Source of the DNA: Gammaproteobacteria bacterium | Lineage (GTDB): Bacteria > Pseudomonadota > Gammaproteobacteria > Nitrosococcales > Methylophagaceae | DNA length: 64,000 bases | Assembly (NCBI GenBank): GCA_014859375.1 | Contig: JACUUH010000001.1 | Span: 62,001-126,000, forward strand | Direction of reading: 5' to 3' | In this document: positions 1-64,000 of the stretch, piece after piece | How positions within the stretch are numbered: position 1 is the stretch's first letter | Layout: each line of letters begins with the position of its first letter | Program-made: the position numbers and the translations under genes | Notes under the pieces: model-generated | What the model saw: the letters and a program-made list of their open reading frames with translations, nothing else | What the model was told of the DNA's origin: nothing | Databases searched by the model: none

Positions 1-303
1 AATGCTTTAGCTACTGTTAAAGATACTGAAGCTCTTAAATCTGCAGCTTCTGTTTTGGCTAAAGACGTGGCTTCTTTTAACTCACAGTTAACAGAGATTT
101 ATAACAAACATAAGGCTCGCACAGGTAACGCTGGACCTGAAGAGTTATTGGTGGTCTTATCTCTTGGTGAAGAGTATCACAATTGGTTGACAAATTATCA
201 GCAAGTAGTTCTACCGGTAATTGCTGATATCACGGCTTTATTTGATACAAGTTCTGTTGATAATACAGAACCTACCCCCGACAACAAAGAAACATCGCAT
301 TAA
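1..303 (+). CDS. Hypothetical protein, 5'-truncated by window edge
   Basis: The reading frame is open from the first base and ends TAA at 301-303, so the true start lies outside the window. About 100 residues are visible. They are helical and end in an acidic/polar tail rich in T, P, D and N. It sits 28 bp upstream of the gp26-like gene in the same orientation, which suggests a tail or baseplate assembly role by context only. No family recognised. Confidence 0.75.
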   Translation, partial: NALATVKDTEALKSAASVLAKDVASFNSQLTEIYNKHKARTGNAGPEELLVVLSLGEEYHNWLTNYQQVVLPVIADITALFDTSSVDNTEPTPDNKETSH

Positions 304-334
304 AAAAATTATGCTTCTTAAGGAGTAATTGATG
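302..334 (+). other. Ribosome-binding site and start region of the gp26-like gene
   Basis: AGGAG at 321-325 with ATG at 332 decides the start. The 28-bp gap after the upstream stop holds no other signal. Confidence 0.4.
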
Positions 335-2298
335 GATCAGGAAAACAAATTAGTTTCCGCTGAAGTTAAGGAGTCTGCGACTGAACAACCTGTAGTAGAA
401 AAAGTTGTTCTAGAGCAAGATCCAGTGGAAGTTACAGGCAGTAATGAAGATTTAACAGTAGCTCAGATTAGAGAAGCTATTCTAAACATCCCTAACGTTG
501 ACATTGACGAATTGGATAAGGTGGTTGAAAACTATCCTAAAATAGAAGCTACCAAAGGTGAAGAAGGTAAAGTTTGGGTGGCTTCTTACTTTGAAGGTAT
601 TAAAGCTTTACTCCAAGGGTCTTCTTTGTCTGAAGCTGTAAACAGATCTAATAGTGTCTGGAGACAAAAGGTAGAGCATGAAGGTGCTAAACTAGGTATC
701 TCAAAACCGGTTTATAAAGATATCGAATCTGGTGAAATTTCAGGTGAACGAGCTTTAGACTTAGTAGCGCGTTCTACAGACTTAGGTACAACAGTTACCG
801 TACCATTGTGGCATACGGGTATTTGGATTACATTACGTACCCCTACAGAACAAGATATGATAAACTTAGATGCTAGAATATCTGGAGAAAAGATTGCGCT
901 TGGTAGATACACCAGCGGTATGATCTTCTCCAATACTTCTGTGTACACTGCTAGCTATGCAATTAATTTCGTTCTTGAACGTGTGGTCGATTCAAGTATT
1001 AAAAACCTAACTGTGGATAATCTAAAGAAGATTATCAAAATAACGGACATTCCAACTTTATTATGGGGTATGGCATATGCTGTTCACCCTAACGGTTACG
1101 ATTATGCAAGAGCATGTAGTTCAAACCCTGGTAAATGTCAACATGTAGTGAGAGGTAAGATTAACCTTGGTAAGTTGTTCTGGACAGATACTGACTCACT
1201 TACACCTTGGCAGCGAAAGCATATGTCAGATAGAACCGGTAAGTTCACGTCGGATGACTTACTTAAATATGAGAAAGAACACCGTCGTGGTTCAGATCGC
1301 GTATTCTATTTAACAGGTGGATACATTAAAGGTAAACGCATTGGTATCAAACTTAAAGTTCCTAATATTAAAGAATATGAAAGAGCTGGTTTTAGATGGG
1401 TGGACGACATTGTCAATACAGCTACCGAAGCTGTTAGAGCCGATAGTAAGACAACCGATCTTGATGAGTTGATTTTCAACAATGCCAAAACAACTATATT
1501 AAGACAATACGCCCATTGGGTATCTGAGTTCTTGGTATACACTGAAGGCAATGAAGATAGTCATGTTACCATCAAAGATAAAGAAACCATGGAAAGTATC
1601 CTAAGTTCTATTTCATCTAACGATGCTTATTACGAGCGCTTCACAGATGAGATCAGAAAGTATATTGAAGATTCTACTATGGCTTTAATTGCTATACCTA
1701 AATATCCATGTCCTGTATGTGGTGGTGAACAACACACCGATGTAGGTGGTGAATTAGGTGGTAAGTCCCATCCTCATTTATTACCAATAGATGTGCTACA
1801 TACTTTTTTTATCCTTCTCGACCAACACACGTTCAAAGTGCTGGTAAGCAGGCAGACATCCCTTTAGACGATGGTCCTAATGGTCACGTCGTCTATAGTC
1901 GTTTCGGCTTAGTTGAGGAAGGTGTAAATGAGATTAATGAACTGATTAACACTGTTATTGATAAAGACTTAGATGCTATAAGTGTTCAGATACTCCTTAG
2001 AGAGGCGTACGAGACCACCTACGGCATCTACGATCATAACAACCCACCTGAGGGCGGTAATCCTTTAGATCTTGTCTTACACCGTTACAAGGAAGATTAC
2101 GACACCTATGGTTTGATGGATAGAACTATACGTGAGTATAAACTTAAAGATGTTTATAAACGTTTCGGACTTAACCTTGTTGAATTTCTCAATCTACCTC
2201 CAGCAATTGCTCAAAAGGTATTAGATATATCCGTTGAGGAGGCGCTGGTCGAGGGTAAAACTTATAAAGACATTCAAGATGAACTTGGTCTAAAATGA
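332..2298 (+). CDS. Baseplate hub (T4 gp26-like?) protein with probable -1 frameshift extension
   Basis: The start is ATG 332, six bases after AGGAG (321-325); an upstream TTG at 329 is less likely. The zero frame ends at 1867 (511 residues). Near its end is a CPVCGG motif followed by H-P-H and LPIDVLHTFF, reminiscent of the zinc-knuckle and FF end of T4 gp26-type baseplate proteins. At 1804-1810 the zero frame crosses T TTT TTT. A -1 slip there enters a frame that stays open to TAA 2296-2298, adding about 160 residues and giving about 655 in all. The extension has no good start or RBS of its own. Known parallels are lambda G/GT and P2 E/E' tail chaperones. A missing T in the homopolymer would look the same. 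The gp26 assignment is tentative. Confidence 0.7.
1804..1810 (+). promoter_or_regulatory. Candidate -1 ribosomal slippery heptamer (T TTT TTT)
   Basis: Seven consecutive T in register T-TTT-TTT relative to the gene starting at 332. Slipping back one base joins the two open frames without loss. I did not identify a convincing stem or pseudoknot immediately downstream by eye. A sequencing undercall of eight T is the main alternative. Confidence 0.5.
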
Positions 2299-2301
2299 AT
2301 A

Positions 2302-2334
2302 AATAGAGACAGTCCCATTGGGACTGTCTCTATT
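2302..2334. terminator. Bidirectional terminator hairpin between convergent genes
   Basis: A 15-bp perfect stem (302-316 of this kb pairing with 320-334) has an ATT loop. It lies exactly between the plus-strand gene ending at 2298 and the minus-strand gene ending at 2346, so it can serve both. Confidence 0.85.
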
Positions 2335-2345
2335 ACGTTTATTGT

Positions 2346-5252
2346 TTAAACTTCGTGTCTTACATAAACAACGTCTATGTCGTCTATTACTTTATACTTA
2401 CCATCAAGGTCTCTCATTAATCTCTTCCTAATAGAGCATCTATCAGTGTTATCAATAAGGGTAATGGCTGGTAAATTAAGTTTACCACCTAAACCTTCTA
2501 ACCCTATTGCTATTACATCTTCACCAGCACTGGCGGTTAATTTAGATATAATCTCATTAGTTGTTATTCTAGTTTTGGATAGTGTTTCTGAGATGATGCT
2601 AATGGCAAGTTTTCTCAACACTTCTCTTAAGTAACTATCGTTGTAACCTTCATTGTTTAAATAGTAGGTAACAACAAAAGACTGTTCTAAGTCCATGTAT
2701 CTAACTTCACCATCTAGAATACTAACTCTTCCAGATCCAGCGGTACGTTGAGGATAAAGATATAAGTCTGTCTGTTCAAGAGTCCATTTTCTAAAATCAG
2801 ATATGTCGTTATCCAACCATCCAATAATAGTTTCCGGCAGTTCTTTAAGATAGTTAACATCACTAATCTCGTCAACAAATCTATATCTAGCGTCTACTAA
2901 GAATAAATCGCTTTCACGTTTGAAAGTTCTTTCATCCAACATGATTAGGTTACCATCGGAATCTCTAATTGGGTCACCAACTCTATACTTTATAACGTGG
3001 TTACCCTCGGAGTCTAATACAGGATCACCTTTAGCATGTAATATGTTGTAAACTAGATTACCATTCACATCCTTACTTATTAAAACAGATCCAGTTACAG
3101 GATCTCTCTCGTACACATTAGACTCGTAGTATGCGTAGATATCTTCTTCATACCTACGATATTCTCTACCGCTTAGAATAGTTCTGTAGTTAGACCAGAA
3201 GCCTTCTAAGTGTTTACCTAAGGTTAAACCTATTCTCTCATGTGAGACACCTGATACGTTAGCACCTAGTAAGAACTCAGGACCTTGATAGATAAGACCT
3301 GTATCCGCCACACCTTCAACCGTGTAATCCTTAACATAGTAAACCAAGTTATACTTAGCGTTAAGATCCACTCTGTAACTTCTAGTCTCATTTGGATACA
3401 TGTTAAAGTTAGTTAAGAGAATATGATTGTTTTGAGTAATATCGAAGTCAGACTCTAAATAGAATTCAAATACTCTCTCATCACCTTTTCTACCTTTAAA
3501 CACACCATTTAAGAATACATCTCTTTTCTCAGCATAGGGTCTAAAGCTTAGTTGTGGTAAAATAGCTTCGTCATCCATTTCTTTAACCAAATCACCACTT
3601 CTAGTAATTACTTGTAGAACATAACCTGTATCAATTCTTTCAATGGATAAAGAAGAAGTGTTCACATACAAACCTAGGTTAGGATTCTCCTGTATGAATT
3701 CTTTCGAAGTAATGCTAGAATTATCTAGGTAATAGTTTCTGGTTTCGAAGTAATCACCGTTTGCATCATAAACTTGATGGAAGGGACTGTATAGATAACC
3801 AGAAGAGTTTACTCTATTAATGAGCTCATCCCCAGATAAACTTTCTAACTCATCCCTCTCTTCATTAGGTAATGGTTTAATAACACCATTATCACTTTTG
3901 TATAAAACATCAGATGTTAGAGTAAGTCTTGACCCGTTGTCTATAACACCCCTAACGTTAGAAAGGTTTTCATAAGTTTCTTGCAGAGGAGAGATAACGC
4001 AACCTGCGCCAGCTATGGTATTACCACTTCTAGGAGTAGGTAGTCTTCTAGTAGCTAAATAGATTCTATTAGTTACATTATCGACATCTTTAATAGCCGT
4101 GTATCCCATGTTACTTAAACGCGTAGATAACTGTACATCTGTTATTGGTAACTGTGAGTCACCTAGTGAGTTTGTAATAACTCTTTCTCTTAACTGTTCA
4201 AAAGTAAGAGCATTGCCTCCTCCGTTAACTACGTTATCGCTGAACACAGCCATGTCACTGAAAGTGGACAAAGGAGCTGAGTACTTACCTAATTCTTCAC
4301 CATTATCAATGTCTCTCCACGCTGCACCGAAAGAGTTAATCTCATAGTTCTCTAATAAAACATCTAGAGGTCCTTTGGTAGTATACATATCTACTCTAAT
4401 GTCACCAGATAGAAGACCATTAGTAACGTATATTTGAGGTACGGTTACCTTTAGTCTGTCATTCATGACTTTTAAAACTACGGTAGGTTCAGTTGGGTCG
4501 TATACCTGATCACTGTGTGTAGTTCTAATTTCTCTCCATTCGCCGTTAGTGCGTTTTCTATAAACACGGCAGTGATAATATTGATCCACTATAGGGAAGG
4601 ACTTGGAGTAGGACGTAGCCAGACTTAATTGAGCGTAGTAAGGGGTTACTTTAAATTGATTAACTGGAACTTCTACTCTCACGTATTCTTTATTCTCAAC
4701 TCTAACCATATACCACTCTACCATGTTACTTTCCATAACTTGTAAAGGAGATGGTTTGGTTACATCGTAGACTACCTGAATACCGCCGTGGTTCATAACT
4801 CTAAGTTCAATCGGATATTCAATAGTAAAAGCCATGTCAGCTACACCGAATTCAGTGTTTCTAGGTATTACTATTTTCCTAACACCTCGAACCTCACTAT
4901 CTACAGCTTTCTGAATGAGTTCTTCTTTATTAAACAGTAGAATAAACTTAGTTCTACTAGGTGAGGCAAATCTACTAATGTAATCTTTATCTGACATATG
5001 CAAATAAAGCTCTTCTTCATTCATTGCCATGGATGGGTAAATTTGTCTGGTTAAAGCTTCGGCGTTAGCCATTGCTGACGACCCAATCACAGCAGCAGTT
5101 TCCATCATGAATACAAATGGATTACTGGGATCTACTATATCCAACGATCCATTAGTAACTTCTTCTAGAGTTTGTAAACTTAATCTTTGAATAGCAGCAG
5201 GGTTATACCTAACCTCATTTACTTTATCCAATAAAACTTTAATATCAGACAT
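2346..5252 (-). CDS. Putative baseplate wedge protein (T4 gp6 / gpJ-like)
   Basis: 968 residues. The N-terminal ~120 residues (YNPAAIQRLSLQTLEEVTNG, then VDPSNPFVFMMETAAV and AEALTRQIYPSMA) have the style of gp6/gpJ-type baseplate wedge proteins, which assemble the ring around the tail hub. The remainder is beta-rich with many short repeats of D-x-D/N-G type (residues ~720-780). It shares one base with the stop of the upstream gene at 5252, so the pair is a two-gene minus-strand operon. The specific homology was recognised by pattern only and should be treated as provisional. Confidence 0.6.
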   Translation of the reverse strand: MSDIKVLLDKVNEVRYNPAAIQRLSLQTLEEVTNGSLDIVDPSNPFVFMMETAAVIGSSAMANAEALTRQIYPSMAMNEEELYLHMSDKDYISRFASPSRTKFILLFNKEELIQKAVDSEVRGVRKIVIPRNTEFGVADMAFTIEYPIELRVMNHGGIQVVYDVTKPSPLQVMESNMVEWYMVRVENKEYVRVEVPVNQFKVTPYYAQLSLATSYSKSFPIVDQYYHCRVYRKRTNGEWREIRTTHSDQVYDPTEPTVVLKVMNDRLKVTVPQIYVTNGLLSGDIRVDMYTTKGPLDVLLENYEINSFGAAWRDIDNGEELGKYSAPLSTFSDMAVFSDNVVNGGGNALTFEQLRERVITNSLGDSQLPITDVQLSTRLSNMGYTAIKDVDNVTNRIYLATRRLPTPRSGNTIAGAGCVISPLQETYENLSNVRGVIDNGSRLTLTSDVLYKSDNGVIKPLPNEERDELESLSGDELINRVNSSGYLYSPFHQVYDANGDYFETRNYYLDNSSITSKEFIQENPNLGLYVNTSSLSIERIDTGYVLQVITRSGDLVKEMDDEAILPQLSFRPYAEKRDVFLNGVFKGRKGDERVFEFYLESDFDITQNNHILLTNFNMYPNETRSYRVDLNAKYNLVYYVKDYTVEGVADTGLIYQGPEFLLGANVSGVSHERIGLTLGKHLEGFWSNYRTILSGREYRRYEEDIYAYYESNVYERDPVTGSVLISKDVNGNLVYNILHAKGDPVLDSEGNHVIKYRVGDPIRDSDGNLIMLDERTFKRESDLFLVDARYRFVDEISDVNYLKELPETIIGWLDNDISDFRKWTLEQTDLYLYPQRTAGSGRVSILDGEVRYMDLEQSFVVTYYLNNEGYNDSYLREVLRKLAISIISETLSKTRITTNEIISKLTASAGEDVIAIGLEGLGGKLNLPAITLIDNTDRCSIRKRLMRDLDGKYKVIDDIDVVYVRHEV

Positions 5253-6403
5253 TAGATTATACCTTTTTGTTTTAATTCGTTTATAGCCATTGTGTATTCA
5301 CTCTTGGTGGTCCACCACTCTAACTCCATGGTGTCAGGATTTATCCTAGGGTATAGAGAATAATTTAGTAGATTCATTAATGTTCTACCGATAGCGCCAT
5401 ATTTTGGATTGACACTGAAATTACCGTCGTCTCCATAACTTTCCGTATCACTTATCTGAACCATTAGATGATTTCTATTGTTACTTTTGTCAGACATAGA
5501 CGGAAACTTGTTAACGACAGTCTGGTTGAACTCTTTAACTAATATAGGGTCTAAGTAATTGACGCCCATACATCTAAACGGGATTGAGATCTGATCATTA
5601 TCCTGGTTATAGTTAGTTTCATTACTATAGTTAAATGAAGCCCCCAATGGAGCCGCCAATGGAAAGGCTGCACCACACGCAGCTATCTTCTGCACGTACT
5701 TATATGTCTCGTCCATTACGAGTCTATATATCCTAGTGTTGTAGTCTATTTCATTTTCTAAAATCAGATCTGGGTAAGGTACCATGGTGCCATCATAAAC
5801 CATTGACTGATAGGTAACCCACACCGCAAAAAGTAATGTTATAGGATCACCTTGTATATTTCTAAAATTAGCTGTGATATCAAAAGTGTTAAAAATATGC
5901 GTTGTACCGTCTACCATACTGTAGGATTCTTTATAAACTCCTTCTTTAGATGTGTAGGTGTCAGCCACTATATCCGGCCACCCGCTTATATTAATTAAGT
6001 TGTTGGTCAACACAGGTAGAAATGCCTGTCTATAATTAAAGATCTCTGATTTTATAGACTGTTGCCCTTGCCTTTCCCCTCTGGGGTCAAGCATACATCT
6101 AAGGGCTCTTGCCATGCTTTTAGTATCATCCGTTAATAATGGTGTTAACATTCTGTTCATTGCTAAATTGTCATAAGACATATTTAGATCTGGACGAGTG
6201 AAAAAAGTATATCCATAAGAGTCTTGATTTTTAGGAGCAGGTGTCCCGCTAAGATTTAAGTTAATTCCTCTTAAGTTATCGGATTGTGCAGAAGATAAAC
6301 TCCCAACCCCGTTTAACTTAGATGCGAAGTCAACGTCTTTTTTTCTTGCACTGGGTAAAGAACTTCTTTGTTTATTTTTTAGTCGTTCTAATTCATTACT
6401 CAT
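5252..6403 (-). CDS. Putative virion structural protein
   Basis: About 383 residues. I prefer ATG at 6403 because GGTGAT precedes it at good spacing; an in-frame ATG at 6415 would add MVIT. The N-terminus is basic and disordered (KNKQRSSLPSARKK), and the rest is a mixed fold with an internal hydrophobic segment (AAFPLAAPLGASF). It is first in the minus-strand pair with the baseplate wedge candidate and is probably its partner. No family recognised. Its start is only 36 bp from the divergent plus-strand start at 6440, so its promoter must lie largely inside that gene. Confidence 0.65.
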   Translation of the reverse strand: MSNELERLKNKQRSSLPSARKKDVDFASKLNGVGSLSSAQSDNLRGINLNLSGTPAPKNQDSYGYTFFTRPDLNMSYDNLAMNRMLTPLLTDDTKSMARALRCMLDPRGERQGQQSIKSEIFNYRQAFLPVLTNNLINISGWPDIVADTYTSKEGVYKESYSMVDGTTHIFNTFDITANFRNIQGDPITLLFAVWVTYQSMVYDGTMVPYPDLILENEIDYNTRIYRLVMDETYKYVQKIAACGAAFPLAAPLGASFNYSNETNYNQDNDQISIPFRCMGVNYLDPILVKEFNQTVVNKFPSMSDKSNNRNHLMVQISDTESYGDDGNFSVNPKYGAIGRTLMNLLNYSLYPRINPDTMELEWWTTKSEYTMAINELKQKGII

Positions 6404-6439
6404 TGTTATCACCATCGCTTAAAAGGATTGAAAAATAAA

Positions 6440-7534
6440 ATGTCAAAAGAAATCGCTAAAGATATCGGTTTAGCTTTTGTTGCTAAATTACCCGATCTTA
6501 TCAGGGATCATGATACTGACTCATTAATTGAGTTTACTAAACCCACCCGAGTGGAACCTATCGTCTTGTTAGATGATAAGGTAGTGAACTTATCGTACAC
6601 CCCAGACATCCTTCAGTCTTTAACTAACATTTTTGCAGGATATTATCTGCAGGCTGTGGCACTGTCTGTGAATGTAGGTAATGTTAACGTTATTGGGTTA
6701 CTCGATAGATTAAACCCAAATAGAGACTTTAACAGAAATGCCGCTGGTTCAGTAATTAATTCAAGTCTAAGAACAGCATTCGAATCAGCCGAGGCTTATG
6801 AACACGGCTTGCCTGTACCTGGTCAACCTATTGGCCTTGAGCACTTCGGTATTGAATCTGACCGTATTTCATCTTCTAAAGACTCTATTAAATTAGCTAT
6901 GGATGTCAATAATTTATCCACAGGTAAATTGTTGGAAGTGGAAATTGAAAGCGAAGGTAAAAAAGCCACCTTCCCTATAGCTTTAAGAGTTATACCTACC
7001 TCTGCTCCATCTGATGGCATTGTTCATCTATTGTCTTTAGGACGTAAAGATAAGTCCGTGAAAGAAAGATGGCATGCTTGGAGATCTGGGCAGATAGAAT
7101 TTATCAGAGATTTTGTCTTTGCTCAAGACTTAATTGACGATCATAAAAAGGGTCTAATTAAAGATACTACAGGTTTGTTTGAAGATTCATTAAAACGTAG
7201 AAGTAAGAATTTCTTATCTACTGTTTTATCAGGTAATGTTTCTGTAGCCACAGCCTCTAACATCATTGTGATCACTGAGTCTACTAAGAAGGCCATTGAA
7301 AGAAACATTGGTGGTAGAATCAAAGATTTTAAAACTAGAGAAGCTATCTTTAAAACCACTTACACTATGTTGTTAGTTGTTGTTGACCCTGAATGGGAGG
7401 CGGTAACTATTTACCACAGAAGTATAGAAACACCTACTGAAGTTTCAGCGTCAGATATGAAAAATCCTAAAAAGGGAAATGACATTACTGATATTTTGAA
7501 AGCTTACCAGTTAGGTAATAGTCCAAGTCTATAA
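6440..7534 (+). CDS. Putative virion structural protein
   Basis: 364 residues from ATG 6440, with AAGGA at 6423-6427 as RBS; a TTG at 6428 overlaps that RBS and is unlikely. A mixed alpha/beta protein. A long basic helical region (~residues 205-300) includes GRKDKSVKERWHAWRSGQ and ends before a beta-strand segment TYTMLLVVVDPEWEAVTIYH. First gene of a plus-strand structural operon (to 9034). Function not recognised. Confidence 0.65.
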   Translation: MSKEIAKDIGLAFVAKLPDLIRDHDTDSLIEFTKPTRVEPIVLLDDKVVNLSYTPDILQSLTNIFAGYYLQAVALSVNVGNVNVIGLLDRLNPNRDFNRNAAGSVINSSLRTAFESAEAYEHGLPVPGQPIGLEHFGIESDRISSSKDSIKLAMDVNNLSTGKLLEVEIESEGKKATFPIALRVIPTSAPSDGIVHLLSLGRKDKSVKERWHAWRSGQIEFIRDFVFAQDLIDDHKKGLIKDTTGLFEDSLKRRSKNFLSTVLSGNVSVATASNIIVITESTKKAIERNIGGRIKDFKTREAIFKTTYTMLLVVVDPEWEAVTIYHRSIETPTEVSASDMKNPKKGNDITDILKAYQLGNSPSL

Positions 7535-7544
7535 GGGGTATAAG

Positions 7545-8444
7545 ATGTCAGGAATTGGAAATTTTGTAAAATCACTTGTACCTAGTTTGGAGAAATCAAG
7601 GATTGAGGAGGACTTAAGAGTTATTAAGGAAGATATTCTTAATAATACATTACCTCCTTATGAAGCCGCAGTAGACCATTTCACTAGAGATAAATTTATT
7701 TCTAGAGAAGTTAAAGAGTTTGATAAAACCTTTGGTCGTCATGCTAAGTTAAACGTTGCTGGTTATAAGAACTATTTAGAAGCTATCCAGAAGTCTTTGC
7801 TTGTCGCTGCTGAAACAGTACAGGCGTTAGACGATGATTTGGATAAGTACTTCTCTAAAGACAACGCTTCGGCTTCTACCACTTACGCTAAAGCTAATAT
7901 CTTAAAGTTAATCGCAGTAATTGACTTTGCTAACAGATATAGCAGAAGACTGTTAATGTGGACTTACCATAATGAGCAGTTAGCAAGCGGTGTTAACTTG
8001 AATGATCCTTTCTCTAAAGCTGAAAACGAGTACATGATTGCTAATAGAAATAATTATTTCTTTGCACTAAAAGTAATCTCTACAAAAACTAAAGACGTGG
8101 TTAATCTAATTAAAGCTATACCAAACGTCATTGTAGTGCCAGAAGAAGTGGAAGTAGTTAAAAGTACTTTAGGTAATAAAATCGATCCATTGTCGGTAGG
8201 TATTTTACCTGAGAAGATCAACTTTATTTACGGTATCAGAAAGGTATTTGCTGAATGGCAGGTTTCTCGATATAAAGCTTCGGTTGAAGAGAAAAGAGCT
8301 CTGGAGTATAGACTCTTGGCACTAAAAGAAGCTAGGGAAGATGGCGTCGTAGATGCTAAGTTAGAACAAGAAATCGAATATAGCGAAAATAGACTTAGAA
8401 AGTTGTTACACAAAATCGCTAAGTTTGAGGAGGAGTTAGAATGA
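7545..8444 (+). CDS. Hypothetical helical protein of the structural operon
   Basis: 299 residues, almost wholly alpha-helical. Its C-terminal ~70 residues are strongly charged heptad-like sequence (EEKRALEYRLLALKEAREDG onward), suggesting a coiled coil. It follows the preceding gene by 10 bp and overlaps the next by ATGA (8441-8444), so translation is probably coupled. No family recognised. Confidence 0.65.
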   Translation: MSGIGNFVKSLVPSLEKSRIEEDLRVIKEDILNNTLPPYEAAVDHFTRDKFISREVKEFDKTFGRHAKLNVAGYKNYLEAIQKSLLVAAETVQALDDDLDKYFSKDNASASTTYAKANILKLIAVIDFANRYSRRLLMWTYHNEQLASGVNLNDPFSKAENEYMIANRNNYFFALKVISTKTKDVVNLIKAIPNVIVVPEEVEVVKSTLGNKIDPLSVGILPEKINFIYGIRKVFAEWQVSRYKASVEEKRALEYRLLALKEAREDGVVDAKLEQEIEYSENRLRKLLHKIAKFEEELE

Positions 8445-9034
8445 ACCCCACCGCTGCTCATACGGTTAACCGCGAAGATTCTCTGTGGTACACACCCAAT
8501 GGTTTTTATATTAAAGACCCTAAGAAATTCGAAGACGGTGTCATTAAGGAATATTTAAGACAAGCCTCTGAGAGTGAAAGGTTTAGGAATAGCTGGGAAT
8601 TCAAAAAGTTTGCCATCGCTTACGTTAAAGAAATCCTAACTGTCGATTCGATGGGTCTTATTACAACATGGGTTCGATCTAACGCTAGGGCGGACACACC
8701 GCTTACAGGTAAACGTTTAGACTTCTTAATCGACACCATGTCTTTTGTAAACACCGGTAAAAGAAAAATATCAATTATTAATTGGAATGATCTAATACCT
8801 AACCTATATGACTACGATGTTAATATACAAAAATCTAAGTCATTGTATGGCGATGTAAAACATTTAGAGGAAATAACTCCTCGATGCAGTGTATCTGAAT
8901 TTATCACTAGATGGTGTTCTCACCCTGATGGATTCAATGATATGGTTCAATTCATTAGAATTACGACTCCTTACGACGAGCCAAAGCCGGAAAAGAGATC
9001 AAGTTCTACTGGGTTGAATATTAAACTTGTTTAA
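8441..9034 (+). CDS. Hypothetical protein of the structural operon
   Basis: 197 residues. The start ATG overlaps the upstream TGA and is preceded by GAGGAGGAG within the upstream gene. The C-terminus ends in a polar basic tail (KPEKRSSSTGLNIKLV). Last gene of the block that precedes the inner-head paralogs. Function not recognised. Confidence 0.65.
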   Translation: MNPTAAHTVNREDSLWYTPNGFYIKDPKKFEDGVIKEYLRQASESERFRNSWEFKKFAIAYVKEILTVDSMGLITTWVRSNARADTPLTGKRLDFLIDTMSFVNTGKRKISIINWNDLIPNLYDYDVNIQKSKSLYGDVKHLEEITPRCSVSEFITRWCSHPDGFNDMVQFIRITTPYDEPKPEKRSSSTGLNIKLV

Positions 9035-9087
9035 TTAAAATTTTGAGAAATCAAATAACTAACGTTAGTTATAGGAGTAATAAAAAT

Positions 9088-10374
9088 ATGGCACGTGCTT
9101 TATTAAAACAATATTTGGTAGCTTCATTAGAATCAGATGAACCGAATCCTGAAGAAGTAGAAGAAGTAGAAGAAGAATCTGGTGTTGAGTCTCTAGAATA
9201 CGCAACTCTTGAAGTTGAAGAAGCTGGTGAAGAAGTAGAAGAAGTTATGCAAGACATCGAAGATCTTGAAGAAGTAGAAGAAGGTTTGGAAGCTATTGTT
9301 GCTGACCTAGAAGCTTCACTTGAACAAGGTGGCCTTGATCCAGTTGCGGCAGTATTCGCCACACACGCTATCTCAGCATACACTGCTCGTTTAGGCGTAG
9401 AATCAGCCGACTTGATTCCTTCAGTTGAATCTTTCGGTGGTGACACTACCCGCACAGTTTCTACTGAATCTGCTATGGATAAGGTAAAAGATACCATCAA
9501 GAAAATTTGGGCTACCATTAAAGCAGCTATGGAAAAAGCGGCAAAAGCTATTGCAGATTTCTTTGCTAAGATTTTCGGTGGCGTTAAGAAATTGGAAGCT
9601 CGTTCTAAAGCTTTGAAAGCTAAGATTGCTGAAGTTAAGAAAGCTGGCGGTAAAGCTGGCGACATTAAAGTTCCTAATGCCGCTACACTAGCCGTTGGTG
9701 ACAAAGTAGACGTTAAGTCAATCACAGACGGTTTAACTGCACTTAATGATACAGTTAAAGCTGTGGCTGGTGGATATACTGACGAAGTAACTAAAGCTAC
9801 TGAAAGCATGCCTGGTCTAGTAGCTGCTTGGATGGGTGCATCTGAAGAAGAAGCTCCTGCTAAGAAAGAAGCTGTGGATAAAGCCTATGATAGTGCACTT
9901 GCTTCTTTAGAGAAAGTATCTGGTGAAGTTGTATCCGGTAATAAGACCATTGCTGTTAAAGAAGGTAAAGTTTCTTTAGAAGCTGCGGAAGGTAAAGGTT
10001 TCACTGGTGATGCTTCAATGACTGCATTGAGTACAGCTGAAATGGAATCAGTATTGAAAGCTGTTGACGAACTAGTTGATTACATGGGCAAGCGTAAAGC
10101 TGCTATTGATAAACTATCTAAAGCTCGTCAAGAAGTTATCAAGAAACTTGATGCTGAATTCAAGAAAGAACCTAAGCACCCAGGTAAAGATGTTAATGCT
10201 GTTATGAAAGGTGCTCAGAAAGAAGTGTCTGCCATTACTTCTTCTGTTGCCGGTCACGCTTTCTCTGTAGCTCGCTCTGCTTTGGCGTTGGTAGAAGTTT
10301 CTGCTAACTCTTACAAAGCTGAAGACGATAAGAAAGAAGGTGAAGAAAAGCCAGCTGAAGGCGATGACAAATAA
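9088..10374 (+). CDS. Inner-head-type protein paralog 1 with acidic propeptide
   Basis: 428 residues from ATG 9088, ten bases after AGGAG; the frame is open further upstream but lacks an RBS there. The N-terminus (ALLKQY) resembles the LLxKY segment of its paralogs. Residues ~18-80 are extremely acidic (long E/V/D runs), like a scaffold propeptide. S-V-E at ~112-114 and S-T-E at ~125-127 sit just before an amphipathic helix (~129-165) containing IKKIWATIK and FFAKIF. The C-terminal half is helical and lysine-rich. In phiKZ-type phages head proteins are cut after S-x-E, so residues 1-127 may be removed. Codon choice (GCT, GAA, AAA, GTT) is more uniform than in neighbours, suggesting high expression. 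Confidence 0.7.
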   Translation: MARALLKQYLVASLESDEPNPEEVEEVEEESGVESLEYATLEVEEAGEEVEEVMQDIEDLEEVEEGLEAIVADLEASLEQGGLDPVAAVFATHAISAYTARLGVESADLIPSVESFGGDTTRTVSTESAMDKVKDTIKKIWATIKAAMEKAAKAIADFFAKIFGGVKKLEARSKALKAKIAEVKKAGGKAGDIKVPNAATLAVGDKVDVKSITDGLTALNDTVKAVAGGYTDEVTKATESMPGLVAAWMGASEEEAPAKKEAVDKAYDSALASLEKVSGEVVSGNKTIAVKEGKVSLEAAEGKGFTGDASMTALSTAEMESVLKAVDELVDYMGKRKAAIDKLSKARQEVIKKLDAEFKKEPKHPGKDVNAVMKGAQKEVSAITSSVAGHAFSVARSALALVEVSANSYKAEDDKKEGEEKPAEGDDK

Positions 10375-10408
10375 TTAATTTTGTCTAACCTTAGTTTTCG
10401 ATGAAGTA

Positions 10409-10442
10409 GAAAGTAACGGGTTAATTCCCGTTACTTTCTTTC
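10409..10442 (+). terminator. Rho-independent terminator (TTAATT loop)
   Basis: 12-bp perfect stem GAAAGTAACGGG / CCCGTTACTTTC with loop TTAATT, followed by TT-rich sequence. It lies directly after inner-head paralog 1 and so separates it from the next three. Confidence 0.85.
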
Positions 10443-10540
10443 TATACCCGTTTTATTAAGAACCAACAACGGCTACCTTTAAAAGGCTTTTAAAGATTTC
10501 ACCCTTATACTGTGAACGATTAACCCAATAGGGCATAACT

Positions 10541-11773
10541 ATGTTAGGAAAATACAATGTAAACAAAGGTCTGACTTCGAAAGAATTCGATCTTTTAACC
10601 TTTAATTCAGAATTAAATTCTTCATTTAAAAAAGTACAGTCAAACGATGCAGTAGCGTTAAAGTTATCTCATTCTTTTGAAAATTTATCTGATGTAATAG
10701 AATCTTTAGATAGTTTGGCGACTGACTCTATCGCGCTATCAGACCAAGCCATGGCTTTTTTAAAGCATTCAGTGCAAGAGGACTTGAAGGGCACTGTTTC
10801 GGTGGAATCTATCTTACCCAAGGATATCAATAGTCTATTAACCTTAAATGTTTCTATTGAGAATCTAAAAGATGCTTTGCAGAAAATGTGGGTGGCTATT
10901 AGAGAAGCAGTAAAGAAAACCTTAGAATCTCTTTCTAACTTCTTTTCTAAGATATTCGATAATTTAGATTCCATTATTAAGAAATTAGAGAATATGAAAG
11001 AAACCTCTAAGAAGATTAAATCGGATAATTTAGAGATAAAGAATAGATCAGGCTTAGCGGTTAAATCTCCAGACTCAGTTAAGTTCTCTGGTAAGGTAAG
11101 TTATGACAGCATGTCTAAAGGTTTAAAGGCATTAAAGTTTATAGTCACTGAAACGTATGTTGATTATACTAAGGTTTTAGAATCCGATTTAAAAAATCAA
11201 ATAAACCTTATTAAAAAGATGGATAAAGTTTCTTCTGAAGAAGAATTTAAGCCAATATTGGAAACAATGGAATCTTCCTCTAGAGACGTACTGAGAGTTA
11301 TTAAGACTTCATTAGAGGGTAAGTTCATCATAGGTGACAAAGTCTTTAAGAATGACGTTAAACACTCCTCTAACCATATGTTTAACCTGATTTTAAGTGA
11401 TACAGGTAGCTCTAACGGTTTTAGAGGTGAAGTTGAAATAGACCCACTTACTCCAGACCAGATGTCAGTTCTATTATCTTTAGCTATAAGTTCCTTAGAA
11501 ACTATAAAAAATAATAGAAAAACTATAGACTCTATTAGAGCCTATATGAGCGAATCTATTAGATTAGGTGAACTTCTAGCTAAATCTTCCAGTGATGATA
11601 AAAGCATTGTTAGAAATAGAACTGTACTTAGAAAATTACAACAGGATAATCTAAGACCAGTTACTCAATTGACTACTCATTTTTTTAATACTATCAGATC
11701 TTTAGTAACGATAGTAGAGGAGTCAACAAGACTTTATATCCCAGAGGAGGGAACTAACTATGTCTATGTTTGA
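10541..11773 (+). CDS. Inner-head-type protein paralog 2
   Basis: 410 residues beginning MLGKYNVNKG. S-V-E at ~87-89 and S-I-E at ~105-107 precede the family's amphipathic helix (LQKMWVAIREAVKK ... FFSKIF, ~108-145). A K/E-rich region follows, and the C-terminus has a TPDQMSVLL...RLGELL pattern aligning with the other copies. It overlaps the next paralog by 14 bp. Likely packaged into the head and trimmed by a prohead protease; that role is inferred from layout. Confidence 0.65.
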   Translation: MLGKYNVNKGLTSKEFDLLTFNSELNSSFKKVQSNDAVALKLSHSFENLSDVIESLDSLATDSIALSDQAMAFLKHSVQEDLKGTVSVESILPKDINSLLTLNVSIENLKDALQKMWVAIREAVKKTLESLSNFFSKIFDNLDSIIKKLENMKETSKKIKSDNLEIKNRSGLAVKSPDSVKFSGKVSYDSMSKGLKALKFIVTETYVDYTKVLESDLKNQINLIKKMDKVSSEEEFKPILETMESSSRDVLRVIKTSLEGKFIIGDKVFKNDVKHSSNHMFNLILSDTGSSNGFRGEVEIDPLTPDQMSVLLSLAISSLETIKNNRKTIDSIRAYMSESIRLGELLAKSSSDDKSIVRNRTVLRKLQQDNLRPVTQLTTHFFNTIRSLVTIVEESTRLYIPEEGTNYVYV

Positions 11774-12986
11774 TAAGTATGCGCAAACGCCCTCAGTAGC
11801 TCCCACAGAGACGCTTGAACTCTTAAGTGATGAAGTCACCGGAGGTCTCACTAAGGATTACCTGGAGATTAATGCTATCTCCAAGGATTTAGATAAAATG
11901 TTAACGTCTTCTTACAACTTAGGTATGTTAGAAGACAAGTTTGATAGTATAGCTAACGAGTCTATGTTGTCTGACAGAACATTGTTTTATGCAACGCAGT
12001 CCGTTAACTGTGAATTAAAAAGTTTAGGTTTGGAAGCGATTCCTGGTGTGGACTCTATAGTAGGTGCTAAGAATAAAACTAAAGACATCCTGGCTTCTAT
12101 TTTTAAAGCTATTAAAGATGCTATCCTAAAGATACTTAACAGTATTAAAGAATTCTTCGGTAAACTTTTTGGTTTGTTAAGACCTTATAAAGAAAGAGTT
12201 GATAAATTACAGAAAGAAGTCCAAGAGAAGTCTAAAGGTAAATATAAGTTACAAAATGACTCACCTATCAAATTACCTTCTACTGTTATATCTAAAGATA
12301 CAAAGTCAATTTACGATATCAGTAGAGTAATGCAAGAGTTGGTGTCTTCAGGTCAGGGTATTAGAACTACCATGCTTTCTATCTCATCTAAGAGAATAAA
12401 GAACCTCACTTCTTTTTTAATAAATCTTAAACAGGATAAGTTAAAACCTAAGGACTTAATTGCTGGCTTTAAAACTACACTAGATTCCCAGTATAAGAAT
12501 TTAGAACCGTTGGTTAGTAAATACAAAGATAGTTTAGGGTATAAAACTTTTGTTGAGAATACATTCAAATATAAGTTAGGAGATGATCTTAACTATGAAG
12601 AAAAATGGATTTCTTTTGGTGAATCAGAGTCTAACCCTAAGAGCGACCATGATGTAGAGGTTGATCTAACAAGACTTAAACTTTCAGTTTTAACTGACAT
12701 GCTACAAAGTTCAAGTAAGATACTGGAAGGTTTTGAATCAAGTAAATCTTTAGTTGAGAAGTATTACTCGGATAGAGAGAAATCTATTAAAGATGCTGAG
12801 CGCGTTATTGTAGTTAACGATAACACTGTGGATACACAAAGAGTCAATACCTCCATTAGAGCTATCCTTAGGATACTCCAAAGAGAGTCCTTGAAGCCGG
12901 TGGTTGATTTTGATAAATACTCTTTAGACTATGTCAGATTCACTATATCTATGACTGAGAAAATATTAAAGAGGTATCAAGCGTGA
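11760..12986 (+). CDS. Inner-head-type protein paralog 3
   Basis: 408 residues beginning MSMFDKYAQT. The RBS GAGGAGGG lies inside the end of the upstream gene. A G-L-E site (~90-92) precedes the shared helix (ILASIFKAIKDAILKIL ... FFGKLF, ~107-140). The C-terminal segment with ILRILQRESLKPV aligns with LRKLQQDNLRPV of paralog 2, which is good evidence for common descent. It overlaps the next start by four bases. Confidence 0.65.
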   Translation: MSMFDKYAQTPSVAPTETLELLSDEVTGGLTKDYLEINAISKDLDKMLTSSYNLGMLEDKFDSIANESMLSDRTLFYATQSVNCELKSLGLEAIPGVDSIVGAKNKTKDILASIFKAIKDAILKILNSIKEFFGKLFGLLRPYKERVDKLQKEVQEKSKGKYKLQNDSPIKLPSTVISKDTKSIYDISRVMQELVSSGQGIRTTMLSISSKRIKNLTSFLINLKQDKLKPKDLIAGFKTTLDSQYKNLEPLVSKYKDSLGYKTFVENTFKYKLGDDLNYEEKWISFGESESNPKSDHDVEVDLTRLKLSVLTDMLQSSSKILEGFESSKSLVEKYYSDREKSIKDAERVIVVNDNTVDTQRVNTSIRAILRILQRESLKPVVDFDKYSLDYVRFTISMTEKILKRYQA

Positions 12987-14281
12987 GTACCAAGGACGTA
13001 TTAAGTAAATACAATGTTGAAGACTATTCTGACATTAGTAATGAAGGTTTGTTAGAATCGGCTTATGAAACATCAGAAGCTATTCATTCAATAAACTCCG
13101 CACTGAATGACATAGATGCAGCTATGGATCTTACTGATTCTGTGTTATCAATTGAGTCTATGTTAGCTATGCATGATTTATCTGACAGAGAAATTGAACT
13201 TGTTAACGGTAATTTAAAAACATTGCTATTGGCACACGCCGGTGAAATAGAAAACTTAGGTCTAGAGTCAGGTGGTGTGGCTGTTGCACAAAAAGTTATC
13301 TTAGCCGTTCTTAAAGGAACCTATGAATTAATAAAAGAAATGTTAGTTCAACTATTTCAAGCATTAAAGAAATTCATCCAGCGTATGAGATACAATCTCA
13401 AGGGCGTTAGAAAGTCTAATAATGATATGTTGGAGACGATGCGTGAAAATAGTAAAAAAGGTTTAAAGGTTACTAAAGTTGACATTGAGGGCACGGCGAA
13501 CTCTTTAAGCATTGATTATAAAACTCCACAAAACGGTGAAGAGATTTATAAGGGTTTACAGACACTCTCAAGATACGCCAATGCTTACTTTAAGTTATTT
13601 GATAAAGATGTAATATCTTCTTCATCTAAACTTATCTCTGCTGTTGAAAGGTTTGACATTGCCAATCCAGAACTGTCTCTAAAGGCCGTGCTGGACATTG
13701 CTGATACAATAAACCCTAATACAGCTGCTGATCTTGTTAAAAGTACAGTAGATAAAAATGTTAAAATGTTAGGTGGTGGGTTATATAAAAAATCTTTACC
13801 TTTAATGGGTAACAGATCTATAATGTATTTTGAACCTTACATTGAACCGTCTGAGGTAGATCTCATTGCGGTCTCTAGAATTAAGAGAACGAGATGGGCT
13901 AATCTTAAAGCTACTAGAGATAACCCTCCTAAGGGATCTAGTTCAACAGAGATAGATGTTATTACGGTATCGCAAGCTGCGGAGATTCACAGACTTGTAA
14001 GAGACCTTACTCACATGGTTGAAGACCATTTGGATAACCGAGATAAGATTTTAAAATTAGAAAGAAGCATTAACCGTGCCCTTGATAAAATGAAATCTAG
14101 ATCTGAATCTTCCTCGGATATATCAGAGAAAGGTAAGCGGCACTATCAAGAAGTTATGAGATATTCTCAACGTTACATTTTCTGGGCACAAAACCCACAG
14201 ATGGAACTTGTTAAACTCATACTCTCTTCTTGTAGATCAGCAATTGTTGCTTGCAATAAGTCAGCTGCAGTTTACGGTTAA
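12983..14281 (+). CDS. Inner-head-type protein paralog 4
   Basis: 432 residues with a GTG start overlapping the upstream TGA. The N-terminus MSTKDVLSKYNVEDY carries the shared LxKY segment. S-I-E at ~56-58 and G-L-E at ~93-95 are followed by a helical segment (ELIKEMLVQLFQALKKF, ~100-138). It is the most divergent of the four, but has the same propeptide-helix-lysine-rich-helical order. Last of the block before a strong terminator. Confidence 0.65.
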   Translation: MSTKDVLSKYNVEDYSDISNEGLLESAYETSEAIHSINSALNDIDAAMDLTDSVLSIESMLAMHDLSDREIELVNGNLKTLLLAHAGEIENLGLESGGVAVAQKVILAVLKGTYELIKEMLVQLFQALKKFIQRMRYNLKGVRKSNNDMLETMRENSKKGLKVTKVDIEGTANSLSIDYKTPQNGEEIYKGLQTLSRYANAYFKLFDKDVISSSSKLISAVERFDIANPELSLKAVLDIADTINPNTAADLVKSTVDKNVKMLGGGLYKKSLPLMGNRSIMYFEPYIEPSEVDLIAVSRIKRTRWANLKATRDNPPKGSSSTEIDVITVSQAAEIHRLVRDLTHMVEDHLDNRDKILKLERSINRALDKMKSRSESSSDISEKGKRHYQEVMRYSQRYIFWAQNPQMELVKLILSSCRSAIVACNKSAAVYG

Positions 14282-14290
14282 TGTAAAAAA

Positions 14291-14340
14291 AAGTGTATAA
14301 ATAAACAGTGTGGTTAATTCCACACTGTTTATACTTTTTT
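14291..14340 (+). terminator. Strong terminator (TTAATT loop) after inner-head block
   Basis: AAACAGTGTGG / CCACACTGTTT stem with loop TTAATT, extended by GTAT/ATAC and followed by TTTTTT. It is convergent with the minus-strand gene ending at 14339. Confidence 0.85.
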
Positions 14341-14575
14341 ATTTCACAGCACTGAAAAAGTCTTGCCATGTCTTATCGCCAACACCAGGTAAATTATGGT
14401 TTAACGAGTAAGTTAGTAAAACTTCAGCTACAGTGCCTAACTTATGATCTGCAAAGACACGTCTAGTGTAATCACTAAGATCTAGGTCACATACTTTAGT
14501 TTTACCGCTAATAGCAACACCCAATCTTTTAGCTAGTAGCTTAAAAAGAAAGATTTCTAATAGTTTTGTAAACAT
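14339..14575 (-). CDS. Small RNAP alpha C-terminal-domain-like protein
   Basis: 78 residues. Residues ~31-77 follow the alpha-CTD helix-hairpin-helix pattern: LDLSDYTRRVF for the LDLSvRayN helix, TVAEVLLTY for TvaELl, and LPGVGDKTWQDFFSAV for iknfGkKSleEI. The N-terminal ~30 residues are hydrophobic/basic and not RNAP-like. A free-standing alpha-CTD fold could bind DNA or modulate host RNA polymerase; that role is inference. It lies alone on the minus strand between plus-strand structural blocks. Confidence 0.6.
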   Translation of the reverse strand: MFTKLLEIFLFKLLAKRLGVAISGKTKVCDLDLSDYTRRVFADHKLGTVAEVLLTYSLNHNLPGVGDKTWQDFFSAVK

Positions 14576-14691
14576 TAGTCCTTATTACCTCTTTTTTTTG
14601 TTTATATTAAAAAAGAAAAACAATAGAAAAGTCTATCATAGGATGGTTAATCAACATCGTATGAAACGTTAAACCTATATGGAGGCTATAA

Positions 14692-16398
14692 ATGCCTATT
14701 GTAGCATTAGAAGTACCGGAAACTTATGAAAGTATCGTCAGGCCGGTTACAGTAAGTATCGTTAGGGATTTGATTGATACAATGAATCTACCCAACGATA
14801 CAAGAGTAGAGTACACAGGCAGTGCTGAGACAATAGCTCAACAAGGATCTACACTGGCATCTAATACTTCAACTCCTCTTTTCCCTTTTAGCGGTAAAGT
14901 AAAAGTTGAACTAGTAGAAAACTATCTCGAAGAAGGCATATTAACAACTTCTATAAAGCGTAGAGATAACTTACCTATATTCGCCGATCACAAATTAGGC
15001 GTGTATATGAAACCAATCTACACAAAGGTGCAGTCTAATATAACCTTTAGTTATAGAGCACCATCAAAACATCAGGCTGATAGATGGAGAGATGGACTTA
15101 GAAGAAAGTCTACTCAAGCCATACAGCTTTTATTGCACGAGTTGATATATCATTTTTCACCCCCAGATGTTTTTCATGCTATACTTAGAGGTATATGGGA
15201 AAACAGAGAGTCTATTGCTGGCTACGGCGAAGAGTTCGAACAGTGGTTATCTAAGTGTTATAGTGATAGAATGACAGTACTTGCTAATTTAAGCGGTGAA
15301 AAAGGTTTAGTTAGTATTGCCGAGAAGCAAATAGGTGTGCAAGGTTGGTTTGATTGGATGGCGCAACCAGATGTACCTTCTAAAGAAAGTGAGGCAGGTA
15401 CATTTGAAGTAAGTTTCACTTATACGTTTGAGTATGACAAAGTCACCGCAATGTCACTCGAGTACCCTATAGTGGTACATAACCAGTTCTTGGAAGATAG
15501 ATATTTACCGCTAGAGAAGCCTTATGATCCTTATGATCAACCAAGAAGACCTAGTTACACTGGTTCCCTTAATGATGCTTTCTCTGTTATTAATTACAAC
15601 AAAGAACAAAAGTATAGGGGCATAGTTTTCCCAGAGTTCGATGATTGGATTCCAGAGTTTGAACATAAGAAAACCATACCTATATTTACAGGTATAGTGG
15701 CGGTTGATTTATCTGACCCTTATCAAATAGTTGATCTAACAAATTTGGGAGATTACAACTTTTCAGATAAGTTACTTTCTTTTATAGCTAGCAATAAAGT
15801 GACTATACTTAATTACCTGGCATCTACTTTCCTATTAACTTTTTATGTAAATGGTAAACCGCAAAATCCCGTTGACATACACATTGATGAAGAATTAAAT
15901 TTAAGAAGTAGCGTAGCCTTAGACCCTCGGAATGTACATAGGTTTAGATTGTCTATGATGAGTGACCTACTCACACTTTCTAAGAAGGCTAAGGATAAGA
16001 TGAGAGAAGATCCGGAAATGACTACGTCAATAATTGACGCGATAGATCAATTCCAAAAAATATCTTCAGCTACTCTATTTAACTCTACTTCAGTGGCAAT
16101 GTCCCAGACGGTTAACACTGATCTAACGGTAAGTCTACCAAACCCTAGAAGAACTTTTAATAGCGATCCAACTGATACAGTGGAACCTACAATGCCTAGA
16201 AATAAAGTAGAGTCAGATTTGTCAGACAAACTGTCAGATCAATTAAAGGTCTTAGGTGGTAAGTTAATAACTGAAGATTCTTTAAACAAAGTTATTAGTA
16301 AATTAAGACCTATTACAGATCTTTCTAAGGTTGGTAAAGGTAGAGGTCTTAAGACAGTGATGACTGCCGGAATTATAGTTCACAAACAAGGTGGATAA
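14692..16398 (+). CDS. Putative virion structural protein
   Basis: 568 residues; ATG follows TGGAGG at good spacing. Mixed alpha/beta with several aromatic-rich segments and a polar C-terminal region (~residues 470-568) rich in S, T, D and K ending KGRGLKTVMTAGIIVHKQGG. Followed after 4 bp by the next structural gene. No family recognised; position suggests tail or baseplate. Confidence 0.65.
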   Translation: MPIVALEVPETYESIVRPVTVSIVRDLIDTMNLPNDTRVEYTGSAETIAQQGSTLASNTSTPLFPFSGKVKVELVENYLEEGILTTSIKRRDNLPIFADHKLGVYMKPIYTKVQSNITFSYRAPSKHQADRWRDGLRRKSTQAIQLLLHELIYHFSPPDVFHAILRGIWENRESIAGYGEEFEQWLSKCYSDRMTVLANLSGEKGLVSIAEKQIGVQGWFDWMAQPDVPSKESEAGTFEVSFTYTFEYDKVTAMSLEYPIVVHNQFLEDRYLPLEKPYDPYDQPRRPSYTGSLNDAFSVINYNKEQKYRGIVFPEFDDWIPEFEHKKTIPIFTGIVAVDLSDPYQIVDLTNLGDYNFSDKLLSFIASNKVTILNYLASTFLLTFYVNGKPQNPVDIHIDEELNLRSSVALDPRNVHRFRLSMMSDLLTLSKKAKDKMREDPEMTTSIIDAIDQFQKISSATLFNSTSVAMSQTVNTDLTVSLPNPRRTFNSDPTDTVEPTMPRNKVESDLSDKLSDQLKVLGGKLITEDSLNKVISKLRPITDLSKVGKGRGLKTVMTAGIIVHKQGG

Positions 16399-16402
16399 AT
16401 AA

Positions 16403-17785
16403 ATGAGTTTAATGAAAAGAAGACCCTCGTCTGATTTAACAGCGACGAGCGTTCAAAAGCAACAAGAAGCTGTGGTAGAACAACCAGGGTATGAAAGTAA
16501 CGTGGTGGATACCAGGTATACTTCAGCAAGAAATCTCTTAACTCATATAGCTGGTTCTTCTTGGATAGTGAATTACTATCAGCAGATAGTGGGTCCCAAT
16601 AACGAACTTAGCTCACAGCAAATGGGTAAGAGCGCAGTATACCAGCAGTATACCTCTATTAAGGATTTAGAACTTAAGGTAACTAGTTCTTTGTCTATGT
16701 CTCAGAATCAAGAGACAAAAGAGTTTGAGGTTACGGGGGAGGCTACATGCTACCCACCAATGATTCCCAATAAAGGTGATATGTTTATTGCTGACATTGG
16801 AGACGGTACGGAAGGACTATTTACTGTAACTGAAACTACTCGCATGAGTATTAAAAAAGATTCAGTTTACAACATTAGTTACATTAGTGTCGATGTAGCC
16901 ACTGCTGAAAGAAAGAGAGATTTAGAATCTAAAGTAGTTAAGGAAACCCACTTTGTTAAACGTTTGTTGGAACATGGTGAAGACCCAATAATTGTAACAG
17001 ATGAATACAATAGTTATTTATCTCTTAGTCAATATAGTGAAAGTTTAATAGGTAATTTCTTTGCTGATTTTTATAACAAAAGTATAAGTTCTTTATCTGT
17101 ACCTAATCAGAAGCTAATAACATTTGATCCATTTGTAGCTAGAACAATTAAAGCGTTTATGTCTACGACAGAACATCCTCTAGTCTCTAAGATTAAACTA
17201 TATTCGATTGAGTTACCTGGCACTAATCCACCTACTACTTTTTGGGATGCTATTCTAAGAATGTCCCCTGAACTGTTACCTATGGCGTCAGAGAAGTTAG
17301 GTTTGGTTGACGCTAGATATTTTGGTGTAATGCCACATTTCGAATCTGTTAGTTATAGTAATGTGAGAGACGTGGTATATCCGGTTGAGAGAAACGATAT
17401 GAAGTTAGATCATATTGACTTCGGTCCTTCTGCACATAACTTCAGAGATATCCGACATCAATTCGAAACTACTCAACTAGGATCTTTAGCGCAGTTAAAG
17501 ACAGCTAGAGACTCTGCACCGCAAAACGGTATTGAAAGTCTAGAACCTGTATACCCTGTGACAAAAGATGATTACTATGTTTTCTCTGAATCTTTTTATT
17601 TAAGTCAAGAATCTAAACAGAGTCAACTAGAGAAGTTAACTAGAGATGTTTTAAATGGTAAATCCATAGATAAAAAGGTCTTGAGTAAACTCTGTGAGTC
17701 TTCTTTTAGATGGGGTTCCTTAGAAAGATTTTATTATACACCTATTTTACTTATTCTAATTAAGATGGTTAGAAGAGGCATGTAG
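16403..17785 (+). CDS. Putative virion structural protein
   Basis: 460 residues; RBS GGTGG in the end of the upstream gene. A polar N-terminal arm (residues 1-40) precedes a beta-rich region with EVTGEATCYPPMIP and GDMFIADIGDGTEGLFTVTE (~110-150), resembling small barrel modules of tail/hub proteins. Helical C-terminus. Cotranscribed with 14692 and the genes to 20152. Function not recognised. Confidence 0.65.
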   Translation: MSLMKRRPSSDLTATSVQKQQEAVVEQPGYESNVVDTRYTSARNLLTHIAGSSWIVNYYQQIVGPNNELSSQQMGKSAVYQQYTSIKDLELKVTSSLSMSQNQETKEFEVTGEATCYPPMIPNKGDMFIADIGDGTEGLFTVTETTRMSIKKDSVYNISYISVDVATAERKRDLESKVVKETHFVKRLLEHGEDPIIVTDEYNSYLSLSQYSESLIGNFFADFYNKSISSLSVPNQKLITFDPFVARTIKAFMSTTEHPLVSKIKLYSIELPGTNPPTTFWDAILRMSPELLPMASEKLGLVDARYFGVMPHFESVSYSNVRDVVYPVERNDMKLDHIDFGPSAHNFRDIRHQFETTQLGSLAQLKTARDSAPQNGIESLEPVYPVTKDDYYVFSESFYLSQESKQSQLEKLTRDVLNGKSIDKKVLSKLCESSFRWGSLERFYYTPILLILIKMVRRGM

Positions 17786-17796
17786 TAGAAAGGATT

Positions 17797-18378
17797 ATGA
17801 CAGTGAACAAGAAGAACCATAGTACCGCACATATACTTTTTAAGTATTACTATAAAGTTTATATTCCCCAGGCTCACCTGTATAGCAAGGAATATATTAC
17901 TACTTTCGGTATCCCTACCTCTGGGGATAGAGAAGTGGATAGGAATCTAGCTAATGCTAAAACACTTACTCAAATGACTATAGTGGAAATGGCCGAGTAC
18001 CTAGATGAGGGTGCTAACCTAACATTGGAAGAACCTGAGAAATCTGTGGAAATTTATAAGGTTGTTAAAGATCATCTTTCTAATTGGCAAAGACTTATTA
18101 ACAACCCTTACGAAGAAGTTGAAGTACCGGTTGAGGATCTGCGTAAGTTGGATGCTCTAGCCGCAGAAGTATTTAAGATAGCTAGAATATACATGAAGGA
18201 GGAGCCAACTGGATCTAAATTGTTCGATAACCTTAATGCGTTGACTAGCCGCCGATTTCTCAAAAGGGTTGCAGATACTCCTGAGGAACGAGCTATTAAG
18301 AATGTTAATAGTGAGTATAAGCCTGTGGCTGATACTATCGCTAAGACAGCCTTCGAAAGGAGAAGACAATGGCGATAG
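17797..18378 (+). CDS. Hypothetical helical protein in tail/baseplate operon
   Basis: 193 residues, helical, with a basic C-terminus (AFERRRQWR). GAAAGGATT serves as RBS. It overlaps the next gene by 10 bp. Two long overlapping frames in this region are out-of-phase shadows and were discarded. No family recognised. Confidence 0.65.
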   Translation: MTVNKKNHSTAHILFKYYYKVYIPQAHLYSKEYITTFGIPTSGDREVDRNLANAKTLTQMTIVEMAEYLDEGANLTLEEPEKSVEIYKVVKDHLSNWQRLINNPYEEVEVPVEDLRKLDALAAEVFKIARIYMKEEPTGSKLFDNLNALTSRRFLKRVADTPEERAIKNVNSEYKPVADTIAKTAFERRRQWR

Positions 18379-19712
18379 AGAATACACCTATACAACTAGA
18401 GATACAAGCAATATTCTTAGATGGTCCAAAGCCAGTAAACAACGTATGGTCATGCAGAATCATAACGGATACCGGAATATTTAAGCCAGTAAAGTTCTTG
18501 TCGATGGATATAGATAGAACCTACGATATTAACTTCACAGATTACATAAACCTTGAGTTAAGTATCTCTAAGGGTGTATTCACGCATCACCTAATACCCA
18601 ACAAAGACCATTTGATAGTAGAGGTTAAAAGAACCCCTATTAAAGAAACAGTGGATGACGACGAAGTAGTCGATGAAATCTTCGTAAGAAGGTATAAGGC
18701 TATTTTGAAGGATGAAACTGATGAAACAATGGCCAGTAAAAGTAAAACCTCTCAAGATGCTGAAGCTTCAGATTTATCTGGTCCAATAACTGTATCAATG
18801 CAACTGTTGGATATAGCTGCAGAGCAAGTTAGGTTTTATGAATTGGGCGGTATATATAAACATGTGGTACCGGGTGATGTGATTAAGTATTGCTTAACAG
18901 ACGTTAGCTCTAGATTAGATTTAGCTGTAGAAGATTCGGTTATGGGTGTTGACATGGTAGAACCTGACAACACAACCCCTAATAGGCAAGTGGTAATACC
19001 GCATGGCATTAGACCGCAAGATTTACCTGCATTTATTCAACATAACTGGGGTGGAGTATACAACTCAGACGTAGGTTGTTATTTGCAAGATGGTCTTTGG
19101 TACGTATGGCCCTTATTTAACACGCAAAGATTTGATCTTGAAGTTAGAACGATGCTTATCTATAACTTACCTGAGGATAAATATCCCGGAGTAGAAAGAT
19201 CATATCGGTTGAATGGTACACAGGCAATAGTGCTATCCACCGGACAATCTACGCAGAAAGATTTCTCATCTCATCAGAGAATGAATGAAGGTAACGGTGT
19301 GCGCTTTACTCACGCCAGTAGAGTTATGGATGGGTTTGGTGAAGTTATTGATAACACTTTTAAAGTTACTAGATCTTTGAATAATAGCGAGTTTAGTTTT
19401 CCTAACGGTGACGGCTATAGCTATGCACCTATAAGTCCTAAGCGAATAACAGATAATGTTTTTGCTGAAGCTTCTAGACTAGCTAAGAGAAAAGGGTCTT
19501 TTCTTAATTTGGTTTGGGAAAATTCTAGACCGGAGATTGTTTACCCTGGGATGCCTGTTAAATTACTTTACCTTAAAGATGATAAGGTACAAGAAGTGTT
19601 GGGCGTTGTTTACAAAGCACAACATTTAATCCAAGACAATAAACCAGGACCTATAGGCGGTAAACAAGTCACCAATAGCTCACTAGTATTGTTTATAGAG
19701 AAAGCGGAGTAA
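18369..19712 (+). CDS. Putative baseplate hub / tail protein
   Basis: 447 residues, beta-rich. The C-terminal portion has ISPKRITDNVFAEASRLAKR and then PGMPVKLLYLKDDKVQEVLG, a pattern I associate with gpD/gp27-like hub domains where a late strand-loop-strand segment carries PGMPV. It starts inside the previous gene (AAAGGAGAAGACA RBS) and is followed at 3 bp by the exonuclease gene. The hub assignment is a low-certainty inference. Confidence 0.5.
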   Translation: MAIENTPIQLEIQAIFLDGPKPVNNVWSCRIITDTGIFKPVKFLSMDIDRTYDINFTDYINLELSISKGVFTHHLIPNKDHLIVEVKRTPIKETVDDDEVVDEIFVRRYKAILKDETDETMASKSKTSQDAEASDLSGPITVSMQLLDIAAEQVRFYELGGIYKHVVPGDVIKYCLTDVSSRLDLAVEDSVMGVDMVEPDNTTPNRQVVIPHGIRPQDLPAFIQHNWGGVYNSDVGCYLQDGLWYVWPLFNTQRFDLEVRTMLIYNLPEDKYPGVERSYRLNGTQAIVLSTGQSTQKDFSSHQRMNEGNGVRFTHASRVMDGFGEVIDNTFKVTRSLNNSEFSFPNGDGYSYAPISPKRITDNVFAEASRLAKRKGSFLNLVWENSRPEIVYPGMPVKLLYLKDDKVQEVLGVVYKAQHLIQDNKPGPIGGKQVTNSSLVLFIEKAE

Positions 19713-19714
19713 TA

Positions 19715-20152
19715 ATGAAGTTATTTATTGATTGCGAATACAACGGGTATAAGGGTGAGTTGATATCCATGGCTTTAGTGGATGAACTAGGTAAGACCTT
19801 TTATGAAGTTGTACATCTACCTACCAGCATAGATAATTGGGTGCATAAAAACGTGGTTCCTCATTTAAACAAGAAATCTATTAGTATGGAGGAATTCCAA
19901 GCTAAGTTAGAATCTTTCTTGAGCTTTTATAAGGATATTCACGTTATTTCCGATTGGCCTGAAGACATAGCTTATTTAATGAAGGCTATGGTTACAGGAC
20001 CTGGAACTAGAATAGACACTCCACCATTTACCTGTGAAGTAAGAAGAGATATTGATGGGATCGGCGAGACACCTCACAATGCATTGTCAGATGCCTTAGC
20101 ATTGAGAGATGATTATAATCGTACAATCATGCAGAGATATTTAATGTCTTAA
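19715..20152 (+). CDS. DEDDh-type 3'-5' exonuclease
   Basis: 145 residues with the three Exo motifs of the RNase H-like DEDDh superfamily: D6-x-E8 (FIDCEYNG), D80 (VISDWPED) and H121-x4-D126 (PHNALSDA). The short length and DCEYNG start resemble the Rv2179c-like 3'-5' exoribonucleases. Expected activity is metal-dependent 3'-5' hydrolysis of RNA or ssDNA. Odd placement: it is the last gene of a tail operon, 3 bp after the hub candidate. Confidence 0.8.
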   Translation: MKLFIDCEYNGYKGELISMALVDELGKTFYEVVHLPTSIDNWVHKNVVPHLNKKSISMEEFQAKLESFLSFYKDIHVISDWPEDIAYLMKAMVTGPGTRIDTPPFTCEVRRDIDGIGETPHNALSDALALRDDYNRTIMQRYLMS

Positions 20153-20154
20153 TT

Positions 20155-20190
20155 ATAGTAGAGAGGCAATGCCTCTCTACTATTCTCTTT
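20155..20190 (+). terminator. Terminator ending the tail operon
   Basis: 13-bp perfect stem ATAGTAGAGAGGC / GCCTCTCTACTAT with an AAT loop, then TCTCTTTT. Confidence 0.85.
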
Positions 20191-20191
20191 T

Positions 20192-20215
20192 AACTTTTTT
20201 CAGCCACATACTATC
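20192..20215 (+). promoter_or_regulatory. Candidate phage promoter motif, copy 1
   Basis: AACT-N4-TCAG-N2-ACATACTA with AACT at 192-195, TCAG at 200-203 and ACATACTA at 206-213 of this kb. The same three blocks with identical spacing recur upstream of 40252, 47505 and 57530. It lies between a terminator and the gene at 20309. Confidence 0.5.
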
Positions 20216-20267
20216 ATTTTGTAACACGAAGAACCATTAAAAGTACTAAGTTTAAAATTACGTTTAA

Positions 20268-20282
20268 GTCAAATATTTTGAC
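20268..20282. promoter_or_regulatory. Palindromic operator-like site
   Basis: GTCAAA-TAT-TTTGAC perfect inverted repeat 27 bp upstream of the gene at 20309. It could be a repressor site or a weak mRNA hairpin. Confidence 0.3.
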
Positions 20283-20308
20283 CTCTACCTAAAAATAAAG
20301 GAAAACTA

Positions 20309-20872
20309 ATGAGTGAAGAACAGGAATCCATTCCTTTAAAAGAAATTTCCATCATAGACAGAAGAGTGCATTTAATCCAAGCCATCGCTCAAGCTAATGG
20401 CATTGGTCCGGAAATGGCCTCTATAAACCCTATCATGGATGATAAGTCTAACGAACCCGTAGGTATTATGTATACTTACAAATGTAGTCCTTCAGAGGAT
20501 TCGTTACGAGGTGCAGGTCTAATGTTTGCATTCTCACATTTTGGTTATTGTGACATTCTTATTCCAACTAAAACATTGATGCAGTACGAACCAGTGGAAG
20601 TGGAGCAGATCCAACAGTCAATAAACCTACTAGTTAGTCATCCAGACAAATTAGTAATGCATCAAGTTGCCGGTTTAGTCGACACCTTATTATCAGAGGG
20701 GTCTGAGGTAAGAATTATACCTTGGAGGGACTTGGCGGCTATAATTACCCCTGATATTAATCCAGATGAAGTTAATGGTTCAACTTATCCATTAATGCAT
20801 TTCTTAAATGCGGATCTAAATGAAGAAGTGATTATAAATATCTCACCTATCTTCAATGTAACTACCCACTAA
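20309..20872 (+). CDS. Hypothetical protein
   Basis: 187 residues with acidic N- and C-terminal parts. Mixed fold with YTYKCSPSEDSLRGAGLMFAF in the centre. AAAGGAAAA acts as RBS. First gene after the terminator and promoter candidate, so probably heads the transcription unit into the thyA region. No family recognised. Confidence 0.65.
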   Translation: MSEEQESIPLKEISIIDRRVHLIQAIAQANGIGPEMASINPIMDDKSNEPVGIMYTYKCSPSEDSLRGAGLMFAFSHFGYCDILIPTKTLMQYEPVEVEQIQQSINLLVSHPDKLVMHQVAGLVDTLLSEGSEVRIIPWRDLAAIITPDINPDEVNGSTYPLMHFLNADLNEEVIINISPIFNVTTH

Positions 20873-20896
20873 GTAAATATAGAGGTCTATATTACA

Positions 20897-21226
20897 ATGT
20901 TAGTTAAAGATATATACTCCATATTAGAGCAGCATTTACCTAAAACTGCACAATCAATGCTAGAACTCATTGTTAAAGGCGCGGAAGATAAACGTAATTA
21001 CAAATTGGTGAAGCACAAAGACCCAGGCATGTACATTGATCCTGAAGGTAAGCATAAACTTGTTTGCGAAGTTTGGATTCCAAAGACCATGGATGAGATT
21101 GATATGGAACGCATTAGTGCTATGATGCGCATCTCTGGTTTCCATGAAGTAATTTGGCAATATAAGTCGGATGGTCAATACATTGTTTTAACTGTGCATT
21201 CATCCAACAATTATGTAGCAAGTTAA
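20897..21226 (+). CDS. Hypothetical small protein
   Basis: 109 residues. Balanced charge; alternating strands and helices in the last 60 residues (VCEVWIPKTMDEIDMERISA). Start ATG 20897 with AGAGGT upstream. No recognised family. Confidence 0.6.
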   Translation: MLVKDIYSILEQHLPKTAQSMLELIVKGAEDKRNYKLVKHKDPGMYIDPEGKHKLVCEVWIPKTMDEIDMERISAMMRISGFHEVIWQYKSDGQYIVLTVHSSNNYVAS

Positions 21227-21261
21227 AAAAACTGTTTGTGGTAAAAGGCAAAAAAAAAAGA

Positions 21262-21285
21262 TGAACTGCCGCAAAGGACAGTTCA
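21262..21285. other. Hairpin in the 21227-21362 intergenic gap
   Basis: TGAACTG / CAGTTCA stem with a 10-base loop, preceded by A10 but not followed by a T-run. It would terminate better on the minus strand, where no gene is present. Possibly an mRNA stability element. Confidence 0.35.
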
Positions 21286-21362
21286 TAAACTAACTTTAAG
21301 GAAGACATGAAAAAAACTCAATAGAGCGTTTTCATATAATAAGTAAAATAAAAGGAAGAAGT

Positions 21363-21887
21363 ATGTTAGAGAAATCAATTGAAAACTGGGCAGATATCTG
21401 TGAAATGAAATCTGACTCAATTGCGACACAGATGTTTGTAGCTATCACCGAAGTAATTGAAACTTTTGAAGGCTTTGCGGAACTTGATAAGCAAGAAATC
21501 ATGGATGGTTTAGTTGACTTTAATTGGATGGTCCATTTAATTAAACATGTGTCCGGTGGTAGCATTGACCTTTTCCATCAGTTAGATCAAGTGAAAGCAA
21601 TTGTTGAGAAGCATTACCCGGGTTTAATTGATGCTCATTTTGAACCATATAAGCAAGCGGTGTTGGATTCAAATTATTCTAAGTTTGTAATTACGTTAAG
21701 TGAACTTAACGAAAGCGTTTCTAAGTACACCGACATTAACGTTAAGGTTCACGGTGAGAAGAACGATGAATACGGTATCTGGGTGATTAAGTGTTCTGAA
21801 ACCACCGTAGGTTCAGATGGCAATCATTATAAGGAAGGTAAGATCCTTAAAGGTATTAATTATTTCAAACCTAACTATAAGGTGTAG
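21363..21887 (+). CDS. Hypothetical protein
   Basis: 174 residues; helical N-terminal two-thirds (one turn has KHVSGGSIDLFHQLDQV), then a strand-rich end (GIWVIKCSETTVG). RBS AAAGGAAGAAG. A TATAAT box at 21334-21339 could be part of a sigma70-type promoter, though no good -35 is seen. Followed at 2 bp by a 58-residue gene and thyA. Confidence 0.65.
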   Translation: MLEKSIENWADICEMKSDSIATQMFVAITEVIETFEGFAELDKQEIMDGLVDFNWMVHLIKHVSGGSIDLFHQLDQVKAIVEKHYPGLIDAHFEPYKQAVLDSNYSKFVITLSELNESVSKYTDINVKVHGEKNDEYGIWVIKCSETTVGSDGNHYKEGKILKGINYFKPNYKV

Positions 21888-21889
21888 AC

Positions 21890-22066
21890 ATGTCTAAGTT
21901 CGTAATTGTAAAGAAAGGCTGGGGCTATAAAGCTGGACTAGGTATTGACGGTAAAGTGTATGACTCTGAAGATAGTGCACGTAATGCTCAGGAAAGCAGA
22001 AAGTCCACTGCTAAGTTTGAAGAAATCGTTCCTTATAAAGAACTTAAAAAGAAAGGTGTTGCATGA
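21890..22066 (+). CDS. Small basic protein upstream of thyA
   Basis: 58 residues, start ATG 21890 (MSKFVIVKKGWGYKAG), TGA at 22064-22066 overlapping the thyA ATG as ATGA. Preceded by AAGGTG. The lysine content is high. The FVIVKKGWGYKAGL...DSEDSARNAQ layout suggests a compact strand-helix fold. No family recognised; translational coupling to thyA is likely. Confidence 0.65.
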   Translation: MSKFVIVKKGWGYKAGLGIDGKVYDSEDSARNAQESRKSTAKFEEIVPYKELKKKGVA

Positions 22067-23169
22067 TTAATTATTTATCTTTAATGGTTGACGTACTTAA
22101 GAATGGTTGGTCTAAGTCTGATAGAACTGGTACGGGTACTATCTCTACGTTTGGTCGTCAGATGCGCTTTGATCTAAAGAAAGGGTTCCCTATTCCCACC
22201 ACTTGTAAGAAAAGCCTTAAATCTATCGTTGCCGAATTGATTTGGTTCTTAGAAGGTTCTACTGATAACAATCGATTAAATGAACTTGGTGCCAAGATTT
22301 GGGACGAGTGGGCATTGCCTAATGGTGACCTAGGTCCAATCTACGGTAAGCAGTGGGTGGCGTGGGATGACCATAAGGTGATTTCACCAGAAGATCGAAC
22401 CAAGTACGAAGACATGGATTACGTTATGATTTCTAACTTAGATAACGGTGACATTTTAATGTACCGTAGAATTAACCAGATCTCTAACGTTATTGAAGGG
22501 TTGCGTGAAAACCCAATGTCCCGCCGCCACGTGGTGACTTCTTGGAATCCAGCCGACGCACCTATTGAACGTCGTTGGGCGGTAGACCCTACTGAGTCTG
22601 TAGGTGCACCCCCTGTTCGCGTTAAGGTTTCACCTCAAGAGAATGTTGAATTAGGTAAAGCTGCTTTAGCTGCATGTCATACTCTCTTTCAATTTAACTG
22701 TCGTGAATTGAGCGTTGAAGAGCGCATGGTTGCCCTTAGTGAGGACAAGCGTTCTTTATTAGAACTAACACCTAATATGACACCTGAGGAAACTCGTGCT
22801 GAACTACTAGATATTTTAGATCACTTAGAAGCGCCTAAACACGCTTTAAGTTGTCAAGTATATTTACGTTCTCAAGATGTTCCTCTAGGCACGCCATACA
22901 ACATTGCCTCATATGCAATCCTAACGCACATGATCGCACAGGTTACCAACATGGTGCCCGATGAGTTGATTTGGGTAGGTGGTGATGTACACATCTATAA
23001 AAATCAAGTAGCTGGTGTTAAGGAACAATTGGTGCGCAATACCCGCAACTTACCTAAGCTAGTTATTAAGCGCCCTGAAGTTAGAAACATCTTTGACTTT
23101 AAGGTAGACGATTTTGAATTGGAAGGGTACAATCCACATCCTTTAATTCAATTCCCTATTAGTGTTTAA
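22063..23169 (+). CDS. thyA: Thymidylate synthase (ThyA type)
   Basis: Converts dUMP to dTMP with methylene-THF. 368 residues against about 264 in E. coli ThyA. Seen: RTGTGT (21-26), WDEWA, GPIYGKQW, catalytic Cys205 in AACHTLFQF, LSCQVYLRSQDVPLGTPYN with Asn280 (the dUMP-selecting position, Asp in dCMP hydroxymethylases), and WVGGDVHIYKNQ. Extra length comes from insertions at ~104-140, ~165-198 and ~216-258. DHFR (28653) regenerates its folate cofactor, and dTMP kinase (40648) uses its product. GC and codon use look slightly higher than in neighbours. Confidence 0.93.
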   Translation: MINYLSLMVDVLKNGWSKSDRTGTGTISTFGRQMRFDLKKGFPIPTTCKKSLKSIVAELIWFLEGSTDNNRLNELGAKIWDEWALPNGDLGPIYGKQWVAWDDHKVISPEDRTKYEDMDYVMISNLDNGDILMYRRINQISNVIEGLRENPMSRRHVVTSWNPADAPIERRWAVDPTESVGAPPVRVKVSPQENVELGKAALAACHTLFQFNCRELSVEERMVALSEDKRSLLELTPNMTPEETRAELLDILDHLEAPKHALSCQVYLRSQDVPLGTPYNIASYAILTHMIAQVTNMVPDELIWVGGDVHIYKNQVAGVKEQLVRNTRNLPKLVIKRPEVRNIFDFKVDDFELEGYNPHPLIQFPISV

Positions 23170-23177
23170 CATTTAAT

Positions 23178-23211
23178 GAAAGTAAAGACGGTATCCCCGT
23201 CTTTACTTTTC
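23178..23211 (+). terminator. Terminator after thyA
   Basis: 13-bp stem AAAGTAAAGACGG / CCGTCTTTACTTT with a 5-base loop, followed by TCTATATAAC. Confidence 0.8.
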
Positions 23212-23239
23212 TATATAACTATAAATTAAGGAAAATCTA

Positions 23240-23443
23240 ATGTCTAAACTCCGTCTTCAACAAAAAATGGCCGCTTTCATAGCTGGCGCTTCTGCAACGG
23301 ATGCTTTAAATCCTCTAATGATGTATGGTCGTGGCGACCCACGTTTAGTCATTCCAACAGTATCTTCAGATAAGAAAGCAGCTAAGATTAAAAAGGCTAA
23401 GCGTAAGCAGCAACGGCGGTCTAGAAAAAATAATAGAAAGTAA
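23240..23443 (+). CDS. Small protein with strongly basic C-terminal tail
   Basis: 67 residues; the last ~20 residues are almost all K/R (AKIKKAKRKQQRRSRKNNRK), the first part is neutral with a short hydrophobic helix. RBS AAGGAAAA. The tail resembles that of the gene at 26744. Nucleic-acid binding is plausible but unproven. Confidence 0.65.
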   Translation: MSKLRLQQKMAAFIAGASATDALNPLMMYGRGDPRLVIPTVSSDKKAAKIKKAKRKQQRRSRKNNRK

Positions 23444-23457
23444 CTAGAGGGGGTCTC

Positions 23458-23691
23458 ATGGAAATACCTAACATTTTTATTAGTATAGCTGCTTTAGCCT
23501 CCTTTAGTTTTATTGTCTATTTCTCATTCAGCACGGCTAGAAACTTAACCTTGTTATTTAAACACGGTAGAAATATGAGAGCTGGTAAGAGATACATTAC
23601 CAGGTCTTTCTTATCAGCTTTAGTTGTAGTTTTATCCTTTGCGATATTTTCTAGTTACTATGCTCAGCTGATTGCTAATAACATTAGATGA
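23458..23691 (+). CDS. Small two-TM membrane protein
   Basis: 77 residues with hydrophobic segments at ~6-26 and ~50-70 separated by a basic loop (KHGRNMRAGKRYITR), predicting N-out/C-out topology by the positive-inside rule. RBS AGGGGG. No family recognised. Confidence 0.65.
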   Translation: MEIPNIFISIAALASFSFIVYFSFSTARNLTLLFKHGRNMRAGKRYITRSFLSALVVVLSFAIFSSYYAQLIANNIR

Positions 23692-23714
23692 TAAAATAAA
23701 AAAGTGAGGTCAAT

Positions 23715-23942
23715 ATGCAGCAAGTAACAAGTAAGGTTAGTAAGTATAACTTATTGCAAGATCCAGTGGAGTTAATAAAACCTAAGTCATTAAAGTTCTC
23801 CTTATTCGCGGACGAAACTAATTTATCGTTAAAGATCACATTAGTTCCTAAGAGAGGAACTAATTATCGTAGCCTAGCAAACTATTTAGGTCTTACAGAA
23901 GTTAATCGTAGCGATGTTGCAAAAGAGAGATATTATTCTTGA
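23715..23942 (+). CDS. Hypothetical small protein
   Basis: 75 residues, basic, with strand-like LKFSLFADETNLSLKITLVP. RBS GTGAGGT. It overlaps the following gene by 29 bp. No family recognised. Confidence 0.6.
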   Translation: MQQVTSKVSKYNLLQDPVELIKPKSLKFSLFADETNLSLKITLVPKRGTNYRSLANYLGLTEVNRSDVAKERYYS

Positions 23943-24162
23943 AGTAAGTGTAACTACAGAACAGCAAGCTGAACTATTATTCGATTGGGTGTTCAATCAG
24001 AAACCAGACGATGCACGTCCAGGGGTCTTGAAAGCCATCCACTACGATAAAGCTTTGGTTTATAAGGAAGATCTTGAAGCTTATGAAAGAATTAAGAGTC
24101 ACCATCTATCTCTATTCGAAGTAACACCAGCAAAAGAGGTTATAATAAATGTCACCGTTTAA
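23914..24162 (+). CDS. Hypothetical small protein
   Basis: 82 residues from ATG 23914, which lies inside the previous gene with a weak RBS; no better start exists downstream. It overlaps the next gene by 14 bp. Sequence is strand-helix-strand with EVSVTTEQQAELLFDWVFNQ. It may be part of one module with the previous frame. Confidence 0.55.
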   Translation: MLQKRDIILEVSVTTEQQAELLFDWVFNQKPDDARPGVLKAIHYDKALVYKEDLEAYERIKSHHLSLFEVTPAKEVIINVTV

Positions 24163-24709
24163 CGATTTATGCACTATTGCAATGGAACACAGTCGAGGCA
24201 CCATAACGGTAAAACATAACTTAGACGAAGAAACTAAGTCTAAGGTGAAAAAGGTACTTCGTAAGTTGCAAGATTTTTGGGGAGAGGGTATATATAAGTA
24301 TACAGAAGAAGATTATCTAACTGGATATGAAGCTAATGTTTGTTGGAGTGAAAATCTTTACACTAAGGCTAAAGTTATAGAAGACTTCGAAGATGCTTAT
24401 GGTATTATTTACCCTGATGAGGAAATTAAAAGAACAAATCTTCGACAGTATATGGAAATAATTGGCGTAGCGGTAAAACATAAAGATTTAGTTATAGCTT
24501 TACCAAAGCCGAATCGTCATCATGACGTTATTCTCCACCTCGTTGATGTTTTAGGGGTAACACCTCCAGTAGGTCATGATGGTCAAGGTTTCTATCTTGA
24601 AGACGGTACTTACTTGGATCGGGAAGAGGCACGCATACATGCACTTACCACAGGTCAGGTTAAAACAACTATAACGGGAGTAGATTTATTTTCCGAAGAT
24701 TTGTGGTAA
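24149..24709 (+). CDS. Phage hypothetical protein of the SEDLW-ending type
   Basis: 186 residues. The C-terminal half has the order KHKDLVIALPKPNRHHDVI, then GQGFYLEDGTYLDREEARIH, ALTTGQVK and a terminal LFSEDLW. This arrangement (RHHD, QGF, REEA, GQ, SEDLW) is common in phage and bacterial proteins of unknown function. The N-terminal ~100 residues are not recognised. Confidence 0.7.
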   Translation: MSPFNDLCTIAMEHSRGTITVKHNLDEETKSKVKKVLRKLQDFWGEGIYKYTEEDYLTGYEANVCWSENLYTKAKVIEDFEDAYGIIYPDEEIKRTNLRQYMEIIGVAVKHKDLVIALPKPNRHHDVILHLVDVLGVTPPVGHDGQGFYLEDGTYLDREEARIHALTTGQVKTTITGVDLFSEDLW

Positions 24710-24727
24710 ACTAACTGGTGATAAAAC

Positions 24728-25042
24728 ATGAATAAAGTAAGTAGTTATAACAACGAGCTCGCTAAAATAAATATAGAGTTATTAGAAAGGTATGGGGAAT
24801 TAATAGCGCATAGTGAAAATCTAAATGTCTCTAAAGAAGTTTTAGAAAACGTTTTAGCTATTTGCTCTAATTCCAAAAGCGTTACAAACGGCGATAAGCT
24901 ATCTAGATGGGTGGGTTACATTCAGGCCTTTTTAGTATTCAACGATATTCAAACAGTTGACGATCTAAGATACTCTACAAGAGAGTTATACTCCAGTCTT
25001 TACAAAGAGTATAATTTACCTGTGGAGTCTATCACCGTTTAA
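24728..25042 (+). CDS. Hypothetical helical protein
   Basis: 104 residues, helical, neutral. RBS GGTGATAAAAC. Ends 16 bp before the next start. No family recognised. Confidence 0.6.
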   Translation: MNKVSSYNNELAKINIELLERYGELIAHSENLNVSKEVLENVLAICSNSKSVTNGDKLSRWVGYIQAFLVFNDIQTVDDLRYSTRELYSSLYKEYNLPVESITV

Positions 25043-25058
25043 ATAAGGAGGTTTGGTT

Positions 25059-25382
25059 ATGTCTTCGAGTAAAACACCGCACTCTATAGTTCGAATGTAT
25101 CGCTTGACAGAAACGGATTTAAAAAGACACCCGGTAACATATTCTAATAACACTCCTGGCGACTTGGTTTCTGTTGAAGCCCTTTTTAAAGACGAAAGAA
25201 ATTATACAGTGGCGATGAATAAGGAGCGTCTACAAAAGCTTTATTTTGTTAGTTTTGCTGATTTTATTTTACTAGACACTATATATAGATGCGGCATCCT
25301 AAGGGATCTTACTAATGACGTAGTGTTAAAAGACAATGGGGTGATTTCTACATGTCTGAAGAAAGAAAGTATTACGTGGTGA
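25059..25382 (+). CDS. Hypothetical protein
   Basis: 107 residues from ATG 25059, seven bases after AAGGAGG; the in-frame TTG at 25053 is too close to that RBS. Basic N-terminal half, hydrophobic patch YFVSFADFILLDTIYRCGIL. It overlaps the next gene by 31 bp. Confidence 0.6.
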   Translation: MSSSKTPHSIVRMYRLTETDLKRHPVTYSNNTPGDLVSVEALFKDERNYTVAMNKERLQKLYFVSFADFILLDTIYRCGILRDLTNDVVLKDNGVISTCLKKESITW

Positions 25383-25537
25383 TGAAAAAAGGTAGAGTAG
25401 AACATGAAGGTTATTTGACTCAATCTGAAGTTGACGATTGGAAAGCTAAGAAATATAAAGTATTAAGCACACTTAATACTCTTAACGGTATAAGAGATTT
25501 ATCCTCTAAAAAAGGATTAAGTTTTATTATACCTTAA
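25352..25537 (+). CDS. Small hypothetical protein
   Basis: 61 residues, lysine-rich with YYVVMKKGRVEHEGYLTQSE, which resembles short strand-turn-strand phage proteins. Starts inside the previous gene. No family recognised. Confidence 0.5.
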   Translation: MSEERKYYVVMKKGRVEHEGYLTQSEVDDWKAKKYKVLSTLNTLNGIRDLSSKKGLSFIIP

Positions 25538-25579
25538 ACCTTTATGTTAGGTAAATAAACAAATGTAAGGAATAGATGA

Positions 25580-26188
25580 ATGGCTATTACGACCAAAGGT
25601 AAGACGGTAGGTGGGTTATCCAATGCCATGCCTCCTATAAAGGATCAGATTACTAAAGAAGATATTGATAAAGAAATAACTACATATTTAGCCACGGATC
25701 CTTTTGATAGTGAAGACCCTGAGACAGGGAAGAAAGCTAGTATGTTTTTAGAATTCATTGATAAACTATTAACTTTACCCAGTGCAGAATTTTCGTTTAG
25801 AGGTTTTGTCCACGATAAAGGACTTGGGGTTCAAGAACTGGGTTTAAGAACGGATATGTCTAACCAAATTAAGGTTGTACTATACCGAGTGATTACTAGC
25901 GTCAGAGGTAAGAATTCAGAATATGAAGAAAAATTCTTCTCCCTTATCTTTGAGATTATTAATGAAGCGTTTGTGGATAACTTCAAGGATCTTGAAGATT
26001 GGTTAGATAGCAAATATTTAAAATTACCTGTAACTGATCACCTTGCTAAAATGCTAACTTCAGACCTTAACTTTTACGATAGTAAACTTAAGGCTAACGG
26101 TAGAGCTTGCTTTAAAGATCGGTTCTATCTTAAACTTATTAAGAACAAAGAACGATTCCTTGAATTGTCCTCAATAGTCATTAAGTAA
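25580..26188 (+). CDS. Hypothetical protein
   Basis: 202 residues, helical, with a Thr/Gly-rich N-terminus (MAITTKGKTVGGLSNAMPP). Separated by 16 bp from the next gene, which has similar size and composition, so they may function as a pair. No family recognised. Confidence 0.6.
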   Translation: MAITTKGKTVGGLSNAMPPIKDQITKEDIDKEITTYLATDPFDSEDPETGKKASMFLEFIDKLLTLPSAEFSFRGFVHDKGLGVQELGLRTDMSNQIKVVLYRVITSVRGKNSEYEEKFFSLIFEIINEAFVDNFKDLEDWLDSKYLKLPVTDHLAKMLTSDLNFYDSKLKANGRACFKDRFYLKLIKNKERFLELSSIVIK

Positions 26189-26204
26189 AAAAAGGATTGG
26201 TTAG

Positions 26205-26747
26205 ATGCCCGATAATAAAGTCTTAGACAAAGATGTAGATGCAGTAGTCAATTACTTAGACCTGGCGTTTAGGAATACACCATCGGCAACTGACGCACTT
26301 CTTCCAGATTTAATAAGTGATACAAGTAAATGGATTCCTAGTGATGTGGTAGCAGCTGCGATTGTAAAATTGAAGGTCCGTTCAGCGGCACCTAAAGAAA
26401 AGATTAGACTTAAGCTTTTAGTAGTTAACAGGTATGACAGTCAGCATATTTTAGTGTTTTTTGAAGACGAGTTTAAATCTCCTAAATTTAGAGAGATCGT
26501 TGATAAACATTACTTAGACGATTATTTAGAAGATTACTCTATTAATAAAGAAACGTTAAGTTCTTTAGAGTTATTTACTAAAACTATCGTAGATAAAGTA
26601 AATAGAATTTCATCTACTGTACCGAACATATCGCCATTAACTTTAGACTACTGTGCATCGGCCATTGTAGATAGAATAACCGGTAATTTATTGAAGTACA
26701 GTTATGGTGTCGTGCATCACAATGTCGTTAAAAAGGAGGTTTTATGA
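26205..26747 (+). CDS. Hypothetical protein
   Basis: 180 residues, helical, acidic N-terminus. RBS AAAAAGGATTGG. It overlaps the next gene by ATGA (26744-26747). No family recognised. Confidence 0.6.
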   Translation: MPDNKVLDKDVDAVVNYLDLAFRNTPSATDALLPDLISDTSKWIPSDVVAAAIVKLKVRSAAPKEKIRLKLLVVNRYDSQHILVFFEDEFKSPKFREIVDKHYLDDYLEDYSINKETLSSLELFTKTIVDKVNRISSTVPNISPLTLDYCASAIVDRITGNLLKYSYGVVHHNVVKKEVL

Positions 26748-26956
26748 ATCCCACCATACCAGGTGTTTCATTATCAGAGATAGACCAAGGGGTCGAGATG
26801 ATCCCATATGTTGTTAATCCAGACCCATACCTTGGTCGCAAATATGGATCGTATAAAAGCAATCCTTCAATTGATGACAGACCTTCTAAGTCTCACCTAG
26901 AAAAAAGAAAAGCTAAACGTAAGTCTCAAAAACAAGCTAGACGCAGGAATCGTTAG
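26744..26956 (+). CDS. Small protein with strongly basic C-terminal tail
   Basis: 70 residues; RBS AAAAAGGAGG. The proline-rich neutral N-terminal half is followed by HLEKRKAKRKSQKQARRRNR. The tail is similar in composition to the 67-residue protein at 23240, suggesting two related nucleic-acid-binding small proteins. No family recognised. Confidence 0.6.
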   Translation: MNPTIPGVSLSEIDQGVEMIPYVVNPDPYLGRKYGSYKSNPSIDDRPSKSHLEKRKAKRKSQKQARRRNR

Positions 26957-26958
26957 TC

Positions 26959-27276
26959 ATGGATGGTAATATAGAAGTAGTTCATGTCAAAGATTATGGG
27001 AAGAAGAACAAAATCATTGATAATGAAACTATTTATATTTACTGTGGTAGACCTAGTAAGTACGGCAACCCTTACTCAATGAGACAAGAGTCTCAAAGAG
27101 AAGAAGTAGTTAATAGGTTTAGATCTAACGAGACTTGTAAGGAAGTAGTAAAACGTTTAAAGGTTAAGTTGCTAAGTAATCCTCAGTTTAAAAACATTAA
27201 ACTGGGGTGTTTTTGTAGTCCGAGAAAATGTCACTGTGACGTTATAAAAGAATGGTTGGAGGACGATGATGTCTGA
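26959..27276 (+). CDS. DUF4326-family protein
   Basis: 105 residues with the family hallmarks: IYCGRPSKYGNPYSM (GRps-fGNP) at ~28-42, then a RxEVVxRFR helix, and LGCFCSPRKCHCDVI (CwCaP-xxCHgd) near the end. The conserved Cys/His set suggests metal or nucleotide binding; biochemical function is not established to my knowledge. Overlaps the next start by 8-11 bp. Confidence 0.85.
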   Translation: MDGNIEVVHVKDYGKKNKIIDNETIYIYCGRPSKYGNPYSMRQESQREEVVNRFRSNETCKEVVKRLKVKLLSNPQFKNIKLGCFCSPRKCHCDVIKEWLEDDDV

Positions 27277-27916
27277 ACAAATAGAAGAAGTTAGTTGTGA
27301 TGAACATATTCTTATTGGTAGAATCACTACCTCGAATGAGGAATTTAATAATTATAAAAAACTCCAGCCAAGTATACCAATAGAACTAACTACAGTTGAC
27401 TTTGACTTTGGTATTCTAGCAGGCGTTAAAGGTGAGAGTAGATTTACACCCACTCATAGAGTGCCTCTTTTGACCAGTATGGGTGAAAAATATAGTGTGC
27501 CTGTATATTGGGTCAGAGTTCCAAATACAACTACCTATGAGTTATGGGGGTGTATAGACGCCACTCAGTCATCTAGATTTAACTCTAAGCAGTTTATAGA
27601 GAACTTCGGTCGGGGTGCTTTCACGTTTAAACCAATTTATCTTTTACACCATGATGTAAATGCGAGTTTAATTGGAATGCATGTCAAGTATGCAGCGTGG
27701 TTTAACGAAGAGGTAAGTGTTCCTGAGATTGATGTTTTAGATAAACTTCATCTGTTGAAGTATACTGAAGAACTCTTGGACTTCGCCAGATGGATGACTG
27801 GCGCGTATGACTTCGCTTCTCTAGATTATTTTGTGAAAAACAGACATCTTTTAAATAACCCACCTTTCACTCCAGCAAGTGAAAATAATAAAGAGGAAAT
27901 AGACAATGTTAAATAA
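27266..27916 (+). CDS. Hypothetical protein
   Basis: 216 residues, from ATG 27266 or ATG 27269, both after TTGGAGGAC. Strand-rich first half with VPVYWVRVPNTTTYELWGCI; acidic C-terminus. It overlaps the next gene by 11 bp. No family recognised. Confidence 0.6.
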   Translation: MMSEQIEEVSCDEHILIGRITTSNEEFNNYKKLQPSIPIELTTVDFDFGILAGVKGESRFTPTHRVPLLTSMGEKYSVPVYWVRVPNTTTYELWGCIDATQSSRFNSKQFIENFGRGAFTFKPIYLLHHDVNASLIGMHVKYAAWFNEEVSVPEIDVLDKLHLLKYTEELLDFARWMTGAYDFASLDYFVKNRHLLNNPPFTPASENNKEEIDNVK

Positions 27917-28127
27917 AGATTCAGGTCTACGTGATTTCGTTCAACCTATGAAGGAAAAGGGTTATGATTTAACTCTAAAGAACAACGAGCGCAAGACTTC
28001 TGTTAGAGTGACTTTAGTTAACGACTATGGTAGAACCCTATTGGACAGAGACATTCTACTGCAAGATGCTAATATGCTGCAACTTACAAAAGTAGAGTTG
28101 TTAAAGATTTATAAAAACAAAAGTTAA
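27906..28127 (+). CDS. Small hypothetical protein
   Basis: 73 residues, basic, with SVRVTLVNDYGRTLLDRDIL (strand-turn-strand). RBS AAAGAGGAAATAGACA in the end of the upstream gene. No family recognised. Confidence 0.6.
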   Translation: MLNKDSGLRDFVQPMKEKGYDLTLKNNERKTSVRVTLVNDYGRTLLDRDILLQDANMLQLTKVELLKIYKNKS

Positions 28128-28139
28128 GGAAAAGTTTAA

Positions 28140-28622
28140 ATGCATAAACCAACATTACTTCCAGCTGAAAGATTAGTAAAGCTTAAAGAAAACATGAAGA
28201 TTGCCACTGGGGTTAGATTGGCCATTCTCAATAATGAATCTGTATCCACTTTAGTGCTTTCAGAGATTATAAAGGATTTAGAACAGTTAATTAGATTGAC
28301 ACCTGGTGACTCTAACGCCGCAGGTCCATGGTCAGTAAATCTCTTACCTGCAATGTTAGACAAATTTACCCGTAGATTTGATTACAGTCCAGCCACTGAA
28401 GATTTTATCATAGTGGGGTCTGTTACTATACCTTCTAAGTTAGAAGTTAAATCAATGGGTGGAATTAACCCTGAACTTGTCCCAGTTTTTGATACCGTTT
28501 ATCCTTTAACCTTCCTTGAAGATGCGGTTACAGCTTTAACTGCCGTAGGGTATTTCGCTAGCCATGATGGAGTTTCTACTGTCACATTTGATCTTGTTGA
28601 ACCAGTCGCTCCAACGCCTTAA
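28140..28622 (+). CDS. Hypothetical protein
   Basis: 160 residues; helical first half, Pro/Val-rich strand-type second half ending VEPVAPTP. RBS AAGGAAAAG. Immediately upstream of DHFR (30 bp). No family recognised. Confidence 0.6.
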   Translation: MHKPTLLPAERLVKLKENMKIATGVRLAILNNESVSTLVLSEIIKDLEQLIRLTPGDSNAAGPWSVNLLPAMLDKFTRRFDYSPATEDFIIVGSVTIPSKLEVKSMGGINPELVPVFDTVYPLTFLEDAVTALTAVGYFASHDGVSTVTFDLVEPVAPTP

Positions 28623-28652
28623 TAGTTGAATAAAAAAAAGAAGGAAGACATA

Positions 28653-29237
28653 ATGTCAGAGACAAAAATTATTTCCATAGCCGCATGCGGTGCTAGACGA
28701 GAGTTAGGTTTAAAAGGTGGTTTACCTTGGACTAATAAAGAAGACCTTAAATGGTTTAGAGAAAAGACCGTAGGTTCTATCGTCATCATGGGTCGACTTA
28801 CATTCGAATCGCTAAATGGCGGATTGAAAGATAGAATTAATGTAGTGGTTACCTCTAAAGATGTTCTAGAAGGTGTCAAACAACCTACTATAACAACAAC
28901 GTCTTTAGAAAATGCTATTGCCACTGCCGCAAAGCTGTCTAAAGGTAAACCTATCTTTATTATTGGTGGGTATAAAATTTTCCAAGAAGCCTTGGAAAAG
29001 GATTTAGTCGACGTGGAGTACATCACATTTCACCATAAGGAATACGAAGCCGATACTTTTTATCCATATTACGAAAGAGACAATCTTTGCGAGAGAACAA
29101 CTGTGGCAGAGTATAACTTAGAAGATGGTACGCAAGTCACCGTTTGGGAAAATAAATATGAAGGTAACGGCATTAAGAACTTGGGATTATCCGATATACC
29201 CTCCAACAAACTAACTATAAACCCTGGTTTTGAATAG
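28653..29237 (+). CDS. Dihydrofolate reductase
   Basis: Reduces dihydrofolate to THF, recycling the cofactor used by the phage thymidylate synthase. 194 residues from ATG 28653, after AAGGAAGAC; an upstream in-frame TTG at 28626 is not needed. Seen: IAACGARRELGLKGGLPW (substrate/Met20 loop region), a DLKWFR acidic helix, IVIMGRLTFESL, IFIIGGYKIFQEAL (NADPH-binding GG) and ADTFYPYY. The ~30 residues after the core strand are an extension. Confidence 0.9.
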   Translation: MSETKIISIAACGARRELGLKGGLPWTNKEDLKWFREKTVGSIVIMGRLTFESLNGGLKDRINVVVTSKDVLEGVKQPTITTTSLENAIATAAKLSKGKPIFIIGGYKIFQEALEKDLVDVEYITFHHKEYEADTFYPYYERDNLCERTTVAEYNLEDGTQVTVWENKYEGNGIKNLGLSDIPSNKLTINPGFE

Positions 29238-29254
29238 TAGGTTAATCTAAACTT

Positions 29255-29290
29255 AATATTAGTAAGGTATGCGCCTTACTAATATTTTTT
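29255..29290 (+). terminator. Terminator after DHFR
   Basis: 13-bp perfect stem AATATTAGTAAGG / CCTTACTAATATT, loop TATGCG, then TTTT. Confidence 0.88.
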
Positions 29291-29313
29291 ATCTATCCTG
29301 AAAGTGAGAAAAA

Positions 29314-29604
29314 ATGAATAAGAAAGACTTTGAAGAAAAATATAAACACGTTATCCCGGAAGGTAAGTTCAAGCGTATTACAGCTGGTAGCGATGTAATG
29401 AGTGCAGATACCAATGGGTTACATCACGATACTCCATGCGAGGTTAGTGTTATGTTACACAATGGTACAGCTACTAAGTTTGCGCAAGCACGCCACCCTC
29501 ACTATGCGGAGTACGTGGAAGATGTGTTGAATGCTTTACGTGAAGGTAGTTTGGTATGGAAAGAAGAACTTCCTGCCATTGATGCGCCTGAAGAACATTA
29601 TTAA
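29314..29604 (+). CDS. Hypothetical protein
   Basis: 96 residues, acidic ends, His-rich centre (TNGLHHDTPCEVSVMLHNGT). Start ATG 29314 after AAAGTGAG. No family recognised. Confidence 0.6.
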   Translation: MNKKDFEEKYKHVIPEGKFKRITAGSDVMSADTNGLHHDTPCEVSVMLHNGTATKFAQARHPHYAEYVEDVLNALREGSLVWKEELPAIDAPEEHY

Positions 29605-29618
29605 AGAAGGAAGGTGAC

Positions 29619-29912
29619 ATGTTTAAAAACCCTTATGCATTTGGTACCTTAGAAAACACCATTTACTGGGGTTTTTATGGCACCGATAATTCACTAGTGT
29701 GGTTAGTCAAGTATACAGCCGGTAAACACAAACTTACTCAGAAGCAGGTTAAGGCAGCCATTGAGGTTATGTTCACTGAAGACGAAAGAATTCAGAGAGG
29801 TAATAGAATCATAAAGAACAGAGGGTTAGACCTACCTCAAAGACGACTACCTTCTCAAATGAATAAGAATATAGATTCTGAGTATAGAAAGATTATCAAT
29901 GAGGATAACTGA
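29619..29912 (+). CDS. Hypothetical protein
   Basis: 97 residues; aromatic N-terminus (YWGFYGTDNSLVWLVKY) and basic C-terminus. RBS GAAGGAAGG. No family recognised. Confidence 0.6.
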   Translation: MFKNPYAFGTLENTIYWGFYGTDNSLVWLVKYTAGKHKLTQKQVKAAIEVMFTEDERIQRGNRIIKNRGLDLPQRRLPSQMNKNIDSEYRKIINEDN

Positions 29913-29914
29913 AT

Positions 29915-30058
29915 ATGGATGTTGAGAAAGAAGTTAAGGTAAAGCCTATATCTACGATGGAAATGATGGAGGAAGATGTAGATTTAGTTTGGCAAATAGT
30001 AGAAAAGGTAAATGAAGTATTGGGGATCAGTGTGCGGTCTAAGACAATGGCAAAATAA
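29915..30058 (+). CDS. Small acidic protein
   Basis: 47 residues (begins MDVEKEVKVKPISTMEMMEE). It lies 2 bp after the previous gene with GAGGATAACTGA as RBS and fills an otherwise empty gap. No family recognised; translation inferred from spacing. Confidence 0.5.
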   Translation: MDVEKEVKVKPISTMEMMEEDVDLVWQIVEKVNEVLGISVRSKTMAK

Positions 30059-30076
30059 AAAAAAAAGGTGAGTACA

Positions 30077-30457
30077 ATGAGCGAAGAAGAATTAGATATT
30101 ATAAAAAGATTTTTTAAGGGTTATGTGAACAATCCTAATTTATATAGTAGCGGAATAGAGTCTCTTAAAATAGACTTTTTAGGTTACTCTAAAGATATGG
30201 CTAATGACTTCTTTAAGAGAGAAGTATTAACGTATTTAATCTTCAATGGTTTTGTAGAGAAAGACGGTGTTAGTGAACAGTACATTATCAATAAGGTAGA
30301 CGATGTCTATAAGAAATACATCAGTTTAAGAACTAGATTTTCTTTATTACAATTGTCTTTATCTGAGCAAGAAAAAGCCGTTGACGTACTTAGACGTAAA
30401 AATAAGAAACTTAAAAAGTTAAATAAAAAATTAAAACTTAAGTTAAAAAATAAATAA
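30077..30457 (+). CDS. Hypothetical protein with lysine-rich coiled-coil tail
   Basis: 126 residues from ATG 30077, using AAGGTGAG as RBS; the GTG at 30068 lies within that RBS. Helical core, then a C-terminal KNKKLKKLNKKLKLKLKNK tail of very high charge. Possible nucleic-acid contact. No family recognised. Confidence 0.6.
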   Translation: MSEEELDIIKRFFKGYVNNPNLYSSGIESLKIDFLGYSKDMANDFFKREVLTYLIFNGFVEKDGVSEQYIINKVDDVYKKYISLRTRFSLLQLSLSEQEKAVDVLRRKNKKLKKLNKKLKLKLKNK

Positions 30458-30548
30458 ATACATATTACTTATTTGAAAGGATAATATATCCTCAATAACA
30501 AAATACTTTTTGGAGATGGTTCGTATGTAAAAACTACTATTAACTTTA

Positions 30549-31019
30549 ATGTTAGGTTCACTAACCTTAGTATCTAACGCTTCTCAAGCCAGTGAGATTT
30601 TTGACTCATGTGGTACAATAATGACCGCACTTGCCAAGCATGTAAATCGTGAGAATACATATAGCGATTATATATTCAATGAAGCCGGTGATCGTCTTGG
30701 TAATAAAGTTATAGCGTATTACCACACCATCTCTTATAGTTCTAGCTCCTTGACAAAACTTACGGTGGCGAATATAAATGGCATGTGTCAATGGGACTTA
30801 GTCACTAGTTATTCAACTAGTCCACAATCTTGTGTTGAATGGAGAGACGCTTTGACCAAACACAACGACTCGTATACAAGTCCTACGTCGTATAAAGATA
30901 ACGATATCACAGGAAGTATTTTCCTAGTGGGTGCTGGTGATAAACGCATGACCTTAGTTCCAGATGGTAAAAATTCATGTATTGTACTGGAACACGAAAC
31001 CGGCATTTCCGATAAATAA
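30549..31019 (+). CDS. Probable exported protein; upstream start interrupted by TAA
   Basis: The frame upstream of ATG 30549 reads ATG-TAA-AAA at 30525-30533 followed by KLLLT, so an ideal Sec signal (K-LLLTLMLGSLTLVSNASQA) is broken by a stop at codon 2 where AAA would be expected. The GGAG RBS sits before the 30525 ATG. From 30549 the product is 156 residues with a truncated signal and a likely cut after ASQA. Four Cys in the mature part could make two disulfides in the periplasm. Either a mutation, a sequencing error, or reinitiation. Function unknown. Confidence 0.5.
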   Translation: MLGSLTLVSNASQASEIFDSCGTIMTALAKHVNRENTYSDYIFNEAGDRLGNKVIAYYHTISYSSSSLTKLTVANINGMCQWDLVTSYSTSPQSCVEWRDALTKHNDSYTSPTSYKDNDITGSIFLVGAGDKRMTLVPDGKNSCIVLEHETGISDK

Positions 31020-31045
31020 TAATAAGAAAAAAGAGGATTGTTTTA

Positions 31046-31246
31046 ATGTCTAACTCTTACGGTATTGACTATCTTGTATCTGGAGACCGCATCATTTTAA
31101 GAGGCGTCCTACCAGAAGAAGCATCTAGTAATGAAAGAATTTCTAGAATGAGAAAAATTGTAAATTCCAAACGTGATAATAAAGTTAAGAGACTTCTTCA
31201 CGAAAGGGATATGCGAAAAGTTGATCGGGAGTTAGACTTGTTGTAA
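31046..31246 (+). CDS. Small basic protein upstream of tmRNA
   Basis: 66 residues; RBS AAGAGGATTG. C-terminal half is K/R/D/E-rich helix (NKVKRLLHERDMRKVDREL). Last protein gene before the tmRNA locus. No family recognised. Confidence 0.6.
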   Translation: MSNSYGIDYLVSGDRIILRGVLPEEASSNERISRMRKIVNSKRDNKVKRLLHERDMRKVDRELDLL

Positions 31247-31276
31247 AAACATACATCCTTCTACTATTATTTGATT

Positions 31277-31315
31277 GATAGTTTGTTAACTAAATAGGAT
31301 TTAGTAAAAACTATC
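31277..31315 (+). other. Nested inverted repeat between gene 31046 and the tmRNA
   Basis: GATAGTTT (277-284) pairs with AAACTATC (308-315), enclosing ACTAAAT-AGG-ATTTAGT (289-305). No T-run follows, so it is not a typical terminator. It could be a 5' leader structure of the pre-tmRNA or an operator. Confidence 0.4.
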
Positions 31316-31328
31316 ATTTGTTCCCCTA

Positions 31329-31450
31329 GCCCGAAATAAAATTCGGGCACCTTATTACACAATGAGTTTATAGCTTATTGTAAACCTAATCTGATGATGA
31401 GTGAGCGAAAGGTATTGCGGACGGCGGTTCGAGTCCGCCCTACTCCACCA
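31329..31450 (+). ncRNA. tmRNA acceptor piece (T arm, acceptor 3' strand, encoded CCA)
   Basis: T arm GGCGG-TTCGAGT-CCGCC at 31423-31439, preceded by GGAC as in E. coli tmRNA. Acceptor strand CTACTCC at 31440-31446, discriminator A 31447 and genomically encoded CCA 31448-31450. Two hairpins upstream, GCCCGAA/TTCGGGC (31329-31348) and ACAATGAG/CTTATTGT (31359-31381), probably belong to this piece. The exact 5' end is not determinable. Confidence 0.88.
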
Positions 31451-31622
31451 AATAGTAACTGCAACAATTAATAGATGGTTTATCTCCTATTCATTAAGAA
31501 AGTTGACTTGATGAAAGTCGTGTTGATAAACTGAAGTCGTCATTAACTTGGCGGTTGAACTTATTTATTGTGTTGTAGCGGAAAACGTCTCCGCGCATAT
31601 ACAACTGCAGTTACTATCTGAT
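31451..31622 (+). ncRNA. tmRNA intervening transcribed segment (removed on maturation)
   Basis: 172 nt. Its ends are a perfect 12-nt inverted repeat, ATAGTAACTGCA at 31452-31463 and TGCAGTTACTAT at 31606-31617, which would extend the acceptor stem and hold the two pieces together for processing. Inside, GTTGTA-GCGGA / TCCGC-...-TACAAC forms a further hairpin (about 31572-31604). Confidence 0.8.
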
Positions 31623-31900
31623 GGGGTAGCATTGGTTTCGACGTGGTGCTAATTACCTCATTCTAGGATCGTGCTTGATTACTGGCACGTAAAAGAAGGT
31701 GTCAGGTTCCCCTAAAAAGAATTCTGAACGCTGGAAAACAGATTATCTGTTTATTAGTAATTTTAAAGTAACTGCAAACGATAATAATTTTGCACAAGCT
31801 AAGATCGCAGCCTAAGAAACTGTGATCGCTGGGGCTCATCGTCGGGATATGCCTTGCAACAGAACCCACCGCACCTCGATAGGGGTGCGTCACTAATTCC
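31623..31900 (+). ncRNA. tmRNA coding piece with tag ORF
   Basis: Begins GGGGTAG, then TTGGTTTCGACG (D-loop signature). PK1: CGTGC 31670-31674 with GCACG 31685-31689, and loop TTGAT 31675-31679 with GTCAG 31701-31705; a GTAAAAG linker follows as in E. coli. Tag ORF 31774-31815, preceded by AGTAACT. H5: GATCGCAG 31803-31810 with CTGTGATC 31820-31827. A further 8-bp hairpin lies at 31870-31889. The 3' end is approximate. Confidence 0.88.
31774..31815 (+). other. tmRNA proteolysis-tag reading frame (ANDNNFAQAKIAA)
   Basis: Resume codon GCA at 31774-31776, then 12 more sense codons and TAA 31813-31815. The tag begins AND like the E. coli tag and ends in a small hydrophobic Ala-Ala, the feature recognised by ClpXP-type proteases. 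The stop lies in the loop of H5. Confidence 0.88.
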
Positions 31901-31902
31901 TT

Positions 31903-31935
31903 AAGGGAGAGAGGTTAATTCCTCTCTCCTTTTAT
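31903..31935 (+). terminator. tmRNA terminator (TTAATT loop)
   Basis: GGAGAGAGG / CCTCTCTCC stem extended by AA/TT with loop TTAATT and then TTTTAT. It ends the pre-tmRNA transcript about 35 nt upstream of the next gene. Confidence 0.88.
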
Positions 31936-31970
31936 ATTATTTTTTTCCTTAGATATAGAGGTGAGATAAA

Positions 31971-32237
31971 ATGTTTACTAAAGAATCTAGGTTAACGGAA
32001 GATCATCAAAGTATAGAAGAGCTATGGCATTCTGTGGTTAAGACAGCAAGCGGTGTAGTGGAAGACAACGAAAGATATGGTCAATATGAGGATCAGTCTG
32101 AAACCATCTCCGTTAGAACAAACCAAATAAACACGTTAAGAACTTATTTAGATCTTATCGAAAAAACAATGGCTGTCAGTGATTGTAATCGAACCATAAC
32201 CCCACAATTACTTAGGTTTCTATATAGTTCAGGTTAA
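31971..32237 (+). CDS. Hypothetical small protein
   Basis: 88 residues, acidic helical. Strong RBS GAGGTGAG. First gene after the tmRNA. No family recognised. Confidence 0.6.
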   Translation: MFTKESRLTEDHQSIEELWHSVVKTASGVVEDNERYGQYEDQSETISVRTNQINTLRTYLDLIEKTMAVSDCNRTITPQLLRFLYSSG

Positions 32238-32248
32238 AGGAGACTGAG

Positions 32249-32641
32249 ATGGAAAGACGGTTAAACGTAGTAATAGATGACGATAAAGAAGTATCAGGGA
32301 AATTTGATATCATTGCAAGAACTATAGAAGGTGCTCGTAATGTATTGAAAAGCACTAAGATGGAAACCTTGTTCATAGATCATTTCTTCGCAGATGGTAT
32401 AACTGGTCTAGAGTTATTGTTGTCGGTGATAAGACAAATTAAAACCGATCACCTACCTAAAACAATTGTCTTTATATCTAGTGTCGATGAAAAAAATGTA
32501 TCCGACAGCTCTACTCTTGTAGATTATATACGTAGAGATAATACAATGTACGGCGTCGATGCAGTAGAGCATGGTAAGAACGTGTATTTAGGTAATGGTA
32601 TCGAAGTAAAAGCTAGTGTAGTTAAGTTAAAACTACTATAG
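32249..32641 (+). CDS. Receiver-like protein (cyclic-phosphate-processing REC-like)
   Basis: 130 residues. An acidic cluster after the first strand (VVIDDDKEV), a helix GARNVLKS, the phospho-acceptor-like strand LFIDHFFADGITGLELL and FISS (the Ser/Thr strand) resemble the REC-type fold of cyclic-phosphate processing receiver proteins. The usual C-terminal Lys strand is less clear. A standalone receiver, so a signalling or RNA/nucleotide-processing role is only inferred. RBS AAAGGAGAC. Confidence 0.45.
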   Translation: MERRLNVVIDDDKEVSGKFDIIARTIEGARNVLKSTKMETLFIDHFFADGITGLELLLSVIRQIKTDHLPKTIVFISSVDEKNVSDSSTLVDYIRRDNTMYGVDAVEHGKNVYLGNGIEVKASVVKLKLL

Positions 32642-32680
32642 TAGATAGAACACTTAATTCAAATTAATAAGGTGAGTACA

Positions 32681-33022
32681 ATGAGTGAAGATAATAAAAC
32701 TAGTAGATATCCAATCGAACAAAAGTTATTCATGGTAGTAAATCGTAAAACAGGTCTGTGTTACGTGACTAATAGTGAGGAAGTGGCTTATGAAGTACGT
32801 AAGTCTGCTGACACTAACTATAGCGACGGTGAGGGTAGACAAGCAATACTAGCTCACAAGTTCGATGAGTTATTAGAAACGTCCGATAGATGGATGAACA
32901 ATTCAATGATGGAAGTTGACGGGTCTGTTCTTTTACCTGACATTTATTTACCTGGAGACGAAGATAATCTTTTTGAATGTATCTTAGAGACGAAAGTAAA
33001 ACACGTTTCCAGTAAACTTTAA
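32681..33022 (+). CDS. Hypothetical protein
   Basis: 113 residues from ATG 32681 with AAGGTGAG upstream; the GTG at 32672 overlaps the RBS, the same arrangement as at 30077. Mixed fold, acidic. No family recognised. Confidence 0.6.
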   Translation: MSEDNKTSRYPIEQKLFMVVNRKTGLCYVTNSEEVAYEVRKSADTNYSDGEGRQAILAHKFDELLETSDRWMNNSMMEVDGSVLLPDIYLPGDEDNLFECILETKVKHVSSKL

Positions 33023-33049
33023 AACTATACTTAAAAAAAGAGGTGTGGG

Positions 33050-33331
33050 ATGTATGAACTTATCGCGGTAGTTTTCTTACCTTGGTTGTCAATGGGATAC
33101 TTATTACTATCCGTTTATATATTGATCCGCCACAGAGGTAGGTTGAGACACTTCAAAGAATCTTTAGTTATATCTAAAGAACGTGACTGGCATTTGGGTA
33201 TTAGGGCGTGCAATGACCTTATAAGTCTTTACAGTCAGAAAGTCAAATCAAAGATGGATTCTGTTTTTCTAAGCATAATACTTTTATTGGTTACACTTTT
33301 AAATATGGTTATTGCGTTAGAATGTTATTAG
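33050..33331 (+). CDS. Small two-TM membrane protein
   Basis: 93 residues with hydrophobic segments at ~4-26 and ~71-91 and a basic loop (RHRGRLRHFKESLVISKER). RBS AAAGAGGTGTGGG. Topology resembles the small membrane proteins at 23458 and 55271. No family recognised. Confidence 0.6.
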   Translation: MYELIAVVFLPWLSMGYLLLSVYILIRHRGRLRHFKESLVISKERDWHLGIRACNDLISLYSQKVKSKMDSVFLSIILLLVTLLNMVIALECY

Positions 33332-33352
33332 GAAAAAATAGAAGGAGGTCTT

Positions 33353-33832
33353 ATGAGTGAGTTGTTATACATATCTGCTAATGACACCACAGGCGATGTG
33401 ATAACCGTTAATGAAGAGGACTTGAAACAATCCAGAGAGTTTAATCTAGATTTATTGGAAAGATTTAGATCTTTTAATAACTACGATGACGAGTTTACTA
33501 ATAGTCATTGGATTGTGTGGGTACCTAATACAATGGTTCTGGACGACTTAATGGAAAAATATGTAGATAAAGACGGGTCGTTGTCTGAAGGCGCATCTGT
33601 ACTCTATAACAAAATTAAGTGTGTTAGTCAAAGCTTGATCTCTAAAATAATGCGGGAGGCACGCGATGATAAACTGGCCCCGCATTACAATACTGACCCC
33701 TTTTATGGCATGTTATTAGACGTATATGAGTACCGTTTAGTGAGTGTGATAGACGATGATTATGGAGCTGACTGGGAAGCTGTAGACCCTAGAGAACAAG
33801 CTATGATGCTAGGTAAGGTAAAGCATGGTTGA
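33353..33832 (+). CDS. Hypothetical protein
   Basis: 159 residues, acidic, with WIVWVPNTMVLDDLMEKYVD. RBS GAAGGAGG. It overlaps the next gene by 8 bp. No family recognised. Confidence 0.6.
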   Translation: MSELLYISANDTTGDVITVNEEDLKQSREFNLDLLERFRSFNNYDDEFTNSHWIVWVPNTMVLDDLMEKYVDKDGSLSEGASVLYNKIKCVSQSLISKIMREARDDKLAPHYNTDPFYGMLLDVYEYRLVSVIDDDYGADWEAVDPREQAMMLGKVKHG

Positions 33833-34112
33833 CGAAATAAATCTAAAAGAAATGCCGATAAGATTGTTATACGTTAGATTTTTAATGTGTAGTTTTCTTT
33901 ATTACTTTATGCATGAGGTCACACCTTGGTCTGACACACAGTATGACTTAGCAGCTAAAAGACTGTTAGAGGAATGGGATACATTTGATCATCCACATAA
34001 ATACTTAACTGATAAAGAAAGTCTTTCTGCAGGTACAGGATATAGCATTAGATATTATCCAACTATAGTGAAGATATCTTCTGTTCAATGGAGAGATAAT
34101 TTTACTCTATAG
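33825..34112 (+). CDS. Hypothetical protein
   Basis: 95 residues, aromatic-rich helical (LLYVRFLMCSFLYYFMHEV). RBS AGGTAAAG in the upstream gene. No family recognised. Confidence 0.55.
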   Translation: MVDEINLKEMPIRLLYVRFLMCSFLYYFMHEVTPWSDTQYDLAAKRLLEEWDTFDHPHKYLTDKESLSAGTGYSIRYYPTIVKISSVQWRDNFTL

Positions 34113-34206
34113 TAAATAACAAAACAGGCTAGAGCGTAGTCCTGTATCGTCGAAAGGTTTTACAGTATCCTTTTTAAAAAAATAAACTTACCTGATCAAT
34201 TCAGGG

Positions 34207-34240
34207 TACAGCGCCTAGTCAGCGCTGTATTTTTTTTTTG
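34207..34240 (+). terminator. Terminator upstream of the helicase gene
   Basis: 8-bp stem TACAGCGC / GCGCTGTA, loop CTAGTCA, followed by T10. Confidence 0.9.
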
Positions 34241-34288
34241 CCCTTTCTTATAGTTAAAAAAATAATTAGTGGCTAAGGTATTAAAAAA

Positions 34289-36670
34289 ATGTATAACTTC
34301 GTAAGAACCCTCGTAGGGAATGTTTTCGTAGAAGAAACTAAAGGGTTAATTCACATTAAAGGTGTTAAAGCCTTATTGCTTTTAAGGGATATAAAGTCCA
34401 TTTGGAAGACTTCCACTATAGGGAATAATATATTTGTTAAGTCTACCGGTAACACTTTAACTTTCCATTCTTTTTTTGCTTTAGAAATTAGATATATCCT
34501 CGAGCAGATGCTTGAAAATCCAAAAGCATTTAGATTAAGTCCAAGGGTAATAAATAAAGTTTTAAAAGAATTAATGAAAAGTACCTGGTTAAAAAAGACC
34601 ACGGAGTTAGATCAAGTATTACCTTTAAATTACAAGAAATTAAGAGACTTTAATTTAAAACCCTTAGAGCATCAAAAAGAGTTCTTAGAAGTATTTAATA
34701 GAAGAACTCAACTTTATAATCTAAATGGTTTTATGCTAGCTGCAGCAGCTGGGTCTGGTAAAACGTTTACTAACATGGCTCTTTCTAGAGTTAATGATTC
34801 AGAGATCACCATAGTTGTATGCCCCAAGAACGCAGTTTATAAAGTATGGGAAAAATCATTAAAAGATGATTTTAAAAAGACTCCTAAATATTGGATAGCG
34901 GCGGATGGGAAAGATTTAGACTATAAATCGGAATATTATATTTTCCATTATGAGACTTTAGATAAGGCGCTGGAATTAGGTAAGAGAATAGGGGATAAAA
35001 ATAAGACCACTATAATTTTAGACGAGTCTCACAACTTCAATGAAATTAAGTCTATGAGAACTCAAAAGTTTATTGACCTTTGTAAAGTTACAGGCAGTAA
35101 GAATATCGTTTGGGCTTCAGGCACACCTTTGAAAGCCATGGGTGGTGAGATGATAGGTTTTTTAAAATCCATCGACCCATTATTCAATGATGATGTTGAA
35201 AAAGCTTTTAAAAGTATCTTTGGTACCAGTGTGCAAAGGGCTAATGATATCTTAGCGCATAGACTAGGCTATATTTCTTTTAAAGTTAAAAAGAACGAAT
35301 ATCGTACTGCAGAACCAACAGAGAACACTGTTAAAGTTGAAGTACCTAATGGTGATAAATACACTTTAGAAAGTGTAAGAGACCAAATGGCTAAATTCAT
35401 AGAAGAAAGAGTAGTCTACTATAAAGAGAGAGAAGATGAATATAAACAAAAGTTTTATTCGGCTTTAGAGTGGTATGAATTAAATATAGTTAAAGGTTCT
35501 TCAGATGTAAGTAATTTTAAAGAGTATATGTCTAAGTTAAAAATTGTTATTAAAAGTAATGACTTAAGACAAGTATCTGAAGAAATAGTTTTTTGCAATA
35601 ACTACGAGAAACAAAAAATTATACCATCGCTTATATCTGATCACAAAGCTAATTTCCTAGAATCTAAATCGGTGGTTAAATATCTTAGTCTGAAGATACA
35701 AGGCGAGGCTTTAGGTAGAGTACTAGGTAGAGCCAGAGTAGAGTGTTTTAAAGACATGGCAAAACATTCTAACTTAGTAGATCTAATAGAAGCTGCAGAG
35801 AAAAAGACTGTGATTTTCACTAGTTACGTTGAAGTGGTTGATGAACTAGAGGAGAGATTAAAGAATCTAGAGTATCTACCCGTTGTGGTGCATAGTAAAA
35901 CCAAAGAAAGTTTAACATCTGCTGTAACTAGGTTTGAGAAGAATGAAAACTTAAATCCCTTGTTAGCTACGTTTAAATCTTTATCCACTGCAGTGCCTCT
36001 AATAGTTGCCAATAAGGTAATCATGATTAATGCGCCTTATAGAGACTACGAGTACGAGCAGGCTATATCTAGAGTGGATAGATTAGGTCAAGATACACCA
36101 GTAGTTATAGAGAACCTCTACTTAGACACTGGTACAAAACCTAATATATCAACAAGGTCTAAAGACATTATGCAATGGTCTAAAGAACAAGTTAAAGAAT
36201 TGCTAGGGTTCGATTATGATGACAGTTTAGATATATCAGTTGAATCTTTAATGGAGGATGAACCTTCAATGGAAGCAGTCAGCTCATTTAAACCTAAGGA
36301 AGACTCTTCCAATCCTGGTTTTTACTTTATCCCAGGTTATAAGGGATACAGAGCTAGTGAAGATGGTAAAATACTAACTATCAAAACAGGTAACTCTACT
36401 TACGGTGGGATGGCAGGTGATTATCTAAAAGTGAAAGTTTATCCTGACAATGTTAAAGGTCCTATTATGCAGTATGCGCACATTTTAGTATGTACAGCAT
36501 TCTACGGTAAACCTAAGAAGGGTCAGGTGGTTCTTCATAAAGACAACGATAGAACTAATAACAATAAAGGTAATCTTAAGTGGGATACTCAGTCTGAAAA
36601 CATACAGCAGGTATGGGACGACGGATTGAGAGAGTCTAAAGAGAGTTATCCTGTAAGTATGAGGTGGTAA
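34289..36670 (+). CDS. SNF2/DEAD-type helicase fused to a C-terminal NUMOD4-HNH domain
   Basis: 793 residues. Helicase core: Walker A AAAGSGKTF (152-160), DESH box (245-248), SGTP motif III (~277-280) and QAISRVDRLGQ motif VI (591-601), an SF2 helicase of SNF2 style. Residues ~678-793 look like NUMOD4 (FYFIPGYKGYRASEDGKI) plus HNH (H731, H750 with KDNDRTNNNKGNLKW), as in phage HNH homing nucleases. The linker has S-V-E (650-652) and S-M-E (660-662), matching the head-protease-type site used by neighbours, so it may be packaged and cleaved. ATP-driven DNA translocation is expected; the nuclease may be active or vestigial. Confidence 0.85.
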   Translation: MYNFVRTLVGNVFVEETKGLIHIKGVKALLLLRDIKSIWKTSTIGNNIFVKSTGNTLTFHSFFALEIRYILEQMLENPKAFRLSPRVINKVLKELMKSTWLKKTTELDQVLPLNYKKLRDFNLKPLEHQKEFLEVFNRRTQLYNLNGFMLAAAAGSGKTFTNMALSRVNDSEITIVVCPKNAVYKVWEKSLKDDFKKTPKYWIAADGKDLDYKSEYYIFHYETLDKALELGKRIGDKNKTTIILDESHNFNEIKSMRTQKFIDLCKVTGSKNIVWASGTPLKAMGGEMIGFLKSIDPLFNDDVEKAFKSIFGTSVQRANDILAHRLGYISFKVKKNEYRTAEPTENTVKVEVPNGDKYTLESVRDQMAKFIEERVVYYKEREDEYKQKFYSALEWYELNIVKGSSDVSNFKEYMSKLKIVIKSNDLRQVSEEIVFCNNYEKQKIIPSLISDHKANFLESKSVVKYLSLKIQGEALGRVLGRARVECFKDMAKHSNLVDLIEAAEKKTVIFTSYVEVVDELEERLKNLEYLPVVVHSKTKESLTSAVTRFEKNENLNPLLATFKSLSTAVPLIVANKVIMINAPYRDYEYEQAISRVDRLGQDTPVVIENLYLDTGTKPNISTRSKDIMQWSKEQVKELLGFDYDDSLDISVESLMEDEPSMEAVSSFKPKEDSSNPGFYFIPGYKGYRASEDGKILTIKTGNSTYGGMAGDYLKVKVYPDNVKGPIMQYAHILVCTAFYGKPKKGQVVLHKDNDRTNNNKGNLKWDTQSENIQQVWDDGLRESKESYPVSMRW

Positions 36671-36674
36671 AAAA

Positions 36675-37241
36675 ATGAAAAGTGTATTTAAAAGCATTAT
36701 GAGTTTAGGAGTGGCTAATCGTAGTAGGAATAAATCGTTTGGAGCCTACTCTGCTTTATTTGGTAGTTACACGATACCTCCATCTAGCAGTAATAGTTTT
36801 GATAATGAAACCAATGTAGTTACTTACACTAGGGGTCAGGGATATGTAGGATTTTCCTTACCAATACAAGATATACCCTTAGATAAAATAGAGTTTGAAT
36901 TCACTACTAAAGTAGCCTATCAAGAAATATTTCTAGTTGAGGAAGATACCTTCAATATTGCCATGGCTAACCATACTTTAAGCGCCTGGAATAGCGCACA
37001 TACAGTAGGGTATGGTGCTCCTTCATGGGTTATAAGTTTAGTAATTGATAAAGTCAATAACACTATCACTTGGGACTTTAATGGAGGTAGCAGTAACAAG
37101 GGAGACTTTTGGTATAGGGGTACAAAACCTATTCTACCAGATATAAACTTATTTCTAATGGTTGGCGCAATGAATTCTGGCGGCGGAGTTGGTGAAATAA
37201 CTATAAATGTAGACAAAGATACTTTTCTATACCCTAAATGA
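36675..37241 (+). CDS. Putative virion surface / beta-sandwich protein
   Basis: 188 residues starting 4 bp after the helicase gene with GAGGTGG as RBS. Short basic helical N-terminus, then Gly/Ser/Asn-rich beta segments (VTYTRGQGYVGFSLP, WVISLVIDKVNNTITWDFN), resembling concanavalin-like or jelly-roll virion decoration proteins. The assignment is by composition only. Confidence 0.5.
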   Translation: MKSVFKSIMSLGVANRSRNKSFGAYSALFGSYTIPPSSSNSFDNETNVVTYTRGQGYVGFSLPIQDIPLDKIEFEFTTKVAYQEIFLVEEDTFNIAMANHTLSAWNSAHTVGYGAPSWVISLVIDKVNNTITWDFNGGSSNKGDFWYRGTKPILPDINLFLMVGAMNSGGGVGEITINVDKDTFLYPK

Positions 37242-37269
37242 AATTATTTAATTAAGAAGGAACGGACTG

Positions 37270-38400
37270 GTGAGTAACCAAAATTTATTGGCTAAATATA
37301 GCAACGGTGGTTTTAACAAAGAGACCGACGGCCGTAAAAGGCGAATGGTTTTAAGAGCTTCGCAGGAAGGGTTTATTGATAATCTATTTAAGATGTTTAG
37401 AAGAAATAAAGAAATAGATTTTGAAAAGTTTGATACTGATGAGTTAATTACTTTCCTTAGAGAAAACCCTGATTACATTGAAGGTATTACATTAGATAAA
37501 TTGTTTTCTAAACAGGATTCGATCTTACAGGATGTTTTAGCGAATTCAAATATTTTTAAAGTTAACGAAGTATCTGATATTTTAGCTACTTACGATAAAC
37601 AACTTAAACTTAACAACAGATACATTAAAGAAAACATTAGGTTGATGAATCCTAACGACTTTATATCCACAGGTAAATTACCTTCTTTAGGCCACTCTCT
37701 GAATAAAAAATTAGATGTGTTAAACGGCCAAAGTCTTAAAGATGCGTTTTCAAAATCTATAAACGTCCACTCTGCTAAAGATAAAAACTCTGAGTTTGAA
37801 GTCGTGGAGTATACTGGAATGTTAATCTCCTTAACAGGTATGTTACTGATAAGAACTTGTAAATTCAGAGATATATTCTTTAGATTTTATACGACTATAG
37901 AAAGAGATAATTTCGATTCTTTGAAAAGTAAGATAACGTATCAAAAAGATCAGCTAACTGTAGACGATGTGATCAAGTTAATAAATCACAAATATGATTC
38001 ATCTGACTGGGCTGAGTGGGGCGTTAGTAATATTGAAGAAGGTGTGGAAATTGATGACATAGCTAAATTCTACAAATCTGTTGAAGACAATTTGAAAAAA
38101 GCTAAAGCTGAAGACGTTACCCAATTAAACCACATATTAGATTCTATTTATGCAGATGTATCAATGAGCGGTGGGATAGATTACATGGTTGATTGGTTCG
38201 ACATATATGTTGAAGAAGAGGGTGAGTCGGTAGAAGGTAAGAAGTTAAGTAATAGAGGTATTTGTAATTTCCTTATTAATATATTAATAGACGACTACTA
38301 TTATAACTTTGAACAATTTTTCTTCGGATATTTTGGTGAAATAGAACAAATTCAATACAATGTCGTAGAGTCTATTGTTAAAGCTTTAATGAAAAAATAA
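37270..38400 (+). CDS. Inner-head-type protein with LLxKY N-terminus
   Basis: 376 residues, GTG start after AAGAAGGAACGG. MSNQNLLAKYSNGGF shares the N-terminal segment of the 10.5-14.3 kb proteins. S-Q-E at 31-33 is followed by GFIDNLFKMFRRNKE, again a site just before an amphipathic/basic helix. A central hydrophobic segment (TGMLISLTGMLLI) is present. Probably packaged; function unknown. Confidence 0.6.
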   Translation: MSNQNLLAKYSNGGFNKETDGRKRRMVLRASQEGFIDNLFKMFRRNKEIDFEKFDTDELITFLRENPDYIEGITLDKLFSKQDSILQDVLANSNIFKVNEVSDILATYDKQLKLNNRYIKENIRLMNPNDFISTGKLPSLGHSLNKKLDVLNGQSLKDAFSKSINVHSAKDKNSEFEVVEYTGMLISLTGMLLIRTCKFRDIFFRFYTTIERDNFDSLKSKITYQKDQLTVDDVIKLINHKYDSSDWAEWGVSNIEEGVEIDDIAKFYKSVEDNLKKAKAEDVTQLNHILDSIYADVSMSGGIDYMVDWFDIYVEEEGESVEGKKLSNRGICNFLINILIDDYYYNFEQFFFGYFGEIEQIQYNVVESIVKALMKK

Positions 38401-38412
38401 AAGGGATTATTT

Positions 38413-39129
38413 ATGAACTTACTCGACAAATATAAACCTAACTTGGAAGCAACTGAATGTTTTGGGATAGAGTCATTCACTACTTCATCAGAAGATTGGA
38501 ATCCTTTTAGTAAAATAATGGATAAGCTTCGCAAGAGAAAAGAAGAAAAGAATGCTAAGAAAAAGGCTGAATTGGAATATAAGAAAAAAGTTTATGATGT
38601 CAAAACCGCCTTTGCCAACATTTTAGATGAAGTTATAGATAAGAAAAATTTGTGGGTGCATAACGATGACTATGATAGCTTTTTACATATAACTGGCAAG
38701 GGTAAATATAGCGGTTTTTCTTTCGAATTATACCCCACTAAACTAATTAAATATAAAGTTAATAAAGATAGACTTTTGTTGGAAACTATTCACGCTTCTT
38801 CTGATAGCGTAGACGGCTGGAATGGTTCTTTAGATCAAATGTTAAAAGTCTTAAATGACGAAAATGCAAGTTATGAGGACGAGCAGGAGTTTTATAACCA
38901 CGGTATTAAAATAACCAACGATATTAAAGATTCCGATTTCTTCTTAGTATTTATTTATGAAGCAGATAATGATGTTATAAAAAGACAAGATAAAGGTTAT
39001 GGTTCGGCATTTTGTTTAGGCGTAAATACTATAGAAGTAAAGCAAATAACTAAAGCAGTAGATGATATTGTATCTGAATCCAAAAAGGAATTTGATTCTA
39101 TGAAATATAAAAGTATTATCAGTGCTTAG
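38413..39129 (+). CDS. Inner-head-type protein with LLDKY N-terminus
   Basis: 238 residues beginning MNLLDKYKPNLEA. G-I-E (18-20) and S-S-E (25-27) precede DWNPFSKIMDKLRKRKEEK. The remainder is a mixed alpha/beta domain with no recognised family. It lies directly upstream of the ClpP-like protease that has the same N-terminal signature. Confidence 0.6.
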   Translation: MNLLDKYKPNLEATECFGIESFTTSSEDWNPFSKIMDKLRKRKEEKNAKKKAELEYKKKVYDVKTAFANILDEVIDKKNLWVHNDDYDSFLHITGKGKYSGFSFELYPTKLIKYKVNKDRLLLETIHASSDSVDGWNGSLDQMLKVLNDENASYEDEQEFYNHGIKITNDIKDSDFFLVFIYEADNDVIKRQDKGYGSAFCLGVNTIEVKQITKAVDDIVSESKKEFDSMKYKSIISA

Positions 39130-39153
39130 TTAAAAAATAAAAGGAATAAATTA

Positions 39154-39987
39154 ATGTCTATTTTAGATAAGTATAATAGAGCCGAGCCTTTGGCTCAACA
39201 ATCCCAAGAATTCCCAGAGATGAGAATATCAATGGAAGGTTATGAGCTTTTAGCGGTAGTTGGTGATGTAGCTTCAATGGAAGGTGTAGACCTTACACCT
39301 AAGGATAAAAGAGTAGGTAATGAAAACCATACTCTATTTGTTAAGAAGATGGAAAATGAAGATGGTAAAGAATATTACCATTACAGACTTTTCTTAGGTC
39401 CCATTCTTGAATGGGGCCCTTCCTTTAACGATTTAATTAATCCTCTTTATGAGATGAGTGAAGAGGATCGGTTAGAAATTAGAATCATGGCTTCACCAGG
39501 CGGTGCTATTGATTATGGAATGGCTTTGATTAATGTCTTGAATAACCAACTTATCGGTAGATCCACAGGTATATTGGATAGCACGGCGGCTTCTATGGCT
39601 TCTTCAGTGTATGTAAATTGCCATAAGAGAATTTGTCATCCACATTCTACCATTATGTTCCATTATTATTGGGGAGGTGCTTTTGGTAAAGGTCAGGAAC
39701 TTATGGCTCAAGCTGACCACCACCATGGTAAGTTCACGTCTATCATTAGAGAACATACTGTAGGTAAAGGATTCTTAACCGAAGAAGAGTTTAATAGACT
39801 AACAGATGGTAAAGACTATTGGTTTGATGCTAAAGAAATGTTAACCCGTGGTATTGCAACGCACATCATGTTCAAAGGTCATGACATTGAAGCCTCTGAG
39901 TTCCTAGATTATTTAAGTCAAAACTTAAGTGACGAAGAAATTCTTAGATTACACATTGAAAAAGATCATCCAGAGTTAATGGAATAA
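39154..39987 (+). CDS. ClpP-like (S14) protease with head-targeting-type N-terminus
   Basis: 277 residues. Core: MASPGGAIDYGMAL (ClpP-type oxyanion turn), TAASMAS with nucleophile Ser147, FHYYWGG with His170, and DYWFDAKEMLTRGIATHI with the probable acidic residue near 221. The N-terminus MSILDKYNRAEP matches the LLDKY segment of the head proteins. S-Q-E (17-19) and two S-M-E (26-28, 41-43) suggest autoprocessing. ClpP-fold enzymes serve as prohead proteases in several tailed phages. The best model is a head-maturation protease; host-type ClpP activity is the alternative. Confidence 0.8.
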   Translation: MSILDKYNRAEPLAQQSQEFPEMRISMEGYELLAVVGDVASMEGVDLTPKDKRVGNENHTLFVKKMENEDGKEYYHYRLFLGPILEWGPSFNDLINPLYEMSEEDRLEIRIMASPGGAIDYGMALINVLNNQLIGRSTGILDSTAASMASSVYVNCHKRICHPHSTIMFHYYWGGAFGKGQELMAQADHHHGKFTSIIREHTVGKGFLTEEEFNRLTDGKDYWFDAKEMLTRGIATHIMFKGHDIEASEFLDYLSQNLSDEEILRLHIEKDHPELME

Positions 39988-39993
39988 AGAATT

Positions 39994-40021
39994 GTAGGGT
40001 AGTCCTTCTGGACTACCCTAC
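39994..40021 (+). terminator. Hairpin terminator after ClpP-like gene
   Basis: 12-bp perfect stem GTAGGGTAGTCC / GGACTACCCTAC, loop TTCT, with only a weak T-rich tail. Confidence 0.7.
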
Positions 40022-40043
40022 TACTATATCCAAAAAACTAACT

Positions 40044-40069
40044 TAAACTAAAGTCAACTCCATATTGCT
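40044..40069 (+). promoter_or_regulatory. Candidate phage promoter motif, copy 2
   Basis: AACT (40046-40049), TCAA (40054-40057) and CCATATTG (40060-40067) with the same block spacing as the other three copies; the weakest match. It precedes the 264-bp leader of the gene at 40252. Confidence 0.45.
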
Positions 40070-40079
40070 AAATTGAATA

Positions 40080-40102
40080 GTAGATAGTATTAAGCTATCT
40101 AC
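40080..40102 (+). other. 5'-leader hairpin after promoter copy 2
   Basis: GTAGATAG / CTATCTAC with a 7-base loop, about 13 bp after the promoter motif, so near the 5' end of the transcript. No T-run. Confidence 0.4.
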
Positions 40103-40251
40103 AACTATTAATTTTAAAGGGGTAAAAAAGGACACTCTATTTTTTTATTGTAGTAACTTTTTTTCATTAGATTAGATATGTTAAATAAAACATTTTACCA
40201 TTAAAGATATGTGTAATTAACTTTATTAATCAACTAAGGAGTTTAACTAAA

Positions 40252-40647
40252 ATGGGATTGTTGAATCTATTTAGTAAGAAAGAAAAGAGAGAAAAAGGTT
40301 CAGGTGACATTTCACCTTCCACAGTGATGCAAGAAGGTAACGTCTATAGTTTCCCTGGACAGAAGTGTTTCCTTAAATATAACCCAGAAACAATTAAAAC
40401 TCCTTGGGTTAAGATTAATAAGACGTCTAAGGTAGGTAAGGCTCTTAAAGTCAGTGAAGTCATTGACATGTCTAAATACAACGATGAACCAGATGAAGGT
40501 ATGATCTTCCAAACTAAAGAAGATTATGCACTGTGGTATTGGGACATTGAGTTAGCTAAACCATTCCCAATGATGGATAAGGTCAATTTAACACAGACTT
40601 ATCCACGTAATAAAATTCTAAGACTGGTAAGTGGGGTAATTAAATAA
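40252..40647 (+). CDS. Hypothetical protein
   Basis: 131 residues; basic N-terminus (LLNLFSKKEKREKGS) then mixed fold. RBS TAAGGAG. Its stop is immediately followed by the dTMP kinase ATG, so the two are cotranscribed. No family recognised. Confidence 0.6.
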   Translation: MGLLNLFSKKEKREKGSGDISPSTVMQEGNVYSFPGQKCFLKYNPETIKTPWVKINKTSKVGKALKVSEVIDMSKYNDEPDEGMIFQTKEDYALWYWDIELAKPFPMMDKVNLTQTYPRNKILRLVSGVIK

Positions 40648-41304
40648 ATGCTTATAACTATTGAAGGTATAGACGGTTGTGGAAAAACCACCTCTGCTGA
40701 ATACTTAGTCAGTAAGTTGAGAGACAGAGGGTTGAAGGTAATCCACACTAGAGAGCTTGGAGGTACACAACTAGCTGAGATCTTAAGAGAGTTGGTTATT
40801 ACAGACATTTACTCTAGCAGTGGATTAACTGATCTGTTAATGGCTTTTGCTTCAAGAATGGATCATGTTGAGAAGGTTATAAAGCCAGCCCTAGATGCGG
40901 GTGAAGTGGTTATATGTGAAAGGTTCATTGATAGTACATACGCTTACCAGCTTACAGACCCTTCTTATAAGGATAACCTAAGTTTAGTGAGAGGTTTGTT
41001 TTACGACCTAGAAGTAATCATTAAAAAACATATACGCGATTACCACACCCTCTACTTAGACATCCCTATTGAAGAAAGTACTAAAAGACTTGTTGGTAGA
41101 AAATTAGATAAGTTTGAGAAAGATCAAGCAATCCAATGCAGAGTAGTTAAAGGCTATTCCGATAGAATAGCTCAAGACCCTAAGCGTTTTTTAAGAGTGA
41201 ATGCAAACCAATCTTTAGAAGGTGTTAAGGTCGAGTTGGATGTTATAGTGGAAAAAATTTCTACCAGTTTAATTAGTCCAGAAGAGCCTGATTTTTTAAC
41301 ATGA
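40648..41304 (+). CDS. tmk: dTMP kinase
   Basis: Phosphorylates dTMP to dTDP using ATP. 218 residues: P-loop GIDGCGKTT (7-15), TRELGGTQLAEILRE (substrate-binding loop, with E-x-G in place of E-P-G), ICERFIDSTYAYQ (DR-type motif as ERF-D) and a LID-like segment GRKLDKFEKD. Follows the previous gene with no gap. Confidence 0.9.
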   Translation: MLITIEGIDGCGKTTSAEYLVSKLRDRGLKVIHTRELGGTQLAEILRELVITDIYSSSGLTDLLMAFASRMDHVEKVIKPALDAGEVVICERFIDSTYAYQLTDPSYKDNLSLVRGLFYDLEVIIKKHIRDYHTLYLDIPIEESTKRLVGRKLDKFEKDQAIQCRVVKGYSDRIAQDPKRFLRVNANQSLEGVKVELDVIVEKISTSLISPEEPDFLT

Positions 41305-41346
41305 CGAGTCTCTTTACCTTGTTATTTTTTAGACGGTAAAACTATT

Positions 41347-41380
41347 GGGAGGTATTTGGGTACCTCCCATCCTTTTTCCA
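41347..41380 (+). terminator. Terminator after tmk
   Basis: GGGAGGTA / TACCTCCC stem with a TTTGGG loop, then ATCCTTTTT. Confidence 0.8.
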
Positions 41381-41470
41381 AAATTGGATTTTTTAGCTAT
41401 TTAGAAATCAGATGTAAACAATGACTAATGTTGATTTATTCACAAAAAAAAGACAAACGATAGGTTGCAA

Positions 41471-43729
41471 ATGAAAATTAATATCACAAAAAGAAACGGA
41501 AGTATTGAGCCTTTAAACTTAGATAAGATCCACCGAGTGATAACGTGGGCTGCAGAAGGTTTAGACGATGTATCGGTGTCAGAAGTAGAGTTAAGATCAC
41601 ACCTACAATTCAGCGAAGGTATGAAAACCTCAGATATCCATGAAATTATTATTAAGTCAGCTGCGGACCTAATCTCAGAAAGAGCACCAGACTACCAGCA
41701 CCTTGCGGCTAGACTGGCTATTTTCCATTTGCGTAAGAAAGCATACGGTCAATACCTACCGCCTTCTCTTTACGATCATGTTACTAAACTAGTAGATAAG
41801 GGTCTATACGACAAAGGTCTAGCTGAAGATTACACTAAAGAAGAAATGGATGAGTTAGGTCAATATATTGTACATGATCGAGATCTAAGCTTCAGCTATG
41901 CGGCAGTAAAACAATTAGAAGGTAAGTACTTAGTGCAGAACCGGGTTACAGGACGGATTTATGAAAGCCCTCAGTTCATTTACATGCTAGTACCCATGTC
42001 ATTGTTTGCCAGCTACGATAAAACAGTAAGAGTTGATTTTATTAAGCGTTTCTACGACGCTGCATCCAAATTTAAGATTTCACTACCTACCCCAATTATG
42101 GGTGGTGTAAGAACACCAACAAGACAATTTAGTTCTTGCGTTTTAATCGACGTAGATGACTCCCTAGACTCCATTAACGCCAGTGCCTCATCTACGGTCA
42201 ATTATGTTTCTAAAAGAGCAGGAATAGGTCTTAACGTTGGTAGAATTAGAGCGCAAGGTAGTTTGATACGCGGCGGCGAGGCATACCACACAGGTATGAT
42301 CCCATTCATCAAACATTTCCAATCAGCTGTTAAGTCATGTTCACAAGGAGGTCTTCGTGGGGGCGCTGCAACACTATTCTACCCGTTATGGCATCTAGAG
42401 GTAGAGTCATTATTGGTACTTAAAAATAATCGTGGCGTTGAAGAGAATAGAGCTCGACATTTAGACTACGGTGTGCAAATCAATCGTTTAATGTATTCTA
42501 GAATGATCAAAGGTGAAAACATTACTTTGTTTAGTCCATCAGATGTACCTGGTCTATACGAAGCTTTCTTTTCTAATCAAGAAGAGTTTGAGAAGCTCTA
42601 TGTTCAGTACGAGCAAGATGAAAGTATTCGTAAGAAGACCGTTAAGGCCATTGATCTGTTTACACAGGTAGCTCAAGAAAGGGCACAGACTGGTCGTATT
42701 TACATACAAAATGTCGATCACTGCAATGCACACAGTTCATTTGATCCTAAGAAAGCGCCTATTTATCAATCTAACCTTTGTTTGGAGATTACCTTACCAA
42801 CTAAACCTTTGAATTCTTTAGATGATGAAAATGGTGAAATAGCTTTATGTACATTATCAGCATTTAACTTAGGTGCATTGGAAAGTTTAGATGAGTTAGA
42901 AGAACTTTCAGATCTACTTGTTAGAGCCTTAGATAGTTTATTAACTTATCAAGATTACCCAATGAAGGCTGCTATGAACGCTTCTATTGGCAGACGTACG
43001 TTAGGGGTAGGTATCACGAACCTAGCTTACTATCTAGCTAAGAACTATAAGCGTTATTCCGATGGTTCAGGTAATAGATTGATGCACAGAACTATGGAAG
43101 CTATGCAGTATTATCTGCTAAAGGCTTCTAATAACTTAGCTAAGGAACAAGGTAAGTGTGAGCTGTTTGATGAAACTACTTACTCTAAAGGTATTTTACC
43201 TATAGATACTTATAAGAAGGAATTGGACTTAGTTTGCGATGAACCTTTACATTACGACTGGGAAGCTTTAAGAAAGGATATTGTTGAACATGGTTTGAGA
43301 AACTCTACTCTGAGCTCTCTGATGCCTTGTGAGACGTCTTCTCAAATAAGTAACTCAACTAATGGGATTGAACCACCGCGTGGGTATATCAGCGTTAAAT
43401 CGTCTAAGGATGGTATTCTAAAGCAGGTTGTTCCAGGTTTTAAAGAATTGAAGAACAACTATGAACTACTTTGGAGCATTCCTAATAATAAAGGTTATAT
43501 TGAATTAGTGGCAGTGATGCAGAAGTTTGTTGATCAAGCTATCTCAGCTAACACCAACTATGATCCAGCTAGATTTGAAGACGATAGAGTGCCAATTAAA
43601 ATAGTCTTACAAGACTTATTAACCGCTTACAAGTTAGGTGTTAAGACTCTTTACTATCATAACACCAGAGATGGCGCTAATGATAACATGGATGATGAAG
43701 GTTGTGAAGGCGGTGCGTGTAAGTTATAA
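41471..43729 (+). CDS. nrdA: Ribonucleoside-diphosphate reductase alpha subunit (class Ia)
   Basis: 752 residues from ATG 41471 (TAGG six bases upstream; TTG 41465 is in frame but too close). An N-terminal ATP-cone starts at KRNGSIEPLNLDKIHRVI. Core: FSSCVLIDVDDSLDSI with the redox Cys, RAGIGLNVGRIRAQG, SNLCLEITLPTKPL and ALCTLSAFNLGAL with the radical/redox Cys set, and C-terminal CEGGACKL as in E. coli NrdA. With NrdB (45705) it makes dNDPs. Confidence 0.95.
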   Translation: MKINITKRNGSIEPLNLDKIHRVITWAAEGLDDVSVSEVELRSHLQFSEGMKTSDIHEIIIKSAADLISERAPDYQHLAARLAIFHLRKKAYGQYLPPSLYDHVTKLVDKGLYDKGLAEDYTKEEMDELGQYIVHDRDLSFSYAAVKQLEGKYLVQNRVTGRIYESPQFIYMLVPMSLFASYDKTVRVDFIKRFYDAASKFKISLPTPIMGGVRTPTRQFSSCVLIDVDDSLDSINASASSTVNYVSKRAGIGLNVGRIRAQGSLIRGGEAYHTGMIPFIKHFQSAVKSCSQGGLRGGAATLFYPLWHLEVESLLVLKNNRGVEENRARHLDYGVQINRLMYSRMIKGENITLFSPSDVPGLYEAFFSNQEEFEKLYVQYEQDESIRKKTVKAIDLFTQVAQERAQTGRIYIQNVDHCNAHSSFDPKKAPIYQSNLCLEITLPTKPLNSLDDENGEIALCTLSAFNLGALESLDELEELSDLLVRALDSLLTYQDYPMKAAMNASIGRRTLGVGITNLAYYLAKNYKRYSDGSGNRLMHRTMEAMQYYLLKASNNLAKEQGKCELFDETTYSKGILPIDTYKKELDLVCDEPLHYDWEALRKDIVEHGLRNSTLSSLMPCETSSQISNSTNGIEPPRGYISVKSSKDGILKQVVPGFKELKNNYELLWSIPNNKGYIELVAVMQKFVDQAISANTNYDPARFEDDRVPIKIVLQDLLTAYKLGVKTLYYHNTRDGANDNMDDEGCEGGACKL

Positions 43730-43736
43730 GTAAAAA

Positions 43737-43768
43737 AAAAGACTACCTATTACAGGTAGTCTTTTTTT
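43737..43768 (+). terminator. Terminator after nrdA
   Basis: AAGACTACCT / AGGTAGTCTT stem, loop ATTAC, followed by T7. Confidence 0.9.
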
Positions 43769-43878
43769 ACCGAAGTAACTTTTGTATATATTTTTTAAAC
43801 ATGTCGTGTAACCTTTATATACATTCAAAAAAATTGAAGGTATATATTATCTATTTGATAATAAAGAGGAAATAAACA

Positions 43879-44169
43879 ATGTTGGAAAAAAAGAATGGTG
43901 AAATAATTGAGTCACACACAGTTTTGCAGGAAAAATATGCAGATAATCTAGAAAAGGCTCTACAAAAAATAACGGAGCAGGATGAGATAATAGCTGATCT
44001 TAAAGGTTGGCAAGAGAAGGTGGGTAGTAAGTTAAAGCGTCGTGAAGATTTTAACAGGGAGGTTTATAAAACAGTGAGTTCTCTTAATCTTGAAGAAACA
44101 CAACCGACACAAGAGTCTTTAACTTCCGTTTGTAGAAAGTTGAGTTTTAACAGGACTAAACCGGTGTGA
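43879..44169 (+). CDS. Hypothetical coiled-coil protein
   Basis: 96 residues with an amphipathic helix (LQEKYADNLEKALQKITEQD). RBS AAAGAGGAAA. The 149-bp gap before it holds TATA-rich sequence that could include a promoter. It overlaps the next start by 4 bp (GTGA). Confidence 0.6.
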   Translation: MLEKKNGEIIESHTVLQEKYADNLEKALQKITEQDEIIADLKGWQEKVGSKLKRREDFNREVYKTVSSLNLEETQPTQESLTSVCRKLSFNRTKPV

Positions 44170-44600
44170 TCATCATGTGTAAATTACAGCGTTTAATAGA
44201 AGGTAAGGTAAAGTTCAATAATGGAATAGAAGTGGATATGTTTAACCCGTATAGTTATATTGTTATTAATCTCATATTTAACGATAAGGTTAAAAAATTC
44301 GCTTTAGACTGTATTAGTAAGGGCTTGGAATATGAAGACGCCTTATCAAAATACAACAAGGTTAGTCTGTATGCAGATGAAGATATCGAAGACCCTCGTT
44401 TTATAAGCTCTAAATCATATTACCAATTATCTAACTTATTTAATTTACTTTACACTTTGACCGAAGAAAATGTTTTAGGTTCTATTGACTTAGACCTAAG
44501 TCCGTGTCATAAAGGTAAATTACACCGTAAACAAGTTCATACGTTAGAAGTATTAAAGTTTTGTTTACCTAATTATAATCAAATAACTTATGAAGAGTAA
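44166..44600 (+). CDS. Hypothetical protein
   Basis: 144 residues from GTG 44166 (overlaps upstream TGA, AGGA nine bases before) or 141 from ATG 44175; the coupled GTG seems slightly better. Mixed helical, near neutral. No family recognised. Confidence 0.55.
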   Translation: MIIMCKLQRLIEGKVKFNNGIEVDMFNPYSYIVINLIFNDKVKKFALDCISKGLEYEDALSKYNKVSLYADEDIEDPRFISSKSYYQLSNLFNLLYTLTEENVLGSIDLDLSPCHKGKLHRKQVHTLEVLKFCLPNYNQITYEE

Positions 44601-44721
44601 GTAAACCCACCCTAAAGGAGTAAATAAATATCCCTTTTTAGAGAAGCTGTAATGTGTATATTTTTTGTACTTAATAACTATACCTTATACTAAAGTATGT
44701 TAGATAAAAAAGGAAAAAGAA

Positions 44722-45123
44722 ATGCGTCCTCAAAAAGCAGATAGGTTAGTTACCCTATTTATCAAAAGGGGTATACCAAAACATTTATTAATAAACTCAG
44801 AAATACATAAATCAGCCAAAGTTTTATTAGAAAAACATTCTCCATTTATATTTTTTTCTGGTACGTTTTTTACAAAGGAAACCGTTACGATACCAGAAGC
44901 CAAATTAATACTGGTTCACCTTTTCGATAAACGGGATAAGGAAGGTTTTATAAATGCTTTAAGTCAACTATCAGAATATAGATTCGATAGAACTAAGTCT
45001 ATGTTCATTCGGAGGTATCCTCTTTTCTCTGTCACTTGGAAAGAAGAAATACCCCATCGTGTTATGGACTTCATTGATAGTTGGATTGACACTATGACTA
45101 CCCCTTCAGCAAATGCTAAATAG
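44722..45123 (+). CDS. Hypothetical protein
   Basis: 133 residues, basic, with HSPFIFFSGTFFTKETVTIP in the middle. RBS AAAAAGGAAAAAG. The 121-bp upstream gap contains CTATACCTTATAC, similar to the TATA-like part of the promoter motif. No family recognised. Confidence 0.6.
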   Translation: MRPQKADRLVTLFIKRGIPKHLLINSEIHKSAKVLLEKHSPFIFFSGTFFTKETVTIPEAKLILVHLFDKRDKEGFINALSQLSEYRFDRTKSMFIRRYPLFSVTWKEEIPHRVMDFIDSWIDTMTTPSANAK

Positions 45124-45170
45124 GTAAGAGTTTTATTAATAACGTGCAATAAAAAAAAAAGGATAAGTAA

Positions 45171-45368
45171 ATGACCTACGAAGAAGCTAAATCATCCTGC
45201 CCCAATAGAGGGGCGATACAAAGATCGCGCTCCAATAAAAGATACTATAAAAACCATTCTATTCCGTTAGATGATAGAGTCCCATGCTCGGATAAGTTAG
45301 TGGATGACTGGGAGGTTTATGATCCCAGAGAAGAAGACAACGGATCTTTATATATGTATAACGATTAA
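45171..45368 (+). CDS. Small hypothetical protein
   Basis: 65 residues, polar, basic first half (RGAIQRSRSNKRYYKNHS) and acidic second half. RBS AAAAAGGATAAG. No family recognised. Confidence 0.55.
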   Translation: MTYEEAKSSCPNRGAIQRSRSNKRYYKNHSIPLDDRVPCSDKLVDDWEVYDPREEDNGSLYMYND

Positions 45369-45413
45369 ATTTAAAAAAAAAAAGAAGTAATAAGTAAACA
45401 ACGGATGAGTATA

Positions 45414-45674
45414 ATGTCAAAATGTATTATTTTGGATCAGTTCCCAACGTCAAAAGAAACGTTATTTCGTATTCTCAACGATAACCAGCAAGAAGCATTC
45501 TTGGATATAGGTACAACGTTAAAGAACACAAGACCAGTTATTGAAGCTGGTCAACCTAAGTGGGAAGTGGAATTAGATATTAATTTAGTTACAGGAGCGT
45601 TTTTAAAATTGTTAGAATTACACGGTTATGGTTGTAGAATACAATCAAAGAAAACAATTTTAATTTGGATTTAA
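45414..45674 (+). CDS. Small hypothetical protein upstream of nrdB
   Basis: 86 residues from ATG 45414 (GGATGAG upstream); ATG 45405 is in frame but lies in that RBS. Strand-helix-strand with WEVELDINLVTGAFLKLLEL. Ends 30 bp before nrdB. No family recognised. Confidence 0.55.
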   Translation: MSKCIILDQFPTSKETLFRILNDNQQEAFLDIGTTLKNTRPVIEAGQPKWEVELDINLVTGAFLKLLELHGYGCRIQSKKTILIWI

Positions 45675-45704
45675 AACTTTTAATATTAAGAAGGTATATA
45701 AAAA

Positions 45705-46820
45705 ATGTCGTATTCTACTTTTTCTAGAGAAAGTAACAATGCTTTAACGGAACCTATGTTCTTTGGACAGAATGTGAACGTTGCTCGTTATGATCAACAG
45801 AAGTTTCCTATCTTCGAGAAACTAATAGAGAAACAACTTAGTTTCTTTTGGAGACCGGAAGAAATTGATCTATCAAAAGACCGGGCGGATTTTGCCAAAC
45901 TTGACGATAATGAAAAACATATCTTCTTAAGTAACCTTAAATACCAGACGTTATTAGACTCTGTACAAGGTCGTTCTCCTAACGTGGCATTCTTACCTAT
46001 TGTCTCTATCCCCGAATTAGAAACCTGGGTGGAGACATGGTCCTTTAGTGAAACCGTTCACTCTAGATCGTACACTCACATTATCAGAAATGTCTTCAGT
46101 AATCCTAGTGAAGTGTTTGATGATATTGTATCGAATGATGAAATCGTAAAAAGAGCAATATCAGTTACTGAACATTACGATACTTTAATTAACTTAACTA
46201 ATGAAATGTACTATAAAGGTATCGACCTTTCTGTAGATCCGGAGTTTAGAAAGAAGATTAAGACTGCGTTATATTTAACAATGGTGTCAGTTAATGTCTT
46301 AGAAGCTATTCGTTTCTATGTTTCTTTTGCTTGCAGCTTCTCATTTGCTGAACGTACTCTGATGGAAGGTAACGCTAAGGTAATTAGATTGATAGCTCGT
46401 GATGAATCACTGCACTTATCCGGTACTCAACATATTTTGAACTTGATGAGAGCTGGTAAAGATGATCCTGAGATGGCTGAAATCTCCGACGAGTTAGAAC
46501 CTCAGATTATTCAGATCTTTGCCGATGCAGCAGGACAAGAAAAGCAATGGGCTGAATACTTGTTTAAAGATGGATCTATGATTGGTCTTAATACAAAGAT
46601 ACTACAGGACTACATTGAATACATTACCAATGTTAGACTGAAGGCTTTGGGCTACCCAACTATCTTTAACACAAAGAGCAATCCGCTACCTTGGATGAAT
46701 AACTGGTTAGTCAGTGATAACGTTCAGGTAGCCCCTCAGGAGTCAGAGATTAGTTCTTACTTAGTGGGTCAAGTCGACTCTAAAGTAAGTGCAGATGATT
46801 TCAGTGGAATGGATATCTAA
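45705..46820 (+). CDS. nrdB: Ribonucleoside-diphosphate reductase beta subunit (class Ia)
   Basis: 371 residues. Iron ligands and radical Tyr are all visible: Asp85 (LLDSVQ), Glu116 and His119 with Tyr123 in [24 protein letters not shown] and [13 protein letters not shown]. This matches E. coli NrdB D84/E115/H118/Y122/E204/E238/H241. It generates the radical used by NrdA. Unusually, five small genes separate nrdA and nrdB. Confidence 0.95.
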
Positions 46821-46823
46821 TTT

Positions 46824-46860
46824 TAGTCCTCTCTTCTTAGAGAGGACTATTTATCTTTTA
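46824..46860 (+). terminator. Terminator after nrdB
   Basis: AGTCCTCTC / GAGAGGACT stem with a TTCTTA loop, then ATTTATCTTTT. Confidence 0.78.
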
Positions 46861-46870
46861 ACACGGGGTA

Positions 46871-47227
46871 TTGTTTAAAGAGATAAAGCACTGCATTGCA
46901 TTTAAGGATTTTGATGAAGTCGTTGACCCTATTCAATCTAAGGATCTTAGAGAATCCATAAATAATATTCTTAATGGTTCTGTAGAGGATACTATTATTC
47001 TAGATTTTTTTGCCTCTGATATCATCATGAAGTTTAAAAATAAAGAACTTAGAATACACGATAGAATGGTGTATGATGACAACCCAACTGCGCATTGTGC
47101 GGTCTTTACTTATGTTGAAGATTTTACTTGTCGAAGATATACTAAAATAATAGACCCTTCAAGTTTTAATGGTATCGCCAATGCTTCTAGGTGCTCTCCA
47201 TACTTCAAAAATACTTCTCGTAGATAA
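46871..47227 (+). CDS. Hypothetical protein (TTG start)
   Basis: 118 residues from TTG 46871 after GGGG; no ATG is available near the start. Acidic helical N-terminus. It overlaps the following frame by 59 bp and ends with a Ser/Arg-rich stretch (PYFKNTSRR) that looks out of character, so a frameshift between the two cannot be excluded. Confidence 0.5.
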   Translation: MFKEIKHCIAFKDFDEVVDPIQSKDLRESINNILNGSVEDTIILDFFASDIIMKFKNKELRIHDRMVYDDNPTAHCAVFTYVEDFTCRRYTKIIDPSSFNGIANASRCSPYFKNTSRR

Positions 47228-47390
47228 ACTATCTAATGATAAAGTAGTCGCTGGAGTAGTGGGTAACTATAACCAAGATAAAGATATGATACCTATCATT
47301 TATAACGGTAAGACTTACAAGCCAGAAGGACTCTATCTATTTAATTCCATTTTGCTGGCGCAAATAGATTTTGATAACCCTTTACCGTAA
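47169..47390 (+). CDS. Hypothetical small protein overlapping the previous frame
   Basis: 73 residues from ATG 47169, or 69 from ATG 47181; neither has a strong RBS. The second part DKVVAGVVGNYNQDKDMIPI looks protein-like. Either a coupled separate gene or the C-terminal end of the previous gene after a +1 shift. No family recognised. Confidence 0.45.
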   Translation: MVSPMLLGALHTSKILLVDKLSNDKVVAGVVGNYNQDKDMIPIIYNGKTYKPEGLYLFNSILLAQIDFDNPLP

Positions 47391-47400
47391 ATAAAAAAAA

Positions 47401-47428
47401 TAAACTAAAATCAGGTACATACTACCTT
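47401..47428 (+). promoter_or_regulatory. Candidate phage promoter motif, copy 3
   Basis: AACT (47403-47406), TCAG (47411-47414) and ACATACTA (47417-47424). Over 28 bases it differs from the copy at 57456 at only two positions. A leader hairpin follows at 47444. Confidence 0.6.
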
Positions 47429-47443
47429 TATGTTAATAATAAA

Positions 47444-47472
47444 TTAAACCCTCTATTTTTTAGAGGGTTTAA
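47444..47472 (+). other. 5'-leader hairpin after promoter copy 3
   Basis: 12-bp stem TTAAACCCTCTA / TAGAGGGTTTAA with a T5 loop, about 20 bp after the promoter motif. It lacks a terminal T-run, so a transcript-end or stability role is more likely than termination. Confidence 0.5.
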
Positions 47473-47504
47473 TACTTCTATATTTTGTTAATTGGAGAGA
47501 ACAT

Positions 47505-47693
47505 ATGTTAAAGGTAACTATAGGGTCAAGAGTGCCTTATACAAGTATTCAAGATATAAAGGAAGTTCATGATAAAGTAAGGAAGTTAAATCTTCCAACT
47601 TACATTAATAAGATCAATTATTTCTCCGATTGGTTCTTAGTAGACGTTGTCACCGATAGAGGTGAACACGGGTATATATTTATACCGAATTAA
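47505..47693 (+). CDS. Short paralog of the 50180 protein
   Basis: 62 residues. MLKVTIGSRVP, then LNLPTYINKINYFSDWFLVDVV and GEHGYIFIPN align closely with the first ~70 residues of the protein at 50180. RBS TTGGAGAG. A conserved small domain that occurs alone here. Function unknown. Confidence 0.6.
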   Translation: MLKVTIGSRVPYTSIQDIKEVHDKVRKLNLPTYINKINYFSDWFLVDVVTDRGEHGYIFIPN

Positions 47694-47705
47694 AAGGAGA
47701 AAAAG

Positions 47706-48329
47706 ATGTTTAGTAAAAAGATAATGAACAAAAAGGTTAAAAACCTTAACCTTAATGATATTGCTGATATAGCACATACATTAGGGTTAGATCTCAACTT
47801 AACACTAGTCCCAATAAAGGAAGATCAATATGAAAAACCAAACGATGTCAAACCCACAGAAGAACTAAAAACGAAGTCGTCTGTAATTAATATTGACTTT
47901 GACAGTTATGTTTACAATGGGGATACTGTTTGGGTACTTAATGTCAAAGAGCCTGGGCACAATACAGAAATAGACTTAGAGTTTGTGTGTGTAAATAATG
48001 AGGAGTCTTTCGGTTTTTCGAACCCTATAATGGTGAAAGATGGAGACTTTGTTAAGTTTGAAGATAATTATTGGGAGATGGTTGAAGGAACTTTTGTACT
48101 TTCACCATATCCTGAAAAATTATTATTGGAAAAGAAGATTGAACAAGAAGCTACCTATTCGACTAAGGAAAGTGGTTCCCCTGAAGGTAAGGTATCTAAT
48201 ACTTTCGTATGGAGTTTAATTCAACCTTATGTCTACTATCGCCGAATCCGTTTGGCTAAAAAACGTGAAAGTAAGTATGCACTTGATAGTGTACTCGATA
48301 AGCACTTGAAGTTAGGTAAATTAAAATGA
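47706..48329 (+). CDS. Hypothetical protein
   Basis: 207 residues; Lys/Asn-rich N-terminus, strand-rich centre with DGDFVKFEDNYWEMVEGTFV, basic C-terminus. RBS AAAAGGAG. It overlaps the next small frame by ATGA. No family recognised. Confidence 0.6.
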   Translation: MFSKKIMNKKVKNLNLNDIADIAHTLGLDLNLTLVPIKEDQYEKPNDVKPTEELKTKSSVINIDFDSYVYNGDTVWVLNVKEPGHNTEIDLEFVCVNNEESFGFSNPIMVKDGDFVKFEDNYWEMVEGTFVLSPYPEKLLLEKKIEQEATYSTKESGSPEGKVSNTFVWSLIQPYVYYRRIRLAKKRESKYALDSVLDKHLKLGKLK

Positions 48330-48487
48330 ATCAGATCCTACCGAAACTAATGATGGTGGGACAAAAGATGAAGTTGCGTAAAACTTTAGGTTGTTTTGAG
48401 AAAGAAGGTTCTAAATATTTTATTTATGGTAATTGGAGAGAACGATGTCCATTATGTATAACAAAGCAAACCCTTATAATGTTATAG
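48326..48487 (+). CDS. Possible small protein with CPLC motif
   Basis: 53 residues from ATG 48326, with AGG upstream, ending TAG 48485-48487; it overlaps the start of the next gene by 43 bp. Contains CPLC near the end, possibly a metal knuckle. The long overlap lowers confidence. Confidence 0.35.
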   Translation: MNQILPKLMMVGQKMKLRKTLGCFEKEGSKYFIYGNWRERCPLCITKQTLIML

Positions 48488-48783
48488 TCATGGTAACCTG
48501 TTTATTAATGGTAACTGGCGTGGCGATAACCCTAGTGGTCACAGCTTTACCTGACGACATTAGAAATTCTTTCGAAACTTCAGAAGAGGGTGGAGTGAAA
48601 GTATCAGGGTATTACATACCAAATGAGAGGTTAGAAGAGACCTCGACTCTGGTTGCATCCTGTATAATGAACATACCTAAAGAGACAAAGTATTTTAACC
48701 TAGGTGTTAAGTTATGCATGGATGAGGCAAAGGAACTTTACGGTTTACCATTGAGTGAAAAAACTAAAGAAGGTGAGAAATAA
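48445..48783 (+). CDS. Membrane-anchored protein
   Basis: 112 residues from ATG 48445 (GGAGAG upstream). One TM helix at ~12-33 (VIVMVTCLLMVTGVAITLVV) followed by a ~75-residue acidic domain with two Cys, probably periplasmic. No family recognised. Confidence 0.55.
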   Translation: MSIMYNKANPYNVIVMVTCLLMVTGVAITLVVTALPDDIRNSFETSEEGGVKVSGYYIPNERLEETSTLVASCIMNIPKETKYFNLGVKLCMDEAKELYGLPLSEKTKEGEK

Positions 48784-49241
48784 TGACTAACGAAAATAGA
48801 GAATTACCTGTAATCAACTGGCTTGAAATGTCATCTAGAACAGGTGAAGCACACTCAAGCTATTTAAACATGCTTTCTAAGCGTGCGGTTAATGATAATG
48901 AACTGTACTTTGCTTTAGATGAAGGATTGGGTAAAACAGTTTCATTAAGTGAAACCATGGAACGGTTAGCTAAAGCTACCATGGCTAATAACCCTCGGAT
49001 GATTTATATCCAAGGTCAAGATATTGACGTATTAATGTTTGCACATTATTTACTAAATGATCAGATATTCTTGGTGTCTATCAGAGAAACTGTTTCTTTG
49101 AACTTCTTATCAATTGTTAATTGGGACGAGACAAAGTACAGTAAACCTTATGATAGGTCTACACATAGCCTGGTTTTTAATAACGTTACTAAAGAAGACT
49201 TTACTCGATTCCTTATAGGTGTAGAAAGAGTAGCTTCTTGA
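48783..49241 (+). CDS. Hypothetical protein
   Basis: 152 residues, mixed alpha/beta; RBS AAAGAAGGTGAG overlapping the upstream end. EGLGKTVSLSETMERLAKAT resembles a P-loop only superficially. No family recognised. Confidence 0.6.
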   Translation: MTNENRELPVINWLEMSSRTGEAHSSYLNMLSKRAVNDNELYFALDEGLGKTVSLSETMERLAKATMANNPRMIYIQGQDIDVLMFAHYLLNDQIFLVSIRETVSLNFLSIVNWDETKYSKPYDRSTHSLVFNNVTKEDFTRFLIGVERVAS

Positions 49242-49267
49242 TAATCTTTTAAAAAAGGTGACTAAAG

Positions 49268-50011
49268 GTGAGTACATTAACATTTGATGGAGTGGTGGAC
49301 CTAGATGAGGTATTTACCGCAGATTATGATGCCATTGTAGTATTAGATAGTAGAAAACCCGGTACCCGCAATGCTTTTTCTGAACTAGTTAAGCGTGAAT
49401 TACATGTGGACGTATTTTACAATGGTGTTTCAGAAGCATTGCTTCATAGAGATAACCGTGTTTTAGATACTCGCAAAGTATTAACAGATGGACGTATTAG
49501 ACTATTAAGAATGTCAACTAATTATAAAAATAAAAGAGATATGGCATTATACTTAGATGAGGTTAATAGACCTAGAGCATACGAATCTATTAAAAAAGAA
49601 ATTTTTAATTTTCTCAGAGGCGCTTATTTTATTATTAATGGACTTGTTACAGACACCAAGTTAAGATCTCTATCCCTTTGTTTTTATAGTAGAAAAGACA
49701 GACCTTACGAGATAGATCTAAATATCCCTTGGAGTGTTATCGACACTGAAGTGTTTGACATTGATCCAACTATAGATGCTTTTATTAATTCTGTTAACTT
49801 AATGGCTAAACGTGTTGAAAAACAGGAAAGAGTTGAAGAAGAGAAGATAGCTAAATTGGCTCGCTTTGATAGCTTCAAAGTAACCGGCTTTATTAGGCAG
49901 TCGTCTTCAACTGTAGGAATGGACATAGATTACCTAGATATGGTTATCGAAAATGGTCAATCCTTTTGCGAAAAAGCTAGTATATCAGAATACCTTGGTA
50001 TTCATATCTAA
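49268..50011 (+). CDS. Hypothetical protein (GTG start)
   Basis: 247 residues. GTG 49268 follows AAAAAAGGTGACTAAAG. Strand-rich N-terminal domain (DYDAIVVLDSRKPGTRNAF) and a charged helical region near 195-215. No family recognised. Confidence 0.6.
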   Translation: MSTLTFDGVVDLDEVFTADYDAIVVLDSRKPGTRNAFSELVKRELHVDVFYNGVSEALLHRDNRVLDTRKVLTDGRIRLLRMSTNYKNKRDMALYLDEVNRPRAYESIKKEIFNFLRGAYFIINGLVTDTKLRSLSLCFYSRKDRPYEIDLNIPWSVIDTEVFDIDPTIDAFINSVNLMAKRVEKQERVEEEKIAKLARFDSFKVTGFIRQSSSTVGMDIDYLDMVIENGQSFCEKASISEYLGIHI

Positions 50012-50025
50012 GTAAAAAAATACTA

Positions 50026-50059
50026 CCCTGTCATTTTCTATGAACTGATAGGTTTTTTT
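50026..50059 (+). terminator. Terminator, first of a tandem pair
   Basis: CCTGTCA / TGATAGG stem (one G-U pair) with a 12-base loop, then T7. Confidence 0.65.
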
Positions 50060-50121
50060 AAATTGGTTTGTTTTGCTAACCCATTGGTTCTTTTACCCTT
50101 TAGTTTGTTATAAAGTAGACA

Positions 50122-50147
50122 GGTAGGGCTTCGGCTCTACCTTTTTT
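50122..50147 (+). terminator. Terminator, second of a tandem pair (TTCG loop)
   Basis: GGTAGGGC / GCTCTACC with a TTCG tetraloop and T6 tail. About 62 bp after the first terminator with no gene between. Confidence 0.9.
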
Positions 50148-50179
50148 ATAACCTATTTTACCCAAATAAGGATAAGATA

Positions 50180-50680
50180 ATGTTGAAAGTTGAGATAACT
50201 GGCAATATACCCGCAGTAAAAGTTTTGGATAACTTCCCAGAATTATCTGCTATTCATAATCAAATAAGAGGTCTAAAATTCCCTACAGTTAACCATAAGA
50301 CCTATTACTTCAGCAATTGGTTAAACTTAAACGTTATAACTGAAGGCGGTGACTTCGGTTTTATTTATGTTCCTTTAATTAGACTAAAGGTAATAGACCC
50401 TAGAGAACTAGAAACTTTGAAAAAGTCATTACCTTCATTGTTCAATCCGAAATCAGCAGTAAGACTTTTGAGTCACGATGAACTCTCTTTAGTTTGCAAG
50501 AGCATTGGTCGATCAACCGCATATGGTAAAAACGATATATCACACGGTGGATATGACATTACGTTAGATACCGATGAACTAAAAACAGAAAAGAAATTTA
50601 GAATATGTGTTTTTGGCGGAGATATGTTTGGTCAACCTATACCTAAAGAGGAAGAGGACGAGAACTCGGTTGGGTGTTAA
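50180..50680 (+). CDS. Hypothetical protein with domain shared with 47505
   Basis: 166 residues. The N-terminal ~70 residues (MLKVEITGNIP, then KTYYFSNWLNLNVI and GDFGFIYVPL) are paralogous to the 62-residue protein at 47505. The additional ~95 residues include DPRELETLKKSLPSLFNPKS and an acidic end. Function unknown. Confidence 0.6.
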   Translation: MLKVEITGNIPAVKVLDNFPELSAIHNQIRGLKFPTVNHKTYYFSNWLNLNVITEGGDFGFIYVPLIRLKVIDPRELETLKKSLPSLFNPKSAVRLLSHDELSLVCKSIGRSTAYGKNDISHGGYDITLDTDELKTEKKFRICVFGGDMFGQPIPKEEEDENSVGC

Positions 50681-50690
50681 AGGGCATAAA

Positions 50691-50722
50691 AAAGCTACCC
50701 CGAAGGGTAGCCCAGCTTTTTA
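50691..50722 (+). terminator. Terminator after 50180 gene
   Basis: GCTACCC-CGAA-GGGTAGC stem, followed after CCAGC by T5. Confidence 0.8.
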
Positions 50723-50774
50723 TAACCAAAACCAAAAAGGAGTATCGTCATGTAACGTAGAAAAAATAACGATT

Positions 50775-50800
50775 TACTCTATATAATACATTATTAAGAA
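50775..50800 (+). promoter_or_regulatory. Possible sigma70-like -10 region
   Basis: CTCTATATAATACATT contains a TATAAT box about 28 bp upstream of the gene at 50811. No convincing -35. Confidence 0.35.
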
Positions 50801-50810
50801 AGGATTAAAG

Positions 50811-51296
50811 ATGAGCGTTTTACTTTATAGTTTTGCTGCTGTTTGTTTGTTGGGGGTTTTTATATATCTCAACAAATATTCATATTGGAGAAAGATTTAT
50901 TTTAAAGCCTGTAATAATGAGTTCGGTCTAGGGGATAACTTTAAAGACAAACAAGTCAAGTGCAAACATAATTTAAATTACAGAGCGTGGGCTTATCACT
51001 TTAAAAAGGTGAATTTAAACTTAGCCTTTAGTCTAACTATCCTAACTTTATTGTTTATATTAGTAAACGTCCTCCATATAGAAGGTAATATAACAGACAT
51101 ACAAACAGCGGCATTCATATTATTTATAACCTCAGGTATTGCAGGTAGAAAAACATTAACGTCATTAAGAGAACATTGGGAAAATCAAACTAAACCCTAC
51201 TACAATCCTAGTTTAAGTTATATGGGCTCGGTGCTCGGCTTTGCCCTTATAACTATTCTTTCTTTAGTTTTAGGTGTAATATTTTTATTAAGTTAA
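50811..51296 (+). CDS. Multi-spanning membrane protein
   Basis: 161 residues with hydrophobic segments at ~1-20, ~65-90, ~98-115 and ~137-160, so about four TM helices. Cytoplasm-side loops are basic. RBS AGAAAGGATT. First of a run of small membrane proteins. No family recognised. Confidence 0.6.
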   Translation: MSVLLYSFAAVCLLGVFIYLNKYSYWRKIYFKACNNEFGLGDNFKDKQVKCKHNLNYRAWAYHFKKVNLNLAFSLTILTLLFILVNVLHIEGNITDIQTAAFILFITSGIAGRKTLTSLREHWENQTKPYYNPSLSYMGSVLGFALITILSLVLGVIFLLS

Positions 51297-51305
51297 GGGA
51301 GTTTT

Positions 51306-51413
51306 ATGTTAGGTCTTTTGATGTTATCGCTAACATTGTATTTTAGTGTAAAGGTTGTGGTGGAGATAACGATTAGTTTAAGAAGTAATGAGTTGGCAAG
51401 AATAATTCACTGA
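51306..51413 (+). CDS. Tiny membrane protein
   Basis: 35 residues (MLGLLMLSLTLYFSVKVVVE start) with one hydrophobic helix. RBS AAGGGAGTTTT, and ends directly at the next start (51414), so it fits the gene spacing. Confidence 0.5.
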   Translation: MLGLLMLSLTLYFSVKVVVEITISLRSNELARIIH

Positions 51414-51599
51414 GTGATTTATATACTAGCAGTGGTGTTATTAGTTAACCTCAATCTTCTACTGGCGGCGACATTGTTACCGGGTAGTGAAGCGTACCTC
51501 ACTTTGGTTAATGGCATTGCAATAACATTGATTACTGCGTCATTAATTCCACATGGGTTTTTTATAATGTATATGTTTAAACGACTGGTAAGAGGATAA
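51414..51599 (+). CDS. Small two-TM membrane protein (GTG start)
   Basis: 61 residues, GTG adjacent to the upstream TGA. Hydrophobic segments ~2-22 and ~30-52. Short basic C-terminus (FKRLVRG). No family recognised. Confidence 0.5.
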   Translation: MIYILAVVLLVNLNLLLAATLLPGSEAYLTLVNGIAITLITASLIPHGFFIMYMFKRLVRG

Positions 51600-51603
51600 G
51601 GTA

Positions 51604-52269
51604 ATGAGTTCTTATACAGGAATAGGTAGTCGAACTGTATCGGCAGAAGAATTTTCGTTTATGAGAAATCTTGCTTGGTACTTAGGTTTTATTGATAAAG
51701 AATGGTGTCTACGTTCCGGCGGAGCCAATGGTAGTGACACGGCTTTCTTTAAAGGGGCAAATGACGGATATTCTAAGTTTAAGATTTATATCCCTTGGAA
51801 TAATTTCAATGGTTTGTTGGAAGGTATGTATCCATCATCTACCGATAACTATATCTTTAACGCCTCTAGTTTTGAAAATAGGATACTAGAGCAAGCGACT
51901 GATTTAGTGAAGACCGTAGTGCCTTACTGGGATAATTTAAAACCAGCGGTTAAGAAACTATTCCTAAGAAATATGTTTCAGGTATTAGGCGAGTCTTTAA
52001 ACGAACCCAGTAAATTTGTGTTGTTTTGTTCAAATGAAAAGAATTCCAAGGTTGAGGGCGGTACGAGTGTTGCTATTAACTTAGCACGTGAGTTAGAGGT
52101 ACCTACGTTTAACTTAAGGTATAAACAGATTCCGCCGTTTCTTTTGGAACGAGTAGGGGATGACATTAAAAAACTTAACGATAGATTATTTGGAATGAGC
52201 GGTAAGGAATACGACGATACAGTAGTGCGTATTAATTTTCTGAATAATTTAAGAGACAATGCTAAATAA
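51604..52269 (+). CDS. DprA/SLOG-like Rossmann protein
   Basis: 221 residues. N-terminus YTGIGSRTVSAEE, then LRSGGANGSDTAF and later VLFCSNEKNSKVEGGTSVAINLARELEVPTFN follow the nucleotide-binding pattern of the SLOG/DprA superfamily, often seen in phages. Possible nucleotide- or ssDNA-related role; none proven. RBS AAGAGGATAAG. Confidence 0.65.
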   Translation: MSSYTGIGSRTVSAEEFSFMRNLAWYLGFIDKEWCLRSGGANGSDTAFFKGANDGYSKFKIYIPWNNFNGLLEGMYPSSTDNYIFNASSFENRILEQATDLVKTVVPYWDNLKPAVKKLFLRNMFQVLGESLNEPSKFVLFCSNEKNSKVEGGTSVAINLARELEVPTFNLRYKQIPPFLLERVGDDIKKLNDRLFGMSGKEYDDTVVRINFLNNLRDNAK

Positions 52270-52289
52270 AGAACTTATAGGAGACAGAC

Positions 52290-52628
52290 ATGTCAAACAT
52301 TAATTGTGAAGATAGAAAAATAAGAGCCTCGTTCACCGATAAAGAATATAGTACCATTGTTGAATACCAGAGTAGAGTAGGTGAAAGTATAACTGTTACA
52401 GACTGTAACCCTTTTTCAGAAGGTTCCGAACCAAGGCTAATGGGCTTTGTAACTTCTGTGAAGCCTGTTAAAGGTGAGTCTGGATTCTATATTTGCAACA
52501 TGGAGGTCTGCGGTTACTCACTCGGTAAAGTATCTAATAAAGACGTAAGTGCGTTCACTTTAGTGCCAATATTCAATTTGGTTAAGGGAAATCTTTATTT
52601 GAATTCGTTCTTCATTGAGCGAGTCTAA
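52290..52628 (+). CDS. Hypothetical protein
   Basis: 112 residues, beta-rich (ESITVTDCNPFSEGSEPRLM and GESGFYICNMEVCGYS). RBS TAGGAGAC. No family recognised. Confidence 0.6.
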   Translation: MSNINCEDRKIRASFTDKEYSTIVEYQSRVGESITVTDCNPFSEGSEPRLMGFVTSVKPVKGESGFYICNMEVCGYSLGKVSNKDVSAFTLVPIFNLVKGNLYLNSFFIERV

Positions 52629-52661
52629 ACAAATATAAAAAATATAGAGAAGGTTATTACC

Positions 52662-53615
52662 ATGAAAGTAGCAATTAATAAAGTAGCAAAAATCATAGAA
52701 GTAACAGCAACAGTTATTGTAGAGACAGGCGACACTACCAACATTAAAGTAGAACCATTACAAATAAAAACCAAAAGAAATTTTCTAGTCTCTCCTAAAA
52801 TGAGAAAAACTACCCCTAGTAAATTAGCAATGGAAGCACTTGAAGTTTACCTGGTTCATAAGTATTCAAAGATGGTAGCCTTTGAAATTCTAAGTATGGA
52901 TTTTAAAATAATTGACAAAGGTGGCTTTACTGGGAGTCGTGTAGCTATTTGGGTTAAGAACTATAATACTAACAAAGTAAGAAAATTTAAGTCTTTAAAA
53001 GATGCCGTTGAAGGCCTAGATTTCTCTTATAATGGTTTTCTTGAGTATGCGCGAAAGACTAGAGCTAAACCCGTTACTTCTTCTTATAAAAAAATATACG
53101 GTGTTTCTTTTGACGGAAAGAATTTCTCCGGTCATGCAGAGTCATTGGTTCTTGAAGATGCAAAGTTAGTAATGAAAGAACTTGGCAAAACTAAAGCAAA
53201 ACCAGTCATTGCTATGTCTACCGTCACAGGGGAAGTTAGAGAGTATAAATCGTTAATAGCCGCTGCAAGAGCACATAGCTTAAGAGGTCCAGATTTATGT
53301 AAGCTCTGTTATAACGTAGCTATTAATCGGACTAACGTCGGTGGTATTTGGGCGTTCTGGTTTAAATCCGAGTATATTCCAGGTGTTAGCAAACCTCAAG
53401 AAAATTTAGAAAGAACTTATCACTCCATTAGAGTGTTAAGAACTGACGTAGATACAGGAGAGAAGAAAATCTATAGAACCATACAGCAAGTAATTGATGA
53501 ATTAGGGTTAAGTACAAACATTTTTGAAACTCGCATCCTAAACAGGAAATATGTCTGGCAAGGGTACGTCTATGACACGTTAGGTTCTAGCTGTGCTTTA
53601 CCTAAGTACGCGTAA
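52662..53615 (+). CDS. DNA-binding protein with three NUMOD1-like repeats
   Basis: 317 residues. Three segments (~94-132, ~182-233 and ~256-304) share the layout of NUMOD1/IENR1-type motifs: a strand with a TGE/NK-type turn, then KSL/RTI-A/QVI helix-turn-helix. The clearest is TVTGEVREYKSLIAAARAHS. No HNH or GIY-YIG catalytic motif seen, so a nuclease-derived DNA-binding protein is likely. RBS GAAGG. Confidence 0.6.
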   Translation: MKVAINKVAKIIEVTATVIVETGDTTNIKVEPLQIKTKRNFLVSPKMRKTTPSKLAMEALEVYLVHKYSKMVAFEILSMDFKIIDKGGFTGSRVAIWVKNYNTNKVRKFKSLKDAVEGLDFSYNGFLEYARKTRAKPVTSSYKKIYGVSFDGKNFSGHAESLVLEDAKLVMKELGKTKAKPVIAMSTVTGEVREYKSLIAAARAHSLRGPDLCKLCYNVAINRTNVGGIWAFWFKSEYIPGVSKPQENLERTYHSIRVLRTDVDTGEKKIYRTIQQVIDELGLSTNIFETRILNRKYVWQGYVYDTLGSSCALPKYA

Positions 53616-53631
53616 AAAAAAGGAGTGATGA

Positions 53632-54015
53632 ATGTGCATTCAAGAAGCAATCGAAGAAGCTAGAATAGGTGAACTACTAACTTATGCTAAATTAAATAAT
53701 TTAGACTTGGTTATTGAATTAACTTCAAAGTTCGAGGGTGTCAAAGATGACCTTTCTGATATCAAGAAAGTAACTTATAACGACTATCTCAGCTTTGAAG
53801 AGTACGTATGGGTACCCGACATAAATTTGGAAACTGGTATAGTATCTTTCAATTGCGTATCTAAAGATGGGTCTTCGAAATTTTCAGACGTGATGAAAGT
53901 AGAAATGGGTGAAAGGGTATGTCTCTTAGGCGTTGGTTTAGTTAAATACATTATGTATTTAACAGGTTATGAAGGTGAACCTACGTTTAAACTTTATAAA
54001 ATAATCTTTCAATAA
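53632..54015 (+). CDS. Hypothetical protein
   Basis: 127 residues, acidic, with a WVPDINLETG segment. RBS AAAAGGAGTGATGA. 11 bp before dcd. No family recognised. Confidence 0.6.
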   Translation: MCIQEAIEEARIGELLTYAKLNNLDLVIELTSKFEGVKDDLSDIKKVTYNDYLSFEEYVWVPDINLETGIVSFNCVSKDGSSKFSDVMKVEMGERVCLLGVGLVKYIMYLTGYEGEPTFKLYKIIFQ

Positions 54016-54026
54016 GAGGTGATGAA

Positions 54027-54704
54027 ATGTTATTAACTGACAAGAACATACGTCAATTATGTAACGGTGTAGATAATAGAACTTCGATAGATTTCATAAA
54101 AATCATTGTTGACAATGGCGTGTTTTTAAGAAAAATAAGCGCTGGTGAGAAACCTATGATAGAACCTTTTATTGGCGAATTAACTAAGGTTATAACTAAA
54201 GAAGGTTCAGATACCCCTGTCATTAGTTATGGTTTATCTAGCATGGGTTATGATGTTAGACTGGGTGACGAAGTGGAAATCTTCACAAACGCCAACGCTA
54301 AAATCATCGACCCCATGAAACACGATAATGATTGTTTGATGAAAGCTAAGATTAACATTGATGAAAATGGTTTACGTTATTTCATATTACCTGCTAACAG
54401 CTATGCTTTAGGTCATACCTTAGAAACTTTTAATATTCCAAGAGATATACTTGTTACAGTGTTAGGTAAATCCACTTATGCTAGAGCTGCTGTGGGAATT
54501 AACACCACACCTATAGAACCCGGTTTTGAAGGTCAAGTGGTGATTGAGATGACCAATGGTTGTAGTAGTCCAGTTAAGATTTACTTAGACGGTGGCATCG
54601 CTCAATTTATTTTCCAAGTTGGTTTAGATGAATGTGAAGTATCTTACGCCGACCGACAAGGTAAGTATCAAGGACAACAGGGTATAACTCACTCTAAGGT
54701 TTAA
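54027..54704 (+). CDS. dcd: dCTP deaminase
   Basis: Deaminates dCTP to dUTP (or dUMP if bifunctional), supplying the thymidylate synthase branch. 225 residues: YGLSSMGYDVRLG (family start motif), YFILPANSYALGHTLE, GKSTYARAAVGINTTP, EPGFEGQVVIEMTN (catalytic Glu region) and LDGGIAQFIFQ. C-terminal RQGKYQGQQG loop typical of Dcd. RBS AGAGGTGATG. Confidence 0.9.
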   Translation: MLLTDKNIRQLCNGVDNRTSIDFIKIIVDNGVFLRKISAGEKPMIEPFIGELTKVITKEGSDTPVISYGLSSMGYDVRLGDEVEIFTNANAKIIDPMKHDNDCLMKAKINIDENGLRYFILPANSYALGHTLETFNIPRDILVTVLGKSTYARAAVGINTTPIEPGFEGQVVIEMTNGCSSPVKIYLDGGIAQFIFQVGLDECEVSYADRQGKYQGQQGITHSKV

Positions 54705-54733
54705 GGGATAAGTATCTTAAGGACGTTAAAAAA

Positions 54734-54853
54734 ATAGAGAGTAGTGCATCAGATAACGTAATAGGTACATTTGTTTTTGGAACTATACTTGCAATTATCT
54801 CTTTCCTAGCACTTAGTGCCATAGGGTCGCACATAATGAGAACCTATTTCTAA
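54734..54853 (+). CDS. Possible tiny membrane protein lacking a normal start
   Basis: An open frame encoding a single TM segment (NVIGTFVFGTILAIISFLAL) between dcd and the terminator. The only reachable start is ATA 54734 after AAGGACG; no ATG, GTG or TTG exists. Either an unusual start or a degraded gene. Confidence 0.25.
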   Translation: MESSASDNVIGTFVFGTILAIISFLALSAIGSHIMRTYF

Positions 54854-54862
54854 GTTAATAAA

Positions 54863-54896
54863 TAAAGGGTAGAAATCTACCCTTTAGTCTTTTTAT
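54863..54896 (+). terminator. Terminator after dcd region
   Basis: TAAAGGGTAGA / TCTACCCTTTA stem, followed by GTCTTTTTAT. Confidence 0.8.
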
Positions 54897-54935
54897 ATAA
54901 GAGTTATTTTTTTTTTATTAACAATGGAAATAGAG

Positions 54936-55277
54936 ATGGACATTAAAACTTATGTACTTATTTTAACCTTCTTAATTATTTTTTTAGTCGTAGAGATTGT
55001 TAAGGCGTTGATGGAGATGAACGACAAGAAGATAAAATACTTTCTTAATACTTTAAATGCCTCCGAAATTTCTATAGTTAATAAAATTACAAAAGAGAAG
55101 TTGTTAACTATTAAGAAACGGAGTAATTATGAAAAGATCAAGAGAAACTCTTTTTACTTATTAACTGGTGATAACTGCAATGTAATGGTAAAGGATTCTA
55201 CAACAGGTGCAGTTAAGATTCTACCTAGAAAGAAATTTGTTAAACACTTATTAAAGGCTTCGGTTGAAAGATGTTAA
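54936..55277 (+). CDS. Membrane-anchored protein
   Basis: 113 residues from ATG 54936 (GGAAATAGAG upstream) or 117 from ATG 54924. An N-terminal TM helix (VLILTFLIIFLVVEIVKAL) then a lysine-rich cytosolic domain. It overlaps the next gene by 7 bp. No family recognised. Confidence 0.55.
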   Translation: MDIKTYVLILTFLIIFLVVEIVKALMEMNDKKIKYFLNTLNASEISIVNKITKEKLLTIKKRSNYEKIKRNSFYLLTGDNCNVMVKDSTTGAVKILPRKKFVKHLLKASVERC

Positions 55278-55525
55278 TAGTGCTCTTTATTTTATTTTTA
55301 CTAGTGGGGTGTGCACTGTTAAGTGTTAGTCTAAGTAGATTGCTTATGGGTCTTAGGGATTATGGTGGTTTTAGAAAAACAACTTATACAAACCCTATGT
55401 GTCCTAAAAGAATGAGTAACATTAAAAACACGCTGGTCTACCAGAATTTATTAGTTAATGGTTTTTTTATATTTATATCAATTCTGTTATTATTTTTTTC
55501 ATTTGATATGTTTGAGAGAGTTTAG
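55271..55525 (+). CDS. Small two-TM membrane protein
   Basis: 84 residues; TM segments ~1-22 and ~62-80, with a basic middle loop containing two Cys/Met-rich residues (TNPMCPKRMSN). Starts inside the previous gene. No family recognised. Confidence 0.55.
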   Translation: MLIVLFILFLLVGCALLSVSLSRLLMGLRDYGGFRKTTYTNPMCPKRMSNIKNTLVYQNLLVNGFFIFISILLLFFSFDMFERV

Positions 55526-55527
55526 TA

Positions 55528-55989
55528 ATGAGTAATAAAAACTTTTATGAAGTTAGTAAGGAAATAACACAATGGTTAAGCTCGTCACAAGTTGACGTTG
55601 ATACTGTAAATGAAATCACGGAGAAAGGTCACACTAGAGGTGTGTACATGATATCTTTTAAAGACGCAGGTCAGTTAAAAGAACTAACCATTCCCACAGG
55701 CCCTATTTCAACACAGGGTATGCATTTAGAAATTAAAGATGGTCAGTTAGTGGTGAAAAGTTCTAAGAATGACATTTGGACTCTAGCTTTCTTCTTTTTC
55801 TTATCCGTAGCTATTAAGAAACATGCTGATGTTTTTGGAGATGTTAGAAGTCTAGATTTTGGTGAGAAGATTGCCGATTTTCTGGATAAAGTAACTAACT
55901 CTAATGATAACATTACTAATGAGCAGTTGAATGAGTTCAAGCAAGCATTAAAATCAGTAATGGGTAAATATAGATTATTAAAACCTTAG
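55528..55989 (+). CDS. Hypothetical protein
   Basis: 153 residues; a central hydrophobic stretch (IWTLAFFFFLSVAI) between polar domains, otherwise soluble-looking. Starts 2 bp after the previous stop. No family recognised. Confidence 0.55.
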   Translation: MSNKNFYEVSKEITQWLSSSQVDVDTVNEITEKGHTRGVYMISFKDAGQLKELTIPTGPISTQGMHLEIKDGQLVVKSSKNDIWTLAFFFFLSVAIKKHADVFGDVRSLDFGEKIADFLDKVTNSNDNITNEQLNEFKQALKSVMGKYRLLKP

Positions 55990-56013
55990 ATGGTAGAGAG
56001 GGAGGGGGGTTAA

Positions 56014-56391
56014 ATGAACTTAGAACTATTTGCTATGTTTTTTATACTGGTAGCATTTACACACATTTTAGGTTCTCGACTTTTTGTTAAGCGACATACT
56101 AGTAAAATCCTGACTACTATTTTAAAACCTTTGTTTAACGACCTAGAAATGGAATATCTGCTATTGATAGGTAAGGATAAACATTTAAAGGTGCAGGCTG
56201 ATAGCAGTATCTTAGACGTCACAGATTTTATTCGAGAACAAAGAAAGAATGTTAGTGAAGGTCAACATTTCCTTATAGTGGGCGTAGGTAAATCTAGTTC
56301 AAAAGAAAAATTCTTCATTATAAGACATTCTTACTTTTACGAAAGGTTAACTGCACTTACAGGTAATAAAATATCTGAACTTAGGGGGTGA
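56014..56391 (+). CDS. Membrane-anchored protein
   Basis: 125 residues; N-terminal TM (LFAMFFILVAFTHILG) then a basic soluble domain. RBS GGGAGGGGGG, unusually long. Architecture similar to the protein at 54936. Ends 1 bp before the RMF/CrpP-like gene. No family recognised. Confidence 0.55.
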   Translation: MNLELFAMFFILVAFTHILGSRLFVKRHTSKILTTILKPLFNDLEMEYLLLIGKDKHLKVQADSSILDVTDFIREQRKNVSEGQHFLIVGVGKSSSKEKFFIIRHSYFYERLTALTGNKISELRG

Positions 56392-56392
56392 T

Positions 56393-56578
56393 ATGTCAAA
56401 GACAAGTCAAAGAAAAGAAACTGTTTTCAGAAAGGGCTTTGAAGCTGGGATTAGTGGTAAGCTGTTACCGAGTGATAATACCCCTTATAGAAGCTATCTA
56501 GTTAGAGGGTATGTTAAAGGTAAGGTTAGTAGAGGGAAGTTAACAGTTAAAGATGTTAAGACCTTTGAGGATGTGTAA
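56393..56578 (+). CDS. RMF/CrpP-like small protein
   Basis: 61 residues. RKGFEAGISGKLLPS, then PY and VRGYVKGKVSR match the RGYQAGIAGR-x-PY-x-GW pattern of ribosome modulation factor and the CrpP family. RMF forms hibernating 100S ribosomes. Similarity is by motif only; key aromatic GW is GY here and the Cys before PY is absent. It could act on ribosomes or be a divergent fold relative. Confidence 0.55.
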   Translation: MSKTSQRKETVFRKGFEAGISGKLLPSDNTPYRSYLVRGYVKGKVSRGKLTVKDVKTFEDV

Positions 56579-56590
56579 GAGGGTAGTTCA

Positions 56591-56965
56591 ATGAATACAC
56601 TAAGTGCTTTAGTTATAGCCATGAACTACTTTATGACACAGCCTTCTATCCCCACCAGTTATATAGCGACTGAAGTTAGTTGTATATCTGAGATTATACA
56701 TTTTGATTCTAAAACTCATGCGTGGGTAGACAAAGTTAATAGTGCTAATAAAGCCACAGCGTTAGTGCAGTCTCATCAACATCCTAATAGCTACTGTGAT
56801 TTAATTAAGGATGATACTTATTTTAATTATGTATCCCAAAGTTATACACTAGATAAGTTATACTTCGTAAACTATAGAGAAGAATATGACTTTGGTGAAA
56901 CTTTAAACATAGCCCTAAGTGCATGGCATGGAGACCTCTACAAACTTTTAGATCAAAAAGAGTAA
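56591..56965 (+). CDS. Hypothetical protein
   Basis: 124 residues; a hydrophobic N-terminus without basic residues (TLSALVIAMNYFM), two Cys, otherwise polar. RBS AAGAGGGTAG. No family recognised. Confidence 0.55.
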   Translation: MNTLSALVIAMNYFMTQPSIPTSYIATEVSCISEIIHFDSKTHAWVDKVNSANKATALVQSHQHPNSYCDLIKDDTYFNYVSQSYTLDKLYFVNYREEYDFGETLNIALSAWHGDLYKLLDQKE

Positions 56966-57010
56966 TCTTATGAAAACTAAGGTTATGAACTAAAGGGTAC
57001 TAGGTCTAAA

Positions 57011-57403
57011 ATGATTACTAACTTAAAACAATACATCAAGAACTTCGGTAATGTTAACGAAACACTTGAGATTACGCACGGGTATAAGCTTCACTTAATT
57101 GAAGCACCCGGTCCTGAAACACCATTTGGTATCGTAGGTGAATTTGGTTATAAAACTGAGTTTAAGACCGGGTATCGCACGCAACACTTTATCATGACTC
57201 ACGGTGAAGGTGATGATCTTCAAAGCGTCCCTATAGACGTTAAAGAGATCACAATGATCATTAGACTATCTAAAGCTGTAGAAGAATACTTTAAAGATTT
57301 AAAGACGACAGTGGTTGACGTTAGATTACCTAAGTCCCACCATTGGTCAGGCACTAAGATGCTTTATAAGCAGCTTAAAGCTCAGTATAAAAGTTTAGCA
57401 TAA
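57011..57403 (+). CDS. Hypothetical protein
   Basis: 130 residues, basic C-terminal half, with ELITHGY-type strands (LEITHGYKLHLIEAPGPETP). Codon use slightly richer than neighbours. No strong RBS. No family recognised. Confidence 0.6.
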   Translation: MITNLKQYIKNFGNVNETLEITHGYKLHLIEAPGPETPFGIVGEFGYKTEFKTGYRTQHFIMTHGEGDDLQSVPIDVKEITMIIRLSKAVEEYFKDLKTTVVDVRLPKSHHWSGTKMLYKQLKAQYKSLA

Positions 57404-57411
57404 AACAAACC

Positions 57412-57445
57412 ATTGACAGGGGCAAAAGCCCCTGTCAATTATTTA
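57412..57445 (+). terminator. Terminator before the winged-helix gene
   Basis: 12-bp perfect stem ATTGACAGGGGC / GCCCCTGTCAAT with an AAAA loop. Confidence 0.85.
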
Positions 57446-57455
57446 TGCCGTTAAT

Positions 57456-57483
57456 TAAACTAAAATCAGATACATATTACCTT
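57456..57483 (+). promoter_or_regulatory. Candidate phage promoter motif, copy 4
   Basis: AACT (57458-57461), TCAG (57466-57469) and ACATATTA (57472-57479), immediately after a terminator and upstream of the gene at 57530. Confidence 0.6.
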
Positions 57484-57529
57484 CTTGATGTATGTATTTA
57501 ATATTTTAGTAAGATATAGGAGAACAATA

Positions 57530-58933
57530 ATGTCAGAGCTAAAACTGAAGCATAAGAAAATTTTGTGGGTGTTAGCCGATTACATGAATGGGTTAACACT
57601 ACCGGAAATTGCTGGTAAAGTAGATGTACCAGTCTACAACTCAGATATGAGAGATTTGGAGAAGTTAGGTTACACATCTCGTAAGAAGGCTGAAAGACCT
57701 AACCCTCACATTCACACTATTACTCGCAAAGGTTTGATAGAATCTCGCCATTTAGTTGCCGGTAAGAAATCTGAACCTGAAGTTGTTGAAGATACACCAG
57801 ATCCAGGTGGTGAAGCCAATAAAGCGGAGGGGTCTTTGAGTGATCATTCTTTTGTCGGTCTGCAAAGATCAGACAAACATGACAGTGCAGAGCATGCTAA
57901 CCCTTATACTCCACAGAGCAGCTTGACTGAATCAACTTACGCTGATACAGCTAGATCTTTTTTGGTCCCAGCTGAAGAAAACAAACTGAATAATGAAGGA
58001 GATAAAGAAATGGAAGTAGATAATAAAACAAACGACGAAGTACTTAAAGGTCTGCAGGTAAAAATTGAAACTCTACAAAAAACCATTGAAAGTGTTTTAC
58101 AAGTACAGCAAATAATCTCTAAGACTATTAATAAACCTTCTCAGTCAGAGATGGGTCTATACGGTAGATTCGATAGACTAGAGGAACAACAGAGAATCAA
58201 TTCTAGGTTGATGTTGGACGAAATACAAAGAGTGCATAAGGCGGTACTGTATAACTCTGACGTTATGGTAAGCGACATGAGTGCAGTCAAAGGTGGATTA
58301 AAGACTCTAAACGATGCCCTTCCAGCAATTAAGCATTTCCAAGATGCCGTAAAAAGCAAAGACGAGGTGATTGGTGAACGCGAACCTCTATTTAGTTTCA
58401 ACAAAGGCAGTGGTGAAATAGGTGTAGGTGGAACGTATAACATAGAAGTCTGGCTTGACTTTACAATTGTCCAAGATGGGTCCTTGAAAATATCAGGTTA
58501 TTTTAGATCTAAGACAGCCTCGGCAAACCCTTCTAGCGGTGATGTAGATTTATTGTTTACTGAACAAGCGCTAAATTTCTTAAACGGATTTAAATTGGGT
58601 AACAGTAACACTGTAAAAGTTATTAGCGTTGGTCATGAGATTCAAGGGTCAGATCTAACACGTAACTCCTACCCTCAACAACCTGTGCAAGGTCAGTGGC
58701 ACCAACCCCAACAGGTTATGTGGGATCAATTTGGGCGTCCGATTGCGAGAACCCGCACACCAAGTGAGTTTGGGATGCAATCAGATACTTTACCTGTAAC
58801 TTTAGAGTTTACAGAACCAAGTGGGTTATCATACCTAGCTAAGTTTAATATTACTACAGTCAAAGCAGTAGATAAACCTAATGAAGGATGTAAAATATCT
58901 TTATCATTGGTTAATATTGAACCTAGTTCATAA
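57530..58933 (+). CDS. Large winged-helix DNA-binding protein of unknown role
   Basis: 467 residues from ATG 57530 (TAGGAG nine bases upstream; ATG 57485 is in frame but lies near the promoter). Residues ~5-70 form a MarR-like winged helix (LKHKKILWVLADYMNGL ... KGLIES). Residues ~75-150 are disordered and acidic, ~160-260 coiled coil, and the C-terminal third is beta-rich with a Gln/Pro loop. It could be a regulator or a DNA-bound structural protein. Confidence 0.6.
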   Translation: MSELKLKHKKILWVLADYMNGLTLPEIAGKVDVPVYNSDMRDLEKLGYTSRKKAERPNPHIHTITRKGLIESRHLVAGKKSEPEVVEDTPDPGGEANKAEGSLSDHSFVGLQRSDKHDSAEHANPYTPQSSLTESTYADTARSFLVPAEENKLNNEGDKEMEVDNKTNDEVLKGLQVKIETLQKTIESVLQVQQIISKTINKPSQSEMGLYGRFDRLEEQQRINSRLMLDEIQRVHKAVLYNSDVMVSDMSAVKGGLKTLNDALPAIKHFQDAVKSKDEVIGEREPLFSFNKGSGEIGVGGTYNIEVWLDFTIVQDGSLKISGYFRSKTASANPSSGDVDLLFTEQALNFLNGFKLGNSNTVKVISVGHEIQGSDLTRNSYPQQPVQGQWHQPQQVMWDQFGRPIARTRTPSEFGMQSDTLPVTLEFTEPSGLSYLAKFNITTVKAVDKPNEGCKISLSLVNIEPSS

Positions 58934-58944
58934 ACAGTGACCCT

Positions 58945-58985
58945 ACCAATGTCGGTATTATAGCAGACATTGGTTTTTTAACTTT
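58945..58985 (+). terminator. Terminator after winged-helix gene
   Basis: CCAATGTC / GACATTGG stem with a 12-base loop, then T6. Confidence 0.8.
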
Positions 58986-59014
58986 TTTAACAAAAAAACC
59001 ATGCGGAGACAAAC

Positions 59015-59080
59015 ATGAATACGATAATTGCTAAGGTAATTGGTGATAGAGTTGAAACTAAAAAAGTGAAGTGGAAGTAA
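59015..59080 (+). CDS. Tiny ORF with good RBS
   Basis: 21 residues (MNTIIAKVIGDRVETKKVKW start) with CGGAGAC before ATG 59015. Possibly a translated leader for the gene at 59116. Confidence 0.35.
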   Translation: MNTIIAKVIGDRVETKKVKWK

Positions 59081-59115
59081 TTCCTTTTGAATTAAAATTA
59101 AAAGGAGGAAGAGAG

Positions 59116-59778
59116 ATGAAATTTAAAAGATTTAAGACTACAGAAATAAAAAACGGATTTACAGCTACTCCGGAAAATTGTAATCGGTTAAAGGGGCTTT
59201 TAGCCGACTCCAGTAAGGGATTTACTTTTTACAAATTAACTCTAGGTCATATATGGAGAATGGTGTATACTTCTGCATTATACCCAGATGGTTTTGGTCC
59301 AGCAAAAGCAGAAAAAGTGTTGGAACAAATGTTAGATACAGTATCATGGACAGTATACGTAGAGGGTAAAAAACATTTATTATCAACCAATGATAGAAAG
59401 CACTCTCATTGGAACTCTAATTATTTCATTAGAGAGATTGATGGACAGGAGGGTAAAAGGTTCACGAAGACCGAACTATTAAATTTAAATGATTCTAAAG
59501 ATAAGCATCGTATCAATGAACTACTAGTGTGTTTATTAAATAAAGAAGAAACATCTTTAAAATCCGTATCTCTAAAAGATATGTGGAGTGCCATGGCAAA
59601 CTGTAACGAATATGGTTCACCACGCTCAGAGGGTTTTCTTAGGATGATGTTTGAAGAAGTAGGTAACAGAGTTTTATTCAATGGAAATGAATACGAAATA
59701 GTATTTAGGGAAAAGGCTAGGATTCGTTGGACTTCTAAATATCGCTTCAAGGTAATTCCCAAAACACGTGAGGTGTGA
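59116..59778 (+). CDS. Hypothetical protein with internal duplication
   Basis: 220 residues from ATG 59116 (AAAGGAGG upstream). Two copies of a ~90-residue unit are visible: an LxxLL start, an IWxMV/MWxAM helix, a Y..G..PxxxE segment, a V-x-V/V-L-F strand with G, and a final RxHW/RIRW-S-Y. Positively charged; nucleic-acid binding is plausible. No family recognised. Confidence 0.55.
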   Translation: MKFKRFKTTEIKNGFTATPENCNRLKGLLADSSKGFTFYKLTLGHIWRMVYTSALYPDGFGPAKAEKVLEQMLDTVSWTVYVEGKKHLLSTNDRKHSHWNSNYFIREIDGQEGKRFTKTELLNLNDSKDKHRINELLVCLLNKEETSLKSVSLKDMWSAMANCNEYGSPRSEGFLRMMFEEVGNRVLFNGNEYEIVFREKARIRWTSKYRFKVIPKTREV

Positions 59779-59801
59779 GAAGGTTAGTTGCTATGATTAT
59801 A

Positions 59802-59840
59802 AAAGGAGAGAGTTCTACACGAACTCTCTCCTTTATTTTT
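59802..59840. terminator. Bidirectional terminator between convergent genes
   Basis: 14-bp perfect stem AAAGGAGAGAGTTC / GAACTCTCTCCTTT with loop TACAC and T-rich tails on both strands. It lies between the plus-strand gene ending at 59778 and the minus-strand fibre gene ending at 59844. Confidence 0.9.
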
Positions 59841-59843
59841 TTT

Positions 59844-60619
59844 TTATTGAATTAATTCAAAACATGGTTGATAACCATAACTTGCGTAAGTGTTACCTAT
59901 GGTTCCATAACTATTATTTTTGTATGTTATACCATAATACCCTCTAACACAACGCATTGTCGATCCTACACTAATGGCCTCTTGACAAAAAGTCCAGTTA
60001 TTATTTCTAAGTTTCATTTCAGCTTCTGTCAATTCATCAAAAATATTCATTAAATGATTAGCTACATTATTACCAGAATTAAAGTGTATACCGTTATGTA
60101 GTGGGTATAATAAATTATTCCATTCACTACCCCAAGTAGACTCAGGATGATAACCCGCACTCGTAGAATAATCGTACGGGTTATCTGGACGAAGTCCTTT
60201 TAATAACCTCACCCTAAAAACGCTACCGTCTATATTTATACGAGCGTCTTGTATAGTGTCTGTACCTAAAGGATGACTACCATAATCGTCGCTACCAAAA
60301 ACCATACCACGTTGGTACAAATCCTGCCATTTAATACCTATAGCCATTATTCTTATTGGTACGTATAAAAACTTACCATTAACTTTAAATTGAGCTATGG
60401 GTACATCATTAAATATATTGGTGTGTATAAAGTCGAATTTATTAACCAAATCTTGAGCGTTAAAAAAATCATTAGGTTGAATTAAACCGTAATACTCTAC
60501 TCCGGTATTTTCATCATAACTTATAGGTGTCTTATTGCCATAAATAACGTATTTTTTTTTTGAACGCCTCCAAAACCAGACTTTAATAAATTAAAAGCTA
60601 TTTTATTAATTTTATCCAT
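59844..60619 (-). CDS. Tail-fibre-type protein with -1 frameshift at A10
   Basis: The start is ATG 60619 after GGAT. After 20 codons (MDKINKIAFNLLKSGFGGVQ) the frame crosses ten A (60552-60561 on the plus strand as T10) and stops soon at 60521. A -1 slip on A AAA AAA enters KKKYVIYGNKTPISYDE and stays open to 59844, about 258 residues. The C-terminal region with YGITYKNNSYGT and ASYGYQPCFEL is Gly/Tyr-rich, typical of fibre tips. Read as one gene by programmed slippage, phase variation or an indel error. Confidence 0.65.
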
Positions 60620-60633
60620 TTTTTTATCCTTGT

Positions 60634-61170
60634 TTATGGCCAAACTATAGCGTCGATATCAGCTATAGTGTTTACACCATAAGTTAAATTATCTAATTGA
60701 TCTTTAAGATTCCAACTGGTTTCATAAATGTCAGACGTTAGATAACCCGCTTGCCTGGTGAGAGTTGTAGCTTCTTGTGGCGTAATAGTGTAAGTATTAT
60801 TAGATAATGCTCTTATCTTCATAACTTCTGTAACTACACCTACTTTATCTAGTTGGACCGCTTCAGAATGAATACCTAAAAGATTTATTTTATCTGAAGG
60901 TCTTGTTTGCATAATGTCTTGATACAGTCCATTAAACAACCATGGGAGACCTGCGTCAAACTCTAAATCTCTTCTAGTATTTATCTCAGCTCTTTTCTCC
61001 TCTATTCTCTTTTCAAAAATCATCCGATTGTATTCATCTTCAAATTCTAGTTCAGTAAAAGGAGGTTGAGTTAGATCAGGGTAAGTTAATACCCCCTCAG
61101 TTACGACCCTTGCAATTTCAGGATGTAAATAATCTAAAACTTCGATTTTTTGATCTACAGTGATACTCAC
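60634..61170 (-). CDS. DUF4376-like tail-fibre-associated protein
   Basis: 178 residues. The C-terminus QEATTLTRQAGYLTSDIYET, SWNLKDQLDN and IADIDAIVWP is close to the DUF4376 pattern (plsaeea...sWelkdqI...IdaIdWP), common in tail fibre or fibre-assembly proteins. The N-terminal half is charged helical. Shares 4 bp with the upstream gene. Confidence 0.65.
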   Translation of the reverse strand: MSITVDQKIEVLDYLHPEIARVVTEGVLTYPDLTQPPFTELEFEDEYNRMIFEKRIEEKRAEINTRRDLEFDAGLPWLFNGLYQDIMQTRPSDKINLLGIHSEAVQLDKVGVVTEVMKIRALSNNTYTITPQEATTLTRQAGYLTSDIYETSWNLKDQLDNLTYGVNTIADIDAIVWP

Positions 61171-62054
61171 GACTCTAACCCCTCCCAGCCATTAAAGAAA
61201 TCTGGTGCTCTATTCTTAGTGGAGAATCTAGCGGCTTGATAATGTAAATCTACTTTAAAAGCCGCTACCGATCCCGGATAGGTATCGTTACTCGCGTCTC
61301 TAAAGAATCTCATTAGAACCAAAGAATCTGGTTCTAAATTACTGGGTGGGATTGCACTGACTTCAGAAGTCTCGGTTACAAAATGTGTATACTGAGAGTC
61401 TTGAGTAATAACAGTTTCAGCATAGACTATTGAGGTAGGTCCAAATACAGAACCAGAGGCTTGTGAATGCCCCTTGGCTACGGTATATTCAAATCCCCAC
61501 CTAACAGTACCGATACCGGTAGTTTTTGGCGACCAGTGGATATGAGGGTAAACTGGAGTACCCATGGCATAATCATGATCTATGTGAAAGTTAGACCAAC
61601 ACTCTTGGGTTTTACCAGCTTCAAAATCATAAGCATAGATGCCACTTCTAAATTGACTCCATGTGGGAGAGTTAACACCTTGACCTCTTACAGTTATGTC
61701 ACTTTGAAGATCAACCCATCCAAACTCACCGTCGTCGCTGTTTTTTCTTGTGACCTTCATTGGATCAATGTTATTTGTGAATAGGTTTATCTCACCACTT
61801 AACATTTGGTCCACTAACTCTCTAGTGTAATGTGTGGACTCCAACTGAGACAATATTTCGTGAATATATAAGGTGTTCTCATCCTCTACTAAAAAACCTC
61901 CTGGTTTTACGCCGTCGTGTATTCTAATACAGGCTCTGTCACTACATCCAGTGATCTCACCAAAATACCCAACATAATCTTGGGCCTCTAGTTTAGTCAT
62001 AGTTTTAGTGACAGTACTCCTTTTTAATATCCCTCTATTACTGGGGTGACTCAT
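61167..62054 (-). CDS. Tail fibre / receptor-binding protein
   Basis: 295 residues. The N-terminal GEITGCSDRACIRIHDGVKP has a tropism-determinant-like N-terminal form. Mid region HIDHDYAMGTPVYPHIHWSP and VRWGFEYTVAKGH belong to a beta-sandwich typical of phage adhesins. First gene of a three-gene minus-strand fibre operon (61167 to 59844). Confidence 0.65.
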   Translation of the reverse strand: MSHPSNRGILKRSTVTKTMTKLEAQDYVGYFGEITGCSDRACIRIHDGVKPGGFLVEDENTLYIHEILSQLESTHYTRELVDQMLSGEINLFTNNIDPMKVTRKNSDDGEFGWVDLQSDITVRGQGVNSPTWSQFRSGIYAYDFEAGKTQECWSNFHIDHDYAMGTPVYPHIHWSPKTTGIGTVRWGFEYTVAKGHSQASGSVFGPTSIVYAETVITQDSQYTHFVTETSEVSAIPPSNLEPDSLVLMRFFRDASNDTYPGSVAAFKVDLHYQAARFSTKNRAPDFFNGWEGLES

Positions 62055-62139
62055 TTTTTTAAAGCCTCATTCTTTATTAAGCATTATTAAGATAGCCCTA
62101 ATGTTATTTTTTTGTTTTTAATACATAAAATTCGGTATA

Positions 62140-62165
62140 AGACTGTAGGTCAATACCTACAGTCT
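62140..62165. terminator. Hairpin downstream of the DnaB-like gene
   Basis: 11-bp perfect stem AGACTGTAGGT / ACCTACAGTCT with a CAAT loop. The T-run is on the plus side, so it is not an ideal minus-strand terminator, but it separates the helicase and fibre operons. Confidence 0.6.
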
Positions 62166-62186
62166 ATTTTTTGTTGTAGTAACTTT

Positions 62187-63722
62187 TTAAAGATCAAACC
62201 ATTCTTTAGCTTCACCTGATTCAGCTACCGATGTACCACCCACACTTTTAAGACTTGTATCTTCACCATTAATATCGTCTCTAATACCACCGACGTCATT
62301 AAACGGCATAACAAAATACAAATCTTCATTCTTAGTGATGGTAGGTTTACGATGTTTACCACGTTGAACTGTTAGATATGATCCACGTCCTTTTATCTTT
62401 TCAATGTGAATATAGATTTCAAGATCCACTTCTTGGTCAATCTGCCGAGAACCTTCATAGTAACCTTTGTTAGCTATTTCTTGAACGAAGTTCTCTACAC
62501 CCTGTCTAACTAAACCTTTGGCTTCGGTAGATAACTGGTGAGGTGTAACGAAAGTTATTCCTCTAGTAGCACAGTAGTTTCTAGTTCTTCTAAATAACTC
62601 ACGGATCTCTGTACCAGTAGGGCCTGACCTATCCAATCCTTTCTTATCAACCATGGACAAGTAATCTATTACCAAGGCATGTATCTCATACCCGTCGGCT
62701 TCATACTTCATGAGGATGTCTAAAAGATCATAGATATTACATAAACCCGGATCAAGACGAATCATTTCTATTTCGTAACCATTAACTCTCATTTTTTCGA
62801 TCACGTACTTAGAAGCTTCATCCACATCCACAGTAGTTAGATCACAAGGTTCATTGGTTTCATTTTCTTTTAGGTTAGCGTATAACCACATTAAGTTTGA
62901 CTTAACTTCATTCTCTAAAGAAATATGTAACAGCAATGGCTTCTTTGTAGAATCAAACATATAAGGTTTGTTATACAAAGCAAAGTGTTTAAATAGATTT
63001 AGGGTAAATCCAGTTTTAAAGTTGTGCTGCAATGCAGGTACTACTACTTCTTCACCTCGACGGAAACCATTTGCTTCACCAAGCATTCTATTAAGAGCTT
63101 TCCAACCAGTTGTTAAAGCACCTTCGATAGACATCTCTTCCTTAGATTTCTTTAAGAGATCTGTCATCTTATCACTTTCTTTAAAGTTAACACTATCAAC
63201 CACAGATGGATGCTTACCATTACCAGCATCGTGTGTAAACTTCTCTAGTTGCCCGTATACGTCTCTAACGTAATTCTTAAGGTCAACCTCACCTGTATTG
63301 AAATTAGCTTGCTGATAAGCCTTTGTGATGATGCTTTTGATTACTTGACTATCCAAATAATCTTTAAGAGATTTTCTATAACTAAGGATTGTACTCTTTA
63401 AAGCATCTTCCTCACCAATTGGTTGAATACTATCAACAACCGCATTGTATAGATAAGTGTCATCTTTTGTATTGACTCTTAGTCTTTGTAAGAGCTGTGT
63501 TTTATCGCACACGCCTTCTTTACATTGTGAGATCATCCACTTCAATGTGGCTCGTAGTCCTACAATAACTTCTCTGCCAGTTTGGACTTCCATGCTAGTC
63601 TCTGGTAGTTTGATAGAACTAACAACTTCATTGCAAAGATCTGCAGAGTCATTATTTTGACCCAATTCGGATTCGCGATAGAGAAGGGTTATGCATTTAA
63701 CTAAAAGTAATTTCGAATCCAT
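62187..63722 (-). CDS. DnaB-like replicative helicase with degenerate P-loop
   Basis: 511 residues. RecA-like core: TGWKALNRMLG (206-216), RRGEEVVVPALQHNFKTG (221-238, Walker A position with only K-T kept), LLLHISLENE (263-272), ALVIDYLSMV Walker B (349-358) and FVTPHQLSTEA (391-401). The N-terminal ~190 residues are helical. The expected role is a hexameric 5'-3' replicative helicase; the unusual Walker A suggests altered ATP binding. Minus-strand single gene. Confidence 0.78.
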   Translation of the reverse strand: MDSKLLLVKCITLLYRESELGQNNDSADLCNEVVSSIKLPETSMEVQTGREVIVGLRATLKWMISQCKEGVCDKTQLLQRLRVNTKDDTYLYNAVVDSIQPIGEEDALKSTILSYRKSLKDYLDSQVIKSIITKAYQQANFNTGEVDLKNYVRDVYGQLEKFTHDAGNGKHPSVVDSVNFKESDKMTDLLKKSKEEMSIEGALTTGWKALNRMLGEANGFRRGEEVVVPALQHNFKTGFTLNLFKHFALYNKPYMFDSTKKPLLLHISLENEVKSNLMWLYANLKENETNEPCDLTTVDVDEASKYVIEKMRVNGYEIEMIRLDPGLCNIYDLLDILMKYEADGYEIHALVIDYLSMVDKKGLDRSGPTGTEIRELFRRTRNYCATRGITFVTPHQLSTEAKGLVRQGVENFVQEIANKGYYEGSRQIDQEVDLEIYIHIEKIKGRGSYLTVQRGKHRKPTITKNEDLYFVMPFNDVGGIRDDINGEDTSLKSVGGTSVAESGEAKEWFDL

Positions 63723-63776
63723 GGTTAATCTAATCCTTTAATTCGTTTATTTGTTATATATAAAAAGGAGAGCGAA

Positions 63777-64000
63777 TTGTTAAACGTTGTAATATTACCT
63801 GAAAGGGTTCTAGACGCATTTGAAGATGCTAATTTAAACATCTGTGATGTCGTCGACCCAGAAAAAATTTATGCTACATTATCTAAGGACGAAGTAGGGT
63901 TTTACCGTTTCATAAATGTCAGACCCAAAATGGCTTTCCCTAAAGGATGTTCGATAGGGGAGTTACTGAATACTGGTACTATCCCACCAAAAGTCGGTAG
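63777..64000 (+). CDS. Hypothetical protein, 3'-truncated by window edge (TTG start)
   Basis: 74 residues visible from TTG 63777, after AAAAAGGAG; the frame is still open at the window end. Divergent from the helicase gene with 54 bp between. No family recognised. Confidence 0.55.
   Translation, partial: MLNVVILPERVLDAFEDANLNICDVVDPEKIYATLSKDEVGFYRFINVRPKMAFPKGCSIGELLNTGTIPPKVG

Follow-up and report, generated by a model that had tools for sequence, protein, structure and literature searches.

The 209-kb contig that contains the window (the whole stretch of DNA analysed, 64,000 nucleotides) is a phiKZ-type jumbo phage. Positions 9088-14281 of the window very probably lie in its inner-body gene block, where four tandem PF12699 paralogues (IP1-IP4) fill the slot of phiKZ gp92-gp97 and a scheme of leader, cleavage and packaging is the most likely way in which their products work. 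This reading is supported by PF12699 membership, gene order, a gp175-type protease gene and conserved sites that coincide with those of SPN3US gp53/gp54. An earlier note on this DNA had suggested packaged, processed inner-body-type proteins, and the same four lines of evidence argue for that suggestion; the parts left without support are the new cluster and, for IP3 and IP4, the shared cleavage site, and cleavage and packaging are what we infer.

Locus and family of the four paralogues

The genes at the locus are as follows, flanking homologues being identified by tblastn and PF12699 scores given in bits (curated cut-off 27).

2346-5252, - strand: phiKZ gp87 homologue, left flank, 37% identity
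5252-6415, - strand: phiKZ gp88 homologue, left flank, 37% identity
6428-7534, + strand: phiKZ gp89 homologue, left flank
7545-8444, + strand: phiKZ gp90 homologue, left flank
8441-9034, + strand: phiKZ gp91 homologue, left flank (PF25618 PhiKZ_gp91 in 6428..9034 at 73.1 bits)
9088-10374, + strand: IP1, PF12699 paralogue, 428 aa, 141.7 bits
10541-11773, + strand: IP2, PF12699 paralogue, 410 aa, 72.7 bits
11760-12986, + strand: IP3, PF12699 paralogue, 408 aa, 56.2 bits
12983-14281, + strand: IP4, PF12699 paralogue, 432 aa, 69.3 bits
14692-16398, + strand: phiKZ gp98 homologue, right flank
16403-17785, + strand: phiKZ gp99 homologue, right flank
17797-18378, + strand: phiKZ gp100 homologue, right flank
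18369-19712, + strand: phiKZ gp101 homologue, right flank

The four ORFs lie in tandem on one strand, as the earlier note had placed them, and an AGGAG precedes the IP1 ATG at 9088, not the upstream TTG at 9043. By profile score, IP1-IP4 are members of an already known family, PF12699 ("phiKZ-like phage internal head proteins", giant-phage paralog family A), all four exceeding its cut-off. Their description as four head-protein paralogues holds: IP1-IP3 are homologous by BLASTP (1e-16 to 2e-9, the database being limited to 11 sequences) and IP4 joins them by profile, which also shows IP3 to have diverged furthest. Two further paralogues on the contig (C4:51999 and C4:50290), to which an earlier profile comparison had lent weak support, were assigned to the family by a larger profile.

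The proposal that the genes form a new cluster is not supported by comparison with phiKZ. With gp87-gp91 homologues on one side and gp98-gp101 homologues on the other, IP1-IP4 occupy a slot that PF12699 genes fill in phiKZ itself (gp92-gp97), and the family is found above cut-off in all 14 of the 14 named phiKZ-type phages searched. They are like phiKZ gp92-gp97, gp162 and gp163 in family and in their position between the gp91 and gp98 homologues, and the leaders of gp93, gp94, gp95, gp97 and gp162 end in S-x-E, as here. The phiKZ slot differs in holding six genes rather than four, and the leader here is LLxKY. IP1-IP4 thus add a deeply diverged phiKZ-type phage to the range of a known family. 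BLAST found no hit to phiKZ for any of the four, which are too diverged, and matched only 2, 0, 8 and 7 phage records; single-protein scans of IMG/VR with IP1, IP4 and the gp98 and gp89 homologues found no relatives, and an alignment search with gp87 kept 80 of 103 loci. The contig may just have been binned with this assembly, and its host is not established, because among 95 related genomes the gp89 homologue was found in its own contig only, and among 57 genomes of the same family PF12699 was present in G000 only.

Proposed cleavage sites, protease and structure

The earlier note named one cleavage site per protein, and S-T-E-127 (IP1), S-I-E-107 (IP2), G-L-E-92 (IP3) and G-L-E-95 (IP4) are indeed present at these residues. 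[SAG]-x-E is a common motif by itself, with 20, 8, 4 and 9 copies in IP1-IP4 (IP1 being read from 9043), so one named site per protein is weak evidence. In an alignment of 209 family members, the two most constant [SAG]-x-E columns define sites A and B. Column A carries the motif in 177 of 207 letters (86%) and column B in 166 of 209 (79%), compared with 2,562 of 96,088 residues overall (2.7%); with one protein per name-prefix group the counts are 77/87 at A and 84/87 at B. Ranked by conservation, the glutamates at these two sites come second and third among the residues of the alignment. The cleavage sites of SPN3US gp53/gp54 have been mapped by mass spectrometry (PMC10052503 Table 2), and they fall in columns A and B. 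Cleavage-site glutamates rank among the best conserved positions although sampled members share just 11-34% identity with IP1, which gives a rule to predict mature termini.

On this alignment, the placement claimed for the four sites stands for two of the proteins. In IP1 the sites are LGVE-105, PSVE-114 (A) and VSTE-127 (B, shifted by four columns), and in IP2 they are VSVE-89 (A) and VSIE-107 (B). The equivalence of all four sites is ruled out by the family alignments: IP3 GLE-92 lies upstream of A and aligns with IP1 LGVE-105, and IP4 GLE-95 is placed inconsistently; neither is homologous to B. The site-B glutamate is absent from both proteins, the column reading N in IP3 and K in IP4, and IP3, with GVD at A, belongs to the 7 of 209 members in which neither site falls within tolerance. 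A protease of the gp175/gp245 type is predicted to process the propeptides of IP1 and IP2 at A and B; IP3 has lost both sites and IP4 lacks B. Nor do the named sites lie at the same point before an amphipathic helix: counted on the translations, FF follows E at a distance of 31, 27 and 40 residues in IP1, IP2 and IP3, and is missing from IP4. The FFxKIF motif described for the first three proteins is better written FFxK[IL]F (FFAKIF, FFSKIF, FFGKLF), since the third has L in place of I.

A gp175-type prohead protease gene is found on the same contig (C4:207235-208014). Its H, S and D columns, which we take to be the catalytic residues, are retained across the three proteases compared, and a PSLE lies close to its C-terminus. 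S-x-E also occurs in the N-terminal parts of the capsid protein (PSME-145) and portal (WSLE-208, ASME-217) of this phage. IP1 and IP2 resemble the ejection proteins gp53/gp54 of SPN3US (paralog family A) in family, in having a leader and long propeptide, and in carrying S-x-E in the columns of the mapped sites. The two phages differ in that SPN3US has A-x-E specificity and two members, compared with mainly S-x-E and six members here. For SPN3US, the protease gp245 has been tried in recombinant form on recombinant gp53.

The helical character proposed for the proteins was borne out by the AlphaFold2 model of IP1, which is mostly helical (pLDDT 87.6); E127 falls within the first part of a predicted helix (119-186), outside the open linker, which speaks against the scheme set out below. 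The model resembles jumbo-phage head proteins, and with phiKZ capsid entry 8y6v it aligns at Z 11.2 over 236 residues and 4.1 A, the chain being gp86, which scores below the PF12699 cut-off (18.7 bits). The PF12699 member gp93 is another chain of this entry. Foldseek found no known fold in the PDB at E 0.001. Alpha-pore-forming toxins and flagellins reached Z of at most 7.0 in VIA-align; these matches were given no weight, because long helices reach such scores by their shape.

Charge also divides the proteins, with a pI of 4.05-4.76 for the propeptides and 8.62-9.56 for the mature parts of IP1-IP4. In 202 of 209 family members the propeptide carries more negative charge than the mature part, but a switch of net sign from negative to positive is seen in only 149 of 209, and mature IP1 is only +3. 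The mature proteins, cut at the sites of the earlier note, have a calculated mass of ~31-38 kDa.

Together, these features suggest a scheme in which the short N-terminal leader and acidic propeptide would draw each proprotein into the prohead, where the gp175-type protease would make several cuts after S/A/G-x-E. Loss of the propeptide would leave a more basic, mostly helical protein of the above mass, which would remain in the head beside the DNA and probably be injected. The mature N-termini of IP3 and IP4 have diverged, and any cut in these two would fall further upstream. PMC5694885 describes a comparable route for the internal proteins and Alt of T4, in which a related protease removes an N-terminal peptide and the protein is packaged and ejected. 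The likeness of the T4 capsid targeting sequence to the leader is one of function, with no homology claimed; T4 propeptides have 10-20 residues, unlike the long ones of IP1-IP4.

Two other readings of the sites have to be weighed. IP1-IP4 could be packaged capsid or scaffold components that escape cleavage at A and B, or that lose the short leader only, their S/A/G-x-E motifs being incidental in glutamate-rich sequence. The abundance of the motif, the loss of A and B in IP3, and differences in ejection-protein processing among giant phages (PMC5694885 and PMC10052503) all point this way, but the enrichment of the motif in the two columns, the rank of their glutamates and the coincidence with mapped SPN3US sites make this reading improbable. 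It is somewhat less unlikely, though still doubtful, that processing at B is confined to IP1 and IP2, while IP3 and IP4 retain most of the propeptide and have another role, such as that of a retained shell or core component. The missing site-B glutamate and the divergence of IP3 would fit such a division. However, both proteins retain the leader with an S-x-E behind it, are still acidic in their N-terminal and basic in their C-terminal part, and have G-L-E sites upstream.

A leader motif inside and outside the family

The L-x-[KQ]-Y tag reported for all four proteins occurs in three of them, IP3 having F-D-K-Y. The leaders read LLKQYLVASLE-15 in IP1, MLGKY followed by SKE-15 in IP2, MFDKY followed by SDE-25 in IP3, and VLSKY followed by SNE-21 in IP4. 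A sharpened motif, [hydrophobic][LF]x[KQ]Y at the ORF start, owes its form to refinement on the hits it had itself produced. It opens 11 of 239 phage ORFs, where 0.35 would be expected; six of the 11 are inner-body paralogues, and the other five lie outside the family. Outside PF12699, this motif, sharpened after the hits were seen, opens 5 of 233 ORFs (0.34 expected, P 3e-5), and the original L-x-[KQ]-Y opens 6 of 233 (1.25 expected, P 0.002). One of these six (57011-57403) lacks S/A/G-x-E within residues 1-35, and its match is probably due to chance. The five carriers are listed below.

37270-38400, + strand: leader-bearing protein, no family; GTG start; LLAKY, ASQE-33 then GFIDNLFKMFRR
38413-39129, + strand: leader-bearing protein, no family; LLDKY, GIE-20, SSE-27
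39154-39987, + strand: leader-bearing ClpP-like protease; ILDKY, SQE-19, SME-28; PF00574 at 46 bits (cut-off 20.2)
C4:51679-51969: leader-bearing gp49/66-family protein
C4:135445-136041: leader-bearing protein, orthologue annotated CthTTM-like

For 37270-38400 no phage match was found at E 1, and a family search with 38413-39129 found none. Profile comparison of these two and the CthTTM-like-annotated protein with the inner-body family gave nothing. PF00574 is present in none of the 14 named phiKZ-type phages.

The motif on five non-family proteins suggests a head-targeting signal. In its full form, which we put forward tentatively and rate a little short of even, the L-L-x-K-Y start would be the capsid targeting signal of this phage, a portable address with a protease cut on unrelated proteins, and at least these five would be cargo beyond the inner-body family and would enter the host together with the DNA. 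If so, the jumbo-phage proteins carried into the cell, a list that now comes from virion mass spectrometry, may be read directly from genomes by their leaders.

It comes close to an even chance that the LLxKY start instead reflects chance plus shared ancestry, or acts as a signal in a different process, for instance phage nucleus entry or membrane contact. Besides the refinement of the motif on its hits and the lack of a known virion role for most non-family carriers, a cruder test of N-terminal similarity bears on this. The non-family ORFs above the 99th percentile of the null number 1 in the contig (1.3 expected), and the other genomes show no general excess (0/1.3 in G095, 1/2.0 in G099, 0/2.0 in G100 and, with little excess, 4/2.7 in G103); phiKZ has 6 (1.7 expected). 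The leader claim rests on the motif test, since the cruder test misses the leader even in this contig. Scrambled or altered motifs open 0-3 ORFs of the contig, except L[KQ]xY with 7, partly at the same starts. Against chance and against another signal stand the six inner-body paralogues among the 11 carriers, the S/A/G-x-E that soon follows the tag in most carriers, and the NIHKY before S-L-E common to phiKZ gp97 and gp153, both annotated as structural.

The TTM assignment was set aside: its basis is the annotation of one record, a profile of six orthologues gave nothing significant among solved structures, and no Pfam family passed its cut-off. The orthologues of this protein in five other jumbo phages (FLC9, FLC8, LucasX, DT01 and Goslar) each open with a different stretch that bears S/A/G-x-E.

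The IP1–IP4 locus in its phiKZ setting

The tandem ORFs IP1–IP4 lie on a contig of 209,130 bp (C4; the prefix C4: marks whole-contig coordinates), of which the window covers bases 62001-126000, within a 2.35-Mb assembly:

9088-10374, +, IP1
10541-11773, +, IP2
11760-12986, +, IP3
12983-14281, +, IP4

Each passes the PF12699 profile (phiKZ-like phage internal head proteins), and at E 1e-3 they are its only matches in the whole assembly. The profile also scored above its cut-off in 14/14 named phiKZ-type phages, in 12/12 IMG/VR phage records and at eight places in the phiKZ record. These include all six of gp92–gp97, the phiKZ genes in the slot corresponding to IP1–IP4. When 33 phiKZ proteins were searched against the contig with tblastn, homologues of gp87, gp88, gp89, gp90 and gp91 were found before IP1–IP4 and those of gp98, gp99, gp100 and gp101 after them, with phiKZ order kept; homologues of the major capsid protein, portal, vRNAP subunits and gp175 protease lie elsewhere on the contig. 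A larger profile, built from 205 relatives with this phage's proteins left out, revealed further paralogues at C4:50290-51318 (E 2e-8) and C4:51999-53192 (E 1e-11). The phage therefore has at least six inner-body paralogues. PMC5694885 describes a paralog family A of two to seven members with long propeptides and ejection. The four-gene cluster adds one more phage's members to a known family.

The AlphaFold2 model of IP1, made from 102 window and IMG/VR sequences, had a mean pLDDT of 87.6 and a pTM of 0.83. It was matched by 112 viral models at E <=0.001; the named ones among the best 50 of the 112 were head, virion or uncharacterised proteins, mostly from known jumbo phages. Among solved structures, VIA-align matched it to the phiKZ capsid entry 8y6v, chain G (Z 11.2, 236 residues). 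Sequence searches identified this chain as gp86, which falls below the PF12699 cut-off, and chain K as gp93.

Candidate cleavage sites

The 80 IMG/VR loci that we collected around gp87 homologues held 227 family-matching ORFs, with some in 77 of the loci. Those with E < 1e-10 that start before locus base 9000 were aligned with the named-phage members and IP1–IP4, giving 228 sequences, or 209 after removal of copies with identical ends. Against a background of 2,562 in 96,088 residues, [SAG]-x-E occurred at 177/207 letters in one column (A) and 166/209 in another (B). Smaller peaks were seen in the leader (112/168) and mid-propeptide (122/209). Of the alignment columns, 376 are occupied in 150 members or more, and just these four of them reached 50%. 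PMC10052503 (Table 2) reports mass-spectrometric mapping of SPN3US cut sites to gp53 E125, gp54 E137 and gp54 E124, and gp53 is also cut within its leader, at ARE-12. In our alignment gp53 E125 and gp54 E137 fall in column B, and gp54 E124 in column A.

The earlier note proposed one equivalent site per protein (STE-127, SIE-107, GLE-92 and GLE-95 in IP1–IP4, respectively). Both sites are present in IP1, where B is shifted by four columns, and in IP2; IP3 has GVD at column A and N at column B, and IP4 has K at column B. The proposed sites of IP1 and IP2 are therefore analogous to the experimentally mapped ones, and those of IP3 and IP4 lie elsewhere. In the IP1 model, helices are predicted at 36-79 and 85-102 of the propeptide; E105 and E114 lie in the stretch between the latter and the long helix 119-186, in the start of which E127 is placed.

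The sites proposed in the note separate an acidic from a basic part in all four proteins, with a calculated pI of 4.05-4.76 in the propeptides against 8.62-9.56 in the mature parts. The mature part is less negative than the propeptide in 202/209 family members, and net charge turns from negative to positive in 149/209; when the phage's remaining ORFs of 300-600 aa are divided at residue 105, 8/50 show this switch.

A putative leader shared beyond the family

The L-x-[KQ]-Y tag noted earlier is not restricted to IP1–IP4. Of the contig's 239 non-overlapping ORFs, 11 start with a sharpened motif, [LIVMF][LF]x[KQ]Y, which was refined on its own hits; how often it occurs within proteins predicts 0.35. 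Six of the 11 carriers are inner-body paralogues; the other five, two of them with Pfam matches, lie outside that family:

37270-38400, leader carrier
38413-39129, leader carrier
39154-39987, +, leader carrier, ClpP-like (PF00574)
C4:51679-51969, leader carrier, PF13876
C4:135445-136041 (L009:9445-10041 in another stretch of the contig), leader carrier

The 11 form three gene runs and one lone gene, as cargo operons would, and most have S/A/G-x-E soon after the tag. Where visible, family homology starts past the leader, at residue 23 in the PF13876 protein and at residue 13 in the C4:135445-136041 protein compared with its PHROG. The latter has orthologues in FLC6, FLC8, FLC9, SURPRISE13, LucasX, DT01 (annotated CthTTM-like) and Goslar. 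Those of FLC9, FLC8, LucasX, DT01 and Goslar have differing N-terminal stretches, each with S/A/G-x-E, which is weak evidence by itself because the motif is common.

In phiKZ, gp97 and gp153 both have NIHKY followed by S-L-E, and a profile search of the phiKZ record gave no PF12699 match for gp153. Two points count against the leader reading: the sharpened motif was tuned on its own hits, and no general excess of leader sharing was found in other phages. The first 15 residues of SPN3US gp53 and gp54 are identical and were likened to T4 targeting sequences, according to PMC5694885. Judged from sequence, packaging of the leader-bearing proteins is a candidate reading. Our literature search, mainly of freely readable text, found no report of a leader common to the family and unrelated proteins in phiKZ-type phages, which is not proof that none exists.

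Other genes on the contig

The gp90 homologue (7545-8444, +) opens with MSGIGNFVKSLVPSLEKS, which resembles MANFVKSKLARESVE at the N-terminus of SPN3US gp53, and may have a leader of its own. The ClpP-like protease (39154-39987, +) coexists with a gp175-type protease in this phiKZ-type phage; among phage proteins it comes closest to ClpP / head maturation proteases of Campylobacter phages, and PF00574 was found in 0/14 named phiKZ-type phages. A permuted tmRNA gene (31393-31815, +) on this jumbo-phage contig matches Rfam RF04321 with 83.4 bits (gathering score 47) and is also called by ARAGORN. In the single ORF at 34289-36670 (+), an SF2 helicase (ResIII/Helicase_C) is fused with an HNH endonuclease domain, and the S-x-E sequences VSVES and PSMEA lie between them. 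At C4:146001-148400 (L010:1-2400, a further stretch of the contig), tblastn found about 20 repeats resembling residues 49-130 of phiKZ gp145, and this is a putative long repetitive tail or fibre gene.

Follow-up and report, generated by a model that had tools for sequence, protein, structure and literature searches.

A circularly permuted tmRNA gene in an apparently circular, phiKZ-like jumbo phage genome binned with a Methylophagaceae bacterium

A phage contig binned with a Methylophagaceae genome (Gammaproteobacteria) carries a locus where the acceptor end of a tmRNA seems to be encoded ahead of its coding part, which raises two questions: whether this is a genuine permuted ssrA gene, and what such a gene may do in a phage whose presumed host has a tmRNA of its own. 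The window, i.e. the whole 64 kb stretch of DNA analysed here, corresponds to bases 62001-126000 of the 209,130-base contig, within a bin of 2.35 Mb and 106 contigs. A first-pass annotation of the locus as a circularly permuted, two-piece tmRNA gene is confirmed. ARAGORN calls a permuted tmRNA at window positions 31358-31906, with the tag ANDNNFAQAKIAA, and the Rfam model RF04321 (tmRNA_permuted) matches the locus with 83.4 bits (cut-off 47) over positions 1-213 of 213, which assigns it to this Rfam family. This is the single above-cut-off match in a scan of the window against all of Rfam; since its E-value in a scan of that breadth is 1.7e-14, and the ARAGORN call is independent, the match is not due to chance.

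The comparison with covariance models, suggested in the same annotation, gave a divided answer: RF04321 is over its cut-off, while the alphaproteobacterial type RF01849 (32.1 bits against a cut-off of 50) and the betaproteobacterial type RF01850 (35.5 bits against 84) remain below theirs. The cyanobacterial RF01851 is absent from the E-value scan of the locus, a scan which omits overlapping, lower-scoring members of the same clan. The standard tmRNA model matches the halves only, each below cut-off.

RF04321 is not specific for the permuted form, as one standard tmRNA (L020) also exceeds its cut-off, with 61.4 bits. For this reason, the gene order was inspected directly, and both the order and the coordinates originally proposed were found to hold: the T arm, CTACTCC, A and a CCA ending at 31450 precede GGGGTAG, which starts at 31623. 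An acceptor stem with a G3.U70 pair links the two pieces, and a frame with a resume codon encodes ANDNNFAQAKIAA and ends at TAA. A second T arm, sought 3' of the tag, was not found there: the region contains a hairpin and a terminator only. The parts of the gene are listed in Table 1.

Table 1. Parts of the permuted tmRNA gene, in window coordinates.
Feature	Position	Strand	Evidence
Acceptor (tRNA-like 3') piece	31358-31450	+	Sequence, ARAGORN, RF04321; 5' end as drawn by ARAGORN
Acceptor-piece strand of the 12-bp inter-piece helix (partner 31834-31845)	31391-31402	+	Constrained two-strand fold, 0.74-0.96
H2, 3' strand (partner 31643-31650)	31411-31418	+	Fold, complementarity
T arm, GGCGG TTCGAGT CCGCC	31423-31439	+	Sequence, RF04321 alignment
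Acceptor stem 3' strand CTACTCC, discriminator A, encoded CCA	31440-31450	+	Sequence, fold
Intervening segment, 172 nt, removal expected in maturation	31451-31622	+	Fold z-score, layout of other phage genes
Coding (mRNA-like) piece, opened by GGGGTAG (acceptor 5' strand) and the D-loop-like GGTTTCGACG	31623-31906	+	Sequence, ARAGORN, RF04321
H2, 5' strand	31643-31650	+	Fold
Tag reading frame ANDNNFAQAKIAA, stop TAA	31774-31815	+	ARAGORN, sequence
Coding-piece strand of the 12-bp inter-piece helix	31834-31845	+	Fold
Intrinsic terminator at the end of the transcription unit: 12-pair stem followed by a T-rich run	31903-31940	+	

Three helices had been drawn between the two pieces, and they fared differently when folded. 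The acceptor stem is paired at 7 of 7 positions, with a probability of 0.93-0.95 in an unconstrained two-strand fold, and contains the G3.U70 that serves as the alanine identity pair. H2, drawn as 31643-31649 with 31412-31418, is indeed complementary, but four of its seven pairs are G-U, and it enters the minimum-energy fold only under constraints that fix the T arm and the acceptor stem and bar the D-loop-like stretch from pairing; its probability is then about 0.4, and it is one pair longer than first drawn (Table 1). A further 7-bp helix, proposed between 31657-31663 and 31399-31405, is complementary yet disfavoured (probability 0.06 or less), being out-competed by a 12-bp helix, and according to the folding predictions it is probably wrong. 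The 12-bp helix, most pairs of which reach about 0.96 in the constrained two-strand fold, is the stronger connection between the pieces.

The intervening segment is strongly folded (-48.7 kcal/mol, z -4.32), none of 200 shuffles being equally stable. It is opened and closed by a perfect 12-bp helix (31452-31463 with 31606-31617), which adjoins both expected cut sites, and a CTGAT spacer separates this terminal helix from the GGGG of the coding piece. The same plan is found in most phage permuted genes with intervening segments longer than about 28 nt; a segment so long and so strongly folded is an unusual trait of the window gene. The window contains three copies of the 10-mer AGTAACTGCA (31454-31463, 31606-31615 on the minus strand, and 31767-31776), against 0.14 expected in shuffles, the copies being both arms of the terminal helix and the tag resume site. 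Control of the gene through pairing of the 3' arm of the segment, TGCAGTTACT, with the resume site was considered and set aside: the 10-nt match exists, and it may be chance, since the shuffle p is about 0.013 in one of some 37 genes tested and the match is absent from the others. Similarly, a protein encoded within the segment was sought, and the only frame present, of 19 codons, was not counted as a gene.

Longer frames were observed in the intervening segments of other permuted tmRNA genes. In two IMG/VR contigs (L083, minus strand, 12655-12867; L084, 6871-7081), a frame of about 70 codons lies within a 194-nt segment and crosses into the tmRNA coding piece at the latter's 5' end. Its two versions share 75% protein identity, and their changes, numbering 17, 12 and 27 by codon position, are commonest at third positions, which suggests a real protein; no match was found among PHROGs or in phage records. 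Two other, unrelated frames are located in the segments of L086 (3209-3442), where the frame matches phrog_4098 (E 1e-10, profile positions 506-559 of 559), and of L087 (2399-2587) and L090 (1335-1523). Intervening segments holding a tRNA or a repeat are on record, proteins being unmentioned in the available part of the source (PMC11915505).

The phage setting of the gene, also stated in the first-pass annotation, is borne out by the rest of the contig. PhiKZ-like genes are distributed along its whole length, and encode a nuclear shell protein (phrog_4795, E 1e-96), terminase, DNA polymerase, RNA polymerase beta (phrog_3015), the major head protein (phrog_3231), internal head proteins, a virion protein (phrog_3013) and a tail sheath. 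The nuclear shell, the multi-subunit phage RNA polymerase and the phiKZ-type head proteins place the phage among the phiKZ-like, nucleus-forming phages (Chimalliviridae). The contig ends overlap around a tRNA-Arg gene, suggesting a circular genome; the contig thus appears to be the 209 kb circular genome of a phiKZ-like jumbo phage. The placement of the contig in a bacterial bin might also be explained by an assembly chimera, the tmRNA gene being bacterial, but phage genes flank the tmRNA in both directions along the 209 kb contig and the bacterium of the bin has a standard tmRNA of its own elsewhere: this explanation is extremely improbable.

Within the end overlap of contig C4 (L013, 1-201; L018, 2972-3130), the two copies differ inside the tRNA-Arg(UCU) gene. 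At the tail it is a normal tRNA; at the head, some 40 additional bases lie around the anticodon stem and ARAGORN makes no call. The copies may be allelic, or they may reflect a duplication in which the tRNA was altered. A 793-aa frame at window positions 34289-36670 combines a DNA helicase domain (residues 6-640) with an HNH endonuclease domain (643-783).

On the phage, ARAGORN detects the tmRNA, a tRNA-Met and a tRNA-Arg only. As smpB is absent from the phage contig, the phage RNA would have to use the SmpB, alanyl-tRNA synthetase and RNases of the host. The bacterium of the bin has a standard one-piece tmRNA (213.6 bits, tag ANDNNYALAA) adjoining smpB, and the sole SmpB of the assembly is bacterial (193.3 bits), with 99% identity to that of one gammaproteobacterial bin and 81-88% to those of Methylophaga and Methylophagaceae bins. 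Among Methylophagaceae-like loci with an ARAGORN tmRNA, all 14 of 14 are one-piece, with tags starting ANDNN. A second permuted gene, proposed in a bin of the same genus (G026, 61.4 bits), turned out to be the standard tmRNA already noted (L020), whose tag reads ANDNNYALAA.

ANDNN is likewise the start of the phage tag, alone among the phage tags of the set, and this agreement weakly supports the host assignment. On the basis of binning and of the shared tag start, the host is most likely a member of the Methylophagaceae. Apart from the tag start, the phage gene and the standard tmRNA of the bin differ: the bin gene is one-piece, and body sequence, tag length and tag end (KIAA in the phage, ALAA in the host) are not the same. 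The exact phage tag was not found in viral contigs. Many phage permuted tags end, instead of ALAA, in a basic residue followed by I, L or V and by AA or VA (KIAA, RIAA, RLAA, RLVA, RVAA); such ends were seen in L039, L062, L067, L071, L085, L092 and L097, besides the window gene.

Phage-borne permuted ssrA had been presented as uncommon, and here the first-pass annotation overstated the case: 53 two-piece genes are reported among 133 unique phage tmRNA structures in a 2022 survey (PMC9004378), and in the present analysis a strict motif search detected permuted tmRNA in 56 viral contigs, with ARAGORN agreeing for most. Another source (PMC11915505) gives 79 phage sequences for the tmRNA database, and huge phages with tmRNA and SmpB are on record (PMC7162821).

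Within the phiKZ-like group the picture is another one. In 13 other phiKZ-like isolates and one related viral contig, neither a permuted tmRNA match nor a standard match over cut-off was found; two of these 14 have sub-cut-off standard matches (22.7 and 24.7 bits) to stretches of about 76 bases. Other phiKZ-like phages were looked for among the 22 larger contigs with permuted tmRNA, and the phrog_3231 head protein occurs in none of the 22. Searches of viral contigs for relatives of the phage virion protein returned one distant phage only, without tmRNA, and for the upstream neighbour protein no relative. A nucleotide comparison of the locus with 50,697 phage records matched a terminator-like stretch only. 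No report of a permuted tmRNA in a nucleus-forming phage was found in the open-access literature. The gene looks like the first permuted tmRNA in the phiKZ-like group among the phages tested, not the first among phages.

Its scores with the alpha and beta models, both under cut-off, mark the phage gene as divergent; it could have become specialised or be in decay. A passenger gene, or a decaying one, acquired from some bacterium and with no present function, would fit both this divergence and the lack of the gene in the 14 other phiKZ-like genomes or contigs, but every essential part tested is intact, i.e. acceptor stem, G3.U70, CCA, T arm, open tag with stop, and terminator. In addition, acceptor pairs 5 and 6, the letters of which were left free in the search pattern (it prescribed pairs 1-4 and the G in pair 7, which are uninformative), are paired in 50 of 50 distinct phage permuted tmRNAs, with letters varying on both sides. 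Pair 6 is A-U in the window gene alone and U-A in 42 of the 50, a compensated change which argues for selection. A functionless copy is very unlikely.

The locus proceeds from the acceptor piece through the 172-nt intervening segment to the coding piece and the terminator, with an intact tag frame, and judging from these sequence features it is very probably a working permuted ssrA of a nucleus-forming jumbo phage most likely infecting Methylophagaceae. The folded intervening segment would be excised by the tRNA-processing RNases of the host, with RNase P cutting at G31623 and 3' nucleases trimming to CCA31450. In nucleus-forming phages transcription takes place within a protein shell, so that the precursor would need export from the phage nucleus to reach these enzymes. 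The resulting two-piece RNA would be charged by the host alanyl-tRNA synthetase and brought by host SmpB to ribosomes that have stalled on broken mRNA; the tagged products would be handed to host proteases. The phage may benefit in that ribosomes are kept free and truncated proteins cleared while mRNA is degraded during infection; both roles, rescue and tagging, are plausible.

Two other readings give the RNA a more particular task. It might be a specialised tmRNA, outside the described alpha and beta lineages, which redirects host trans-translation and, exported from the phage nucleus, competes with the one-piece tmRNA while adding a different tag; the folded intervening segment could then control the timing of its activity. 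This is unlikely. Quite unlikely, too, is a decoy or competitor that blocks or redirects host trans-translation by binding the SmpB, alanyl-tRNA synthetase or ribosomes of the host. The host has its own tmRNA, so that an extra copy need not serve simple rescue, the length and C-terminal part of the phage tag (end KIAA against ALAA) are unlike those of the host, and the tag-less tmRNA of phage DS6A is reported to inhibit the endogenous tmRNA in E. coli (PMC11915505); against this, the tag frame is intact, with a host-like start and the AA end expected of a working degradation tag.

With a working rescue RNA as the preferred reading, phage-borne split tmRNA now extends to nucleus-forming jumbo phages, with a clean mismatch between the two-piece form in the phage and the one-piece form in the presumed host. 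Two questions thereby become testable: why the split form is retained so often in phages, and by what route an RNA made in the phage nucleus gets to cytoplasmic RNases and ribosomes. Permuted tmRNA being already known in phages, what stands out here is the uncommon phage vehicle and the mismatch of form with the presumed host.

Among known systems, the Methylophilales phage Melnitz and the Pelagibacter phage Mosig (PMC9004378) are similar in having a two-piece ssrA in a lytic phage, and Melnitz likewise has a tmRNA type differing from that of the lineage of its own host. They are, however, marine myophages of smaller size, a glutamine riboswitch being present in some, whereas the present phage is a 209 kb nucleus-forming one, with no match to an Rfam riboswitch in the window and with a one-piece gene in its presumed host.

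The same gene form, according to ARAGORN and RF04321, is found in six named phages: the Stenotrophomonas phages Menderavirus Bhz51, DLP_6 and BUCTxx99, Acinetobacter phage BUCT628, Xanthomonas phage Rb1 and Synechococcus phage BUCT-ZZ01. Gammaproteobacteria, the hosts of most of them, generally have one-piece tmRNA. The six score 100-137 bits with RF04321 and four pass the beta model, while the window gene, at 83.4 bits, passes neither the alpha nor the beta one. With the permuted tmRNAs of Alphaproteobacteria, Betaproteobacteria and Cyanobacteria (RF01849, RF01850 and RF01851; merged in RF04321), the phage gene shares gene order, acceptor domain and tag; from the first two it is set apart by scores below both model cut-offs.

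Follow-up and report, generated by a model that had tools for sequence, protein, structure and literature searches.

We discovered that the internal head proteins of a phiKZ-like phage share a short N-terminal leader with several proteins of unrelated core, among them a ClpP-like serine peptidase. Computation reveals an enrichment of this leader, its coupling to S-x-E motifs, the presence of a canonical S80 prohead protease and, in the ClpP-like protein, intact catalytic residues as well as an extra N-terminus. We consider it probable that the leader is a cleavable head-targeting signal which is trimmed by the S80 protease and which loads the ClpP-like protein as a passenger into the head, most likely for injection; packaging, a location in the virion, cleavage, injection and an action on the host are what we infer from these observations. 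Judged by its sequence, the ClpP-like protein looks like cargo and substrate and not like a maturase.

The window, i.e. the whole stretch of 64,000 nt that was analysed, corresponds to C4:62001-126000, where C4 marks coordinates on its entire host contig (209,130 bp, binned with a bacterial assembly); plain coordinates are positions within the window. By its gene content the contig is a phiKZ-like phage of near 209 kb, as a phiKZ-type MCP, vRNAP subunits, an S80 protease and phiKZ_IP proteins are all present. The MCP matches the phiKZ-type head protein family (PHROG, 4.8e-193) and shares 30-44% identity with the MCPs of relatives, and a vRNAP homologue is found with 1.5e-100. Both contig ends carry a near-identical repeat (C4:1-200 and C4:208971-209130), each copy with a different tRNA-like gene, and therefore the contig is probably near complete; the repeat probably halted the assembly of a circular or permuted genome. 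Given these ends and the presence of the S80 gene, we rejected the idea that an incomplete contig hides the answer. The window further encodes a 793-aa protein (34289-36670, + strand) in which a DNA helicase (PHROG 62) is joined to a C-terminal HNH endonuclease-like domain.

The N-terminal leader and its carriers

The sequence-only reading of this DNA had noted that MSNQNLLAKY, MNLLDKY and MSILDKY open three consecutive + strand genes, which is indeed the case (Table 1); the genes of this trio are separated by only 12 and 24 nt, and a hairpin directly past them possibly marks the end of an operon. It had also proposed to look for the LLDKY-type segment in other proteins, and this segment turned out to be far more frequent than expected. 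We scanned the 232 predicted genes of the contig for [LIVMF][LIVMF]xKY ending by residue 11, a motif that was refined after a first look at the data, and found it in 10 genes, compared to 0.51 expected from its internal frequency. Two kinds of shuffles that keep the N-terminal composition give 0.63 or 0.89 expected genes, and none of 2,000 shuffles reaches 10. When the trio is left out, seven genes with the leader remain (0.82 expected; 0 of 5,000 shuffles reach 7). An eleventh carrier, C4:71088 (window position 9088), has the variant ALLKQY. In an unsupervised pairwise comparison of N-termini mostly the same genes rank highest in this phage, and no such cluster is found by this ranking in LucasX, phiKZ or SPN3US. 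In a plain dipeptide scan KY ranks only third (13 vs 4.0 expected, P 2.5e-4), and thus the signal is the longer motif.

Table 1. Position and description of the trio genes, their sub-features and further leader carriers (window coordinates, or contig coordinates where prefixed by C4)
Feature	Coordinates	Strand	Description
Trio gene 1	37270..38400	+	376 aa; leader MSNQNLLAKY; S-x-E site SQE-33; core without family match
Trio gene 2	38413..39129	+	238 aa; leader MNLLDKY; sites ATE-15 and SSE-27; core without family match
Trio gene 3	39154..39987	+	277 aa; S14/ClpP-fold serine peptidase; leader MSILDKY and predicted catalytic core
Disordered N-terminal extension of the ClpP-like protein	39154..39282	+	leader MSILDKY at 39154-39174
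Candidate cleavage sites of the ClpP-like protein	ends at 39210, 39237, 39282	+	SQE-19, SME-28 and SME-43, respectively; S-x-E motif
12-pair hairpin directly past the trio	39994..40021		terminator-like on the - strand; consensus match only
Internal head protein (phiKZ_IP family)	9088..10374	+	leader variant MARALLKQYLVASLE; 3 S-x-E in residues 1-45; PHROG internal head protein 1.9e-26
Internal head protein	10541..11773	+	leader MLGKYNV; SKE-15; PF12699 4.2e-20
Internal head protein	11760..12986	+	leader MSMFDKY; SDE-25; PHROG internal head protein 2e-4; family HMM match (protein in HMM seed)
Internal head protein	12983..14281	+	leader MSTKDVLSKY; SNE-21; PF12699 4.6e-19; PHROG 3.3e-14
CYTH-looking protein	C4:135445-136041		leader MNLLKKY; SNE

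The leader is enriched on internal head proteins: it is present on all four certain phiKZ_IP proteins, compared to 7 of the 228 other genes (Fisher 2.8e-6), and C4:51999 is likely a fifth IP-like carrier as judged from its sequence. Three carriers have unrelated cores, namely the ClpP-like protein, a Phage_gp49_66 protein (C4:51679) and the CYTH-looking protein, whose name we presume from a reading by eye that had no database match. For C4:50290, as for trio genes 1 and 2, no family match was obtained. The claim that head proteins bear the signal therefore applies to the genes at 9088-14281 of the window but not to trio genes 1 and 2, neither of whose cores matches any family, head-protein families included. 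Weak Pfam matches of trio gene 1 (e.g. to a toxin domain with E=0.014, far below its cut-off) were taken as chance, and a search for phage matches of trio genes 1 and 2 and of C4:51999 gave nothing useful. Homologues of the CYTH-looking protein are found in LucasX, DT01, FLC6/8/9 and Goslar, where the core is conserved and the N-termini vary, several of them with S-x-E. A short leader followed by S-x-E is kept in DT01, in which the protein starts MNKAMMKQYLGVVEMTTSLE and has MMKQY, and in LucasX.

Carriers of the leader are also distinguished by what follows it. An S-x-E with its Glu at residues 12-36 is found in 10 of the 11 carriers vs 24 of 192 other genes (12.5%; Fisher 4.9e-8), S-x-E itself being a short and common motif; the one exception, C4:51999, has TVE at the same place. 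At least three S-x-E within the first 45 residues occur on the contig only in C4:71088 and in the ClpP-like protein. The comparison with the T4 capsid targeting sequence (CTS) made by the sequence-only reading is thereby supported in its logic, i.e. an N-terminal leader followed by S-x-E processing sites. As in T4, the same short segment is found on several unrelated proteins, 'internal' by homology for four of them only, and a prohead-protease motif stands soon behind it, from which cleavage is predicted. The common leader thus appears to target proteins to the head, as had been proposed, but the ClpP-like protein does not appear to be the head protease that acts on its carriers. The MCP gene (C4:126540) starts MSLLKINGKK, which is near the MSLLKKY of carriers but lacks KY; the S-x-E sites of the MCP, SLE-46 and SME-145, are similar to those of the ClpP-like protein.

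Leaders of a related kind occur in other phages. In phiKZ, gp97 starts MMVNIHKYVASLE (leader NIHKYVASLE) and gp153 starts MFNIHKYAKSISLE (leader NIHKYAKSISLE); both have an HKY leader and are annotated as structural head proteins. The homologue gp238 of 201phi2-1, a virion protein identified by MS, starts MKYGSLSKYMAEVGVEPSQE (SLSKY...PSQE). By itself, KY occurs in 5 phiKZ genes where 2.5 are expected, which does not amount to an enrichment. The pattern [YFWL]x(1-3)SLE by residue 18, which was chosen post hoc, is present in six phiKZ genes (NC_004629) vs 0.5 expected; by coordinates these are gp93, gp94, gp95, gp97 and gp184, together with a gene at 165066 that we take to be gp162. Apart from this one pattern, a generic rule of an aromatic residue before S-x-E does not rise above background. 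The N-termini of gp93, gp94, gp95, gp97, gp153, gp184 and the assigned gp162 share a short SLE-ending pattern (e.g. LLDSLE, EYLDSLE, KYVASLE, FFASLE and WLASLE), which is possibly an unrecognised targeting leader. Injection has been shown for both gp97 and gp153, and gp93, gp94, gp95 and gp184 are reported as injected like gp97 (PMC10449902). Cleavage of gp153 takes place at SQE-52 (PMC5694885), its earlier SLE being a candidate site only. Internal head proteins of closer relatives have other short leaders that end in SLE or SME. Related leaders are thus present in phiKZ, DT01 and closer relatives, and we therefore regard the general design as common to these phages. Among the phages examined, only this one has the LLxKY form spread over unrelated proteins. 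We rejected a universal KY leader, as no comparable KY cluster is found in SPN3US, LucasX, SNUABM_54 and Goslar.

The ClpP-like protein and the S80 prohead protease

The third gene of the trio encodes an S14 peptidase with a predicted intact catalytic core. It matches the Pfam family CLP_protease (PF00574, 7e-12) and, by sequence, solved ClpP chains (8e-10), and a Foldseek search of the PDB with its model returned only ClpP as top matches (E about 1e-10). The alignment-based monomer model, which was used instead of a single-sequence model of pLDDT 42, has a mean pLDDT of 77.5 with a well predicted core, and its residues 1-26 and 35-56 fall below 50. Ser147 (in TAASMAS) and His170 (in IMFHYY), both named by the sequence-only reading, were confirmed and are invariant across 12 sequences; Asp221 aligns with the catalytic Asp of ClpP, is Asp or Glu in most homologues and is the probable third catalytic residue. 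The three S-x-E upstream of the core were likewise found, ending at E19, E28 and E43, with the core beginning at about residue 57 in the model.

The best family of the protein is PHROG 1827, the accessory phage 'ATP-dependent protease', and PHROG head-maturation families are secondary matches. Its N-terminal ~43 residues have no counterpart in its homologues, and the leader was found in 0 of the 22 viral relatives whose N-terminus was read. Where the protein has relatives in T5-like phages or Campylobacter phage CP220, these adjoin lysis or DNA genes (e.g. holin/endolysin, topoisomerase). Among 12 reference and 8 IMG/VR phiKZ-like records we detected no ClpP-like gene, and hence none conserved with the head genes of these relatives, in a search that had no positive control and in which some IMG/VR records may be fragments. 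A search of host relatives gave weak partial matches only, and a scan of viral contigs with the ClpP-like protein alone gave nothing useful. A published survey describes the distribution of ClpP in jumbo phages as patchy, which is what one would expect if such proteins are directed against the host (PMC7824862). In two IMG/VR contigs, L178 and L183, ClpP-like genes adjoin genes that look GroEL-like and GroES-like by sequence, hinting at a phage protein quality-control cassette. In the present window a permuted (two-piece type) tmRNA gene is found at 31393-31815 on the + strand (Rfam RF04321, 83.4 bits, cut-off 47), and its tag by ARAGORN is ANDNNFAQAKIAA. tmRNA tags normally feed ClpXP, so that the co-occurrence of a tmRNA with a ClpP-like gene in this phage genome may have a meaning.

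The contig encodes a canonical S80 prohead protease of the phiKZ gp175/SPN3US gp245 type at C4:207235-208014 (PF20034, 5e-76; PHROG head maturation protease, 3e-78), which is 36% identical to SPN3US gp245 and whose gene lies near vRNAP genes in an arrangement as in SPN3US. It retains His80, Ser156 and C-terminal S-x-E sites at 201, 220, 229 and 236 (SLE-201 to SLE-236). These sites agree with the C-terminal autoprocessing of gp175 and gp245 (PMC5694885, PMC7411985). The N-terminus of the S80 protease has no LLxKY leader, and SPN3US gp245 is thought to be targeted via its C-terminal propeptide (PMC7411985). Cleavage after S/A-x-E has been shown elsewhere for the family of this protease; in phiKZ-type heads the motif reads S/A-x-E for phiKZ and A-x-E for SPN3US (PMC9026906, PMC10052503). 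As this canonical enzyme is present on the same contig, head maturation can be explained without the ClpP-like protein.

Proposed route of the peptidase and its alternatives

We propose that MxxLLxKY would act as a phage-specific cleavable leader that fronts the internal head proteins and several unrelated passengers. By binding the forming prohead core it would recruit its carriers, and the S80 (gp175-type) protease would trim it after S-x-E sites. The ClpP-like passenger would be an accessory S14 peptidase that gained the leader and is packaged as a precursor, from which up to ~43 residues would be lost at SQE-19, SME-28 or SME-43; if the last site is used, the mature peptidase would start near residue 44. 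It would stay in the head and most likely be injected with the DNA, ready-made, into the next host. ClpP normally forms large rings, and the passage of such a complex, or of its subunits, through a tail is conjectural, which weakens this explanation. It is also weakened by three carriers, C4:50290 and trio genes 1 and 2, for which a relationship to head proteins is not clear, and by the missing KY cluster in SPN3US, LucasX, SNUABM_54 and Goslar.

The strongest rival places the work of the peptidase inside the prohead, where the leader-targeted protein, without an unfoldase, would clear the leader and propeptide fragments released by the S80 protease, so that injection would be unneeded. The same leader data speak for such a role, and ClpP without its ATPase digests short peptides. 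Clearance of propeptide fragments is moreover a recognised issue in giant-phage maturation (PMC10052503, PMC5694885). However, relatives mature their heads with no ClpP-like gene detected, and we regard fragment clearance as unlikely. We give less credence still to a leader that serves another purpose, be it to recruit a chaperone, to bring proteins into the phage nucleus or to associate them with the early-infection vesicle. phiKZ-like phages do sort proteins between compartments, and the GroEL-like and GroES-like neighbours of the ClpP relatives on L178 and L183 would fit a link to chaperones, as would the N-terminus of the T4 head protein, which recruits a chaperonin (cited in PMC10052503). 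Yet internal head proteins and S-x-E sites are over-represented among the carriers, and the related phiKZ leaders mark injected inner-body proteins.

The sequence-only reading had cast the ClpP-like protein as the prohead maturation protease, which enters together with its substrates, cuts after S-x-E and frees itself by self-cleavage. It does bear the same leader as well as three S-x-E sites, other phages do have head maturation proteases of the S14 type, and head-maturation families of PHROG are among its secondary matches. Against this role stand the canonical S80 protease in its conserved neighbourhood, the S-x-E sites which relatives without a detected ClpP-like gene keep in their MCP and inner-head proteins, the accessory class of its best family, and the position of homologues away from head genes. 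We find this claim, self-removal included, unsupported and very improbable, and rejected the ClpP-like protein as sole maturase, as the S80 enzyme is encoded. Already disfavoured, and the least probable of these readings, is that the N-terminal likeness reflects coincidence or the shared ancestry of neighbouring genes and no common signal. K and hydrophobic residues are indeed abundant at the N-termini of this phage, and four of the carriers are paralogues. But the shuffles give 0.6-0.9 carriers where 10 are seen, the ClpP-like, CYTH-like and gp49_66 carriers have unrelated cores, and the S-x-E coupling is separate from the KY count.

Beyond the loading of the ClpP-like protein as a cleavable passenger, one modular leader might bring further enzymes besides the ClpP peptidase into the next host, reveal the injected proteome from sequence and allow ClpP to alter host proteolysis before phage expression; we put this forward tentatively and regard it as rather doubtful. 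On how giant nucleus-forming phages choose the proteins that are loaded into the head, and hence reach the next host, published work describes propeptides that are long, varied and have no common consensus. If our proposal is true, the leader would be a tag for cargo loading, and its occurrence on non-homologous proteins together with S-x-E would constitute a code readable from sequence which predicts injected proteins from genomes. Among injected enzymes, the ClpP peptidase that we predict as cargo would be of an unusual kind.

Comparison with known systems

In T4 the CTS is a short N-terminal segment on several internal proteins (IPI-III, Alt), is removed by the Glu-P1 prohead protease gp21 and supports the packaging and delivery of cargo (PMC9026906). 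Both systems place a short N-terminal segment on several proteins ahead of a Glu-P1 protease motif; here, however, the leader is LLxKY and stands a few to ~25 residues before S-x-E, and the likeness that we propose concerns the logic of the two systems. With the inner-body proteins of phiKZ and SPN3US our phage shares the PF12699 family, the PF20034 protease family and the S/A-x-E logic, whereas the published propeptides are long and diverse, with identical N-termini only in the paralogues gp53/gp54 (PMC5694885). In the published work on phiKZ and SPN3US we found no description of a leader common to non-homologous proteins, including a ClpP. The N-terminal signal of P1 DarB suffices to load a reporter into the head, and DarB is believed to be injected (PMC9024508). 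DarB thus also has an N-terminal capsid targeting signal, but the Dar proteins have no common consensus and lie outside any S80 system. The accessory phage ClpP proteins (PHROG 1827 of T5-like phages; Campylobacter CP220) are the closest sequence relatives of the ClpP-like protein, with the same S14 core and conserved Ser/His, yet they do not have the N-terminal leader and its S-x-E sites. Taken together, the logic is that already known from the T4 CTS and from the propeptides of giant phages; new is the predicted consensus leader that non-homologous proteins of a single phiKZ-like phage have in common, a ClpP peptidase included.
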